In this document: positions 1-50,283 of the stretch, in pieces
Numbering within the stretch: the first letter of the stretch is position 1
How the letters are laid out: every line of letters starts with the position of its first letter
NCBI GenBank assembly: GCA_027452245.1
Contig: DAIDGW010000214.1
Location: 1-50,283 of the forward strand
Origin: Acidobacteriaceae bacterium
GTDB taxonomy: Bacteria; Acidobacteriota; Terriglobia; Terriglobales; Acidobacteriaceae
Reading direction: 5' to 3'
Length of the DNA: 50,283 bases
Notes under the pieces: generated by a model
Database searches by the model: none
What the model saw: only the letters and a program-made list of their open reading frames with translations
Told to the model about the DNA's origin: nothing
Translations under genes and position numbers: made by a program

Positions 1-602
1 GACAATATCCCGAAGCTAGATTGCAGCTTCTGGACGCAGTCCAGATAGATCCTGCGAATTTCGCTTATCGAATGGATATGGCGAGTCTGATGCTCGAGAT
101 GGGACGAGACAACGACGTGATCACAGTCCTCCGCAATGCCATGCATCTGGCCACTCCCGACGAAAGGGTTATGGCGCAATCCTTCCTGGAGCATGCCCAA
201 AGTTTTGCCGCGCAGAAGCAATCTCAGGTTTCCGGCCAAGGTCAGAGTCACGGGGAGCCAGCATCGACCGATTCCGATTCCGGCTCCAATCCTCCCAGGC
301 TTGCCACGCAAGAGGTTTTGCCCGCTGGCCCTCATCACTTCCTGCTCGGCATCGTAAAAAATGTTCAGTGCGGTCCTGCCGACAAGCCCACCCTGAACTT
401 TAGCCTGATTTCCGCTGCGAAGACGATCGAGGCCCATTCCGGCAACTATTACGACCTCAAATTCTCTGCTGTTAATGTCACGCCAAGGGATGATTTCGAT
501 CCCTGTAAAGACTTGGAAGGCATGTCGGCCAAGATTGAGTATGTGGAATCCTCGGACAAACCACCTGTCGATTACGTGGTTGCGATCGAATTGCACAAAT
601 GA
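1..602 (+). CDS. TPR-repeat protein, C-terminal part (5' end outside window)
   Basis: The reading frame is already open at the left edge, so only about the last 200 residues are seen. The first 70 residues read as tetratricopeptide-like helical pairs (leucine/alanine spacing, 'IDPANFAYRMDMASLMLEMG' type turn), followed by a Gln/Ser/Gly-rich linker and a C-terminal beta-rich segment of about 95 residues that I do not recognise. A TPR protein normally serves as a protein-protein scaffold; no enzymatic motif is visible. It ends 169 nt upstream of uvrB and the intervening DNA has its own promoter-like element, so the two are probably not one unit. Function unknown. Confidence 0.75.
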   Translation, partial: QYPEARLQLLDAVQIDPANFAYRMDMASLMLEMGRDNDVITVLRNAMHLATPDERVMAQSFLEHAQSFAAQKQSQVSGQGQSHGEPASTDSDSGSNPPRLATQEVLPAGPHHFLLGIVKNVQCGPADKPTLNFSLISAAKTIEAHSGNYYDLKFSAVNVTPRDDFDPCKDLEGMSAKIEYVESSDKPPVDYVVAIELHK

Positions 603-639
603 GTTCTACGCCCCTTCCACCAGCGACTTGAATTCCAAA

Positions 640-645
640 TATAAT
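640..645 (+). promoter_or_regulatory. candidate -10 element upstream of uvrB
   Basis: A perfect TATAAT lies 127 nt before the uvrB ATG in the gap after the TPR gene. No good -35 hexamer is found 16-18 nt upstream. Just downstream (659-671) is a short inverted repeat, GATCC-CTC-GGATC, which could be an operator, but I recognise no LexA box of the known types. The promoter call is an inference from the hexamer and position only. Confidence 0.4.
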
Positions 646-771
646 AGAAAGATTCTCTGATCCCTCGGATCGCTTCTGAGAGCCTTCCAGCCGCTTTCGA
701 TCCTGTTTGTGACTGGAGACCCGCCCGCGAGACTTTGGTCGAGGGCTCAGAACGGCAACTGAAACATCACC

Positions 772-2763
772 ATGGATTTCAAACTCGTTTCTGACTACAA
801 ACCGCGTGGAGACCAGAAATCCGCCATTGAAGCGCTCACCCGTGGCCTGTTCGATCGCGAGGCGCACCAGGTTTTGCTCGGCGTCACCGGATCGGGCAAG
901 ACCTTCACAATGGCAAAAGTCATTGAAGCAGTGAACCGTCCGGCGCTGGTGATGGCGCACAATAAGACACTGGCAGCACAGCTGTATCACGAATTCAAGA
1001 GCTTCTTTCCGCACAATGCGGTGGAATACTTCGTTTCGTATTACGACTATTACCAACCCGAGGCGTACGTTCCCGCCGCCGATCTTTATATCGAAAAAGA
1101 AGCCACCATCAACGATGAATTGGACAAGCTGCGGCTCTCGGCAACGCGATCTTTGTTCGAGCGGCGGGATGCGCTGATCGTTGCCTCGGTGAGTTGCATT
1201 TATGGCCTGGGATCTCCGGAAGCCTATTACGGGATGATGCTGTTCCTGGAAAAAGGTCAGAAGATCAAGCGCGAAGACATCACGCGCAAACTGGTCGACA
1301 TTCTTTACGAGCGGACCAACGGCGAGTTCCGCCGCGGAACCTTTCGCGTACGGGGCGACGTGATTGAAGTCTTTCCTACCTACGACGACATGGCGTACCG
1401 CATCGAACTCTGGGGAGACCAGGTGGAGACGCTTTCGCAGATTGATCCGCTGTTTGGCACGGTGAAGCAGAAATACGTGCGTCTGCCGATTTATCCAAAA
1501 ACCCATTACGTCATGAAAGACGAGACTCGCGCGACAGCCGTCGAGTCGATCAAAAAAGAGCTCGCATGGTGGGAAGTCGAACTCGAAAGGCAGGGGCGGC
1601 TGGTCGAATCGCAGCGCATCCATCAGCGCACCATGTTCGATCTGGAAATGATCAAGGCCATGGGTTATTGCCACGGCATCGAGAATTATTCGCGGCATTT
1701 CACGGGACGCTTACCAGGAGAACCTCCGCCAACTTTGCTGGACTATTTCCCGCGCGATTATCTGATGTTCATTGACGAATCGCACCAGACGGTTCCGCAG
1801 TTGCACGGCATGTATGCCGGAGACCGGTCGCGCAAGGAAGTGCTGGTGGAATACGGATTTCGCATGCCATCGGCACTCGACAATCGTCCGCTGACATTTG
1901 AGGAATTTGAGCATCGCACGAACCAACTGATCTATGTATCGGCGACACCGGGTCCGTATGAACTGACGAAATCCGCGGGCGTGGTCGTGGAGCAGATTAT
2001 TCGACCCACGGGGTTGATCGATCCGGAGGTCGAGATTCGCCCCGTGAAGGGACAGATTGACGATCTGTTGCACGAGATTCGCGCCCGCGTCGCCAAGGGT
2101 GAACGCGTGCTCGTAACCACGCTGACCAAGCGCATGGCGGAAGATCTCGCCGAGTACTATGCCGAGGTCGGCGTAAAGTGCCGCTACATGCACTCGGAAA
2201 TCGAGACGCTCGAGCGCGTAAAGATTCTGCGCGATCTGCGCAAGGGTGAATTCGACGTGTTAATCGGCATCAATCTGCTGCGCGAAGGACTGGACCTGCC
2301 GGAGGTTTCGCTGGTCGCCATCCTCGACGCCGACAAAGAAGGATTCCTGCGATCGGCCGGATCGCTGATCCAGACCATCGGACGCTGCGCTCGCCACTTG
2401 AATGGACGCGCAATTCTTTATGCCGACCGCATGACTGATTCCATGAAGAAAGCGCTGGACGAGACTTCGCGGCGCCGCGCCATTCAGAGCGCATACAACG
2501 AGGCCAATGGAATCACGCCGGAGTCGATCGTGCGTCCGCTGGACATGTCGCTGGCGGCCATCGTGGCGGCCGATTATGCCGATGTCGCCACCACGGAATC
2601 GGAAGGCATGCCGGAGTTCAAGTCGCAGGAAGAAGTGGACACGTACATCGCCAAGCTCGAAGGCGAAATGCGCGAGGCCGCGAAACGCTTCGAATTCGAA
2701 AAAGCCGCCAAGCTGCGGGATCAGATCAAGGAACTGCGGACAAAGGAGTTTTTGTTCGCCTGA
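772..2763 (+). CDS. uvrB: UvrABC system protein B (excinuclease subunit)
   Basis: Full-length UvrB (663 aa, normal for the family), the damage-verifying helicase-like subunit of nucleotide excision repair that is loaded by UvrA and recruits UvrC. Walker A GVTGSGKT is at residues 37-44; the tyrosine-rich beta-hairpin that inserts between the strands ([12 protein letters not shown]) follows near residue 85; the motif II box reads DESH; motifs V and VI ([28 protein letters not shown]) are intact. The C-terminal UVR coiled-coil that contacts UvrC is present (about residues 625-660, [18 protein letters not shown]). The ATG start gives the canonical N terminus. Monocistronic by spacing. Confidence 0.98.
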
Positions 2764-2874
2764 GCGGACATCGGATACGGGGTGCCGAATAACGAAGAAT
2801 TTGGATTGCCAGCGTCCCCGTTCTCGTTGGATTCGCGCCGACCCGCGGCCAAGGTCTTCACGAACACTAGATTT

Positions 2875-2884
2875 GTGTTACACT
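2875..2884 (+). promoter_or_regulatory. candidate promoter/operator of the toxin-antitoxin pair
   Basis: GTGT-T-ACAC (2875-2883) is a small palindrome overlapping a -10-like TACACT (2879-2884) placed 6 nt before the GTG start of the antitoxin. If this is the -10, transcription would start at or next to the start codon, so the message would be leaderless or nearly so. A palindrome over the promoter fits the autoregulation usual for antitoxins. The -35 (near 2856) is poor. Confidence 0.35.
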
Positions 2885-2890
2885 ATTTTC

Positions 2891-3145
2891 GTGTTGTCTA
2901 AACCACAACTTAGAAATGTAACAGTGACGCTCGAAGAAGACGTCGCGCAGTGGGCTCGCATCGAAGCTGCCCGCCGTGATACCAGCGTCTCTCGGTTATT
3001 GGGAGAAATGCTCAAGGAACGCATGTCCGCGCAGAACAATTACGAACAAGCGATGCGCAGGGCCTTGCGCCGCAAGCCATTTCTTAAGTCTACGGGCCGG
3101 TATCTGACCCGCGAACAAGTCCATGACCGCGCCCATCTTCGTTGA
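2891..3145 (+). CDS. antitoxin-like DNA-binding protein (VapB/ribbon-helix-helix type)
   Basis: An 84-residue protein starting at GTG 2891 (TTG 2894 is the alternative). The first 40 residues read as a ribbon-helix-helix: a beta strand 'RNVTVTLEEDVAQWARIEA' followed by 'ARRDTSVSRLLGEMLKERM', the usual pattern of RHH antitoxins that bind their own promoter. The basic C-terminal half (RRALRRKPFLKSTG) would be the toxin-binding tail. It overlaps the PIN gene by 23 nt, so the two are translationally coupled. Function as antitoxin is inferred from the fold-like pattern plus the neighbour. Confidence 0.75.
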   Translation: MLSKPQLRNVTVTLEEDVAQWARIEAARRDTSVSRLLGEMLKERMSAQNNYEQAMRRALRRKPFLKSTGRYLTREQVHDRAHLR

Positions 3146-3557
3146 CACGAACCCGTTGCTCTACGCGCTGGACGACGCCGACAAGGCGAAGCAAAGGGCT
3201 GCTCAGGACTGGCGCGCAGCCCTATGGCAGAGCAGACTCGGGCGCCTCAGCTTCCAGGTGTTAAATGAAATTTATGCGAACGCCCTCCGGCTAAAACCTT
3301 CAGCCCGTGACGAGGCACGCGCTGAAGTGCGCGACTTGCTGGCCTGGAATCCCGTGGTGCTTGATGCTGCGGTCCTAGAACTCGGATGGAGGTTTCAGGA
3401 TCGCTATCAACTCGCGTTCTGGGACTCTCTCATTGTGGCAGCAGCAAAACTATCAGGAAGCGCCTATCTGCTCACGGAAGATCTGCAGGCTGGACAGATG
3501 CTGGACGGAATTGAGGTCGTGAACCCGTTTCTCGTTAGCCCGGCAGATCTACTCTAG
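3123..3557 (+). CDS. PIN-domain toxin, VapC-like ribonuclease
   Basis: A 144-residue PIN protein. The N terminus FVDTNPLLYALD carries the first catalytic Asp; a conserved Glu sits in VLNEIYANAL; the C-terminal acidic pair is in RYQLAFWDSLIVAAA and the following segment LLTEDLQAGQ. These are the Mg2+ ligands of VapC-type endoribonucleases, which cleave tRNA or rRNA when the antitoxin is lost. Length is normal for the family and no key residue appears missing. It ends 5 nt before the convergent stop of the CheR-like gene, so the pair is wedged between uvrB and the signalling island without any mobile-element trace. Confidence 0.85.
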   Translation: MTAPIFVDTNPLLYALDDADKAKQRAAQDWRAALWQSRLGRLSFQVLNEIYANALRLKPSARDEARAEVRDLLAWNPVVLDAAVLELGWRFQDRYQLAFWDSLIVAAAKLSGSAYLLTEDLQAGQMLDGIEVVNPFLVSPADLL

Positions 3558-3562
3558 CCTGC

Positions 3563-4591
3563 TTAGCGCCCGTAGGCGGCGCCGGCAGCCAGAGGCTTGC
3601 GGTACATCGTATATCCGTCGAAGACTTCCGAACGGAAATTCAGGCTTTGCGAGGAAAGCTTTTCCGTCTGGCTAAGGAACAGATAGCCGCCCGGCTCAAG
3701 GTAGAGATGCAAGCGCTCCAGCAGTGCCAAGCGTTGCGGACGCGAGAGGTGCGGAAGCACGTCCATGCAGAAGATGCAATCGAAGCGCCCGATATAAACC
3801 GGATGAATCAGGTTCATCGTGTTAAAGGTGACCATGCTGCGCAGGCGCGGCTTGACCATCAGGTATCCACTGGGCGAACTGCGGTCGGCCGCTCCGGCGG
3901 TAGAGGAAATTTTCGTGAAGCACGAGCGGATGGCCGCGGGAGGCAATCCTGCCACCGCCGATTCGGGATACACACCGCGTTCGCCAATTTTGATGGACTC
4001 GGCAAGCAAGTCGCTGCCCACGATGTGAATGGCCCATTCCTTCGTTAATTGCGAAGGCACGGGAATGCTGGTTTCCGCGATTCCGCCATTTCGGCAGGAT
4101 GTTGCTTTTGCGCCATTGCTGTTTCCGTTCCCATTTCCATTGCTGCTGGCGCGAGTGGCACTCGCTGTTCCGGATGGAATCGCATCGCACAATGCCATGG
4201 CAATCGAATACGGTTCTTCGCCGGAGCCGCATCCGGCGCTCCATATCCGCAGAGTGCAGGGACCCTCGGTTGACTTGCGCGAATGGATCTGCGGCAACAC
4301 ATAGCGTGCAAGCGCCGTCATAGCCCCGGGATGGCGAAAAAAGCCGCTCGTGCTGTTGATCAACCCATGCAAAAACTGCGACAGCAGCGCAGAATCAGGT
4401 TCGGGCGAACGCAGCAAGGCAAAGAGCTCGTCTGTGGACCCAAGATCGTGGCGTTCGAGATAGTCCGAGACGTGGCTTGCGATCGCGCTGTTCGGCGCGT
4501 CGAGCAGAATTCCCGTGTGCCGTTCCACGAGCAGCCGAAGCTCAGAGAGTTCGTGCTCCAGAATCGCTCCGCCTGTAATGAATCGATGCAT
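3563..4591 (-). CDS. divergent CheR-family methyltransferase with low-complexity insert
   Basis: A 342-residue protein with the CheR architecture: helical N domain (residues 10-105) and SAM-binding domain. The SAM motif IWSAGCGSGEEPYSIAM (116-132) is intact, as is the GSDLLAESIKIGERGVY segment. Departures from a normal CheR: the FCRN..YF box of the catalytic domain reads FCMDVLPHL (274-282), the N-terminal receptor-binding helix lacks the usual Arg pair, and an insert at about 139-181 is Asn/Gly/Ser-rich (NGNGNGNSNG). It is the last gene of a four-gene leftward operon with PilZ, unknown and phosphotransfer proteins. It may methylate a non-MCP target or act as a SAM sensor; that is inference. 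The canonical CheR of this island is at 15894. Confidence 0.85.
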   Translation of the reverse strand: MHRFITGGAILEHELSELRLLVERHTGILLDAPNSAIASHVSDYLERHDLGSTDELFALLRSPEPDSALLSQFLHGLINSTSGFFRHPGAMTALARYVLPQIHSRKSTEGPCTLRIWSAGCGSGEEPYSIAMALCDAIPSGTASATRASSNGNGNGNSNGAKATSCRNGGIAETSIPVPSQLTKEWAIHIVGSDLLAESIKIGERGVYPESAVAGLPPAAIRSCFTKISSTAGAADRSSPSGYLMVKPRLRSMVTFNTMNLIHPVYIGRFDCIFCMDVLPHLSRPQRLALLERLHLYLEPGGYLFLSQTEKLSSQSLNFRSEVFDGYTMYRKPLAAGAAYGR

Positions 4592-4623
4592 AAAAGTTCC
4601 CCGAAGGGCGATTTGAATTGCTT

Positions 4624-4639
4624 ACTCTGAAGCCAGAGT
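4624..4639. repeat. inverted repeat in the gap before the CheR-like gene
   Basis: ACTCTG-AAGC-CAGAGT forms a 6-bp stem with a 4-nt loop in the 73-nt gap between two leftward genes. There is no T-run after it on either strand, so it is not a standard terminator; it could be an RNA-processing or translation-modulating hairpin. Confidence 0.35.
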
Positions 4640-4664
4640 GACCGGGGAAGTCAATTCTGTGCCT

Positions 4665-5366
4665 TCAGTTTGCTGCCGCACTCCTGGCTTCGAGAGCTGC
4701 TGCGCCATACGGCCTGCCGGCATCGCGCTCCGCCTGCAGGGCCGCGACATTCATCTCTTTTTCCAGCGACGAAAACCGCTGCAGAATTTCGTGGATACGC
4801 AAAGTCATGTTCCGAATCGTCTCAATCTGCGCGCGCGCCTGTGCCGAAAGCGTTCCGGGCTCGAGCAACAGCAGATCCGAGTTGCCTAACACCGACGTCA
4901 AAGCGTTGTTCAGGTTATGCCGCATCTCGAGCATGTAGCGGCCCAGCGTTGCTTGCCGATCCAGATTGGCGCGCTCCACTTCGGCGGTACGCGCCCGTAC
5001 CTCCGCTCGCGAACGGAGCACTGCCTCTGCAGCCGCCGGAACCAGGATATCGACCCAGTTTTCTTCCTCGCGCATCAGGTAAATGCGCGGCCAGCGTTCG
5101 CGCACGAGTTGTGCCGTAGCCCGATCGTGATGGAGGTAAAAAATCGGCTGGCCGGTGGAATGCAGAGGTTCGAGAACAACCGAGAGGAGATCGCGCCGCA
5201 AATCTCCCAGAATAGCCACGTCGAAAGCATCGACAGCAAACCGCGGCCACAGTTCCCCGCTCAGCATGGTGAACGTGGGGAGACTCCGCTCCATCTGCCA
5301 GCGCGCGCTGATGCGGCGGGAGAAATCGGCGTCGTCAGAAATAATCAGTACTGTCGGCTGTTCCAC
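4665..5366 (-). CDS. receiver-like plus histidine-phosphotransfer (DHp) protein without ATPase domain
   Basis: A 233-residue protein in two parts. Residues 1-115 have receiver fold spacing: acidic pocket ISDDAD (9-14) and a possible phospho-acceptor D55 in VAILGDL, but the usual Lys-Pro near the end is absent (IYLMREEENW). After a coiled-coil linker (115-140), residues 140-200 read as a histidine-kinase dimerisation domain with the H-box MRHNLNNALTSVLG (H150). The sequence then stops after an Ala/Arg-rich tail; no N, G1 or G2 ATP-binding box exists. It therefore cannot autophosphorylate and resembles phosphotransfer proteins such as Spo0B or ChpT in principle, though those keep a remnant ATPase fold. 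Third gene of the PilZ operon. Alternatively, a partner that must dimerise with another kinase. Confidence 0.75.
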   Translation of the reverse strand: MEQPTVLIISDDADFSRRISARWQMERSLPTFTMLSGELWPRFAVDAFDVAILGDLRRDLLSVVLEPLHSTGQPIFYLHHDRATAQLVRERWPRIYLMREEENWVDILVPAAAEAVLRSRAEVRARTAEVERANLDRQATLGRYMLEMRHNLNNALTSVLGNSDLLLLEPGTLSAQARAQIETIRNMTLRIHEILQRFSSLEKEMNVAALQAERDAGRPYGAAALEARSAAAN

Positions 5367-5410
5367 GTTACAAATTCCTTATGTGCTGCACGCTGCAGTC
5401 GCGAAAACTC

Positions 5411-6550
5411 TTAGCTTTCGGAAGACGATCCGGAATCCGAAGAGACTTCGAATTCGGGAGCTTCATTCTTTGCGGGAGTAAGTTTTCCCGCTGCCTTGAC
5501 TGGGGTCTTGGGATTGGCCGGCTTTGCGATTGACGATCCAGCGGCGGGAACGCTGGCTGCCGCCGCTTTTGCCATCGGCTTGCCGATTGGAACCGGAGTC
5601 CTTTGAGAGAGTGGTTTCGAGACCGGAGCGGGTGTTGGAGCTGTCGCTGGCTTCGCTGCCGCAGGTTGAGCCGTTCTGCGTCCCAGCGCATATTCCACCG
5701 ACGCCCGCAAGTCCACCAGCATACGCAAAGGCTGCCCGGAGGAATACTCTGCCTGAAACATTACCTTCCACGACTGGCAGATCATGCGCAGCCGGGAGAT
5801 TGGCTCATCCGCCGAAAACTGTGCCCGGCGGCAATCCAGCGTCTGAATTCCCTTGTTCTCCAACTCATTCAAACCGTCGAGAATGACATTCAGATCGGCA
5901 TGCATGAGGCGGAAGAAGACGCGCCGCATCAGATATCCGAAGCGCGTGAAGGCCACCAGGGCAACCGGCAGGAAGAACAGGTCGCCGGCCTGCAGCTTGG
6001 CCTTGCGCCCCTGGGCGAGAATGCCGCCATGCAGAAGTTCGTCGAGCGAGGTGCAACGGCGGGCCGACTCGCGCACCCGGTCCAGCGCATTCAGCCATAC
6101 CGGCATCTTCAAGTCCACCGGGCCAAGCACCGGCTCCAGCGCATTGGCCACAAAACCCATGTCCACTTCCGCTTCATTCACCTGCGAGGGCGCAATCTGG
6201 CTGAAATACTGCACCAGCAGGAAATCAATCTTGTCGCGCACTGCGTCGGACTTGGCCGCATTCCCGAGATGATGCTTCAGCAGTTGCACCAGGCTTTCCT
6301 GATCGACCAGCGCGCTGGTCTGGAGAAACTGTCGCAACTGATGCACCTGGATCTTGGCGTCCATGTCGCTGAGCCAGCGGCTGGCATGCTCCACCGCATC
6401 CCGCCCGGGCGCTTCCACACCAGCTTCCAGATCGGGACACGGCTGCACGTCAATCACGAACTCACGTGCCAACTCGAAATAAATGGGATAGAGCCGCCGA
6501 GCAGCGATCCATTTGGCGGCGAGGTCTTGTACAGAGGTTGATGGGTTCAT
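5411..6550 (-). CDS. unknown helical protein with Ala/Pro/Lys-rich tail
   Basis: A 379-residue protein I do not recognise. Residues 1-290 are predicted mostly helical with no membrane segment and no enzyme motif visible; residues about 170-235 (GILAQGRKAKLQAGDLFFL, then FGYLMRRVFFRLMHADLN) look like a compact conserved core. Residues 295-379 are a low-complexity, Ala/Pro/Lys/Ser-rich tail, acidic and serine-rich at the very end (EVSSDSGSSSES). The start ATG overlaps the stop of the PilZ gene in an ATGA, so the two are translationally coupled, and the phosphotransfer and CheR-like genes follow. Context suggests a signalling scaffold or output protein of the PilZ module; nothing in the sequence proves it. 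Confidence 0.8.
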   Translation of the reverse strand: MNPSTSVQDLAAKWIAARRLYPIYFELAREFVIDVQPCPDLEAGVEAPGRDAVEHASRWLSDMDAKIQVHQLRQFLQTSALVDQESLVQLLKHHLGNAAKSDAVRDKIDFLLVQYFSQIAPSQVNEAEVDMGFVANALEPVLGPVDLKMPVWLNALDRVRESARRCTSLDELLHGGILAQGRKAKLQAGDLFFLPVALVAFTRFGYLMRRVFFRLMHADLNVILDGLNELENKGIQTLDCRRAQFSADEPISRLRMICQSWKVMFQAEYSSGQPLRMLVDLRASVEYALGRRTAQPAAAKPATAPTPAPVSKPLSQRTPVPIGKPMAKAAAASVPAAGSSIAKPANPKTPVKAAGKLTPAKNEAPEFEVSSDSGSSSES

Positions 6551-6861
6551 GATTTTACGATCCAGTTGGGGACCTCTCCCCGAAATCGGGCCGCGACCAC
6601 AGTCTTTCCGGGATGGTATTGGACGGCGACGACGGAAGTCTCCACATCAAGGGATCCATCGGCATTCCGCAGCCGCACTATATCGGCAAACTCCAGGGGA
6701 GACGTGCAGGCAAACAGCACCTCGCGCGGGGTTCCGTACTCGATGACCGTGCTTTCGCTGAAGTTAGACCCGGCATTGCCGTCGCGAGTGAACGAACGAG
6801 CGAGTTGAACGGGAATGCGAACGGGAGTGGCTTCGGGGAAAAAGCGGGCGAGCCCGGCCAC
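6547..6861 (-). CDS. PilZ-domain-like protein
   Basis: A protein of 104 residues from GTG 6861, chosen because a GGAGAG ribosome-binding site precedes it; the frame stays open to a GTG at 6996 (149 aa), which has no such site. The sequence runs RIPVQLARSF, then STVIEYGTPREVLF, FADIVRLRN and VVAVQYHPGKTVVAARF, the beta-barrel pattern of PilZ domains seen in acidobacterial proteins. The classical c-di-GMP-binding RxxxR and D/NxSxxG boxes are only weakly matched, so nucleotide binding is uncertain. First gene of the leftward operon; its stop overlaps the next ATG. PilZ proteins usually act as c-di-GMP-dependent adaptors for motility or polysaccharide synthesis. Confidence 0.65.
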   Translation of the reverse strand: MAGLARFFPEATPVRIPVQLARSFTRDGNAGSNFSESTVIEYGTPREVLFACTSPLEFADIVRLRNADGSLDVETSVVAVQYHPGKTVVAARFRGEVPNWIVKS

Positions 6862-7014
6862 GGCACTCTCCGGCTGATTGCGTGATAATCCTGTGGCTGA
6901 TTGTGCCAAGCGAATCTTTTCCTTTGGTCCCGTTCCTCTGGGTACGACCGGAACTCGACCTTCCCGGTTAGGAGGGTCTTGGAGAAACCGGTGCACCGTT
7001 GTACGGAAACACGA

Positions 7015-7030
7015 TGCACGGTGAAAACCA
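7015..7030 (-). promoter_or_regulatory. weak sigma-54 (-24/-12) promoter candidate for the PilZ operon
   Basis: Read leftward, TGGTTTTCACCGTGCA has the invariant GG-N10-GC spacing and a near-consensus -12 (GTGCA against TTGCA), but the -24 lacks CAC. It lies about 100-120 nt downstream of the TGAGA/TCTCA boxes, a normal distance for sigma-54 enhancers. Support is spacing and context only. Confidence 0.3.
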
Positions 7031-7125
7031 ATTTTTGGAACGGAAGGGCTAGTCCTGCGGTGAACGACTTTTCAAACAGATAGAGAAGAAACGGCTACTC
7101 ACCGGGCTGCTAGCGAGCCGCCGCA

Positions 7126-7149
7126 TCTCACAATGAGACGCGTGTCTCA
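7126..7149. promoter_or_regulatory. overlapping TCTCA/TGAGA palindromes, candidate activator binding site
   Basis: TCTCA-CAA-TGAGA (7126-7138) overlaps TGAGACGCGTGTCTCA (7134-7149), giving three alternating half-sites. The same TGAGAC...TCTCA arrangement occurs at 12759-12773 in front of the chemosensory operon. Dyads of this kind placed 100 nt or so before -24/-12 promoters are typical enhancer sites of NtrC-family activators, and such an activator is encoded next door. Assignment to that activator is inference. Confidence 0.45.
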
Positions 7150-7297
7150 CCTGGAATCGATTGGGACGCCCGCATCCGCTGCCGTCAAAAAGGCTGCTGC
7201 CCTGTTTTCGTAACAGAATTTGGAGCACCGCGGCAGCGACCAAGAAGATCCTTTTTGGTGTCGGTAACGGACTGCCAAAGTACAGCCCCGCTGTGCT

Positions 7298-7320
7298 AAG
7301 TGTATGCACAGCTTACACTT
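7298..7320. repeat. near-perfect 23-nt palindrome after the activator gene
   Basis: Left arm AAGTGTATGC and right arm GCTTACACTT pair at 9 of 10 positions around an ACA centre. There is no T-run, so it is not an intrinsic terminator of the leftward activator gene. It looks more like a binding site for a dimeric regulator acting on the PilZ operon, or a short RNA stem. Confidence 0.4.
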
Positions 7321-7369
7321 TGTTATGTGATCCTGAAGTTTTCAAGCCCTGACGCAGCGCCCGCAGAGT

Positions 7370-8842
7370 TTATTGCAGTGACTGGCTGGAAGACTCGGCG
7401 CTCGCGGTGATGTTGTAACGCTTGAGCTTGCGGTAGAGGGTCGCGCGGCTGATGCCGAGCATGCGTCCCGCCAGCGTCTTGTCGCCCTTGACCTGCTCAA
7501 AGACGCGCTGGATGGTGGCTCGCTCGATATCTTCCAGATCCGTGGTCGAAGCAGCCGAGCGGGGTTCTGTGACTGCTTCATCGGAGAGGTCGTCCATCGA
7601 ATCGACAGTGGAGTCGGCAACCTCTCTGGAAAGGCTGTTGGCAAAACTGGCACTGGCGATTGCCGGGGGCAAGTCGCTGAGATCGATGATGCGTCCGTTG
7701 CCCAGGGCGACGGCGCGTTCCACGCAGTTTTCCAGTTCGCGGACGTTGCCCGGCCAGTCATATTGCATCAGGGCTTTCATGGCGGCATTGGCAACCCGCA
7801 AGTCCGTTCCCGGAGCGTAGCGTTCCAGGAACCAGTGCACGAGCATGGGAATGTCGCTGCGGCGCTCGCGCAATGCCGGCACCTGCACCGTGACTACGTT
7901 GAGGCGGAAATAGAGATCCTTTCGGAAATTCCCGGCTTTATAAGCGGTTTCGAGGTCGCGGTTGGTGGCGGCGATAATGCGTACGTCAACCTTGACGCGC
8001 TGGTTGCTGCCCACGGGACGAACTTCTTTTTCTTGAAGAACACGCAGCAGTTTGGCCTGCAACTCCAGCGGAAGTTCGCCGATTTCGTCGAGAAAAACCG
8101 TTCCCCCGTCGGCAGACTGGAACAATCCCTGTTTGGATTTCAATGCGCCGGTAAATGCGCCTTTTTCATAGCCGAACAGTTCGCTCTCGATCAGGGTCGG
8201 AACCAACGATCCGCAATCGACCGCCACGAAAGGCTGGGCTGCGAAGGCGCCGCGGAAGTGAATGGCGCGCGCAACCAATTCCTTGCCGGTACCGCTTTCC
8301 CCTGAAATCAGGACCGGAGTGCGTGTGTCTTTGAGCCGGGCCACCATCCGCAAAACTTCCTGAATTTTTGCCGACGAGCCGACGATGCCGTGCACGGCGG
8401 TTTCCGAATCCATGCGCTGGCGCAGGAATTCGTTTTCTTCGACCAGACGAACTTTTTCCGCCATACGCCGCAGAAACAACCGGAGTTCTTCGAGAGGCGA
8501 AAACGGCTTTGTAATGTAGTCGTACGCACCCAGTTTCATCGCTTGCACCGCGGTCTCGATCGAACCGTGGCCGGTCATCAGGGCAACTTCAATGCGTGGC
8601 AGAACCTTTTTTACTTTCTCCAGGAATTCCAGCCCCGACATGTGCGGCATCACCATGTCCGTCAGGACCATGTGAGCCGGCTGCTCTTCCAGCAAAGCCA
8701 GGGCGGCATCGCCGCTTTCAGCTTCGAGGCACACAAAGCCCAGCGCCTCGCCGACGGTGATGCAGAGTTTGCGGATGCTCTGTTCGTCGTCGACGACCAG
8801 CAGCCGAATGCGAAGATCTTCTTTGGTTAGTGGTTTGCTCAC
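7370..8842 (-). CDS. NtrC-family sigma-54 activator (receiver-AAA+-Fis)
   Basis: A 490-residue bacterial enhancer-binding protein. Receiver domain at 12-125 with D62 as phospho-acceptor and K at TKP (112). The AAA+ domain has Walker A GESGTGKE (181-188), the sigma-54-contacting loop GAFTGA (228-233) intact, Walker [10 protein letters not shown] and the sensor/R-finger region [10 protein letters not shown]. The C terminus carries a Fis-type helix-turn-helix ([19 protein letters not shown]). It starts at GTG, overlapping the stop of the single-domain regulator in GTGA, as third gene of a kinase-regulator-activator operon. It should remodel sigma-54 RNA polymerase at promoters bearing its sites; the sigma-54 promoter at 12918 is the obvious target. 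Confidence 0.95.
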
Positions 8843-9240
8843 TGGGCCTTTCCTATCGTCTTCGAGACAACATCGATAAACTGCTGCACGCGAAACGGTT
8901 TCTCTACGCAGGGAGCGCCGGTCGCCCGCAACGTGGCCACAGTTTCTTCGTTGGCTATGTCGCCGGTGATGAAGACAATCTTGGATACGAGGTCAGGACG
9001 GTTCTGCGCGATCCAGGCATGCACCTGGGCTCCGTCCACACCGCCGGGCGTGCGCATGTCGGAGACTACGCCAAGAAAATCTCCCTTTTCCAGCAGGCGC
9101 AGAGCATCAATGCCGGACTCGCAGCACACGACGGGATATCCGCTGCGTTCGAGCGCCGCCTGCACATAGGCCATGACGGCTGGCTCGTCTTCAATCAGCA
9201 GCACGGGATACGGCGTAGGTTGGAAGGCTGGAAGGCTCAT
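8839..9240 (-). CDS. single-domain response regulator
   Basis: A 133-residue stand-alone receiver. The frame is open further upstream, but ATG 9240 (MSLPAFQPTPYPVLLIEDE) is the true start by homology-like pattern and because it overlaps the kinase stop as ATGA. Acidic pocket IEDE (16-19), phospho-acceptor D61 in VVSDMRTPGG, and K114 in VEKPF are all present. There is no output domain, so it either competes for or relays phosphate between the large kinase and the sigma-54 activator whose genes flank it on both sides. Confidence 0.93.
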   Translation of the reverse strand: MSLPAFQPTPYPVLLIEDEPAVMAYVQAALERSGYPVVCCESGIDALRLLEKGDFLGVVSDMRTPGGVDGAQVHAWIAQNRPDLVSKIVFITGDIANEETVATLRATGAPCVEKPFRVQQFIDVVSKTIGKAQ

Positions 9241-12200
9241 GGTTGACGAACTCCCGCAGCGACTCCGACGGAAGCGGAGTGCGACGTTGCTGGCAGGCGG
9301 ACGACGAAAGTCGCTCCTCGCCCATCGCTGTTGTTGTGACAAAGGATTTCGCCGCCGTGCTCTTTCACGATGCCATAGCAAATGCTGAGCCCCAGGCCGG
9401 TTCCTTTGCCAATTTCCTTGGTGGTAAAGAAAGGATCGAAGATGCGGTCGGGATAAGTAATACCGGGCCCGTTATCACGGAATGAAATTTCCACAGCGCC
9501 TCCCGCCTTCGTAGTCATGATCTCAATGCGGGCGGCGCCGCCGGTTTCGTGCACCGCGTCATACGCGTTGTTGAGGATGTTCAGGAACACCTGCTGCAAC
9601 TGATGCGCGTCTCCGATCACGTCGGGAAGGTTCTCATCCAGGTTCTGGATGACATCAATACCGTGACTGTTGAAGTCGTAGGAGCGCAGTTGCACGGTGC
9701 GGCGCAAGACCAGGTTGATCTGTACCGCATTGCGCTGCGGCGGCATTTGCCGGGCGAAACTGAGCAGGTTCTGTACGATCTGCTTGGTCCGCTGCGCTTC
9801 CTGCAGAATGACGCGAAGGTCTTTGCGGGCCGCCTCGGGAATCTCGGGATTCTGCAGCAGCAGATCAGAAAATCCGAGGATGGCAGTGAGCGGATTATTC
9901 ACTTCATGGGCAACACCCGAAACCAGTTGTCCCACAGCAGCCATTTTTTCCGCATGCAGAAGCTTGTCCCGCAGAATAGCGGAATCGGTGATGTCCGTGA
10001 GGACAACCACGATGCTGGTTACGTTTCCCTGCTCGTCCCGCATGGGGCTGAGGTTGGCGGAAAACCTGCCGGGAGTTCCTCCGCCACGCATAATTGCAAG
10101 TTCCAGATTGTCTACTTCGTGTCCCTCCAGCGTGTTCTGTAAGCCGTTTGAAAATGCTGAAACGTCATCGGGAGAAACCAGTTCCAGCACTGGCCGGCCG
10201 AGCAAATCGCGCTGTTCGAAGCCCGCATTGGACCAGCGGCGGTTCACGTAACTGATCAGGCCGGCCGTATCGGCCACCACGATCAGGCTCTGCGTATTGT
10301 TGAGAATTTTTTCGGAGAAGTCCCGCTCCCGATGCAACTCAGACTGATAGGTCCGCAATCCGGTCACATCCAGGGCCAAGCCACGGATCTGTAAAAGATG
10401 TCCGTCGGTGTCGTACAAGCCGAAGGAATTCAGCAACACGTGAATGGGAGATCCGTTTTTGCGCCGGAGGGTGGCTTCAAAGTTCCGCAGATTGCCATCG
10501 CGCACTAAAACTTCAATCTGCCGGCGCCGATCCTCAGGGGAGAAATAGAGAGTGTTTGGAATATCGACTTGCAGTAGCTCTTCCCGGCTGCTGTAGCCGA
10601 GCATGCGAACCATCGCGTCATTCACTTCAATGAATCTGCCATCCGGAGTGCTGAAGAAAAGACCTTCCTGAATGTTGTCGAACAACTCGCGATAGCGGCG
10701 TTCCGCTTCTCGCCGGTCGGTAATGTCCTTCAGGATGTGAATGGTTTGCAGGCCATCCCCGCTGGCGGCATTGACGCGTGACGTTGAAACCAGGTAGGTC
10801 CGGTCCATCACCGGGTGCACAAATTCGTCCGCGGTATCGTCGCTCGAACGGCAGAAGGGACACGAATAAGGCACGGCATCCCCGGCAATCGCCAGCAGCG
10901 ACCGCATACTCACGCCGATCAGTTCGGAGGTTGGCACCCCGATCATTTCCGAAAGTGACCGGTTGGCGTGCAGAACATTGTCGTGCGAGTCGTGGACGAC
11001 GATGAAATCGGTGATGGCATCGAAGAGTTCGAGCCAGTGACGGTTCAAGGCCTCGGCACGGTGCCGGTGCTGCTCGGAAAGATGCAGATTGCGCGCAACT
11101 TCAAGCACCACGGCAACCTGATTCGATAATGCGCGGGCGCGGCGAATATCTTCTTGTGAAATGCCCGTTCCGTCGAGCCGATCGAGCACCCCGAACATGC
11201 CCAAAACGTCGCCATTCGCGCCCAGCAAGGGCAACGCTAACAGTTGGTGGACTTCGTATCTTTGTATCGCTTCCAGATTGGCGCCAGGAAGCTTTGCCGC
11301 ATCGTCAGACCAGAACACTTCTTTTGCGCGCAGCGCCTGGGTCGCAATGCCTTCCGGAAAAATATCGTCGGCGGGAGTTGGTTCGCCACGAGTCGCCCCA
11401 TAACGGACGCGGAACACTCCCTCTTCCTGCAGAGCAATGAAGCAGCGCCCGAAATTCAGGAAATCGCCCGCGTGCAGAACGAAGGCTTGCAGCACATGTT
11501 CCAGGTCGCCGCTCGAATTCAGCTCCGAAGCAATCTCCAGCAGTTGATGAAGTTCATGCGCCTGGGCTTGTGAGGTGGCGGATAGTTCCGCGTGAGCGAG
11601 AGCAACCGCGCCAAAGCCGGCAATGGCCGCGACCAGCGCACGTTCTTCGCTGGTAAATGCAATCTCGGAGCGCGGGTAAATGAGGATGGCGCCTTGAGTA
11701 CGCGAGGTGCGGAATGGTGCGGCGATCAGCATACCGGCAGAGACCAGGCTGCCCAAGGAATGCGCATCGGCACTCACGGACACGCTGATGGGCTCTCCCG
11801 CGGAGACGGCACGCTGGGCCAAATCCGCGGCAAACCTTATCGTCTGGCGATCGTGCCGCGCCCGCACGGAGTTCGCCAATTGAGGAGTCTCAGCCGAGAC
11901 TGCCCGCAACTCAAACGGGCCTTCCCGGCGCAACAGGATACAGACCAGGCGGGTGCGCAGAAGCATGCGCAGCCGGTCGGCCAGAGCTTCCACCAATGAC
12001 GAAACGTCGGGCGTAGCGTGCAACGTCTGCGCCACATCGGCGAGAATCTCCACGCGGCGATGCTCCTCGCGAGAAACCTCGGTCAACCGGCTTGCCTCCA
12101 GCAGCGTGCTCAGCTGTCCCGTCAGGATTGTGACTTTGGCTGCCATATCGGGCGTGAAGAAATCCGGGTCGGAATCGTGCAAAAAGGTCAGGACGCCGAT

Positions 12201-12659
12201 AGTTTCGTTAAAAACAACCAGGGGGGCAGCCATGAACGCCCGCGCCTCAAACTGATGACCTCCAGGAAACTCCGGCGGAGCAATGTGATTGGCGAATACC
12301 GACCGGTGGGTGCGCACAGCCTCGGTCACCAGGGCCATCAGTTGGGGATGCAGGCGCAGTCCTTCAATGCGGTCGGAAAACTCACCCTCGCCCTGTTGGC
12401 CGACAAATTCCGTCGGAGATTGCGCGCGCCAGAAATAGACTCCGGAAACCTGAAAAAATTCTCGGGCGCCGGTGCAGAGCAATCGAATCAGAGCCTCGGG
12501 CTGCAGCCGGTCCGTTGCGCCCGCCGAGATTCGCAGCAGCAGGTCTTGGAACCGCCCGTCCGACCCGGACGAGGGCAGCTGAGACGAGATGATGCCCGAG
12601 TTGCGACCGAACTGACTTACGTCGCTACCGCTTGTAGAAGAAACGGGTTCGCGATTCAC
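9237..12659 (-). CDS. soluble multi-GAF/multi-PAS sensor histidine kinase
   Basis: A 1140-residue kinase with no membrane segment. Order: GAF about 55-190, GAF 215-360, GAF 383-525, PAS 545-655, PAS 655-770, PAS 780-895, DHp 905-970 with H918 in VAHEVNNPLTAILGF, then the ATPase domain (NAYDAV, DNGPGI, GKGTGLGLSI). The first PAS holds a CPFC pair (C600, C603), which could bind metal or form a redox disulfide. It begins at GTG with AAGGA just upstream. It heads the leftward kinase-regulator-activator operon, divergent from the chemosensory operon, so it is the likely input for sigma-54 control there. The signal is probably cytoplasmic. Confidence 0.95.
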   Translation of the reverse strand: MNREPVSSTSGSDVSQFGRNSGIISSQLPSSGSDGRFQDLLLRISAGATDRLQPEALIRLLCTGAREFFQVSGVYFWRAQSPTEFVGQQGEGEFSDRIEGLRLHPQLMALVTEAVRTHRSVFANHIAPPEFPGGHQFEARAFMAAPLVVFNETIGVLTFLHDSDPDFFTPDMAAKVTILTGQLSTLLEASRLTEVSREEHRRVEILADVAQTLHATPDVSSLVEALADRLRMLLRTRLVCILLRREGPFELRAVSAETPQLANSVRARHDRQTIRFAADLAQRAVSAGEPISVSVSADAHSLGSLVSAGMLIAAPFRTSRTQGAILIYPRSEIAFTSEERALVAAIAGFGAVALAHAELSATSQAQAHELHQLLEIASELNSSGDLEHVLQAFVLHAGDFLNFGRCFIALQEEGVFRVRYGATRGEPTPADDIFPEGIATQALRAKEVFWSDDAAKLPGANLEAIQRYEVHQLLALPLLGANGDVLGMFGVLDRLDGTGISQEDIRRARALSNQVAVVLEVARNLHLSEQHRHRAEALNRHWLELFDAITDFIVVHDSHDNVLHANRSLSEMIGVPTSELIGVSMRSLLAIAGDAVPYSCPFCRSSDDTADEFVHPVMDRTYLVSTSRVNAASGDGLQTIHILKDITDRREAERRYRELFDNIQEGLFFSTPDGRFIEVNDAMVRMLGYSSREELLQVDIPNTLYFSPEDRRRQIEVLVRDGNLRNFEATLRRKNGSPIHVLLNSFGLYDTDGHLLQIRGLALDVTGLRTYQSELHRERDFSEKILNNTQSLIVVADTAGLISYVNRRWSNAGFEQRDLLGRPVLELVSPDDVSAFSNGLQNTLEGHEVDNLELAIMRGGGTPGRFSANLSPMRDEQGNVTSIVVVLTDITDSAILRDKLLHAEKMAAVGQLVSGVAHEVNNPLTAILGFSDLLLQNPEIPEAARKDLRVILQEAQRTKQIVQNLLSFARQMPPQRNAVQINLVLRRTVQLRSYDFNSHGIDVIQNLDENLPDVIGDAHQLQQVFLNILNNAYDAVHETGGAARIEIMTTKAGGAVEISFRDNGPGITYPDRIFDPFFTTKEIGKGTGLGLSICYGIVKEHGGEILCHNNSDGRGATFVVRLPATSHSASVGVAAGVRQP

Positions 12660-12678
12660 AAGTCCTTGTAATCTAAAG

Positions 12679-12694
12679 GGAAACTATCCTGCCA
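12679..12694 (-). promoter_or_regulatory. weak leftward sigma-54 promoter candidate, proximal
   Basis: Read leftward, TGGCAGGATAGTTTCC matches the -24 TGGCA and a partial -12 (TTTC for TTGC). The predicted start is about 10 nt before the kinase GTG. The invariant GC of the -12 is not kept, which lowers confidence. Confidence 0.25.
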
Positions 12695-12717
12695 TCTCAA
12701 TTTGAGTCAAGGGAAAT

Positions 12718-12733
12718 GGCTTAGAAGGTGCCC
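12718..12733 (-). promoter_or_regulatory. weak leftward sigma-54 promoter candidate, distal
   Basis: Read leftward, GGGCACCTTCTAAGCC keeps the GG-N10-GC spacing and the GGCAC of the -24, with a degenerate -12 (AAGC). It would give a kinase leader of roughly 48 nt. The TGAGAC palindrome lies 26 nt upstream of it. Confidence 0.3.
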
Positions 12734-12758
12734 AGGTATGAAATCCCGCGCCAAATCT

Positions 12759-12773
12759 TGAGACGGAATCTCA
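12759..12773. promoter_or_regulatory. TGAGA...TCTCA palindrome, candidate enhancer site
   Basis: TGAGACGGAATCTCA has 5-bp inverted arms and lies about 145-160 nt upstream of the rightward -24/-12 promoter, with another half-site TGAGAC at 12806-12811. It shares its half-site with the boxes at 7126-7149. It is a plausible binding site for the Fis-HTH activator encoded at 7370-8842. Confidence 0.45.
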
Positions 12774-12917
12774 GCTTGAGAATACCCACGGGAAGAATAC
12801 CGCAGTGAGACGCCAGCGATTACCTCTTTCTCCTGGCGCAACCACATTCCAGGAATTAATTCCATTGTTTTCATGAACATGTCGCGCGTGACTTTGGTTT
12901 TTTCTTGAGCGCCTGCA

Positions 12918-12933
12918 TGGCCCGACCGTTGCA
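12918..12933 (+). promoter_or_regulatory. sigma-54 (-24/-12) promoter of the chemosensory operon
   Basis: TGGCCCGACCGTTGCA fits the sigma-54 consensus TGGCACG-N4-TTGCA at every fixed position except one (A to C in the -24 box). The predicted start is near 12945, leaving a leader of about 24 nt with the strong ribosome-binding site AAGGAGGAG before GTG 12968. An NtrC-type activator with an intact GAFTGA loop is encoded divergently, as expected for such a promoter. Confidence 0.75.
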
Positions 12934-12967
12934 CATTCTGCCGTGCGTCTCTCTGTAAGGAGGAGTT

Positions 12968-13309
12968 GTGTCTCGAATACCGACTGCAGCATTACTCGCA
13001 GTTTTGATGGCTGGAACGATTACTCCCGGAGTGGTAAAGGCCCAGCAAGCTCAGAATCAAGATTTTATCCGGCGAGCCAAGACTAAGGTCGAGCCGACTT
13101 ATCCCGATCTCGCCCGCAAGATGAACATCACCGGAACGGTGAAGGTCGAAGTGGTGGTAGCTCCCAATGGAATTGTCAAAGATGCCCGTGTCGTTGGTGG
13201 ACATCCGTTGCTGGCGCAGGCTGCGATAGAAGCAGCCAGGAAATGGCGCTTTGAACCAGCCGCGGGAGATAGCACCGGCATTATCGAGTTCAAGTTTGAC
13301 CCGCGCTAG
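12968..13309 (+). CDS. secreted TonB C-terminal-domain protein
   Basis: A 113-residue protein starting at GTG behind a strong AAGGAGGAG. Residues 1-25 are a signal peptide (LLAVLMAGTITPGVVKAQ). The rest is a single TonB C-terminal fold: VEPTYPDLARKMNITGTVKVEVVVAPNGIVKDARVVGGHPLLAQAAIEAARKWRF. The membrane anchor and proline-rich arm of a working TonB are missing, so it cannot link ExbBD to an outer-membrane receptor. Being the first gene of an operon that continues with an MCP, it could be a periplasmic binding partner of that receptor or of the cell envelope. Such stand-alone domains are common in Acidobacteriota, but their role is not known to me. Confidence 0.88.
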   Translation: MSRIPTAALLAVLMAGTITPGVVKAQQAQNQDFIRRAKTKVEPTYPDLARKMNITGTVKVEVVVAPNGIVKDARVVGGHPLLAQAAIEAARKWRFEPAAGDSTGIIEFKFDPR

Positions 13310-13333
13310 CGCCCAGCGTGGAGGAGGAAGCGC

Positions 13334-15313
13334 ATGACAATTGGCAAGAAGCTCTACATAAGTTTTGGAATCATCCTGAGCATGGTGGTCGTGCTGTTCT
13401 TGGTCAACTGGCTGGCCGTGCAGCGGGAACACTCGGCGAAAGCGGCGGCCGCGGCTTCGCTGGAACTGGCCGAAGAAACCAACGCTGTGCGCTTTCAGAT
13501 GATGCAGAACCGTCTCTATCTGAGCAATTACCTGCTCAGCGGCGACACGCGCGAAATCGACCGCATGAATGATGGGCTGCGCATCCTGAATGACAAGCTT
13601 TCCAAAGGCAAGGAACTCGCCAATTCCGAGCAGGAAAAAAGTGCGCTGGACAAAGTGCAGCAATTGGAACAGTCCTGGGCCAAAGAGTTCGCCCAACCCC
13701 TGATCGAAAAGCGCAAGGACGTCGATTCCGGTAACGCCACTGTGGCCGAACTGCAGATTTACTACCTGCAGAAAGACGCTGCCTCGTGGGTGAAGAATTC
13801 GACCGATGCCCTGGATCAAGCGGATGAAGAAAATCGCAAGCTGCTGGACGAGCGCCGCAAGTATGACGAAGCCGCGGCGACCGGAACCATCATCATCTCG
13901 CTGCTGACCACATTACTGGGCCTGGGACTCGGCGGCGTCATTGCCTATCGTACGGCCAATGCCATTACCGAACCTTTGGGCAATCTGATGAACGTCGCGC
14001 GCCAGATCGGCGATACCGGAGATCTGGAGCACTCCATTGATCTCAAACGCAACGACGAAATTGGCGAACTGGCCCGTACCTTCGCCAAGATGGTTGTCTA
14101 TCTGAAGGAAATGGCGGGCGTCTCGGAATCCATTGCTGGCGGCGACCTTACGGTGGAAGTGAAACCGCGATCCTCGCACGACACGCTAGGCAATGCCTTC
14201 GTTCGCATGGTCGAAGGATTGGCAGGTCTGGTCCGCAGCGTGCGCGACGCATCGTCTCAGGTGGCGAGCGCTGCCAATCAGGTTGCGGGAGCCTCCGACG
14301 ATTCCGCCAAAGTTGGCCTGCAGGCCTCGTCCGCCATTGATGAAGTTACCAGCACCATGCACGAAATGAGCGTCAACGTACAGAACATGGTGAAGAGCAC
14401 GCAAGTCCAGGCGTCGAGCGTTAGCGAAACCTCGGCGTCCATCGATCAGATGGTGGCCTCGATTCAACGCGTCGCCGACACCGCCAAGGTTCTGCTCGAT
14501 ATCTCAAACCGCTCACGCGAGGAAGTCCACAGCGGTATCACGACGATGGAAAAGGCAACGGACGGACTGAATCGCATTAACACTACGATCACTTCTTCCG
14601 GAGAGATCATTGGAGCACTGGGCCAACGGGCCGATGATATTGGAAAGATCATCGAAGTCATCGACGATCTGGCCGAACAGACGAACCTGCTGGCGCTGAA
14701 TGCTGCCATCGAAGCTGCCCGCGCCGGCGAGCACGGATTGGGTTTTGCGGTGGTCGCTGACGAAGTTCGCAAGCTGGCAGAGAAATCGGCGCAATCCACG
14801 AAGGAAATCTCCGAACTCATCCAGAGCATTCAGAAAGAGGCTCGCAAAGCGGTCGAGAACATGGACCGCTCGACCGGCATCGTCAATGAGGGCCTGGAAC
14901 TCGGCGGCGAACTGAATGCCGCCCTGCGAAAAATATCCAACGTGGTCACTGAAGTCTACAAGTTCGCGCAGGAGATCGGTGCGGCCACCAACGAGCAGTC
15001 CCATGGGTCTTCGCAGATTGCCCGCGCAACCACGCGTTTGAACGAAATCACCCACGAAATCAATTCCGCGGTGGAAGAGCAGGCTTCCGGAGCGCAGGCG
15101 GTAGTAAAAGCCATGGAGCGCATGCGGGAACTGGTGCAGCAGTCCACTTCGGGTTCGACCGAACTGGCGGCTTCTTCGGAACAGATGTCGAAGATGTCGC
15201 GCGGACTGCTCGAGTTCATGGACCGTTTCGCACTGGCCGAAGCATCCCGCGGCCTGGGCAAAGAAGAATCCGGACGGGGCGCTCGCCGCGCCGCCGCCGG
15301 ATCACAGTTCTGA
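13334..15313 (+). CDS. methyl-accepting chemotaxis protein
   Basis: A 659-residue transmembrane chemoreceptor preceded by GGAGGAGG. TM1 is at about 8-27, followed by a roughly 155-residue helical periplasmic domain (four-helix-bundle type, 'NRLYLSNYLLSGD'), TM2 at about 186-206, HAMP-like segments to about 290, and the signalling domain. The CheA/CheW-binding hairpin tip EQTNLLALNAAIEAARAGEHG and the flanking AVVADEVRKLAEKSA are canonical. Glu/Gln pairs typical of methylation sites lie on both arms. The C terminus has no NWETF-type tether for CheR. It is the only receptor in the cluster, so this array probably has one dedicated input. Confidence 0.96.
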   Translation: MTIGKKLYISFGIILSMVVVLFLVNWLAVQREHSAKAAAAASLELAEETNAVRFQMMQNRLYLSNYLLSGDTREIDRMNDGLRILNDKLSKGKELANSEQEKSALDKVQQLEQSWAKEFAQPLIEKRKDVDSGNATVAELQIYYLQKDAASWVKNSTDALDQADEENRKLLDERRKYDEAAATGTIIISLLTTLLGLGLGGVIAYRTANAITEPLGNLMNVARQIGDTGDLEHSIDLKRNDEIGELARTFAKMVVYLKEMAGVSESIAGGDLTVEVKPRSSHDTLGNAFVRMVEGLAGLVRSVRDASSQVASAANQVAGASDDSAKVGLQASSAIDEVTSTMHEMSVNVQNMVKSTQVQASSVSETSASIDQMVASIQRVADTAKVLLDISNRSREEVHSGITTMEKATDGLNRINTTITSSGEIIGALGQRADDIGKIIEVIDDLAEQTNLLALNAAIEAARAGEHGLGFAVVADEVRKLAEKSAQSTKEISELIQSIQKEARKAVENMDRSTGIVNEGLELGGELNAALRKISNVVTEVYKFAQEIGAATNEQSHGSSQIARATTRLNEITHEINSAVEEQASGAQAVVKAMERMRELVQQSTSGSTELAASSEQMSKMSRGLLEFMDRFALAEASRGLGKEESGRGARRAAAGSQF

Positions 15314-15354
15314 GGTCCGCGAGTTAGCCCGATTCCAGGCGAGAGCGAGGAGAT

Positions 15355-15849
15355 ATGAAAGGCGAACTCCATATCGTGGGCTTCCAGGTGGGACGCGAAA
15401 CGTACGGCGTGCCCATTACTTCCCTGCATGAGATCGTGCGGGTACCGGAAATCACCGCCGTCCCCGATGCGCCTGATTATCTGGAGGGAGTAATCAACCT
15501 GCGCGGCAAGATCGTCTCGGTCATGGACCTGCGCAAGCGCTTTGGCGAAAAGCAGGTGGACCTGAAAAAGCAGAATCGGATTCTGGTGGTTGAACATGCC
15601 GGCAGGCTGGCAGGTTTGATCGTTGACTCCGCGTCGGAGGTGCTGAAGATCCCCGCGGAGGACGTGGAAGCGCCTCCCGCCGTGTTCCAGGAAGGCGGTC
15701 TCAACTGCGTCACCGGGTTGGGAAAAGTGAAGGGCAGGCTGGTGGTGCTGTTAGATATGAGCAAGTTAATGGCGGCCGGAAATCTCCAGCAAACGAGTAA
15801 TCCAGAAGCAAAACCCAAGGCAGAAACACGGGGAGCCGCGGCCCGATAG
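15355..15849 (+). CDS. cheW: CheW coupling protein
   Basis: A 164-residue CheW that links receptor to CheA. The SH3-like fold is clear: LHIVGFQVGRETYGVPI, then IVRVPEITAVPDAPDYLEGVINLRGKIVSVMDLRKRFG with the conserved NLRG turn, and GLIVDSASEVLKIP. A C-terminal tail of about 20 residues is Pro/Lys/Ala-rich and not part of the fold. It lies 41 nt after the MCP, with a GAGGAG ribosome-binding site. Confidence 0.96.
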   Translation: MKGELHIVGFQVGRETYGVPITSLHEIVRVPEITAVPDAPDYLEGVINLRGKIVSVMDLRKRFGEKQVDLKKQNRILVVEHAGRLAGLIVDSASEVLKIPAEDVEAPPAVFQEGGLNCVTGLGKVKGRLVVLLDMSKLMAAGNLQQTSNPEAKPKAETRGAAAR

Positions 15850-15893
15850 ATGGCGTACATGCAATCACAACCGAACAGGTGACAGGAACCAGC

Positions 15894-16805
15894 ATGAGCA
15901 CATTCGGAGCAGCACCTGCTCCCATATTGACAGAAGCGGAACTGAAGCTGTTGCAGGCGCTCGTGTATCAGGAATGCGGCATGCACTTCGACGAACGCCG
16001 CACGCACTTTCTGCAGGACCGACTGCTGCGCCGGCTGCGCGAATGCCAGGTGGATTCGTTCTATTCCTACTACCGGCTGCTGATCAGCCAGGAGGGCAAA
16101 GACGAACTCGCCAAGCTGCTGGAAAACCTGACGGTCAACGAAACCAGTTTCTTCCGCCATAAGGCGCAGCTGGATCTGTTCCAAAAGTACGTACTCGAAG
16201 ACCTGTTCAAGCAGAAGCAGATGCGCCGCGAGTACTCGATTCGCGTGTGGAGCGCCGGATGTTCCACCGGCCAGGAAGCGTACACGCTGTCGATGCTGGT
16301 CACGGATGCGCTCGCCTACTACTACCTTCGCAATCCCTTGCCGATGGAATTACCGATGCCCAAGCCGATGATCCCACCGCCCTGGCGGGTGGAAGTTCTG
16401 GCCAGCGACATCAGCTACTCGGTTTTGCGCGCCGGGCAGGAAGGCACGTACAGCGAAACCCAGATGAATTCGGTCGACTACGGATACCGCCTGCGCTACT
16501 TCGACAAAGTAGGCGAGCGCTATGCGGTGAAGAAAGCCCTGAAAGAAATGGTGCATTTCGATTTTCACAATTTGAAGACCGAGTACCTGCCCCAGCGTAA
16601 TGACGTGATCTTCTGCCGCAACGTGATGATGTACTTCGATGAAGCCGAGCAGAAACGGCTGATCGAAAAGTTCTACCGTTGCCTGAATCCGAATGGATAC
16701 CTGTTCGTCGGACACGCCGAAAGCTTGCTGGGAGTAACCAAGAAATTCCAGATGGTACACCGCGACAGCGGAACGGCGTACCAGAGGGTTGAGGTGAAAG
16801 AGTGA
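15894..16805 (+). CDS. cheR: CheR chemoreceptor glutamate methyltransferase
   Basis: A canonical CheR that uses SAM to methylate receptor glutamates. I chose ATG 15894 (MSTFGAAPAPIL), which has AGGA 6 nt before it, over the in-frame GTG 15879. The N domain contains the basic helix THFLQDRLLRRLRE and the VNETSFFRHKAQ box; the SAM pocket is VWSAGCSTGQEAYTLSM; the catalytic segment is DVIFCRNVMMYFD, and the end reads YLFVGHAESL. All boxes are intact, in contrast to the CheR-like protein at 3563-4591. Its stop overlaps the CheA start (GTGA). Confidence 0.96.
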   Translation: MSTFGAAPAPILTEAELKLLQALVYQECGMHFDERRTHFLQDRLLRRLRECQVDSFYSYYRLLISQEGKDELAKLLENLTVNETSFFRHKAQLDLFQKYVLEDLFKQKQMRREYSIRVWSAGCSTGQEAYTLSMLVTDALAYYYLRNPLPMELPMPKPMIPPPWRVEVLASDISYSVLRAGQEGTYSETQMNSVDYGYRLRYFDKVGERYAVKKALKEMVHFDFHNLKTEYLPQRNDVIFCRNVMMYFDEAEQKRLIEKFYRCLNPNGYLFVGHAESLLGVTKKFQMVHRDSGTAYQRVEVKE

Positions 16806-18937
16806 ATCACTCTTCCGATGAGCGTGGCGCAGAACTGCGAGAGTTGTTTTTTGAGACCTCGCAGGAACTGCTGCAGGCGCTGAATGATGAGGCGCTCAAG
16901 CTGGAAAAAAAGCCCGGCGATGAAGAAATCGTCCGGAGCATCCGGCGCACGGCGCACACGCTCAAGGGCGACTCGGCAGCTTGCGGACTGCGCGAAATCA
17001 GCGAACTCGCCCACCAGTTCGAGGACGCGCTTTCGGTGGAAGGAGCCACCGCCAATGCCGCCGTTGCCGAAATTGCCTTCCAGGTAACCGATGTTTTTGG
17101 CGAGATGATCTCCGCCTACCGCAAAGGCAGCAAGCTTCCGTCTACCACCTCGTTGAGCAAGAAGATCAAGGCCTTGACCTCGGCTCCTGCGGTCCGGAAG
17201 TCCCGCGGCAAGAAGGCGAAGTCGATCGCCAAGCCTTCGGAGTGGACGGAGTACGAAAAGTTATCGATGACGCAAGCCCAGGCGAGCGGGATGGCGGTGT
17301 ATCACGTCGTCGCCAAAATCGATCCGCACTGCGCCATGCCGATTGCCGGACGGCAACTGATTCAGAACGGTGCGGCGGCCGCCGGTCGCGTATTAGCGAT
17401 CCGCCCCGATCCCAAATCTCCTGCCGCAGTCAAGCAGGTGGAACTGGTCGTAGCGACCTCGGGTGCTCCGGAACAGATTGAAGCTCGATGCAAGATTCCT
17501 ACCATTGCCGAGGAAGTTTCGGTGGAGTTGATGTTGGCCGCAGTCGAAATCATCGATCCCGCGGTCAACGCGGCAGCCCAAACAATTCCAGATCCGGCGC
17601 AGCCTCTCCCGTCTAAATCTGAGAGTGGGGCCGCCGAGAACAGCGCGGTACAGAGTACGACCGAGAACATTCTGCGCGTCGAAGCCGGCCGCATCGATAA
17701 CGTGTTGAACCTGGTCGGCGAACTGATCATCGGCAAGTCCATGCTGCAACAGGCGCTAAGTGAGTTTTCCAAACGTTATCCGCGGGAGTTGTTGCGCAGC
17801 ACATTCGCCGACGCCATGGCGTTTCAGGCGCGCGTACTCAACGATCTGCAACGCTCGGTCATGAAAATCCGCATGGTGCCCGTCGATCAACTCTTCCGCC
17901 GCTTCCCGCGCATCGTTCGGGATGTGGCGCGGCAGTGCAGCCGCGAAGTCGAACTGGTGGTCAGCGGACAAGACACCGATCTCGATAAAGGTATCCTCGA
18001 CGCCATCGCCGAACCCCTGACCCACATGGTGCGCAATGCCGTCAGTCACGGCATCGAGTCGCCAGAGGATCGCAGAAAAGCCGGGAAGGCGGCGCAGGGC
18101 ACGGTGCGGCTGAACGCCTATCACCAGGGCAATCAGGTCATCGTTGAAGTCAGCGATGATGGCCGCGGCCTCGACGCACAGCGCATTCGTGCCAAAGCGA
18201 TCGAACTTGGCTTTGTCAGCCCCGACGAATCATCGCGTCTCAGCGATTCGGAGGTAACAGACTTCATCTTCCGTCCCGGATTCAGCACGGCCGAGCAGGT
18301 CACGGAAGTTTCGGGACGTGGCGTCGGCATGGATGTCGTGCAAAGTGTCCTCCACAGGCTGAAGGCGACAATCACGGTGGAAACGCGTCCGGGCCAGGGC
18401 ACAACCTTCCGCCTCAAGCTGCCTTTGACTCTGGCCATCATCAAGGCCCTGCTTTTCTGGGTGGAACAGCGGCTTTACGCGATTCCCCTGAACGCGGTGG
18501 TCGAGATCGCGCGCACCACCGAAGCCGAAGTTCATCAGGTGGATAACTATGAAGTGCTGCAATTGCGGAATCAGGTGCTGCCGGTATTGCGCCTGGGACG
18601 ACCGCAATTGGTCGGGGAAGAAGGCAAGACCCACAAATTGTTCGTGCTCGTCATCACGGTTGGAGAAAGGAAGTACGGATTGATCGTAGATGCACTGGAA
18701 GGCGAAGAAGAATTGGTGATCAAGGCGTTGGATGACCAGACCTTCTCGACAGATCTGGTGTCGGGCGCTTCGATCCTAGGGGACGGACGCGTGGTGCTGA
18801 TCCTGAATCTGCCGGCGGTCGTCGAACATTTTGCGCACTCCCGGCCGCAGGAATCCGGCCGAGTACATTCCGGGCTGCTGCTCACCGCAACGGACCGCAT
18901 GCGTTTCGCCATGACACAGGCGGGAGGTCGGGCATGA
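16802..18937 (+). CDS. cheA: CheA chemotaxis histidine kinase
   Basis: A 711-residue CheA starting at GTG inside the cheR stop. P1 Hpt domain at 10-110 with H52 in HTLKGDSAACG; a basic linker; a P2-like domain around 155-250 (YHVVAKIDPHCAMPIAGRQL); P3 dimerisation helices at about 290-370; P4 ATPase with HMVRNAVSHGIE, DDGRGLD, RGVGMDVV and GQGTTFRLKLPL; and a P5 CheW-like domain from about 555. No receiver domain is fused. It phosphorylates CheY (20096) and CheB (18934). Coupled by 4-nt overlap to both neighbours. Confidence 0.97.
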   Translation: MNHSSDERGAELRELFFETSQELLQALNDEALKLEKKPGDEEIVRSIRRTAHTLKGDSAACGLREISELAHQFEDALSVEGATANAAVAEIAFQVTDVFGEMISAYRKGSKLPSTTSLSKKIKALTSAPAVRKSRGKKAKSIAKPSEWTEYEKLSMTQAQASGMAVYHVVAKIDPHCAMPIAGRQLIQNGAAAAGRVLAIRPDPKSPAAVKQVELVVATSGAPEQIEARCKIPTIAEEVSVELMLAAVEIIDPAVNAAAQTIPDPAQPLPSKSESGAAENSAVQSTTENILRVEAGRIDNVLNLVGELIIGKSMLQQALSEFSKRYPRELLRSTFADAMAFQARVLNDLQRSVMKIRMVPVDQLFRRFPRIVRDVARQCSREVELVVSGQDTDLDKGILDAIAEPLTHMVRNAVSHGIESPEDRRKAGKAAQGTVRLNAYHQGNQVIVEVSDDGRGLDAQRIRAKAIELGFVSPDESSRLSDSEVTDFIFRPGFSTAEQVTEVSGRGVGMDVVQSVLHRLKATITVETRPGQGTTFRLKLPLTLAIIKALLFWVEQRLYAIPLNAVVEIARTTEAEVHQVDNYEVLQLRNQVLPVLRLGRPQLVGEEGKTHKLFVLVITVGERKYGLIVDALEGEEELVIKALDDQTFSTDLVSGASILGDGRVVLILNLPAVVEHFAHSRPQESGRVHSGLLLTATDRMRFAMTQAGGRA

Positions 18938-20034
18938 ACCAGGGTCCAGTACGCGTTCTGGTCGTCGACGATTCGGCACTCATGCGGAAGCTGATTCCCC
19001 AGATGCTCGAAACCGACAGCTCCATCCAAGTCGTGGGAACGGCCATGGACGGGCAGTTCTGCCTGAAGAAGATTGAGGAACTGCGGCCCAACGTCATCAC
19101 TCTCGACCTGGAGATGCCCGGCATGAACGGCATCGACACGTTGAAAGAGATCATGCGGCGGCAACCCATCCCGGTGATTGTTTTCAGTTCGCACAGCACG
19201 GAAGGTGCGTCGGTCACCATGAAGGCGCTTGGCCTGGGAGCTTTCGACTTCCTGACCAAGCCGAAAGATACCGCTTCGCACATGGCGGAGACCGCAGCCG
19301 AACTGACCGCTAAGGTCAAAGCTGCAGCCGAGTGCAAGCTGAAACCGCGGCCCATGCCGGGCATCATCCCGCGTCCGGAAAAGCGCGAAGTGGTATCGGC
19401 GGCTACGGTTCCGAGCAAAGTCGTCGCCATCGGAATTTCCACCGGTGGCCCGCAGGCACTCGAATATCTGCTCGCACAACTGCCGGGCGATTTTCCCGCT
19501 TGCATCCTGGTGGTGCAGCATATGCCCGAAGGCTTCACTGAGATGTTCGCGCGGCGGCTGGATGAGACCTGCGCGTTGCGCGTGAAAGAAGCTCAGTCGG
19601 GAGACTTGCTGCAGGCCGGACGAGTACTGATTTGTCCCGGCAGCCGCCACTTAAAGGTAAAACGGATGCCTCTGGGAGACATCGCGATTCTCACCGACGA
19701 TCCCCGGGTCAATGGGCACCGCCCCAGCGCCGATGTGTTATTGAAGAGTGTCGCCGAAGAGTTCCGCACGCAAGCCATCGGACTCCTGATGACGGGCATG
19801 GGCGACGACGGTGCCGAAGGCCTGGGCGCCATCAAGAAATCGGGCGGAGTGACGATTGCCCAGAGTGAAGATTCCTGCGTGGTCTTCGGGATGCCGAAGG
19901 CGGCAATCGAGCGTGGTTACGCATCGCGCGTGGTTTCTCTGGACGTGCTTTCATCGACGCTACAAGCCGTCTGCGGCCGCAATAATTCAGGAGAAGTGGG
20001 TGGTAATGGCAAGGCGATGCACGCTGTCAGTTAA
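18934..20034 (+). CDS. cheB: CheB receptor methylesterase
   Basis: A 366-residue protein with a receiver (D58 in ITLDLEMPGMNG, K109) and a C-terminal methylesterase/deamidase. The catalytic triad is visible: S169 in GISTGG, H196 in VVQHMPEGF, and the Asp in MTGMGDDGAEGL. It removes methyl groups placed by CheR, so adaptation is complete in this cluster. The ATG overlaps the CheA stop (ATGA). A 60-nt gap separates it from cheY. Confidence 0.97.
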   Translation: MNQGPVRVLVVDDSALMRKLIPQMLETDSSIQVVGTAMDGQFCLKKIEELRPNVITLDLEMPGMNGIDTLKEIMRRQPIPVIVFSSHSTEGASVTMKALGLGAFDFLTKPKDTASHMAETAAELTAKVKAAAECKLKPRPMPGIIPRPEKREVVSAATVPSKVVAIGISTGGPQALEYLLAQLPGDFPACILVVQHMPEGFTEMFARRLDETCALRVKEAQSGDLLQAGRVLICPGSRHLKVKRMPLGDIAILTDDPRVNGHRPSADVLLKSVAEEFRTQAIGLLMTGMGDDGAEGLGAIKKSGGVTIAQSEDSCVVFGMPKAAIERGYASRVVSLDVLSSTLQAVCGRNNSGEVGGNGKAMHAVS

Positions 20035-20095
20035 CCAGCGCGCTTCATTTGCAAGGAATGATTCGTAAGGCAGTCAGCAAGAACGAGGAGGTTGT

Positions 20096-20536
20096 ATGGA
20101 GCAGTTTGCACCAGTAAAACGCAGCAAAGATGGGCAACCGGTTCGCTACTTAATCGTGGATGACTCGGTCTTTGCCCGGAAAAATCTCGCCCGCATGATT
20201 GAAACTTTCGGCGGGCAGGTGGCCGCCGAGGCCGGCGACGGCTTGACCGCCATCAGCGAGTTCGACCGCACCCATCCCGACATCGTGCTCATGGACATCA
20301 CCATGCCGCAGATGGAAGGCATTGAAGCGGCCGAGCGCATCGTGCAGCAGCATCCTGAGGCGCGCATCGTCATGGTCTCATCGGTGGGCTACCAGGAAAA
20401 TATTGTCGCGGCATTGCAGCGCGGCGCGCGGCATTTCGTGCAGAAACCCGTGAAGCCGGAAGTTCTGTATGAAGTGATCAAATATGTAATGGGAGAAGAC
20501 GGCGCGGTGGCGCAGAGCGCCGGCGCAGGGGCCTAA
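20096..20536 (+). CDS. cheY: CheY-like response regulator
   Basis: A 146-residue single receiver with D67 (VLMDITMPQMEG), acidic pair VDD (21-23), T/S at VSS (94-96) and K117 in VQKP. An N-terminal extension of about 15 residues and an Ala/Gly-rich tail flank the fold. It is preceded by GAGGAGG and followed after 4 nt by cheX, so it is the probable diffusible output of this CheA. No flagellar genes lie in the window; the output could be pili or another target. Confidence 0.93.
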   Translation: MEQFAPVKRSKDGQPVRYLIVDDSVFARKNLARMIETFGGQVAAEAGDGLTAISEFDRTHPDIVLMDITMPQMEGIEAAERIVQQHPEARIVMVSSVGYQENIVAALQRGARHFVQKPVKPEVLYEVIKYVMGEDGAVAQSAGAGA

Positions 20537-20540
20537 GTCC

Positions 20541-21035
20541 ATGAAGATGGAATTGATTCAGCCCTTCATCAACGCGGCTGACGCGGTGTTGTCGCAGGGT
20601 CTGCACGGCAGGACCAAGGTGAACAATCTCACCATGGAAGAGGATGCGTATCGCCGCAAGGGCGTGGCCGGCATGATCGCTTTAACCGGCGACATCGAAG
20701 GACGCATCGTGCTTGATCTGGAGCCGCAGACGGCCGTACGCGTGGCCAGCCATTACGCCGGAGCCGAACTGCCGGAATCGGATTCGCTGATCAAAGAGAC
20801 CATCTTTGAACTGGCGAACCAGGTCGTCGGCAATGCCATTTCCGCGCTCAACGACCAGGGATTCAAATTCCGCGTCCATCCGCCTGTCTTGCTGACGGCC
20901 GATCAAGGCGACGGCAGCAGTGAAGACGTCGAGGCGCTGATGATTCATTTCGAAACGGCCATGGGTGACGTCTTCATGAACGTCGCGCTGCGCCATAATC
21001 CGCAGCGGATGAAGGAACACGCCGTCGGAGCGTAA
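20541..21035 (+). CDS. cheX: CheX-type CheY-P phosphatase
   Basis: A 164-residue protein of the CheC/CheX/FliY family. The family's catalytic helix with Glu and Asn is present as ETIFELANQVVGNAISAL (around residues 88-105), and the N-terminal half GMIALTGDIEGRIVLDLEP has the expected beta pattern. One such helix fits CheX, which works as a dimer and dephosphorylates CheY-P. It ends the chemosensory operon, directly after cheY. No cheD is present. Confidence 0.88.
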   Translation: MKMELIQPFINAADAVLSQGLHGRTKVNNLTMEEDAYRRKGVAGMIALTGDIEGRIVLDLEPQTAVRVASHYAGAELPESDSLIKETIFELANQVVGNAISALNDQGFKFRVHPPVLLTADQGDGSSEDVEALMIHFETAMGDVFMNVALRHNPQRMKEHAVGA

Positions 21036-21113
21036 GAGCCCGCGTGCTCCCCAACGGCCCCGCGCCGCAATTTGCAATTTCGGATTATCTCAGCTGGTAA
21101 ACCTGGAACCGTA

Positions 21114-21521
21114 TCACGGGTCTTCCGCCCCAGGCACAGATTTTCTTCGGACTAGAGTTCTTTCCGCTTTCCACCCCAGATGAGCTCGCCCCCACTGCCG
21201 CACCGATTGCAAGACGGGGCGCACGCTCTGGCCGTGCTCTGAAATACAGTATTCCACCCGCGGAGGAACTTCAGCGTATACCGTCCTCGAAATCAAGCCT
21301 TCCCGTTCCAGGTCACGCAGCGTCGCCGAGAGCACCTTGTGCGAAATGTCAGGCATGAGCCGCCGGAGTTCATTGAAACGGCGCGTGCCAGAGTCTAGCC
21401 AGTAGAGACAGATCAAGCTCCATTTGCCTCCGATTGCCGTTATCGCGGCGGTCAGCGGACACTTGGTCGGGGCCGCGGATTGCGCTTCTTCGTCGGTTTT
21501 CGCGAGGGTACGAGTTTCCAT
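21114..21521 (-). CDS. HxlR-family winged-helix regulator
   Basis: A 135-residue HxlR/YodB-type transcription factor. The family signature is clear: CPLTAAITAIGGKWSLICLYWL, RRFNELRRLMPDISHKVLSATLRDLEREGLISR and VPPRVEYCISEHG. C21 lies just before the GGKW helix, at the place where redox- and electrophile-sensing members carry their reactive cysteine. It is divergent from the duplicated secreted protein at 21586, with a 64-nt gap that contains an inverted repeat, so it most likely represses that operon and itself. Confidence 0.93.
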   Translation of the reverse strand: METRTLAKTDEEAQSAAPTKCPLTAAITAIGGKWSLICLYWLDSGTRRFNELRRLMPDISHKVLSATLRDLEREGLISRTVYAEVPPRVEYCISEHGQSVRPVLQSVRQWGRAHLGWKAERTLVRRKSVPGAEDP

Positions 21522-21551
21522 GAGGTTACCCAGTCACCAAAAAGTGCATTC

Positions 21552-21576
21552 TTGCGCTTTGATGCGGAGTGCGCAA
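21552..21576. promoter_or_regulatory. inverted repeat between HxlR gene and its divergent neighbour
   Basis: TTGCGC (21552-21557) and GCGCAA (21571-21576) are perfect 6-nt inverted copies about 19 nt centre to centre, in the 64-nt divergent gap. Position and spacing suit an HxlR-type operator, but I cannot confirm it from this one site. Confidence 0.35.
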
Positions 21577-21585
21577 CTCTGAAGC

Positions 21586-22743
21586 ATGGCTTACCTTGAC
21601 CACCGATCCGTTCGGCTTGGGCGTTTTCTCACGGCTTGCGCGTTTCTCTTGGGCGTCACAATGCTTTTCGGAGCTCAAGGCGGTCCACAGGCTAGAGCCG
21701 CCTATCAGAATACCTCTCCGACCTCCCTGCGCGATGGACAACACGATTTCGATTTCGTTTTCGGAACATGGCGCAGCCATGTATCTAAGATCCTGCATCC
21801 GCTCGCTGGTTCGGCCACATGGGCAGAATACGATGGAGTTTCCCATACCCGAGAGATCTGGGATGGACGGGCTGACTTGGCTCAATTGGAAGCTGATGGT
21901 CCGGCCGGCCACCTGGAACTCCTCTGTCTGCGGCTCTACAATCCCACCACTCGCCAATGGACCTTGAACTACGCCAACAGCGGGGATGGTACGCTCGAAA
22001 CTCCGCTAGTTGGCAAATTCAATTATGGCCGGGGAGAATTCTACGATCAGCAAACATTTGACGGCAAAGCGATCTTCGTCCGGCAGATATGGTCGGATAT
22101 AACCAAAACCTCCGCGCACTTCGAACAATCCTTCTCTGCGGATGGCGGCAAAACCTGGAAAGTCAACTTCATTGAGAACTTCACGCGGATATCAGACGAT
22201 GGCAATATCAGTGGGAACTCCAAATGGTCATCACCCCATGAGGGCGTAAGCCATGATTTCGACTTCGAAATCGGAATTTGGAACACTCACGTTTCCAGAA
22301 TTCTGCATCCTCTGAGCGGGTCCGAAACTTGGGCCGATTACCATGGCACATCGACCGTCGAGAGCATATGGAACGGCCGCGCCAATCTGGTGGAACTTGA
22401 AGTGGAAGGTCCATCAGGTCACATCGAGGGTCTGAACTTGCGCCTGTATAATCCCCGATCGCAGCAGTGGAATCTGACTTATGCCAACAGCCGTACCGGC
22501 ACGTTAAGCAATCCGACGATCGGCGAGTTCAAGAGCGGACGCGGCGAATTTTATGATCAGGAAGCACTCAATGAGCGCTCCATATTTGTACGGTTCGTAA
22601 TTTCCGACATCCATCCCCATTCTTGCCATTTCGAACAGTCATTCTCTGATGATGGCGGAAAGACTTGGGAAGTAAATTGGATCGCCACCGATACCCGGAT
22701 GACGAAGCATGACGATATTCGCAAAAGCGGGAAAATCCCATGA
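21586..22743 (+). CDS. secreted protein with two in-register copies of one domain
   Basis: A 385-residue protein with an N-terminal signal peptide (about 1-38, ending GPQARA). The mature part is an internal duplication: residues 53-201 align with 223-371 at a constant offset of exactly 170 residues, with no gaps. Both copies share HDFDF..G.W, HVS+ILHPL.GS.TWA, GRGEFYDQ and HFEQSFS.DGGKTW. The lipocalin-like spacing recalls DUF1579-type domains, but I do not claim a family. No catalytic residues are obvious; a ligand-binding beta-barrel pair is possible. Coupled by ATGA to the NIPSNAP gene and divergent from the HxlR regulator. Confidence 0.85.
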   Translation: MAYLDHRSVRLGRFLTACAFLLGVTMLFGAQGGPQARAAYQNTSPTSLRDGQHDFDFVFGTWRSHVSKILHPLAGSATWAEYDGVSHTREIWDGRADLAQLEADGPAGHLELLCLRLYNPTTRQWTLNYANSGDGTLETPLVGKFNYGRGEFYDQQTFDGKAIFVRQIWSDITKTSAHFEQSFSADGGKTWKVNFIENFTRISDDGNISGNSKWSSPHEGVSHDFDFEIGIWNTHVSRILHPLSGSETWADYHGTSTVESIWNGRANLVELEVEGPSGHIEGLNLRLYNPRSQQWNLTYANSRTGTLSNPTIGEFKSGRGEFYDQEALNERSIFVRFVISDIHPHSCHFEQSFSDDGGKTWEVNWIATDTRMTKHDDIRKSGKIP

Positions 22744-23054
22744 TCATCGAGATGCGCACTTACAAAACCAAGCCGGGCAAGCGGACCGAATTCCTCGAGA
22801 TCTTCCGCACCCAGTCACTCCCCGCCCATGCGGAAATTGGAATGAAAATCCTGGGTCCGTTTCTGTCCGTCGAAGATCCTGACACCTTCTTCTTCATGCG
22901 CGGCTTTCCCGACCTGGCTTCACGCGAGCCGATGAAGACGAAATTCTATGAAGGCGAACTCTGGAAAAGCAAATTAGAAAATGCCCTTATGCCCATGCTG
23001 GAAAAATATGATGTCGTGCTGGTGGAAGATACGGATGGACTGGTTCGTTGGTAG
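22740..23054 (+). CDS. NIPSNAP-family protein
   Basis: A 104-residue dimeric alpha/beta-barrel (ferredoxin-like) protein. The opening MIIEMRTYKTKPGKRTEFLEIF, the central GPFLSVEDPDTFFFMRGFPDLASRE and the downstream FYEGELWK are typical of NIPSNAP proteins. Members of this superfamily include small monooxygenases and stress-response enzymes, but no specific substrate can be named. Its ATG overlaps the stop of the duplicated secreted protein, so the two are made together, presumably under HxlR control. Confidence 0.88.
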   Translation: MIIEMRTYKTKPGKRTEFLEIFRTQSLPAHAEIGMKILGPFLSVEDPDTFFFMRGFPDLASREPMKTKFYEGELWKSKLENALMPMLEKYDVVLVEDTDGLVRW

Positions 23055-23059
23055 TGCCC

Positions 23060-24004
23060 TCATCCGAACTGCAGCGTAGCTTCGGATTGTCCCAGGTCAT
23101 CCACAGGATCGGCGAATCTCCTCAGGTCCGGATAGTTCTGCACCAGCGTAGCCGGAGCGGGCACGTGCTTTCCGCTCAGCATCGCCTTCAGTTCCAGCGC
23201 ATTCACCGCGGCCTTGCTCTCGAAATGATTATTGGTGATCACGTAAGTCGACTGCGCTCGTTCGGCAAGGTTCGCAATGCGGCTCTTCCAGTCGGCAAGT
23301 TCGCTCTCTTTGTAGAGATAGTTATAGCGGTCGTTGCGATTGTCGGAATCGAACCACTGATCATAGTTACGCCCGTGCAGGCGGACGTAGGCGATCGGCG
23401 CCGTCACATGCTCGGTGGGCGAAAGAGAGCGTCCGAGCAGCGGCTGGTCAATATTGCAGAATCCTACGTTCTTTTGCGTGAACGATTCCAGCGTGGCAGG
23501 ATCGTTCCAACTCGAATGCCGCACCTCGACCACACGTGGATATTCGATGAACTGCCGCAGCAGGCGATCAAGATATTCGCGATTTAGCGGCGTGTTCTTG
23601 TATGAGACAGGAAACTGGATTAGCAACGCTCCTAGCTTCCCTTCTCCGGCCAGCACGTCCAAGCCTTCGCGGGTTTGCGCTTCATCTTCGTCGGTCGGCC
23701 GGATGGTCGCAGCCGATGTAGGCTCCATCACTGCGATTGGCGAGTGTGTGAACGCGCGATAGAGCTTCGCGGTAAAAACGAATTTCGGATTCGCTAGCGC
23801 GACGCGGCGGCACCAGAATTTGGCAATCTCCGGCTTCAGCGGTCCGTAAAAGGATGTGTTGATCTCGGCCGTGTCGAAGAAGCGCGCAAGATATTCGAGG
23901 CGATGGTGTTTGCGGTAGTCGAGTCCGGCAGGAAAGAAGATTCCCTCCCAGTCTTTGTAAGACCAGCCAGCCGTGCCGATGCGGACCTGGGGTGCGGATT
24001 CCAT
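23060..24004 (-). CDS. DUF72 (YecE-like) TIM-barrel protein
   Basis: A 314-residue protein from ATG 24004 (MESAPQVRIGTAGWSYKDW); the frame is open upstream to 24163, but the extra 53 residues are Cys/Arg-rich and unlike the family. DUF72 marks are clear: VRIGTAGWSYKDWEGIFFP, EINTSFYGPLKPE, FVFTAKLYRAFTH, LGALLIQFPVSYKNT, EVRHSSW, and AYVRLHGRNYDQW. The fold is a TIM barrel of unknown biochemical function. It converges on the NIPSNAP gene with 5 nt between stops. Confidence 0.9.
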   Translation of the reverse strand: MESAPQVRIGTAGWSYKDWEGIFFPAGLDYRKHHRLEYLARFFDTAEINTSFYGPLKPEIAKFWCRRVALANPKFVFTAKLYRAFTHSPIAVMEPTSAATIRPTDEDEAQTREGLDVLAGEGKLGALLIQFPVSYKNTPLNREYLDRLLRQFIEYPRVVEVRHSSWNDPATLESFTQKNVGFCNIDQPLLGRSLSPTEHVTAPIAYVRLHGRNYDQWFDSDNRNDRYNYLYKESELADWKSRIANLAERAQSTYVITNNHFESKAAVNALELKAMLSGKHVPAPATLVQNYPDLRRFADPVDDLGQSEATLQFG

Positions 24005-24170
24005 AGGAATCGCAGACGGAGGGCAACAGAAGCGTAGCATAACCAGTTTGCCGGCGGTTTTCGGCGGTAAGGAGTCCGCTTTCTTGCCAGGACGGGAACA
24101 GCAGAGTACTCGCTGCGCGGAACGACAAAACTGCTTGCGGCAAGCTGCGAGCAGCCGTGCCATCGACGGT

Positions 24171-24914
24171 TTACGCCGTCAATATGCCGCTGCGAATATC
24201 TTTTGCGGCTTGCTCCACCTGCTCGGGTTTACCAACATCGCGCCAGTAATATGGGTCGGCGGGAAAGGCCACAATTTTTTCTCCGGCGCGGGCGAGGCGC
24301 AGATAGACGTCAATGATCGAGAACACCCCCTGCTCCGTCATGAGTCCGAAAATACGCGGCGAGATCACGTGAATGCCGCAGAATGCGAGCGCTCGCGACT
24401 GATCGCAAGAGATTGCGATTTCATCGGGTTCGCCCTTCCGCCGGCGTCCGCAGAGCCGAAGCTGTGTATCGAACAGTAATTGCCGTGAGCTCTCACGCTT
24501 TTGGACCGCGAGCGAGGCCAACGCTCCGTGCTCGCGATGGAAGGCCGGCATTTGCCCGAGGTCGATATTGCTGAGCACATCCACGTTGTGAACCAAAAAT
24601 GGCTCGTCTCTCGAATCCTCCCCAAAAAAAGGCGCGGCTTTCTTGAGGCCCCCTCCGGTGTCCAGCAGCATGTCTTCCTCACGAGAAATCTCGAGGCGCA
24701 TGCCGAAATTGTTCTTCGAACGGAGATACTCCACAACCTGGTCGGCGAAATGGTGAACGTTGACGATTACCTCATTCACGCCAAAACGCCGCAATCGACA
24801 GAGAGTGATTTCCAGCAGAGTGCGTCCTTCAATTTCAACAAGAGCCTTAGGACGATCGTTGGTGAGAGGCTGAAGGCGGGTGCCCAGTCCGGCCGCGAAG
24901 ACCATGGCTTTCAT
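24171..24914 (-). CDS. MurU-like sugar-1-phosphate nucleotidyltransferase
   Basis: A 247-residue NTP-transferase. The N terminus AAGLGTRLQPLTNDRPKALV is the nucleotide-binding signature; VHNVDVLS holds the metal-binding Asp; RDVGKPEQ closes the fold. Length and lack of a C-terminal beta-helix fit MurU (MurNAc-1-P uridylyltransferase) of the anabolic peptidoglycan recycling route rather than GlmU or RfbA. The next gene upstream in the operon is an AmgK-like sugar kinase, which in that pathway supplies the sugar-1-phosphate, and the two overlap as ATGA. Substrate is inferred from this pairing. Confidence 0.85.
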   Translation of the reverse strand: MKAMVFAAGLGTRLQPLTNDRPKALVEIEGRTLLEITLCRLRRFGVNEVIVNVHHFADQVVEYLRSKNNFGMRLEISREEDMLLDTGGGLKKAAPFFGEDSRDEPFLVHNVDVLSNIDLGQMPAFHREHGALASLAVQKRESSRQLLFDTQLRLCGRRRKGEPDEIAISCDQSRALAFCGIHVISPRIFGLMTEQGVFSIIDVYLRLARAGEKIVAFPADPYYWRDVGKPEQVEQAAKDIRSGILTA

Positions 24915-26368
24915 GGTGCAGCGCTCTGCGCAGCCATAGCTTCTTGCCGGCGTGCTTCCAGTCCCAGATGGCGCACAATTACCTCGATACCGCTCTTCTC
25001 CCGCAGATGTTCGGCAAGTTGTTCGGCAAGATAGACGGAGCGGTGTTGGCCCCCGGTGCAGCCAAAAGAAACCATCAGGTTCTTGAAGCCGCGGCGCTGA
25101 TATTCGGCGACACTGGCGTCTACCAGCGAAGTCACGTTCCCCATAAACTGGTGCACGCTGGCTTGCTGATTGAGATATTCAATGACGGGTTCGTCTCTGC
25201 CGGTGAGCTCTTTGAAACGATCCTGGCGTCCGGGATTGGGCAGGCTGCGGCCATCGAAGATAAACCCGCCGCCATTTCCCGATTCGTCTTTGGGCAGGCC
25301 GCGGTGGAAGGAAAAACTGAAAACACGTACGACTAAGCTGTCCGCTTCCGACGCAATCCCCTGCAATTTCTCGGAGCGCAGCATGCCGCGGAAGGCTTCG
25401 ATCAGCGCGGGAAGGGCAATCGGCAATTCCACGTTATGCAGCAGCCAGCGGATATTTTTCAGCGCGTACGGGACGCTTTGCAAAAAGTGCGCCTTGCGCT
25501 CATAGAATCCGCGGAAACCGTACGCGCCCAGCGCCTGCATAATGCGTACGTAAACGTATGCGTAGTAGTACCGCAGGAATTCGGCGCGATCAAGCGCGAT
25601 GTAGCCCGACAGGCTGTCGAGATAGTGATTGAGCAACTGCTCGCGAACCGCCGGCGGCAAATCGGCCTTGGCATCAAAGAGCAATGACGCGACGTCATAT
25701 TGCAATGCACCTTTGCGGCCGCCCTGATAGTCGAGGAAAAACGGCTCGCCGTGCGGCAGCATGACATTGCGCGATTGGAAGTCGCGATAGAGAAAATAGT
25801 CGCGCTCTGCGCTCAGGAGAAAATCGGTCAGCGTGCTGAAGTCGTCTTCCAGGGCCTGCTCACTAAAAGGCACACCCGCAAGTTTCAGGAAGTAATACTT
25901 GAAGTAATTCAGATCCCAGGAGATTGACTGGCGATCGAAGCTCGCGCGGGGATAGCAGACCTTGTAGTTCAGGTCCCGTCCCGCTTCAATCTGGAAGCGC
26001 GGAAGGATTGCAATCGCCTTGCTATACGCGTCGATCGCTTCGGGAGCGATCTGATCTCCGTTTCGATTCTGCGACAGGAACTCGAACAGGCTGGTGTCGC
26101 CGAGGTCCTGCTCGAGATAAGCTCCGTGATCAAGATCTTCGCCATAGATCTCGGGTACCGGCAGCCCGTGCTGGCGGAAGTGACGCGAGAAGTCCAGAAA
26201 GGCGACGTTCTCCTCCCGCACTCCGTAGAGAATGCCGATGGCGCTGGAGCGGGCGTTCGACAGACGGAAGATATTGCGTCCCGAGCCGCTGAGCTTGCCC
26301 TGAAGCGGGCGAATCGCGTCCGCGGGCGCATGAAAGTGCTGCTCGAAAAGTTGTTTCAGTACATCCAT
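24911..26368 (-). CDS. AmgK-like sugar kinase fused to a RapZ C-terminal domain
   Basis: A 485-residue fusion. Residues 1-335 form an aminoglycoside-phosphotransferase-like kinase with the catalytic loop YRDFQSRNVML (D196, N201) and the metal site LDYQGG (D213), as in AmgK, which phosphorylates MurNAc/GlcNAc at C1. Residues about 346-470 match the RapZ C-terminal domain: SFSFHRGLPKDESG, FIFDGRSLPNPG, LTGRDEPV, and MVSFGCTGGQHRSVYLAEQL. In E. coli RapZ this half senses glucosamine-6-phosphate and binds sRNA; the N-terminal Walker ATPase half of RapZ is absent here. The operon partner is MurU-like, so the whole looks like a peptidoglycan-recycling enzyme with a built-in amino-sugar sensor. Confidence 0.88.
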   Translation of the reverse strand: MDVLKQLFEQHFHAPADAIRPLQGKLSGSGRNIFRLSNARSSAIGILYGVREENVAFLDFSRHFRQHGLPVPEIYGEDLDHGAYLEQDLGDTSLFEFLSQNRNGDQIAPEAIDAYSKAIAILPRFQIEAGRDLNYKVCYPRASFDRQSISWDLNYFKYYFLKLAGVPFSEQALEDDFSTLTDFLLSAERDYFLYRDFQSRNVMLPHGEPFFLDYQGGRKGALQYDVASLLFDAKADLPPAVREQLLNHYLDSLSGYIALDRAEFLRYYYAYVYVRIMQALGAYGFRGFYERKAHFLQSVPYALKNIRWLLHNVELPIALPALIEAFRGMLRSEKLQGIASEADSLVVRVFSFSFHRGLPKDESGNGGGFIFDGRSLPNPGRQDRFKELTGRDEPVIEYLNQQASVHQFMGNVTSLVDASVAEYQRRGFKNLMVSFGCTGGQHRSVYLAEQLAEHLREKSGIEVIVRHLGLEARRQEAMAAQSAAP

Positions 26369-26594
26369 GGAGTGCTGGGCTTAGTGTAGACGAGCGGAGA
26401 TTCGGCGGCATGCAAAATGCCATGGGAGGGTGACACAATAGTACCCACTTGGCCAAGCCACAATACGCCCGCGACACCGAGTTGGCCCCCCCTCCATGCC
26501 TGACGGCTACGGGGTTATCGACTGGAACTGGTGGAAGCTCAAAAACGCCTGACTGGTGCTACGCTAGGTAGCGAAATCCTTCCCGAGAATACCT

Positions 26595-27977
26595 ATGTTG
26601 ATGGAACTCGTGACCAGTGGGGTCGTGGGACTGTTGTTTGGCTGTGTAATCTCCTGGCTGGTATTGCGCTCGCAACGAGCCGCTCTGACGGCCCGCTTGT
26701 CTTTCCTGGACAAAGAGTTATTAGCAGCAAGGGTGGAGTGCAGCCGCCTCCAGCAGGCACAGGCGGAACTGGTTGCCGCCAGGGCAAAGCTCGAGGCTGC
26801 TTTGGACTTGGAACGCAAGGCGAGCACGGAAAAGCTCGAGCTGGTAACGCGCGCGGGCGAGGATCTGCAGAATGCTTTCAAAGCCCTTGCGTCCGACGCC
26901 CTCAAGAATAACAACTCATCGTTTCTGCAGGTTGCACAAGAAACCCTAAAGCGCTTCCAGGTGCAGGCGGATGCTGATCTGGCAGCGCGTGAAAAAGCGG
27001 TCGCCGACCTCGTCGCTCCGGTTCGCGAGTCGCTGAGCAAGGTCGATACGCAAATTCAGGAGATTGAGAAAGATCGCGCAAAGTCTTACGGCGCACTTCG
27101 GGAACAGGTTCAGTCGCTGATTACGACTCAGGAAAAATTGCACTCTGAAACGAGCAACCTGGTGCGCGCTCTGCGGACTCCGAATGTACGAGGGCGGTGG
27201 GGAGAAATTCAGTTGCGGCGGGTCGTAGAGCTTGCCGGAATGGTTTCCTACTGCGACTTTGCCGAGCAAGAAACAGTTACGACCGAAAATGGCAGATTGC
27301 GTCCGGACCTCGTCGTGAAGCTGCCCGGCGGTAAGCAAGTTGTGGTCGATGCCAAGACTCCCCTGCAGGCGTTTCTGGACGCCTTTGAAGCAACCGACGA
27401 AGACTCGCGGCGTACCTGCCTGGCGAATCACGCACGACAGGTTCGCGATCACATGCGGACCCTGAGCGGTAAGTCCTATTGGGAGCAGTTCGAGTCCACC
27501 CCGGAGTTCGTGGTCATGTTTCTTCCCGGTGAGACATTTTTCAGTGCGGCTCTCGAACAAGATTCGGGGTTGATTGAAGAAGGTGTAATGAAGAAGGTGA
27601 TCCCGGCATCACCGACGACCCTGATCGCGCTTCTTAAAGCCGTGGCCTATGGCTGGAACCAGGAGAAGCTGGCTCGCAACGCCCAGCAAATCAGCGCCTT
27701 AGGCAAAGAACTTCACGACCGACTTCGTAATTTTGCGAGCCATATCACAGGCCTGGGGTCGGGGCTCGACCGGGCCGTTGAAGCCTACAACAAAGCGGTA
27801 GGGTCACTGGAGAACCGGGTACTGGTCTCGGCCAGAAAATTTGCCGAATTAGGAGCTTCTGTCGCCGAAGAGATCCCCCAGTTGGAGCCTATCGAAACGA
27901 CCACGCGCACGCTATTGTTCGACTGGGAAGACGATGAGACTCTTTCCCAGGCAAATCCACCCGCAGGACCTAAATAG
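26595..27977 (+). CDS. rmuC: RmuC-family DNA recombination protein
   Basis: A 460-residue RmuC. A single N-terminal membrane helix (about 6-25), a long coiled coil to about 150, then the nuclease-like core: [43 protein letters not shown] (the acidic/Lys residues of a PD-(D/E)XK-like site), and FMPG-type [15 protein letters not shown]. The family limits inversions and recombination at repeats in E. coli; the mechanism is poorly defined. An inverted repeat GCTAC-GCTAG-GTAGC (26558-26572) lies between the upstream gap and its start. It is transcribed alone. Confidence 0.95.
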
Positions 27978-28102
27978 GAGCGCAATTCTGACCTGCTGAA
28001 CAAAGTAGGAAGAGGCAACGACAATCTGTAGACACAGGCTGCAAACCTACCAGATTTCACAGAATGATCCTAAAACCTGTAGTGAGCCTTCGGAAATGCA
28101 TC

Positions 28103-28136
28103 TATAATTTCGGAAGTCCGCAGATTCGCTGGACTT
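28103..28136 (+). promoter_or_regulatory. promoter region of the PDZ sensor-kinase operon
   Basis: A perfect TATAAT (28103-28108) lies between two copies of TTCGGAA (28089-28095 and 28109-28115) spaced 20 bp apart, two helical turns. An inverted repeat AAGTCC (28114-28119) / GGACTT (28131-28136) follows in the leader. The -35 is weak, suggesting that an activator or repressor acts at these repeats. Confidence 0.4.
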
Positions 28137-28158
28137 AATTTCCTGGGTATTTTCCCAA

Positions 28159-31077
28159 ATGGCAGTGAAGTTGCTCAATCAGGAACGTGAAGGCCCAGAA
28201 GTAGTCTTCGTCCAGCCCCCTAGGGGTTCGGGGCAGTCGCCGAAACCCATGAATCCGCAAAATCAGTTCCGATCTATCGCCATTGTCTTGTTCCTGCTGA
28301 CGGTGGGATCGGTCGTTTTTGCTGCATTCAATTTTCAGACAGAGCGTAAATATGCCGCACCCGACGATGGCGTCTGGTGGGTAGAACGGAGCGGGAACCT
28401 GGTCGCGGACCGGGTAGAACCGAACGGACCCGGCGACAAGGCCGGAATACGACGGGGCGATTCGCTGGTCACCGTCAACGGGCAAGACGTCCGCAACACG
28501 TCGCAACTGGAACAGCAACTTTACCGGACCGGCATCTGGTCAAAAGCCTCGTATTCGCTGGGGCGCAACGGGGTCGTGCTGGATTCCAGCGTCATCCTGA
28601 TTCCGGCCGAGCGTTCCCTCAACAACTGGCTCCGGCTGATTGCCCTGATCTATCTGGGAATCGGAGTTTACGTTTTACTCCGCCGCTGGACCGCTCCAGG
28701 ATCGACGCATTTCTACATTTTCTGCCTGGTTTCATTCATCGCGTACTCCTTCAAGTACACCGGCAAGCTGAACGATTTCGACTGGTCCGTCTATTGGAGC
28801 AATGTGGTTGCCTGGGTGCTGCAACCGGCGCTATTCCTGCATTTTGTTCTGACCTTCCCGGAAAAGCGGCCCATCCTGCGCAAGAATTCGTGGCTTCTTA
28901 CGCTGGCTTATGTTCCCGGGTCGTTGCTGCTGATTCGGCACGTTCTGGCGCTGCGCCTGGGGGAAGCCAGTGGCGAGCTACGCTGGAACATGGATCGGCT
29001 GGAAATCGCCTACGGAGCGGTGTTTTTCGTCGTCGCTGCTGCTTTCTTGTGGGATAGCTACCGGAGCGCCAACACGACCATTCTGCGCCAGCAACTGAAG
29101 TGGGTGACGCGCGGAACGATTCTGGCCATCGCGCCCTACACGCTGCTCTACGTCCTGCCCTTCGTATTCCCGCATGCGCTGGGATGGGTGCCGGAGACGG
29201 CGATGAAACTGTCGGTGCTCTCGCTGGCGCTACTGCCCCTGACCTTCGGATACGCAATCTTCCGCTACCGCCTGATGGACGTCGATCTCATTTTCAAGCG
29301 CGGCGTGGTTTACACGTTGGCTGCGGCCACCGTGATTGGGCTGTATTTCGCCCTGGTCGTCGGCATCGCGGAATTGGTGCATATGCGCCAGCCGGGCACG
29401 GGTCCTGTAGGACTGATTCTGGCCGTCGTCGTGACCGCACTGTTGTTTGATCCGGTGCGCAACTGGATTCAGGACCGCGTCGATCAGTTCTTCTACCGCA
29501 CCCGTTATGATTACCGGCGAACGTTGATCGAATTTGGCCGCGAGCTGAGCTCCGAGACCAACCTGAATGCTCTGGTAACGTCGGTGATGGACCGCCTCTC
29601 GCGCACCTTAGCCGTCGACCGCATTGCGATCTTCCTGGCAGGAGGAGACGATTCTTTTTCGCTCGCCAAATCAACCGGGGTTACCGTTCCGGCAAAACTG
29701 GATCTGAGTTTTCTGAGCGCGCCACGACCGGAACTGGCCGATCACCTGTTTTTCGAAAACACGCACATGGTTCCGCGGGAAACCGCCGGGGCGCAGGACA
29801 GTATCGCCCGCCTTGACCTGAACTACTACATCCCCTGCCGCGCCCAGCAGAAGACTGTTGCCGTCATGGGACTCGGCAAAACGAGTCAAGGGGATTTTCT
29901 CTCCAGCGAAGACGTGGAACTGCTCGAGACGCTAGGCGGTTATCTCGGCATTGCCATCCAAAACGGCCAACTCTATACCTCGTTGCAGCAAAAGGTTGTG
30001 GAATACGAGCGGCTCAAGGATTTCAACGAGAATATTGTCGAATCAATCAACATTGGCGTCATGGCCCTCGACATGGAAGATCGCATCGAGAGCTGGAATG
30101 CGCAGATGGAAGTTATGTATGCGGTTCCCCGCTGGCAGACGCTGCGGCAGCCCTTGCAAAGCATCCTCCCGCCGGAGTTCGTGGAAGAGTTTTATCGCGT
30201 GCGGGAGAACTCTGGGATCCATAATCTCTATAAGTTCCGGTTGAAGACTCCGGCGGGGGAGACGCGGACCGTCAATGTGGCCATCGCTCCCCTTGTGACC
30301 CGCCAGTTCGAGGTGGTGGGACGCCTGGTCATCATGGATGACATTACCGAGCGGGTAGAACTCGAGGCGCAGCTTTCGCAAGCCGATAAGCTCACATCCA
30401 TCGGATTGCTGGCCGCTGGGGTTGCACACGAAGTTAATACGCCTCTGGCGGTGATCTCGTCCTACACCCAGATGCTCGCCAAGCAACTGCAGGGGGATCC
30501 TCAAAAATCATCTCTGCTCGACAAGATCACCCGGCAGACGTTCCGTGCATCTGAAATTGTGAATAACCTGCTGAACTTCTCCCGCACAAGCGGGACCGAG
30601 TTCACCGAGATCGACATCAACAAAGTCATTACCGACACGCTGGCACTGCTGGAGCACCAGTTCAAGACGGCTAACATCAAAGTCCAACCGGAACTCACGC
30701 CGGCAATCTCGTTGATCCACGGAAACGCCGGCAGATTGCAGCAGGTCTTTTTGAATCTGTTTCTGAATGCCAAGGATGCCATGGCTGGAGGCGGCACACT
30801 TACGATTGGCACCAGTAATGGAAACGTTGTGAGCGTCCGCGTATCCGATACGGGCTCGGGAATCGCGCCCGAAAACATCAACCGCATTTACGATCCGTTC
30901 TTCACGACCAAGACCGCACCCCGGGAAGGCCAGAACCGGGGAACAGGCTTAGGCCTCTCCGTGACTTACGGGATCATCCAAGAACATGCAGGCAAAATTC
31001 GCGTGGAAAGTAATCCGGGCCGCGGCACCACTTTCGCCCTGGATTTCCCCCTGAGCAGAAAGGCAGTACATGTCTGA
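28159..31077 (+). CDS. membrane histidine kinase with PDZ, multi-TM, GAF and PAS domains
   Basis: A 972-residue kinase (ATG 28159; ATG 28249, just before the first TM helix, is a possible alternative, neither having a clear ribosome-binding site). Order: TM1 about 40-58; an extracytoplasmic PDZ domain about 72-150 (NGPGDKAGIRRGDSLVTVNGQ); seven or eight TM helices about 158-425, ending in FRYRLMDVDLIFKRGVVYTL, a segment typical of PrsK-like kinases; GAF about 445-605; PAS about 620-735; DHp with H757 (VAHEVNTPLAVISS); ATPase domain to the end. It overlaps the sigma-54-type regulator by 8 nt, so the two form one system. The PDZ domain suggests it reads envelope protein state. Confidence 0.92.
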   Translation: MAVKLLNQEREGPEVVFVQPPRGSGQSPKPMNPQNQFRSIAIVLFLLTVGSVVFAAFNFQTERKYAAPDDGVWWVERSGNLVADRVEPNGPGDKAGIRRGDSLVTVNGQDVRNTSQLEQQLYRTGIWSKASYSLGRNGVVLDSSVILIPAERSLNNWLRLIALIYLGIGVYVLLRRWTAPGSTHFYIFCLVSFIAYSFKYTGKLNDFDWSVYWSNVVAWVLQPALFLHFVLTFPEKRPILRKNSWLLTLAYVPGSLLLIRHVLALRLGEASGELRWNMDRLEIAYGAVFFVVAAAFLWDSYRSANTTILRQQLKWVTRGTILAIAPYTLLYVLPFVFPHALGWVPETAMKLSVLSLALLPLTFGYAIFRYRLMDVDLIFKRGVVYTLAAATVIGLYFALVVGIAELVHMRQPGTGPVGLILAVVVTALLFDPVRNWIQDRVDQFFYRTRYDYRRTLIEFGRELSSETNLNALVTSVMDRLSRTLAVDRIAIFLAGGDDSFSLAKSTGVTVPAKLDLSFLSAPRPELADHLFFENTHMVPRETAGAQDSIARLDLNYYIPCRAQQKTVAVMGLGKTSQGDFLSSEDVELLETLGGYLGIAIQNGQLYTSLQQKVVEYERLKDFNENIVESINIGVMALDMEDRIESWNAQMEVMYAVPRWQTLRQPLQSILPPEFVEEFYRVRENSGIHNLYKFRLKTPAGETRTVNVAIAPLVTRQFEVVGRLVIMDDITERVELEAQLSQADKLTSIGLLAAGVAHEVNTPLAVISSYTQMLAKQLQGDPQKSSLLDKITRQTFRASEIVNNLLNFSRTSGTEFTEIDINKVITDTLALLEHQFKTANIKVQPELTPAISLIHGNAGRLQQVFLNLFLNAKDAMAGGGTLTIGTSNGNVVSVRVSDTGSGIAPENINRIYDPFFTTKTAPREGQNRGTGLGLSVTYGIIQEHAGKIRVESNPGRGTTFALDFPLSRKAVHV

Positions 31078-32503
31078 AGCAGTAGTGATTTCGCGCAGTG
31101 CGTTGCAGGGCAATTCCAGTCCGCTGGGGTCCGTACTCATCATTGATGATGAAGCAGAAATCCGCGAGTCTCTGGAAACGCTGCTCGAACTGGAAGGATT
31201 TGCGATCGAAACTGCCGGCAATGGCGAAGAAGGATTGCAGCGCATCGCGGAGCACCCGTTCGATCTGGTGCTGCTCGATCTCGCTCTTCCCGGCCGGGAT
31301 GGAATGGATATTCTTGCGGAGATTCGCGCGCACGATCCGCGGCTGCCGGTCATCATGATTACGGCCTACGGCACAGTAGAAAACGCGGTGCGCGCGATGC
31401 AGTCGGGTGCAACGAACTTCGTTCAAAAGCCCTGGGACAACGAGAAATTGGTGGCCGATGTCCGGGCCGCCGTCGGCTGGCGGAAAGCAGAAGAAGAAAA
31501 CGTTCAGCTGAAGCGGGCTCTCAAGCAGCGCTACGATTTCGCCAATATCGTGGGCAAGAGCGAGCCCATGCTGAAGATTTTCGACCTCGTCGCGCAAGTG
31601 GCGAGCAGCCGCTCGACGGTGTTGCTGCAGGGCGAAAGCGGGACCGGCAAGGAAGTGATTGCCAAGGCCATCCACCTGAACTCTCCGCGGCGAGACAAAC
31701 CTTTCGTTCCAGTCAATACCGGTTCCATGCCGGCGGATTTGCTCGAATCTACCCTTTTCGGGCATGTCAAAGGCGCCTTCACCAGTGCCATCGCCTCCAA
31801 GAAGGGCCTGTTCGAGGTGGCGGACAAGGGCACATTGTTCCTGGACGAAATCGCCACCATGGGACTGGAGACGCAGGCGAAGATCCTGCGCGTGCTCCAA
31901 GATCGCAAGTTCATGCATTTGGGTGGCATCCAGGAGGTCCAGGTGGATGTCCGCATCATCGCTGCGACCAATGTCGATCTGCGGCAGATGGTGCGGGAAG
32001 GCCGCTTCCGCGAAGACCTGTTCTATCGCCTCAATGTGATCACGGTCGAGCTGCCTCCGTTACGCCAGCGCAAAGAAGATGTCCCTCTGCTGGTGGAACA
32101 CTTCATGAAAAAATACGCGGAGGAGAATGATCGTCAGGTTCGCCGGATCACTCCAGAAGCACTACGCCCCCTGATGGCGTATTCCTGGCCGGGAAATGTC
32201 CGCGAGCTCGAGAATGTGATTGAACGCGCTGTCGTGCTCTCATCGGGTCCCGAAATCAGCATCGATCTGCTGCCCGACTCGATGCTCGGGCGCGGCTCTT
32301 CTCTCTCGTTGCACGATCCGCCTTCGGACGCATCCCTCTTCGAAATCGTAGAGGATATCGAGCGGCGCATCATCACGGACATGCTGGAGCGCTGCAACTG
32401 GAACCAGACCGAGGCCGCTGAACGGTTCCACGTGCCACTTTCCACGCTCAATCAGAAGATTCGCCGTCTGAATATCGAGATCAGGAAGAAGAGCCGAGCC
32501 TGA
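31070..32503 (+). CDS. NtrC-family response regulator with GAFTSA loop
   Basis: A 477-residue receiver-AAA+-HTH regulator. D70 (LVLLDLALPG) and K120 (VQKPW) mark the receiver; Walker A GESGTGKE is at 188-195; Walker B reads LFLDEIATM; the R-finger region is FREDLFYRLN; the C-terminal Fis-type helix is AAERFHVPLSTLNQKIRRL. The sigma-54-contact loop is GAFTSA (235-240) instead of GAFTGA, the Gly at position five being Ser. It may still activate sigma-54 with changed promoter preference, or act on sigma-70 promoters. Its start lies inside the kinase gene. A lipid-transport pair follows after 192 nt. Confidence 0.93.
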   Translation: MSEAVVISRSALQGNSSPLGSVLIIDDEAEIRESLETLLELEGFAIETAGNGEEGLQRIAEHPFDLVLLDLALPGRDGMDILAEIRAHDPRLPVIMITAYGTVENAVRAMQSGATNFVQKPWDNEKLVADVRAAVGWRKAEEENVQLKRALKQRYDFANIVGKSEPMLKIFDLVAQVASSRSTVLLQGESGTGKEVIAKAIHLNSPRRDKPFVPVNTGSMPADLLESTLFGHVKGAFTSAIASKKGLFEVADKGTLFLDEIATMGLETQAKILRVLQDRKFMHLGGIQEVQVDVRIIAATNVDLRQMVREGRFREDLFYRLNVITVELPPLRQRKEDVPLLVEHFMKKYAEENDRQVRRITPEALRPLMAYSWPGNVRELENVIERAVVLSSGPEISIDLLPDSMLGRGSSLSLHDPPSDASLFEIVEDIERRIITDMLERCNWNQTEAAERFHVPLSTLNQKIRRLNIEIRKKSRA

Positions 32504-32630
32504 ATCCAGCACTCTGGGCTCGATTTCCTTCCGGGTAATCCTTCTATTATTTCGCTGCCGCATCTTCCTCCTCCCCTGCCTTGGGAGCCGTCCTCCTCTT
32601 GCCTCGGAGTATTCGCTCAGATTCCACAAG

Positions 32631-32660
32631 CTGAACCCGAAACGCGCTGTCTGTTATAGT
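32631..32660 (+). promoter_or_regulatory. sigma-70-type promoter of the MlaE/MlaF pair
   Basis: CTGAAC (32631-32636) and TATAGT (32655-32660) are spaced by 18 nt, giving a start near 32667 and a leader of about 30 nt before ATG 32696. This suggests the transporter has its own promoter rather than reading through from the regulator. Confidence 0.45.
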
Positions 32661-32695
32661 TCGAGTCAAGCGGCACCAGTAGATCTCGACCTGCC

Positions 32696-33478
32696 ATGGA
32701 AATCATCTCTCCCGGCGAACTCGCAAAAGAGAAGGTGCTGAGCGTTCAGGATTATGTCGTGCTCTCGGCGCGCGCCGTGGCAAACGTTTTCCGAAGGCCC
32801 TTATATGTGGCCGACATGGTGCAGCAAGCCGACATGATCGGGGTGGGCTCGCTCCCCATCGTCATTCTGATCGGATTCTTCACCGGGGCCGTGCTGGCGG
32901 TCCAAAGCGCCAACACCTTGGAACGCTTCGGTACGCTCACTCTCATTGGGCAACTTGTATCGTTGTCTATGGTGCGGGAATTAGGACCGGTACTGACAGG
33001 ATTGATGGTAGCGGGGCGAAATGCCTCGGGCATGGCCAGCGAGTTGGGCTCGATGGTGGTGACCGAGCAGATCGATGCCATGCGGGCCTTGGGCACCGAT
33101 CCCATGAAGAAACTGGTAACTCCACGGGTGGTGTCCACCGTTTTCATGCTGTTTTTCCTGACGATCATTTCCGATCTGGTAGGGATTTCCGGCGGCCTGC
33201 TCGTCGCCAAGGTGGTTCTCAATCTGGACGCACGCCAGTATTGGAGCAATGCCTGGCAGGCGCTGGTTTTCGCCGACGTGATCATGGGCCTCGTAAAGCC
33301 CGTCCTGTTCGGCTTCATCATTGCTACCGTAGGATGCTTTTACGGCATGACCGCGCGTGGAGGAACGCAAGGCGTAGGTCGCGCCACCACGCAAGCCGTC
33401 GTTGCCGCATCAGTTCTTATCATCGTGGTCAATTTCTTCACAACGCAATTCCTAATGAAGGTGTTTCCTTACCAATAA
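32696..33478 (+). CDS. mlaE: MlaE-type lipid ABC transporter permease
   Basis: A 260-residue inner-membrane permease of the MlaE/YrbE family, which moves phospholipids between membranes. The hallmark central stretch is present: GFFTGAVLAVQSANTLERFGT, then VRELGPVLTGLMVAGRNASGMASELGSMVVTEQIDAMRALGTDPMKKLVTPRV. Five TM helices are readable, and the end SVLIIVVNFFTTQFLM is typical. It is followed after 1 nt by its ATPase. No MCE (MlaD) or MlaB/MlaC gene follows, so the substrate-delivery parts must lie elsewhere or be absent. Confidence 0.94.
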   Translation: MEIISPGELAKEKVLSVQDYVVLSARAVANVFRRPLYVADMVQQADMIGVGSLPIVILIGFFTGAVLAVQSANTLERFGTLTLIGQLVSLSMVRELGPVLTGLMVAGRNASGMASELGSMVVTEQIDAMRALGTDPMKKLVTPRVVSTVFMLFFLTIISDLVGISGGLLVAKVVLNLDARQYWSNAWQALVFADVIMGLVKPVLFGFIIATVGCFYGMTARGGTQGVGRATTQAVVAASVLIIVVNFFTTQFLMKVFPYQ

Positions 33479-33479
33479 G

Positions 33480-34328
33480 ATGTCCGCACCAACGTTCCCG
33501 GCTAATTCCGCCCGCGCCTCCTCCGATGGCCGATCCGGCTTTGCCATCGAATTCCATGACGTGGCCCTGGCATTTGGGAATAACGAAGTCTTGCGCGGCG
33601 TCTCTTTCCGGCTCCCTCACGGAGAAACCAAAGCCCTGTTCGGCGTAGCCGGTTCGGGCAAAAGCACAATCCTGAAACTTGCCCTGGGACTTCTGCAACC
33701 GGACTCGGGAAGAATTGTCGTGCTTGGGACAGACGTAACCCAACTGAAAGAAGATGAACTTTTCGAACTTCGCGCGAGGGTGGGAATCGTCTTTCAGGAA
33801 AGCGCCCTGTTTGATTCGCTCACGGTTGCCGAGAATGTTGCTTTCCGGTTCATGGAAGAACATGGAATCTACGACGAGGAAATCGATCGCCGGGTTCGCG
33901 AGGCCCTGCACTTCGTGGAACTCGACCATACCGTAGACATGTTTCCATCAGAACTCTCTGGCGGAATGCGGCGCAGAGTGGCTATTGCCCGGGCCATCAT
34001 CACCCATCCCGAGGTGCTGCTTTACGATTCACCTACGGGCGGGTTGGATCCTGTCACGTCGAACACGATCATCGAATTGATCATGAAGCAGCGGGACGTT
34101 TATAAAACCAGTTCCCTGCTCGTGACCCACCGTTTGCAGGACGCGTTCACGATGGCCTCGCATGAATTCGATGCGGCAACCAACCAGATGAAAGTGCTGC
34201 CTCGAGGACAGCGCTGCCTGGTGCCCATGAGCTTTCTTATCTTGCGTGACGGCAAAGTAATTTTCGATGGAGACATCGAGGAACTGGCACGCACCAAAGA
34301 TCCGTACATCCGCGAATATCTTTCTTGA
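33480..34328 (+). CDS. mlaF: MlaF-type ABC ATPase with altered catalytic site
   Basis: A 282-residue ABC ATPase partner of the preceding permease. Walker A GVAGSGKST (55-63), Q-loop VGIVFQESALFDSLTVAENVAF, signature LSGGM (159-163), D-loop GGLDP and H217 are present. Walker B reads VLLYDS (179-184): the catalytic Glu that normally follows the Asp is Ser184. The C-terminal quarter (about 225-282) is longer than a plain nucleotide-binding domain. With the permease it should power retrograde or anterograde lipid transport; slow or regulated hydrolysis is possible given the substitution. Confidence 0.92.
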   Translation: MSAPTFPANSARASSDGRSGFAIEFHDVALAFGNNEVLRGVSFRLPHGETKALFGVAGSGKSTILKLALGLLQPDSGRIVVLGTDVTQLKEDELFELRARVGIVFQESALFDSLTVAENVAFRFMEEHGIYDEEIDRRVREALHFVELDHTVDMFPSELSGGMRRRVAIARAIITHPEVLLYDSPTGGLDPVTSNTIIELIMKQRDVYKTSSLLVTHRLQDAFTMASHEFDAATNQMKVLPRGQRCLVPMSFLILRDGKVIFDGDIEELARTKDPYIREYLS

Positions 34329-34350
34329 AACTTTCTGAATTCTGCAGAGT

Positions 34351-35670
34351 CTACTTCCCCGCCATTGCGTTCTCCACATCGACTGCCTTGGAGGGCAGCG
34401 CTGCGCTGAGTTTGATCAGCTTACCAATGGAATCTACGTAAAAATCGTCTTCAATGCGGACGCCAATCTTCTCTTCCGGAATGTAAATCCCCGGCTCGAT
34501 GGTGAAAACCACTCCCGGGCCCAGAGGCGCTTTGTAGTCGCCCGCGTCGTGCACATCGAGTCCCACATAGTGTCCGAGAAGGTGGATAAAATACATGCCC
34601 AGCGGCTTTCCGTGCAGATCTTTGCCATGGGAGTTGATGTAATCCCTGGCAACTTTGTCCAGAGAATTTTCCGAGTCCCCGGCCAGCATTGACTTGCCCG
34701 ATTGAAACGCATCGATCGCCGCCTGCTGCGCGCCGAGAACAATGTCATAGATTTCACGTTGCCGCGGGGTGAAGTGTCCGTCGATCGGTAGCGTGCGCGT
34801 GATGTCGGAGGCGTACATCGAGTACTCTCCCGCCGCATCAATCACCACCACATCTCCTGATTGCATCGTGTTTGTGTTTTCGGAAGAGTGCAGAACCGTC
34901 GAATAGAATCCCGAGCCCACAATCGGAGCGTAGGCCGGACGCTCGCACCCCCGGCGGCTCCATTCATACTGCATCAGCGCGGAAATTTCGAATTCGGCGA
35001 CTCCGGGCTTCACCGCTTTAAATGCCGCAAAATGCGCGGCAACAGATGCATCCACCGCTTTTCGAATCAGCGCCATCTCGCCGGCATCCTTGAGCATGCG
35101 CAATGAAGCGATCATCGGCTTTACATCTTCGAAATGGAGAAAAGAATTCGTACGCTCGAGGAATGCCAAAGGCGCGCTGCTGGCCGAGGTTCGTCCAGAC
35201 GAGGGAACATCGGTATAGATTGTGGGATGCCTTCCGCCGAGAAATTTCTCGACCTCGCTGGGCAGCGTGGCTATATCTGCGACGCGCGCGAAGCCCGTGA
35301 TGCGCGGCGCATCGGGATTTTCCGGCCCCAGCTTCGGCCCCATCCACTTTTCCTGGATGAGGTTTCGTACCGGAAGGAAAAGAATCTCGGCGTAAGGCAC
35401 GGCCGGTGTGTCGGCGCTGGCCTCCGTGGCAGGGTGGATCAGCAAGGCCGCCCCGGGGATCGTGAGTCCGGAGAGATAGTAGAAGTTATTCTCCTGGCGG
35501 AAGCCATAGACTTCGTCGGGCGCTTCAACCGGCGCGAACAAGACGATCAGGCCGCCGGTCTTTTTCGCCAGAGCCTGACGCCGGGCTTGATAGTCCGCAT
35601 TCGGCTGGCGATCAATGGCAAAGGCTGTGATTGAAAGAATCAAGCACCCGAGCAGAAGCAACTTGCGCAT
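34351..35670 (-). CDS. secreted Xaa-Pro aminopeptidase (M24B)
   Basis: A 439-residue M24 metallopeptidase. ATG 35670 is chosen (GGGAGAG just upstream; it begins a signal peptide MRKLLLLGCLILSITAFA), not the earlier in-frame ATG 35700. An N-terminal aminopeptidase-P domain (ENNFYYLSGL) precedes the pita-bread domain, in which all five metal ligands are visible: Asp in VIDAAGEYS, Asp in ASDITRTLP, His in LLGHYVGLDVHD, Glu in TIEPGIYIP and Glu in VRIEDDFYV. It removes N-terminal residues next to proline, here outside the cytoplasm. It runs in the same direction as the binding-protein gene upstream, 26 nt away. Confidence 0.94.
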   Translation of the reverse strand: MRKLLLLGCLILSITAFAIDRQPNADYQARRQALAKKTGGLIVLFAPVEAPDEVYGFRQENNFYYLSGLTIPGAALLIHPATEASADTPAVPYAEILFLPVRNLIQEKWMGPKLGPENPDAPRITGFARVADIATLPSEVEKFLGGRHPTIYTDVPSSGRTSASSAPLAFLERTNSFLHFEDVKPMIASLRMLKDAGEMALIRKAVDASVAAHFAAFKAVKPGVAEFEISALMQYEWSRRGCERPAYAPIVGSGFYSTVLHSSENTNTMQSGDVVVIDAAGEYSMYASDITRTLPIDGHFTPRQREIYDIVLGAQQAAIDAFQSGKSMLAGDSENSLDKVARDYINSHGKDLHGKPLGMYFIHLLGHYVGLDVHDAGDYKAPLGPGVVFTIEPGIYIPEEKIGVRIEDDFYVDSIGKLIKLSAALPSKAVDVENAMAGK

Positions 35671-35696
35671 AGACTCTCCCGCGATTGAAGTACAGA

Positions 35697-36692
35697 TCAC
35701 TTCAACGTCACATTCTTTTTGGCTTGTAAGAATGCATCCACATTAGATCGGTCGATCAGGTCGGAACCAGTATCCACGAATGCAGGAATGGGGGCAAAGC
35801 TGTCTTTCGACCAATCTGTATCAAGACTAGCCGGTCTGTGATGATGCAGGTTGTCGAGCATCTGCAAGCCCACGAAGGCCATCGTGTACGGCTTTTGGGC
35901 AATCGTTGCGGCGATGATCCCCTTCTGGATCCACTGCAAGGTTTCTTCGTCGGTGTCCATAGCCATCACAATTTTGCCCGTGACATGATAACTGTTCAGG
36001 ACATTGGCAATCTCTTTGCCCGATTGCGCCTCAAGGCAGACGAAGGCGTCTACTTTGTCTTTTTCCTTCCCGATAATCTGGGTTGCGGTATCGAACGCGA
36101 TGCGCGGGTCGCCCTGGATATCAACGATGCGGGTGACCTTGACGCCCGGCGTACGTTCGAGCGCGTCGCGATACCCGCGTAAACGATCCTGCAGGTTCGG
36201 TTGGTCGGGCATGGTAAAGACAACGGCATTGCCTTTGCCCTTGAGTTCCTGAGCCAGCCGCTGCCCTCCCATAAAGCCCACTTGATAATTATTCGTGCCC
36301 ACAAAAAAAAGTCTTTTGCTGGCCGGAGCATCGGAATCAATCGTAATGAGCGGAATGCCCGCCGAGATGGCCTTGTCAATGCTTTTCTTGAGTAGAGCAG
36401 CGTCGGCGACCGACAGCAGAATTCCGGTGGCCTTCTTGCCTACCGCGTCGTCCAAGGCGTCGCGTTCCGCCTTGGCGTCGTAATTTTGTGGTCCAACAAA
36501 TACGGCGCGAACTCCGAACTGTCCCGCCGCTTTGGAAAACCCTGCGTCCGCGGTTTGCCAGTAAGGCACTTGCAGGTTAGCGGTGATGAAGTAGTACGTT
36601 TCGTCTGGCGTATGCGCCGAGTTGCACCCAGCCAATAAACCGAGAGTAAGTGCAGAAAGGAACGAGGAAAACCAGCGATCGCGGAGATGCAT
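35697..36692 (-). CDS. sugar-binding lipoprotein (RbsB-like periplasmic protein)
   Basis: A 331-residue substrate-binding protein with a lipoprotein signal (LGLLAGC, C23) and a near-perfect ribosome-binding site AAGGAGG. The type I periplasmic-binding fold is clear: YYFITANLQVPYWQTADAGFSKAAGQFG, ATGILLSVADAALLKKSIDKAISAGIPLITIDSD, RLFFVGTNNYQVGFMGGQRLA, and VKVTRIVDIQGD. The family binds ribose, inositol or similar sugars for an ABC importer or a sensor. No permease or ATPase gene for it is in the window, so it is an orphan here and may instead feed a signalling receptor. Confidence 0.92.
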   Translation of the reverse strand: MHLRDRWFSSFLSALTLGLLAGCNSAHTPDETYYFITANLQVPYWQTADAGFSKAAGQFGVRAVFVGPQNYDAKAERDALDDAVGKKATGILLSVADAALLKKSIDKAISAGIPLITIDSDAPASKRLFFVGTNNYQVGFMGGQRLAQELKGKGNAVVFTMPDQPNLQDRLRGYRDALERTPGVKVTRIVDIQGDPRIAFDTATQIIGKEKDKVDAFVCLEAQSGKEIANVLNSYHVTGKIVMAMDTDEETLQWIQKGIIAATIAQKPYTMAFVGLQMLDNLHHHRPASLDTDWSKDSFAPIPAFVDTGSDLIDRSNVDAFLQAKKNVTLK

Positions 36693-36803
36693 GGAGACCT
36701 CCTTGTACGCGCAATCAGGACTTGCTTAGGAGAAGCCACCCGCAGCTAGAGGATTGTAAACCCGACCGGCAAGGCAGAATTGAAAATATGGCAACAAGGA
36801 GGG

Positions 36804-38438
36804 TTACACGCCGACCGGAAATGGTTTGCTGCTGCGAGCCTCTTCGGCCAGTGAAACGCGGGCGAACCGGCCCTGCAGAAGCGACATCAGTCCCGTGTAC
36901 CAGTAGCCGACCACAAACAGCATGAGAAATGGCACCGTGATGAAATTTTCATTCTGCACAGCGTAATAGACAGTCAGTGCGAAGTAGGTGCCGATCAGCA
37001 GCTCGATCCATGGCACCCAGCCAAGGCGCCGGCGATATTTGGTCGCGCCCACTTTGTCCTGCTTCGATTCGACTCGATATTTCGGCGTGCGGGCAAAGGC
37101 GCTTTGCTTTCCGATCAGCGCCTCGATCACGGCTTTTGTATTGGTCAGGGTGAGGCCGATTCCCAGCGCCATCAGAAACGGCAAATACAGCAGCGCCTTA
37201 GGCCAGCTTTTCGGAAACAGTTCGCGCTGCGAGACAAGGTAAAAGCTGGAAATCGAGAACGTCGATGCCATGAACAGCGGCAGATCGATGTAGAGCATCT
37301 GAAACCATCCCTGATAGAAGCGGATGATCATGGCGGGCAGCAGCAGCACCGAGAGCACGATCATCAGGGGATAGCTCAAATTCGCTGTCAGGTGATACCA
37401 CGCTTCAATCTTGGTATGCAGCGGCGCGTCACTGCGCAACACGCGCGGAAGAATCTTCTTGCCAGTCTGGATCAGCCCCTTGGCCCACCGCGCCTGCTGG
37501 GTCTTGAAAGCCGTCATTTCCACCGGCAGTTCCGCCGGACACTCCACATCCTGTAAGTAAACGAATTTCCATCCTTTGAGCTGCGCACGGTAGGAAAGAT
37601 CCGTGTCTTCGGTCAGCGTGTCGTGCTGCCAGCCGCCGGCTTCTTCAATGGCCTTGCGCCGCCAAACACCCGCGGTTCCGTTGAAGTTGAAAAATACCCC
37701 GCTGCGCGCGCGGCCGGAGTGTTCCAGGACGAAGTGCCCATCAAGCAGGATCGCCTCAACTTGTGTCAGGAACGAATAGTTGCGATTGATGTGGGTCCAG
37801 CGGGTCTGCACCATCCCGATTTTCGGGTCGGTGAAGTGATGGATGGTGCGCAGCAGGAAATCCTCCGGAGGAGCAAAGTCAGCGTCAAAGATCGCGACGA
37901 ATTCCCCCTTGGCGGCATTCAGTCCTTCTGCCAGCGCCCCCGCTTTGAATCCGTGGCGGTTCGTCCGGTGGTGATAGGTGATGGGCTCGCCCAGTGCGGC
38001 GTAGCGTTCGACCAATCCCCGCGCCACCTTGATGGTCTCGTCGGTCGAATCGTCAAGCACCTGAATATCGAGCTTTTCCCGCGGATAATTCAGCTTGCAA
38101 ACCGCTTCCAACAGGCGCTCGATGACGTACTGCTCGTTGAAAATCGGTAGCTGAATCGTAACTCGTGGCAGGTCCGCAAAACGCGCTGGCGGCTCCGAGG
38201 TATGCCGATCCCGATGCTTGTAGTACAGGTAAACCAGAATGTAGCGATGCATGCCGTACCCTGCCAACAGGATCAGTACGACAAAATAAGGAATGAGCAA
38301 GGCTAGGTCGAAGGCATCCGTGTGATACAAGCCCTGGAAAGTTTTGTCGAGCAGATGCTGGCGGATGTACGGACCGATGCCCTTGGGACCACCAAAGAGT
38401 GCCACTGCGCAACAAGCAATGAAATCAGATACGAACAA
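36804..38438 (-). CDS. CslA-like family 2 glycosyltransferase (beta-glycan synthase)
   Basis: A 544-residue processive membrane glycosyltransferase. The start is TTG and lacks a clear ribosome-binding site, so the N terminus is uncertain. One TM helix (about 45-70) precedes the GT2 domain, with the catalytic motifs LDDSTDE, FDADF, TEDTDL and QQARWAKG (QxxRW); four or more TM helices follow. The pattern is closest to plant CslA/CslC-like glucomannan or glucan synthases seen in soil bacteria, rather than BcsA, since no PilZ domain is attached. It probably makes an extracellular polysaccharide. Divergent from the CocE-type hydrolase gene. Confidence 0.92.
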
Positions 38439-38484
38439 GGTATCTCACGACCGTGACCGGGGCTTTGCAGCTGTCCGCTGCGCT

Positions 38485-38506
38485 GCTTGCATTTCAAACT
38501 GCAAGC
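38485..38506. repeat. perfect inverted repeat between divergent genes
   Basis: GCTTGCA (38485-38491) and TGCAAGC (38500-38506) pair perfectly around an 8-nt centre, 47 nt before the glycosyltransferase start. On the minus strand it overlaps a weak -24/-12-like element (38493-38508, TGGCTTGCAGTTTGAA). A regulator site for the glycosyltransferase is plausible. Confidence 0.4.
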
Positions 38507-38604
38507 CACGCGTCACTTGCCCCTCGCTGATGTCACTGCCATCGCTCAGGACTGCAAACTGGCCCACGGCGCACGGAAAAGTGTAATTTTACCGGAAACC
38601 GCTA

Positions 38605-38610
38605 TATACT
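38605..38610 (+). promoter_or_regulatory. candidate -10 element of the CocE-type hydrolase gene
   Basis: TATACT lies 38 nt before the GTG start, which has a good ribosome-binding site (GGGAGGA). The -35 region is poor (TGTAAT). Confidence 0.4.
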
Positions 38611-38647
38611 CGCGGATTCATTTTCAGAACGAGTCGGGAGGAATCGG

Positions 38648-40513
38648 GTGCGTTTAACCAGGATCGCATTATTCATAGTTTTCGCGGGCATGGCATTGGC
38701 CCAGGAGCAACCCGCCAAGCCCCTCTACAAGTATCAGCAGGTGATGATTCCCGTACGCGATGGCGTGCACCTGCAAACGGTTATTCTGACGCCTGTCGAT
38801 CAGCACGGACCGCTGCCCATCTTGTTCCGGCGCACCCCCTATGGCGTTCCCGATAAAGCCCCCGAGCAGTTGCCGCCCTTTATGAAGGAGCTTGCTCACG
38901 ACGGCTACATCTTCGTCATCCAGAACCTGCGCGGGCGCTTCAAGTCCGAAGGAGTATTCAAGCTTTCTTCGTGGGTGGACCTCAACGATCCCAAGGCGAC
39001 CAACGAGACCACCGACGCTTACGACAGCATCGATTGGCTGGTGAAAAATGTCCCGAACAACAACGGCAAAGTAGGAATGTATGGCGTTTCCTACGACGGT
39101 CTGACCACGGCTCTGGCGCTGCTCCATCCGCATCCGGCGCTGAAAGCTGTCAGCGAGCAGGCCTCTCCCGTCGACCAGTGGATGAATGACGACGATCACC
39201 GTTACGGCGCGCTGCGCGAAAGCTATGACTTCGAATATGCCGTGATGGAGCAGGCCGACAAAGAAAAGAACACCCATTTCGACTTCAACCAGTACGACAC
39301 TTTCAGCTGGTATCTCGATCTGGGCCCGCTCTCCAACATCAACGACCAGTACCTGCACGGCTCAATTCCCTACTGGAACTCCACCATCGAGCATCCTGAC
39401 TACGACGAATTCTGGAAGAAGGAAGCCTGGGTGAACCAGTTGCACGCATCCACCGTCCCCAACCTCAACGTAGCGGGGTTCTGGGACCAGGAAGATCCCT
39501 GGGGACCGTGGCAGATTTTCCGCCACGCCAAGGAGCATGATCCCGACCACACTGATTTCATGGTGGCCGGGCCGTGGTATCACGGCGAATGGTGGGCTCC
39601 CAAGGGAGAGTCGATCGGAATCATCCCATTCGGCGGGCACGAGACATCCCGCGAGTTCCGCGAGAACCTCGAAGCACCATTCTTCCGCTACTACTTGCAC
39701 GGCGAGGGAGAAAAGCCAGCATGGGAGGCTAGCACCTTCCAAAGCGGATCCAATACCTGGCACACCTATCCCGTTTGGCCCCCGAAAGACGCGAAGCTGA
39801 CCAAGCTCTACCTGCAGCCCGACGGCAAACTCTCATTCGAAGCTCCGCGGAATGCCGCGAAGGGCTATCGCGAATACGTTTCCGACCCGGCCAAACCGGT
39901 TCCCTATCGCGCGCGCCCCATCTCCCCGACTTATCCTGGCGGCGATTGGCGAACCTGGGAGGTGGCGGATCAAAGATTCGTGACCGATCGTCCGGATGTG
40001 CTGACCTACGTGAGCGACCCCCTGGATCACGATGTCACCGTGACAGGACAGCTTTCGGCGCATCTGGTCGCGTCAACTTCCGGCACCGATAGCGATTTCG
40101 TGGTGAAGCTGATTGATGTGTTTCCGGACAATGCGCAGAAGGACAGCTGGAATCCTGATTCGGGCCCGAAACCCGGCCAGTACGCGCAGTCCCTGAACGG
40201 CTACGAATTGCCCATCGCGATGGAAGTCCGCCGCGGCCGCTATCTGCAGAGCTTCGAGCATCCGCATGCGCTTCCCGCCAACAAACCAATCGTGTGGGAG
40301 GTTCCGCTGCGCGATCATGATCACGTGTTCCTGAAAGGCCACCGCATCATGGTGGAGGTGCAGTCGACCTGGTTCCCGGTGATCGATCGCAATCCGCAGA
40401 AGTTCGTGCCCAGCATTTATCAGGCGAAGGCATCGGACTTTGTGCCGGCCACGCAACGCGTGTACTGCACGCCCGCGATGCCGTCGTATGTGGAACTGCC
40501 CATTATGCCGTAG
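38648..40513 (+). CDS. secreted CocE/NonD-family alpha/beta-hydrolase
   Basis: A 621-residue S15-type hydrolase (X-Pro dipeptidyl-peptidase/cocaine-esterase superfamily) starting at GTG behind GGGAGGA, with a signal peptide (ALFIVFAGMALA). The substrate pocket start reads MIPVRDGVHLQTVILTP, the nucleophile elbow is GMYGVSYDG, an acid lies in GFWDQEDPWGP and a glycine-rich HYGEWW segment follows; the C-terminal jelly-roll is present (LTYVSDPLDHDVTVTGQ, HRIMVEVQSTWFP). These enzymes cleave acyl or proline-adjacent amide bonds, often in antibiotics or peptides. Exact substrate cannot be told. Confidence 0.93.
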   Translation: MRLTRIALFIVFAGMALAQEQPAKPLYKYQQVMIPVRDGVHLQTVILTPVDQHGPLPILFRRTPYGVPDKAPEQLPPFMKELAHDGYIFVIQNLRGRFKSEGVFKLSSWVDLNDPKATNETTDAYDSIDWLVKNVPNNNGKVGMYGVSYDGLTTALALLHPHPALKAVSEQASPVDQWMNDDDHRYGALRESYDFEYAVMEQADKEKNTHFDFNQYDTFSWYLDLGPLSNINDQYLHGSIPYWNSTIEHPDYDEFWKKEAWVNQLHASTVPNLNVAGFWDQEDPWGPWQIFRHAKEHDPDHTDFMVAGPWYHGEWWAPKGESIGIIPFGGHETSREFRENLEAPFFRYYLHGEGEKPAWEASTFQSGSNTWHTYPVWPPKDAKLTKLYLQPDGKLSFEAPRNAAKGYREYVSDPAKPVPYRARPISPTYPGGDWRTWEVADQRFVTDRPDVLTYVSDPLDHDVTVTGQLSAHLVASTSGTDSDFVVKLIDVFPDNAQKDSWNPDSGPKPGQYAQSLNGYELPIAMEVRRGRYLQSFEHPHALPANKPIVWEVPLRDHDHVFLKGHRIMVEVQSTWFPVIDRNPQKFVPSIYQAKASDFVPATQRVYCTPAMPSYVELPIMP

Positions 40514-40542
40514 AGCCGTCTCGCACCGGCGGCGAAATTCTT

Positions 40543-42090
40543 CTACGCCCAGTAGGTTCGGTCCAGGCTGCGGTATTGGATCGCTTCGGCGATGTGCTTC
40601 GGCTCGAGGGAGTCGCGGTCTTCCAGGTCGGCGATGGTGCGGGCGACCTTCAGGATGCGGTCGTGCGCGCGGGCGCTCAGTCCCTGCTGCGTCATGGCTC
40701 GTTCCAGCAGGCGCTCGCAGTCGGCGGAGAGATCACAGAATGTGCGGATATGGCGCGACGACATCTGGGCATTGCAATAGAGCTTTTCTCGTAATGCGGC
40801 AAAGCGCCCCAGTTGCTTCCCTCGCGTACGCATGACGCGCTCGCGAATCTTTGCCGAATCCTCCGGCTCCACTCCCGAACGCATTTCTTTATAGTTCACC
40901 GCCGGCACGTCGATGTGGATATCGATGCGATCCATCAGCGGTCCGGAAATCTTGGAAATATACCGCTGGATCATGGGCGTCGTGCACTGGCATTCGCGGC
41001 TGCGATCGTTGTGAAATCCGCAAGGGCAGGGATTCATGGCTGCCGCCAGCATGAAGCGTGCCGGAAACGTGAGCGACATGGCGGCGCGGGCAATGCTGAC
41101 CGTCCCATCTTCCAGCGGCTGCCGCAAAACCTCCAAAACGTTGCGGGGAAATTCCGGCAATTCATCCAGAAAGAGCAGTCCGTTATGGGCCAGCGAAACT
41201 TCCCCGGGACGCGGTATCACCCCACCTCCAATCAGACCTGCATCGGAGATCGTGTGATGCGGCGAGCGGTACGGGCGCGTTCCCACCAGGCCTGTGCCGG
41301 AATCGAGAACTCCGGCAACGCTATGAATCTTTGTCGTCTCCAGAGCCTCCTCAAATGTCAGGGGGGGCAGGATCGTCGGCATGCGTTTGGCCAGCATCGT
41401 CTTGCCCGATCCCGGAGGCCCGATCATCAGGATGTTGTGTCCGCCCGCGCAGGCGATCTCGATGGCGCGCTTGGCTGTCTGTTGCCCGCGAACATCTTTG
41501 AAATCAACAAAAAACTGCTGCGATTCGCGCAGCAGCGCATCGCCATTGCTCTTGATTGGGACGATGCCATTGCCCGAGTTCACGAAATGAATCACATCCA
41601 GGAGTGAACGCACGGGATAAACCTCCACACCGCCCACCATCGCCGCCTCTTTGGCATTGGCTTCCGGCACCACCATACGCAGAATCTTCCTGCCGCGGGC
41701 TTCCAGCGCGATCGGCAACGCTCCGCGCACGCCGCGCACACCACCATCCAGCGACAATTCCCCGACAAAGATGCAGTCGGGGACCTCCTTCTTCGTCAAT
41801 CCTCCATAAGCGCCGACAATGCCCAGAGCCATCGGCAGATCGAAACCCGATCCTTCTTTCTTGATGTCGGCCGGAGCCAGATTGATGGTGATATGAGTGG
41901 GCGGAATGTCGTATCCACAATTCTTGAGCGCGGCGCGGACCCGGTCGCGGCTTTCGCGCACTGCGGCGTCGGGCAGGCCAACCGTATGAAAGTGGTCCTG
42001 ATCGGTCTTTATGCCCGAACAATCGACCTCAACCTGAATGATGTTGGCATCGATGCCGTAAACCGCGGCGCTAAGAGTCTTATAGAGCAT
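40543..42090 (-). CDS. comM: ComM/YifB AAA+ ATPase (Mg-chelatase-like)
   Basis: A 515-residue ComM, a hexameric branch-migration helicase that promotes recombination of incoming DNA during natural transformation. The N-terminal Lon-like S5 domain ([38 protein letters not shown] region), Walker [15 protein letters not shown], Walker [12 protein letters not shown] and the C-terminal Mg-chelatase segment with the zinc-ribbon-like CPCGF..REC cysteines are present. Normal length. It converges on the CocE gene. Confidence 0.96.
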
Positions 42091-42280
42091 TCGGGAGACG
42101 CCCGTCAGCGCCCCATGAGGCAGGGCATACCTCTAAGCAGGCGATAGATGTTCAGGTTACGGGCCGGCGACGATTACTGGCTGTGACGGATGTCACCAAC
42201 CGGCTGTGGAATTCCCAAAATGGGAGCAGGCATTTCCCTCCGGACATGTACTTTGGACCATCCTCGCCAACACAGTAGCC

Positions 42281-42306
42281 AATTGCTGTGCGGGTATTCA
42301 GCAATT
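42281..42306. promoter_or_regulatory. perfect 8-bp inverted repeat just before a kinase start
   Basis: AATTGCTG (42281-42288) pairs with CAGCAATT (42299-42306) around 10 nt, ending 21 nt before ATG 42328 and next to its GGAAGG ribosome-binding site. It may be an operator or an RNA hairpin affecting translation. Confidence 0.4.
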
Positions 42307-42327
42307 AGGATGGAAGGTCATTCCAAT

Positions 42328-44457
42328 ATGAATCCCCCCTCGCAGCCGACGCCACCGCGGTCCCGCGATCAGTTTGACCGCGAAGAATCGCAACTCTGGC
42401 GATGGGCCTTGGGATTCATGATTGTTCTCTCCGTCGCCCTCTCTGCCCTGCTTTGGGAGCGGCTGCAAAGCATCCCTTATGAATTGCGCGCTATCCCTCT
42501 GGGGATTCTGGCTTTGTCCATCCTTTTCGCGGTCTACGCTTACGGCCGCCGACGCCAAGTTTCCGAGCTGAAAAGCGTACTTCAGGGCCTGCAGGAGCAC
42601 GTAGGCGCCGCTCCCTCCGAAGAACAGCTGGATCAACTGAGCCAGATGATCATGCGCTCGCAGCGCAACTTCAAGGAGTTGATCGACTCCTTTGATGATG
42701 TGGCCTGCGCGATCTCGCTGGACGGGTCGCTGCGCACCGTGAATCGGCGGATTTCGCAACTGCTCGGTAAAACCTATTCAGAACTGGTCGGGCAGAGGAT
42801 TTACGACTTCATCGAAGAGCCCACCCGAGATGACGTAGAACGGAACATGGCGCGCTTCCTCGACCGGAAGCACTGGGCTGGTGCGGTTCGCATCCGCCTG
42901 AAAGACAGCGCTCGACCCCTTTATTTCGATTGCGTGGTGAACGCCATCATAAAAGGGGACGAGGTAGTCGGCGTCAGCGTGCTCGGACGCGACGTTACCG
43001 AGCAACGGGAAAAGGAACTTCGCTTTACGGAACTTTTTGAGACGCTGCAGGAAGGCGTCTACTTCAGCACGCCGGAAGGCAAGCTTCTGGATGCCAATCC
43101 CGCCCTGGTCAGCATGCTGGGATATGAGACCAAAGATGAATTGCTCAGAACCGACACGCAGCAATTAAACGTCGATTCCGGCTCCGCCGTGCTTGGCCGC
43201 GCGATTGACGATCGGGGAGGAGTCCGTACGCGGGAAGTTAAATTGCGCCGCAAGGATGGATCCCAGGCCGTCTTTCTGGATTCTTCGCGCGCAGTCTGGG
43301 ACACGAGCGGGAAAATCATCCGTTACCAGGGCACGCTGGTCGATATCACGGAAAAACGAGCAATGGAACGCCAACTGCAACAGCAGGAAGAATTCCGCCA
43401 CCGCTTGCTGCAGAGCTTTCCGGACCTCATCCTGGTCATTGATCTCGAAGAAAAATATACGTTTGTCAGTGAACGCATTCGTGACCTGCTCGGCTATCAA
43501 CCCGAGCACATGCTCGGACGCCGCATCTCGGACCTCGAAAACCACTCCGCCGAGCTTGCGGTGCTCTATCACGAGGTCGCGTCGAGCCGGCAGTTGTTTG
43601 CCTCGGCGGAGTACGGTGCGCGCCATCGTGATGGTTCCTGGCGTACCATGCGCGCTTCTGCCAGCCAGTTATTCGGCACCGATGGGAAACTCAATGGCGT
43701 CATCATGTCGGTCCGCGATGTTACGGTTGAACGCAAACTGGAGCAGCAGATCGTGCAGCGCGAGCGCCTGGCGGCCATGGGCCAGATGATTGGCGGCGTC
43801 GCCCACGAACTCAACAATCCGCTCACCAGCATTCTGGGCGTGAGCGAACTCTTACAGGACAGCGAGACCTCCGAATCGGCTCGCAAACAACTGGGGATGC
43901 TTCAGCAGCAAGCGCGGCGCGCCGCGGAGATTATCCAAAATCTGACGTATTTTGCCCGGCCTCCTGCCGCCGGCAAAAGCCGTATCAACCTGGGAGACGT
44001 TGTCGAACGCACCCTGAACCTCCACGCCTACTCACTGCGCAAGAGCAACATTACGGTGGACTTCCTGCGCGAGCAGAATCTGCCTTACGCCTCGGGCGAT
44101 CCGCAGCAATTAATGCAGGTATTCCTGAATCTGATCGTCAACGCCGAGCAGGCCATTCGCGAGGTACGGGATAAAGGAACGCTGCGCATCCGCATGGGAA
44201 GATCCGAAGATCAGGTCTGGGTAGCGTTCCAGGACGATGGACCGGGCATCGCGCCCGAGAACCTGCCCAACCTGTTCGATCCCTTCTTTACCACGAAACG
44301 ACCGGGCCGCGGCACCGGCTTAGGGCTCAGTATCTGCAAAGCCGTCATGAAGGAACACAGCGGAACCATCGAAGCAGCGAACTCCCCCGAAGGCGGAGCG
44401 GTGTTCACCGTGACCTTGCCCAACGCTGCCAGCGCTTCGACTGAAACTTCCAGCTGA
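42328..44457 (+). CDS. membrane PAS-domain histidine kinase
   Basis: A 709-residue kinase from ATG 42328 (GGAAGG upstream); the frame is open to 42190, but the extra residues are not domain-like. Two TM helices (about 27-46 and 54-72), a short coiled coil, PAS 1 (about 105-225), PAS 2 (about 225-345), PAS 3 (about 345-470), then DHp with H493 in VAHELNNPLTSILGVSEL and an ATPase domain (NAEQAI, DDGPGI, GRGTGLGLSI). No regulator gene is adjacent, so it is an orphan kinase. It is followed closely by a VOC protein, with which it may share a transcript. Confidence 0.93.
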   Translation: MNPPSQPTPPRSRDQFDREESQLWRWALGFMIVLSVALSALLWERLQSIPYELRAIPLGILALSILFAVYAYGRRRQVSELKSVLQGLQEHVGAAPSEEQLDQLSQMIMRSQRNFKELIDSFDDVACAISLDGSLRTVNRRISQLLGKTYSELVGQRIYDFIEEPTRDDVERNMARFLDRKHWAGAVRIRLKDSARPLYFDCVVNAIIKGDEVVGVSVLGRDVTEQREKELRFTELFETLQEGVYFSTPEGKLLDANPALVSMLGYETKDELLRTDTQQLNVDSGSAVLGRAIDDRGGVRTREVKLRRKDGSQAVFLDSSRAVWDTSGKIIRYQGTLVDITEKRAMERQLQQQEEFRHRLLQSFPDLILVIDLEEKYTFVSERIRDLLGYQPEHMLGRRISDLENHSAELAVLYHEVASSRQLFASAEYGARHRDGSWRTMRASASQLFGTDGKLNGVIMSVRDVTVERKLEQQIVQRERLAAMGQMIGGVAHELNNPLTSILGVSELLQDSETSESARKQLGMLQQQARRAAEIIQNLTYFARPPAAGKSRINLGDVVERTLNLHAYSLRKSNITVDFLREQNLPYASGDPQQLMQVFLNLIVNAEQAIREVRDKGTLRIRMGRSEDQVWVAFQDDGPGIAPENLPNLFDPFFTTKRPGRGTGLGLSICKAVMKEHSGTIEAANSPEGGAVFTVTLPNAASASTETSS

Positions 44458-44474
44458 AATTTCCGCAGACGCTC

Positions 44475-44891
44475 ATGTCACAGAAAATTGGCTACCTGGC
44501 CTTGGTGGTGCGCGATTACGACGAAGCCATCGCCTATTACGTTGATATCCTGGGCTTCCGCCTCATTGAAGACACCGATATGGGAAGTGGCAAGCGCTGG
44601 GTTCTGGTCGCTCCTGAAGGATCTGCCGGTACAAACCTTCTGCTCGCCAAGGCGGCGGCGCCAGAACAATCCGCCCGCATCGGCGATCAAACCGGCGGCA
44701 GGGTATTTCTTTTCCTTCACACGGATAATTTCTGGGACGACTATCGTCGCTTCCAGGAACGTGGCGTCAAGTTTGTCCGCCCGCCGCGCGAAGAAAGCTA
44801 TGGTACCGTCGCCGTCTTCGAAGATCTCTACGGCAACCTCTGGGATTTGTTGCAGCTGAAAAACGCGCCGGTCTTGAGCAAGAACTCCTGA
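44475..44891 (+). CDS. VOC/glyoxalase-superfamily protein
   Basis: A 138-residue protein with the vicinal-oxygen-chelate fold: IGYLALVVRDYDEAIAYYVDILGFRLIED, FLFLHTDNFWDDYRRFQERGVKF, and VAVFEDLYGNLWDLLQL. The first usual metal-ligand position is not His, so it may not be a metal-dependent glyoxalase I; many such small members have unknown substrates. It follows the PAS kinase by 17 nt and abuts the convergent thiolase gene with no spacer. Confidence 0.88.
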   Translation: MSQKIGYLALVVRDYDEAIAYYVDILGFRLIEDTDMGSGKRWVLVAPEGSAGTNLLLAKAAAPEQSARIGDQTGGRVFLFLHTDNFWDDYRRFQERGVKFVRPPREESYGTVAVFEDLYGNLWDLLQLKNAPVLSKNS

Positions 44892-46085
44892 TCAGCGTTC
44901 GACCGCCATGGCGACCGCGTTTCCGCCTCCGAGACAGAGAGCCGCAATGCCGCGCTTCACGTCGCGGCGAATCATTTCGTAGATCAGCGTAACCAGCACT
45001 CGCGCCCCGCTGGCCCCGATCGGATGCCCGATGGCTACGGCCCCGCCATTCACGTTCACCTTCGCGGGATTCAGTCCGAGTTCGCGCATCACACCGAGCG
45101 CCTGCACCGAGAAAGCCTCGTTCAGTTCATAAAGATCGACATCTTCATTCTTCCAGCCGGTTTTCTCCCAGATCTTCCGCACTGCGCCCACCGGCGCCAT
45201 CATGACCCACTTCGGTTCGACCCCGCTGGTAGCCTGTGCCACGATCCGCACCATGGGCTTCGCGCCCAGTTCCTTGGCATGAGTCGCGCTGGTGACCACG
45301 AGTGCCGCAGCGCCGTCATTCACTCCCGGGGCATTGCCGGCAGTGACCGTACCATCTTTTTTGAAAGCGGGTTTTAGCGAACGAAGCACTTCGATCGTCG
45401 TGTCTTCCCGGGGGGACTCGTCTTTATCGAAGATCGTCGGGGCTGCGCCTTTCTTCTTCGCAGGAATCTCGACGGGAACGATCTGCGACTTGAAGCGGCA
45501 CTCTTTAATTGCCGACACGGCCTTGCGATGAGAATTCACGGCGAACTCGTCCTGCTCTTCGCGCGTGATGCCGTACTTTTCGGCGACATTCTCTCCCGTG
45601 ATTCCCATGTGGTAGTCGTTGTAGATGTCCCACAGGCCGTCGTGCACCATGGAGTCGACGATTTGCGCGTTCCCCAGACGATATCCTTTGCGCGCCTGCG
45701 GCAGCAGGTAGGGAGCGTTCGTCATCGATTCCATCCCGCCGGCCACTACCAGCGAACTGTTTCCGGTCTGCACCGCTTGCGCCGCAAGCGCGACCGCTTT
45801 CAATCCTGAACCGCACACCTTGTTGATTGTCATGGCACCTGTCTCCGGCGACAATCCGCCGAAGATTGCCGCTTGCCGCGCAGGATTTTGTCCCAATCCC
45901 GCGGCCACCACATTGCCCATGATGCACTCATCCACTTGCGCCGCATCCACCCCGGCGCGCTTCACCGCTTCGCGTACAACCATGGCTCCGAGTTGTGGAG
46001 CACTAAAATCGCTGAGGCTTCCCTGAAATTTTCCTACCGGAGTACGACATCCAGAAATGATGACAACATCGTCGAAAGAGGCCAT
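44892..46085 (-). CDS. acetyl-CoA acetyltransferase (thiolase)
   Basis: A 397-residue type II thiolase, condensing two acetyl-CoA or cleaving acetoacetyl-CoA. The nucleophile is C91 in [12 protein letters not shown]; the second site His is in [13 protein letters not shown]; the C-terminal catalytic Cys is in [13 protein letters not shown]. Full length and intact. Its role may be polyhydroxybutyrate or fatty-acid/branched amino-acid metabolism. It has its own upstream TATAAT (46121-46126, minus strand) and a palindrome beyond that. Confidence 0.96.
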
Positions 46086-46120
46086 AAAATCGAGCTCCGC
46101 GCGAAGATTCGCAGGTTTCT

Positions 46121-46126
46121 ATTATA
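46121..46126 (-). promoter_or_regulatory. -10 element of the thiolase gene
   Basis: Read leftward this is a perfect TATAAT, 36 nt before the thiolase ATG. The -35 region (TCGATT, 17 nt upstream) is weak, consistent with activator help. Confidence 0.45.
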
Positions 46127-46158
46127 GATGCGTTGCTACGCGGAATCGACGCGAATGC

Positions 46159-46178
46159 ATGACATTGTGGAATGTCAT
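46159..46178. promoter_or_regulatory. perfect palindrome upstream of the thiolase promoter, candidate operator
   Basis: ATGACATT and AATGTCAT are perfect 8-nt inverted copies around GTGG, beginning 33 nt upstream of the thiolase -10. This is the size and symmetry of a TetR- or GntR-type site. The regulator is not in the window. Confidence 0.45.
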
Positions 46179-46302
46179 CTCGATGGAGCCGGCGGACGCT
46201 TTTCGGGCGCCGCAGCCGGCGAGAAATAAAATTTCTTCCGCGATACACGCGCCGTTTTCTCTTCTGATCAACCGCGACGCATTCGCATTGAGCATTTTTG
46301 TC

Positions 46303-46333
46303 TTGACAGTTGCCCTCGCATGACTTTGGTATT
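46303..46333 (+). promoter_or_regulatory. upstream copy of the duplicated promoter element
   Basis: TTGACA (46303-46308) sits in the context CATTTTTGTCTTGACA and is followed at equivalent distance by ATGACT, as in the downstream copy 65 bp away. Its -10 (around 46326-46333, TTTGGTATT region) is poor, so this copy may be weak or dead. Confidence 0.35.
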
Positions 46334-46367
46334 GGCACTCTACGCTTCTTCATGCGTCATTTTTTTC

Positions 46368-46396
46368 TTGACATCAATTTTCAATGACTCTATACA
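46368..46396 (+). promoter_or_regulatory. strong sigma-70-type promoter of the lysine-rich micro-ORF
   Basis: Perfect TTGACA (46368-46373), a 17-nt spacer, and TATACA (46391-46396). The predicted start is near 46403, leaving a leader of about 60 nt that contains GTTGCAA twice (46405-46411 and 46421-46427). This is the best sigma-70 promoter in the window. Confidence 0.7.
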
Positions 46397-46463
46397 TTCA
46401 ACTAGTTGCAACAAAACATCGTTGCAAATTTTTCCATGAAGAATGGAAGGGAGAATAGACAAC

Positions 46464-46505
46464 ATGGCAACCAAGAAAAAGGCAAAGAAGAAAAAGAAGC
46501 ACTAA
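46464..46505 (+). CDS. 13-residue lysine-rich micro-ORF
   Basis: The ORF encodes MATKKKAKKKKKH and stops. It has a strong promoter 70 nt upstream, a GGAAGGGAGA ribosome-binding site (46445-46454) about 9 nt before the ATG, and an intrinsic terminator starting 16 nt after its stop. Nine of 13 residues are Lys, so the peptide would be strongly basic, resembling the tails of histone-like or nucleic-acid-binding proteins. I recognise no family. Alternatives: the transcript is a small RNA and the ORF is incidental, or it is a poly-lysine leader that responds to lysine supply. The complete transcription unit makes chance less likely. Confidence 0.55.
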   Translation: MATKKKAKKKKKH

Positions 46506-46521
46506 GAAATTGAAGTCACGA

Positions 46522-46552
46522 GGGGACGCCAAAAGCGTCCCCTAATTTTTTT
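46522..46552 (+). terminator. intrinsic terminator after the micro-ORF
   Basis: GGGGACGC and GCGTCCCC form a perfect 8-bp GC-rich stem around a CAAAA loop (46522-46542), followed by TAATTTTTTT. It ends the short rightward transcript and lies just before the convergent helicase stop, so it may serve mainly the micro-ORF. Confidence 0.85.
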
Positions 46553-46578
46553 CTCTCAACCACTCCGCACCAACCCGC

Positions 46579-49533
46579 CTAAGAATCTTTCCCCATCGGA
46601 ATCAGTTTCTCCTGCGACGGGCACACACCACTGTAGGCGCAGAATGAACAATGAAATCCAGGCTTGGGAGCAAACTTCCCTTTAGCTATCGCGTGCGCCA
46701 CATCCGTCACCTTCTGATGCGCTTCCAGCAACTGGTCCGGCGTGCGTATGGTGACGACCGGCACGTTGTCTTCGACGTTGTAGAAGACCAGCGAACCGAT
46801 GTCGTATCCCCACTTCTCGCGGGCAGCGATGGCGTAGATCGACAGTTGCAGACTCTGATCGGCATCTTTCTGATCGCGGGCCTTGCCGGTTTTGTAATCG
46901 ACGATTCCCGCGCGGCCATCCGCCATACGGTCGATGCGATCGATGCGGCCCACTACGCTCGTGCTGTCGACCTTCACTTCAAACCATTCCTCGGTATGCA
47001 GCACCTGGGGCGCCGGCCTGCGGGTTGCTGCTTCATAGAAATCGGTCAGGTGCGCGATTCCCTGCTTCTCGTAGAGCTCGTGCTGGTAAGGTTCGTGAAT
47101 CTTTGCCTCGACCAGGTCGTCGCGGAATTGCGTGATCAATTCTTCGAGCAGCTTCGGGCGGCCAAGCCGAACCGAGTCATAGTACGTTTTCAATACGCGA
47201 TGCATGGCCGCGCCATATTGCATGGCAGCCACCGGACTGCGCGCCAGTTTCCAGTCTCGCTCCAGCTTGAACTGCAACGGGCAGCGCTCATAGGTATCCA
47301 CCGCCGATGCGCTGAGTTTCTCGTGCAGGCCGCGGCTGGGAGCCATCTCGACCCAATCGGCAATCCGGGAGCTTCCCGGCTGGAGCGCAGAGATTCCCGC
47401 CGCAATGTCCAGCGATCCCTGCGCTCCCATCGCTTCCCGCGAACGAACCCACCGCCGCAGCGCGGCATCCTGCAGCAACTCACGCACCATTCCCGGAGGA
47501 GTCTTGTCCTTCGTGCCCTTTCCCTGCTTGGCGTAGATTCTCAGCGAGTCCCGCGCCCGCGTCATGGCGACATAGAACAACCGGCGCTCTTCCTGCGTGT
47601 GCAGTGTCTTATCGTCGCCCTCGCCGGCAGAATCCGGATCGCGAAGATCATTGGGGAACTCGACTATGGTCTCGCGAAATGAAATAGGGAATGAGCTGCT
47701 GTTCGCCCGCAGGATGATCACGTGCGGAAACTCCAGCCCCTTGGCAAGATGCGCGGTCATCAACTTGACGGCATCTTCGCCCTCGCGAAGCGGTAACGGA
47801 ATCACCCCGTTCGCCTCGCGGAAGTAGTTGAGGTAGTCGGCAAGTTCCTCCAGCGCGGTCGTCCGGTTGATCGATTTCTTTTCCCACTCCGTGAGGAAAC
47901 TCAAAGCAGCCTGCAGGGCCGGAGACTTCCAGTCGAGTTGAAAATTCCGGGCAATCTTCTCGACAGCCGCTCGCCCCCTCGCACTGGTCTCGGCAATTTC
48001 CGCGCGCGTGCGGCGCAGCACTTCCAGAATACCCGGGCCGCCTCGCACTCCATCCAGCGCCGAAGCCAGGGTCACGACTCTGCCGTCCCGCGCATCGGAG
48101 GCGATCCGCCGCATGGTCGCACGGAGCTCCTCCGGATCTACATTGAACAAGCGCAACGCCGCAACGCGAAACAGGCTGATGTCATCCCCGGAAGAGACCA
48201 TGACCTGTATGCAGGCAAACAGGTCGCGCACCTCCGGAGTGTCGCTCACATCCATGCCTTCGATGGTGAAGGGAATCCCTGCTTCGCCCAGCTCTCGAAC
48301 CGCATCCTCGCGGTGGCTATGGGTACGATAAAGAATGGCGAAATCGCTCCACTTGCCGCGCAATTTCTTCCGCCATTCGGCAATCGTCGCGGCCACATCG
48401 GGGCCCTCGGCGTCCTTCCCCACGGAGCACACGCATTCCACCGGAACACTTGCCACCGGCTTGCCCTCGCGCAGCCATTCCTCTTCCCGGGCGGACTGCA
48501 ATGCAGCGCGCTTGTACCCGAGAAACGACTCCCGGTCGCGCGCAAACACCTCGGGATTCTTGTTGATCACCGTGAAGGCAGACTGCAGAATCGGAGTCGT
48601 CGAGCGGCGATTCTTCGCCAGCACGACCAGCTTCGCCTCGGGAAATTGCCGGTGGAACAACTCGAAGGCCGCGCTCGATGCCCCCCGAAAGCGATAGATG
48701 GCCTGGTCCGGATCTCCGACCGCAAACAGATTCCGGTCTGTTCCCGCCAAGGCGGCGAGAATCTTCACCTGCGCAAAGTTCACATCCTGGAACTCGTCGA
48801 CCAGGATGTATGGCGTACGCTCCCGTTCCTCCTGCAGCAATCGCGCGTCGCTCTGGAACAGAGCATAGGCGCGCGTAATCATGTGGCTGAAGGTGCCCCT
48901 GTTTTCCTCCACCAGCCATTTCTCCACCGTAGCGAACACGCGGGCAATTTCACGGCAGCGTCCGAGAACTTCCTCATCGGGAAGTTCATCGCTCGATTTT
49001 GAAACCCGGGGAATCGGCAACTCGCCGCGCTCCAGCCGTTGCACATAGTCCGCGTACTTCTCCGGCGTAACCAGTTCATCGTGACAGCGGCTGATAAAGC
49101 CGAGCAGGTCGCGGAGGAATTCCCCGACATTGGCCGCGCGAACGAAGTATTCCAGCCGCAAGTCCCGGATGCGCCGCCGCAGGTAGATCCACAGGTCCGT
49201 ATCATCCAGAACGTCGAAGCTCTTCCCCGTCCGCTGCAGCCAGGTGTTGCAGTAATCGTGGAAGGTGTGCGCCCGAACTTCTTTGCCGCCGATCAGGCCT
49301 CGAACCCTGCCGCGCATTTCGGTGGCGGCGTTGCGCGTATAGGTCAACGCCAGAATCTGTGAGGAGTCGGCATGGCCTTGCTGCACCAGCCGCGCAGTGC
49401 GATGTGTCAACACCGAGGTCTTGCCCGTGCCAGCGCCGGCCACGACCAGCATTGGACCATCCACGTGCTCGATGGCTTGCCGCTGGCGCTCGTCCGGAAC
49501 AAATGGAGCGGAATGGGAGGTCGATTTCGCCAC
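46579..49533 (-). CDS. UvrD-type helicase fused to PD-(D/E)XK nuclease with Fe-S cysteines
   Basis: A 984-residue superfamily 1A helicase-nuclease, starting at GTG. Helicase motifs: Walker A VVAGAGTGKTSVLTHR, ALTYTRNAATEMRGRV, Walker B ILVDEFQDVN, GDPDQAIYRFRGAS, and LMTAHLAKGLEFPHVII and VAMTRARDSL near residue 650. The C-terminal 250 residues hold a RecB-like nuclease (GRIDRIDRMADGRAGIVDYKTGKARDQ), with a Cys at CPLQFKLERD and a final CSFCAYSGVC cluster that would bind 4Fe-4S, as in AddB. This looks like a one-chain relative of AddAB/AdnB that processes double-strand ends. No separate AddA partner is visible nearby. Confidence 0.93.
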   Translation of the reverse strand: MAKSTSHSAPFVPDERQRQAIEHVDGPMLVVAGAGTGKTSVLTHRTARLVQQGHADSSQILALTYTRNAATEMRGRVRGLIGGKEVRAHTFHDYCNTWLQRTGKSFDVLDDTDLWIYLRRRIRDLRLEYFVRAANVGEFLRDLLGFISRCHDELVTPEKYADYVQRLERGELPIPRVSKSSDELPDEEVLGRCREIARVFATVEKWLVEENRGTFSHMITRAYALFQSDARLLQEERERTPYILVDEFQDVNFAQVKILAALAGTDRNLFAVGDPDQAIYRFRGASSAAFELFHRQFPEAKLVVLAKNRRSTTPILQSAFTVINKNPEVFARDRESFLGYKRAALQSAREEEWLREGKPVASVPVECVCSVGKDAEGPDVAATIAEWRKKLRGKWSDFAILYRTHSHREDAVRELGEAGIPFTIEGMDVSDTPEVRDLFACIQVMVSSGDDISLFRVAALRLFNVDPEELRATMRRIASDARDGRVVTLASALDGVRGGPGILEVLRRTRAEIAETSARGRAAVEKIARNFQLDWKSPALQAALSFLTEWEKKSINRTTALEELADYLNYFREANGVIPLPLREGEDAVKLMTAHLAKGLEFPHVIILRANSSSFPISFRETIVEFPNDLRDPDSAGEGDDKTLHTQEERRLFYVAMTRARDSLRIYAKQGKGTKDKTPPGMVRELLQDAALRRWVRSREAMGAQGSLDIAAGISALQPGSSRIADWVEMAPSRGLHEKLSASAVDTYERCPLQFKLERDWKLARSPVAAMQYGAAMHRVLKTYYDSVRLGRPKLLEELITQFRDDLVEAKIHEPYQHELYEKQGIAHLTDFYEAATRRPAPQVLHTEEWFEVKVDSTSVVGRIDRIDRMADGRAGIVDYKTGKARDQKDADQSLQLSIYAIAAREKWGYDIGSLVFYNVEDNVPVVTIRTPDQLLEAHQKVTDVAHAIAKGKFAPKPGFHCSFCAYSGVCPSQEKLIPMGKDS

Positions 49534-49569
49534 GTGCGGCTCAGAATACCACCTTGGCTTTTGAGGAAT

Positions 49570-50283
49570 TCAGGAGAGTTCCGCGGTTGCAATCACGACC
49601 GCGGCGATCGCAGCCGTCTCGGCGCGCAGAATGGTTTTGCCCAGCGAAGCGGATATCCAGCCAGTTTCTCGAAACGCCTCTAACTCGTCGTCGGTCCAGC
49701 CGCCCTCCGGGCCGATTGCCAACGTCACGCTCGACGGGGACGCCCCCGCAGCATTCTGCGCGGCTTGCAAGGCGTCCTTGAGAGGCACTTCTTTTTCGTT
49801 TTCCGAGAGGATAAAACGTGGACCAGAGATCGATTTCAGGATTTCGGACAACTTGATGGGATCATCGATCTTCGGAGGAGAAGCACGCCGTGACTGTTCC
49901 GAAGCTTGCGCGGCCAACCGTCGCCAGCGCTCGACCCGTTTCGTCGCGGCTGCCGTAAGATGCGCGTCGGTACGCCGCGCGACCAAAGGAACAATCCGTG
50001 CCACCCCGAGTTCAGTGGATTTCTCGATCGCCCATTCCATGCGATCGAATTTGAAGATGGAAAGTACCAGCGCGATCGGAGCAGCGGTGGCGCTGCTCAC
50101 TTCTTCCGCCAGATCGAAGGCAACGCGTCCCTCGCTGATGCTGGCAATCCGCCCACGCCGGACCGCCGAACCGGTGGAGATTTCAAATTCCTGCCCGACT
50201 CTTGCCCGCAGTACGCGCACCAGGTGGTCCGCGTGATCGCCGACGAGTGCAGCCCGGTCGCCCGATACTTCATCCGCCAGCCA
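49570..50283 (-). CDS. rsmE: 16S rRNA m3U1498 methyltransferase, 5' end outside window
   Basis: RsmE methylates N3 of U1498 in 16S rRNA. The frame remains open to the right edge: the extra 21 codons read WLADEVSGDRAALVGDHADHL and continue directly into VRVLRARVG, the PUA-like N domain of the family, so the true start lies beyond the window. The SPOUT knot signature is intact: LAIGPEGGWTDDELEAF and SLGKTILRAETAAIAAV. It ends 36 nt before the helicase-nuclease start and runs the same way, probably in one operon. Confidence 0.93.
   Translation of the reverse strand, partial: WLADEVSGDRAALVGDHADHLVRVLRARVGQEFEISTGSAVRRGRIASISEGRVAFDLAEEVSSATAAPIALVLSIFKFDRMEWAIEKSTELGVARIVPLVARRTDAHLTAAATKRVERWRRLAAQASEQSRRASPPKIDDPIKLSEILKSISGPRFILSENEKEVPLKDALQAAQNAAGASPSSVTLAIGPEGGWTDDELEAFRETGWISASLGKTILRAETAAIAAVVIATAELS

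Follow-up and report, generated by a model that had tools for sequence, protein, structure and literature searches.

Two operons lie back to back in the DNA of an Acidobacteriaceae bacterium, one encoding a histidine kinase with its regulators and the other a set of chemosensory (che) proteins. This arrangement raises the question of which promoters serve the two operons and whether the regulator encoded on one side switches on the genes of the other. In the present study, we analysed a stretch of 50,283 nucleotides (hereafter the window). It makes up contig C214 in a genome of 6.2 Mb, where a gene for RpoN was also found. The earlier note had proposed one control region common to the kinase operon and the che operon, and our results agree: the arrangement is divergent and conserved elements face both sides.

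The leftward operon starts with a multi-GAF/PAS histidine kinase of 1140 amino acids (9237-12659, minus strand; Pfam), to which each of the 24 same-genus relatives has a strong match. Its maximum 19-residue hydropathy, 1.79 at residue 341, falls within a GAF match, and the kinase is likely soluble. The open frame is about 1290-1360 amino acids in most uncut genus relatives, and these longer frames apparently hold an extra internal segment. The kinase is followed by a stand-alone receiver (8839-9381, minus strand; Pfam Response_reg; the listed ORF is probably too long at its 5' end) and by an NtrC-family response regulator (7370-8842, minus strand), hereafter the activator. In this protein Pfam matched a receiver, an AAA+ domain with GAFTGA and a Fis-type HTH, the features of NtrC-family bacterial enhancer-binding proteins. 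The GAFTGA motif, which had been reported before in this operon, was confirmed at 8144-8161 and is invariant among 18 aligned orthologues. The activator stays below the NCBIfam equivalog cut-offs for NtrC (436.4 vs 558.6) and AtoC (442.7 vs 714), and it is the sole gene of the block with a Pfam DNA-binding-domain match. The rightward operon, on the plus strand, begins with a TonB C-terminal-domain (TonB-C) protein of 113 amino acids with a GTG start and a hydrophobic N-terminus (12968-13306). The following genes, all assigned by Pfam, encode a methyl-accepting chemotaxis protein (MCP, 13334-15313), CheW (15355-15849), CheR (15879-16805), CheA (16802-18937), CheB (18934-20034), a CheY-like receiver (20096-20536) and CheX (20541-21035). 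A search of the window against Rfam at gathering scores gave no match.

Orthologues of CheA were found in 24 of 151 class genomes (E at most 5.2e-200; next match 1.7e-120), and activator orthologues were found in the same 24 (E at most 1.5e-190; next match 9.3e-155). The gene block, including the leftward genes p3 and p4 discussed below, is largely conserved in 20 loci from outside the genus, with identities to the window ranging from about 34% (p3) to 79% (CheY). The exceptions are the TonB-C protein, not found in L078, a proper receiver, not found in L079 and L093, and p3/p4, not found in L080 and L084. For comparison of the control region, the 24 same-genus relatives were reduced to the 21 with both sides on the contig (without L004, L018 and L034), all of which keep the divergent arrangement, and the window brought this set to 22 regions. 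The genus-level set drew in addition on 41 loci, leaving out those without a TonB-C match, the truncated L050 and the unrelated L076. After the removal of 19 duplicates it comprised 36 distinct regions, 35 of them complete; the truncated L043 was counted for the promoter only, and L075, which diverges most from the others, possibly belongs to another genus. Of the 22 module loci from outside the genus, 20 were taken for the class set (without G180 and G188), and 18 remained after L087 and L088, which have no upstream region; L078, with its TonB-C match absent, was positioned by the palindrome.

The che operon has its predicted sigma-54 (-24/-12) promoter at 12918-12933 on the plus strand (TGGCCCGACCGTTGCA), and by a simple score it is the top plus-strand site of this kind in the intergenic region. 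The earlier note had described it as almost consensus, and we found it there with a single mismatch and the GG-N10-GC spacing. It does precede the che operon as claimed, although the first gene downstream encodes the TonB-C protein and not a chemoreceptor. A -24/-12 motif in one sequence alone is weak evidence, and it is conservation that lends it significance. The pattern TGGC-N7-TTGCW occurs four times within the window, and the consensus with up to two mismatches gave 14 matches against 10.1 expected, among which 12918-12933 is the sole one with a single mismatch. Conservation of the box in relatives had been set beforehand as the test. Each of the 36 distinct genus-level and 18 class-level regions (54/54 in total) carries TGG-N8-KTGC ahead of the che operon. 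When the spacer of 8 was replaced by 4-7 or 9-13, matches dropped to 0-1 of 35 genus regions and 0 of 15 class regions (palindrome-bearing regions). A rough spacing control, with the spacer one base longer and GTGC only, matched in 0 of 24 module genomes and once elsewhere among the 151. We read the che box as real and under selection, a chance match being very unlikely on this pattern of conservation. A T-rich box (ACTTTGGTTTTTTC-like) was also noticed at 12890-12904, 29 bp upstream of the -24 element; the pattern matched in 17 of 22 regions, the window's copy is a variant form, and the box was not evident among the class-level loci.

Further upstream, a palindrome at 12769-12781 (plus strand; TCTCAGCTTGAGA, TCTCA-N3-TGAGA) is predicted to be the upstream activator site (UAS), 149 bp before the -24 box. 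Its exact form was found in all 35 complete genus regions and in 15 of 18 class regions, and the distance from its start to the box is 145-152 bp in the genus-level set and 153-167 bp in the class set. The three class loci in which the exact palindrome is absent (L089, L091 and L095) keep half-sites and promoter. In addition, an extra half-site TGAGAC is conserved at 12806-12811 (plus strand), and a TGAGA half-site stands downstream of the exact dyad in 35/35 genus regions and in 15/15 class regions having that dyad. A different dyad had been pointed out before, TGAGA-N5-TCTCA at 12759-12773 (plus strand); it is present, but only 11 of 22 regions keep it, and the conserved dyads are instead TCTCA-N3-TGAGA at 12769-12781 and TCTCA-N3-TGAGT at 12695-12707. 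A minus-strand GGCAC stretch between both palindromes (window about 12728-12755) recurs in 32 of 35 genus-level regions; it was rejected as a sigma-54 promoter, as its -12 half is not conserved.

On the kinase side the picture is of another kind. The second palindrome, at 12695-12707 (plus strand; TCTCAATTTGAGT), overlaps the -35 of a sigma-70-like promoter of the kinase operon at 12681-12710 on the minus strand (TTGACT-N18-TAGTTT), which is predicted from conservation and from a promoter-scan match with the same -35. In the form TCTCAnnnTGAGTCAA, the palindrome is fused with the -35 TTGACT and extends from there into the spacer; it was found in every one of the 35 genus regions and in 17 of the 18 class regions. 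The exact form is missing in L086, and in L096 the operator lies 162 bp from the UAS, vs 62-80 bp elsewhere. The pattern TTGACT-N17/18-TAnnnT is likewise conserved in 35/35 genus and 15/18 class regions, the exceptions being L080, L084 and L096. This minus-strand region was the sole promoter-like site in the scan, with the -10 in another register. Two leftward -24/-12 candidates facing the kinase gene, put forward from the window, did not hold: TGG-N8-KTGC on that strand was found once among 35 genus regions and never among 14 class regions, and the loose GG-N10-GC in 7 of these genus regions and 5 of these class regions. Hence, sigma-54 promoters of the kinase operon were rejected; what is conserved on this side is a sigma-70-like promoter whose -35 is overlapped by the palindrome. 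Since the operator lies over the -35, and NtrC represses glnAp1 of glnALG, limiting autoregulation is by this analogy the likeliest reading of the kinase-side palindrome. The self-regulating circuit that had been suggested is thus still likely, but the operator position points to limiting autoregulation and not to sigma-54 self-activation.

The same operator occurs a third time within the window. The palindrome at 7126-7138 (minus strand), predicted to be the UAS of the p4 operon, was found in 7/7 of those genus loci whose sequence extends upstream of p4. A second -24/-12 box follows at 7015-7030 (minus strand; TGGTTTTCACCGTGCA), and in 7/7 genus loci TGG-N8-KTGC lies 98-130 bp after the dyad start. 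In loci with further genes intervening between p4 and the activator gene, the site is still next to p4. Gene p4 (6547-6996, minus strand; ORF as listed, start probably TTG 6909) is predicted to encode a PilZ-like barrel by AlphaFold and Foldseek (best Foldseek E 5e-4 and TM about 0.5 with the AlphaFold model), and there was no Pfam match for it. A hairpin-like leader with a CTTCCTAACCGGGAAG core was seen between the second box and p4 in L097, L098, L100 and L101; 4 of the 7 loci match the core pattern, and the leader is weaker in the window (6910-7014). Downstream of p4 are p3 (5411-6550, minus strand), a predicted helical protein of unassigned function by structure prediction and family search, a HisKA-domain protein (4665-5366, minus strand; Pfam) and a CheR-like methyltransferase (3563-4591, minus strand; Pfam CheR). 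In a fold search, p3 matched nothing in the PDB with E up to 0.001. The HisKA-domain protein, in which no ATPase domain was matched, is possibly a histidine phosphotransferase. In other families, the second copy of the palindrome precedes an operon different from that of p4. A -24/-12 box follows this copy in 14 of 15 distinct loci (18 rows less 3 second copies of the same genome), and L080 is without it. In L105, the one other-family locus annotated, the second operon encodes CheW, MCP, CheR, CheA with Hpt and receiver domains, and CheB. The second target in other families thus appears, from sequence, to be a second chemosensory operon.

We also counted the operator across whole genomes. In six of the 25 same-genus genomes then at hand, TCTCA-N3-TGAGA occurs 2-5 times per genome, 24 times in total. 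Twelve copies are in the cluster (2 per genome, 6/6) and 12 are elsewhere vs 11 in the reversed control, so that off-cluster palindromes in these six genomes are at chance level. The composite of UAS and half-site has 24 places, spread over 23 of 26 genus genomes, against 2 in the reversed control. All but the one in G041 were located by position, with 21 at this locus and two elsewhere (G007:C77 and G024:C1:11775). The UAS followed within 112-142 bases by TGG-N8-KTGC was found in 19 of 24 module genomes and in 2 of 127 others (reversed control 1). The combination has 23 places, of which 20 fall by position within the cluster (3 che UAS and 17 second sites) and three outside it (G061:C104, G148:C47 and G167:C7). 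It was not matched in the module genomes G053, G086, G116, G172 and G188, in a gap range (112-142) that excludes longer spacings.

Taken together, linkage and copy number suggest that regulator and operator probably belong to each other, and we think it quite likely that this activator, through this palindrome and sigma-54, activates the che operon; limiting autoregulation is less certain. Observed are the conservation, the spacing, the operator copies, the co-occurrence and the protein domains, and from these we infer binding and phosphorylation, dependence on sigma-54 and the sign of autoregulation. In the proposed circuit, the NtrC-family regulator of the leftward operon would bind TCTCA-N3-TGAGA. 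From the UAS at 12769-12781, and helped by the half-site at 12806, it would activate sigma-54 RNA polymerase at 12918-12933 and switch on the series TonB-C-MCP-CheW-R-A-B-Y-X. From the copy at 7126-7138 it would activate the sigma-54 promoter at 7015-7030 before p4-p3-HisKA-CheR-like, and at the copy that overlaps the -35 (12695-12707) it would limit expression of kinase, receiver and activator, like NtrC at glnAp1. The likely phosphate donor is the GAF/PAS kinase, gene order being what suggests that it phosphorylates this activator.

It is well established that sigma-54 promoters require an AAA+ activator, and this bears on the possibility that the che promoter is genuine but its palindromes are bound by a regulator encoded elsewhere, the adjacent activator acting on other sites. 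We have assigned the palindrome to this activator from sequence, and its HTH is of the common Fis type, both of which leave room for such a regulator. It is nevertheless improbable in our judgement, because the palindromes stand at activator distance before two -24/-12 boxes of the same cluster, activator and CheA share the same 24 genomes, off-cluster palindromes in the six genomes are at chance level, and the need for an AAA+ protein speaks for the one encoded nearby. That the che operon is transcribed mainly from an ordinary sigma-70 promoter, the -24/-12 box being a relic or a chance match, is far less probable still. The four TGGC-N7-TTGCW matches in the window would fit it, but the promoter scan found no plus-strand sigma-70-like site in 12620-13000, and the box is spacer-specific in all 54 regions.

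The alternative for the kinase side overlaps with our main reading: the palindrome there might activate the kinase operon, as positive autoregulation at a sigma-70 promoter. The site does run from the -35 into the spacer, as such a mechanism could allow, yet sites at the -35 usually block sigma-70 polymerase. NtrC also represses glnAp1 (PMC3870243), and we regard positive autoregulation as rather unlikely. We therefore retain limiting autoregulation at the kinase operon, together with sigma-54 activation of the che operon by the adjacent activator.

The closest published design that we found for the kinase side is, by analogy, glnALG of Escherichia coli (NtrB/NtrC), where NtrC activates glnAp2 (sigma-54) and represses glnAp1 (sigma-70) (PMC3870243). 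Here too, an NtrC-family regulator appears to combine a sigma-54 target with a sigma-70-type promoter of its own operon, and the sequence has the same architecture, with an operator over the own-operon sigma-70-like promoter and a UAS for a sigma-54-type promoter. Unlike in glnALG, the targets are chemosensory and signalling operons, the sigma-70-like promoter is divergent, and the activator scores below the NCBIfam NtrC cut-off. In Myxococcus xanthus, the NtrC homologue CrdA is controlled by CrdS and Che3 (PMC3510030), which likewise couples a sigma-54 regulator of the NtrC type, together with a histidine kinase, to a chemosensory system. In that case it is the phosphorylation of CrdA that the chemosensory system controls, whereas our evidence suggests a regulator that controls transcription of the che operon. 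The earlier note had held that chemosensory operons are usually driven by sigma-70 or sigma-28, and published exceptions qualify this. In Rhodobacter sphaeroides the che genes of the fla1 locus, including cheA, are activated via FleQ and sigma-54-2 (PMC7277832), and the present che genes, cheA among them, are predicted to be expressed through sigma-54 as well. In contrast to that flagellar hierarchy, FliM occurs here in no more than 4 of the 24 module genomes, and the activator is receiver-bearing and locally encoded. In Desulfovibrio vulgaris, the sigma-54 regulome table contains two chemotaxis operons; this is another phylum, and the promoters without a predicted UAS are linked to chemotaxis among other functions (PMC4641369). 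Since sigma-54-driven che genes are known elsewhere, the circuit is a new variant and not a new kind.

Our literature search, which covered titles and abstract openings with most subscription journals outside its scope, found nothing on such a circuit in Acidobacteriota and no paper on transcriptional control of their chemosensory genes. The present analysis offers a testable regulon, with operator, promoters and regulator, for the chemosensory systems of these abundant soil bacteria, and the operator motif may be used for target prediction in related genomes. It also suggests that a chemosensory array can itself be the inducible output of another sensor. A more speculative reading, which we hold to be less likely than not, is a closed master switch kept in several families of the class: a kinase/NtrC-type pair whose only targets would be its own operon and one or two complete chemosensory or signalling operons, with arrays built on demand, mostly in bacteria without FliM, and CheA perhaps signalling in return to the activator or to the stand-alone receiver.

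As to the output of the array, FliM is present in those 4 of 24 module genomes vs 70 of 127 others, a distribution that does not support a general flagellar link of the module. PilT, taken as a marker of a type IV pilus link, was matched with a best E of at most 1.8e-147 in 24/24 module genomes, and 112 of the 151 class genomes exceed the cut-off; being matched in all 151 genomes, it was uninformative as a discriminator. An output in surface motility or at the cell surface is our guess. The p3 family was found to be large, with 4664 relatives among 8000 scored candidates; the 120 relatives listed are unnamed or 'hypothetical protein', and p3 itself had no Pfam match. The window's own genome is among the four with FliM, and in this organism the output may be flagellar.
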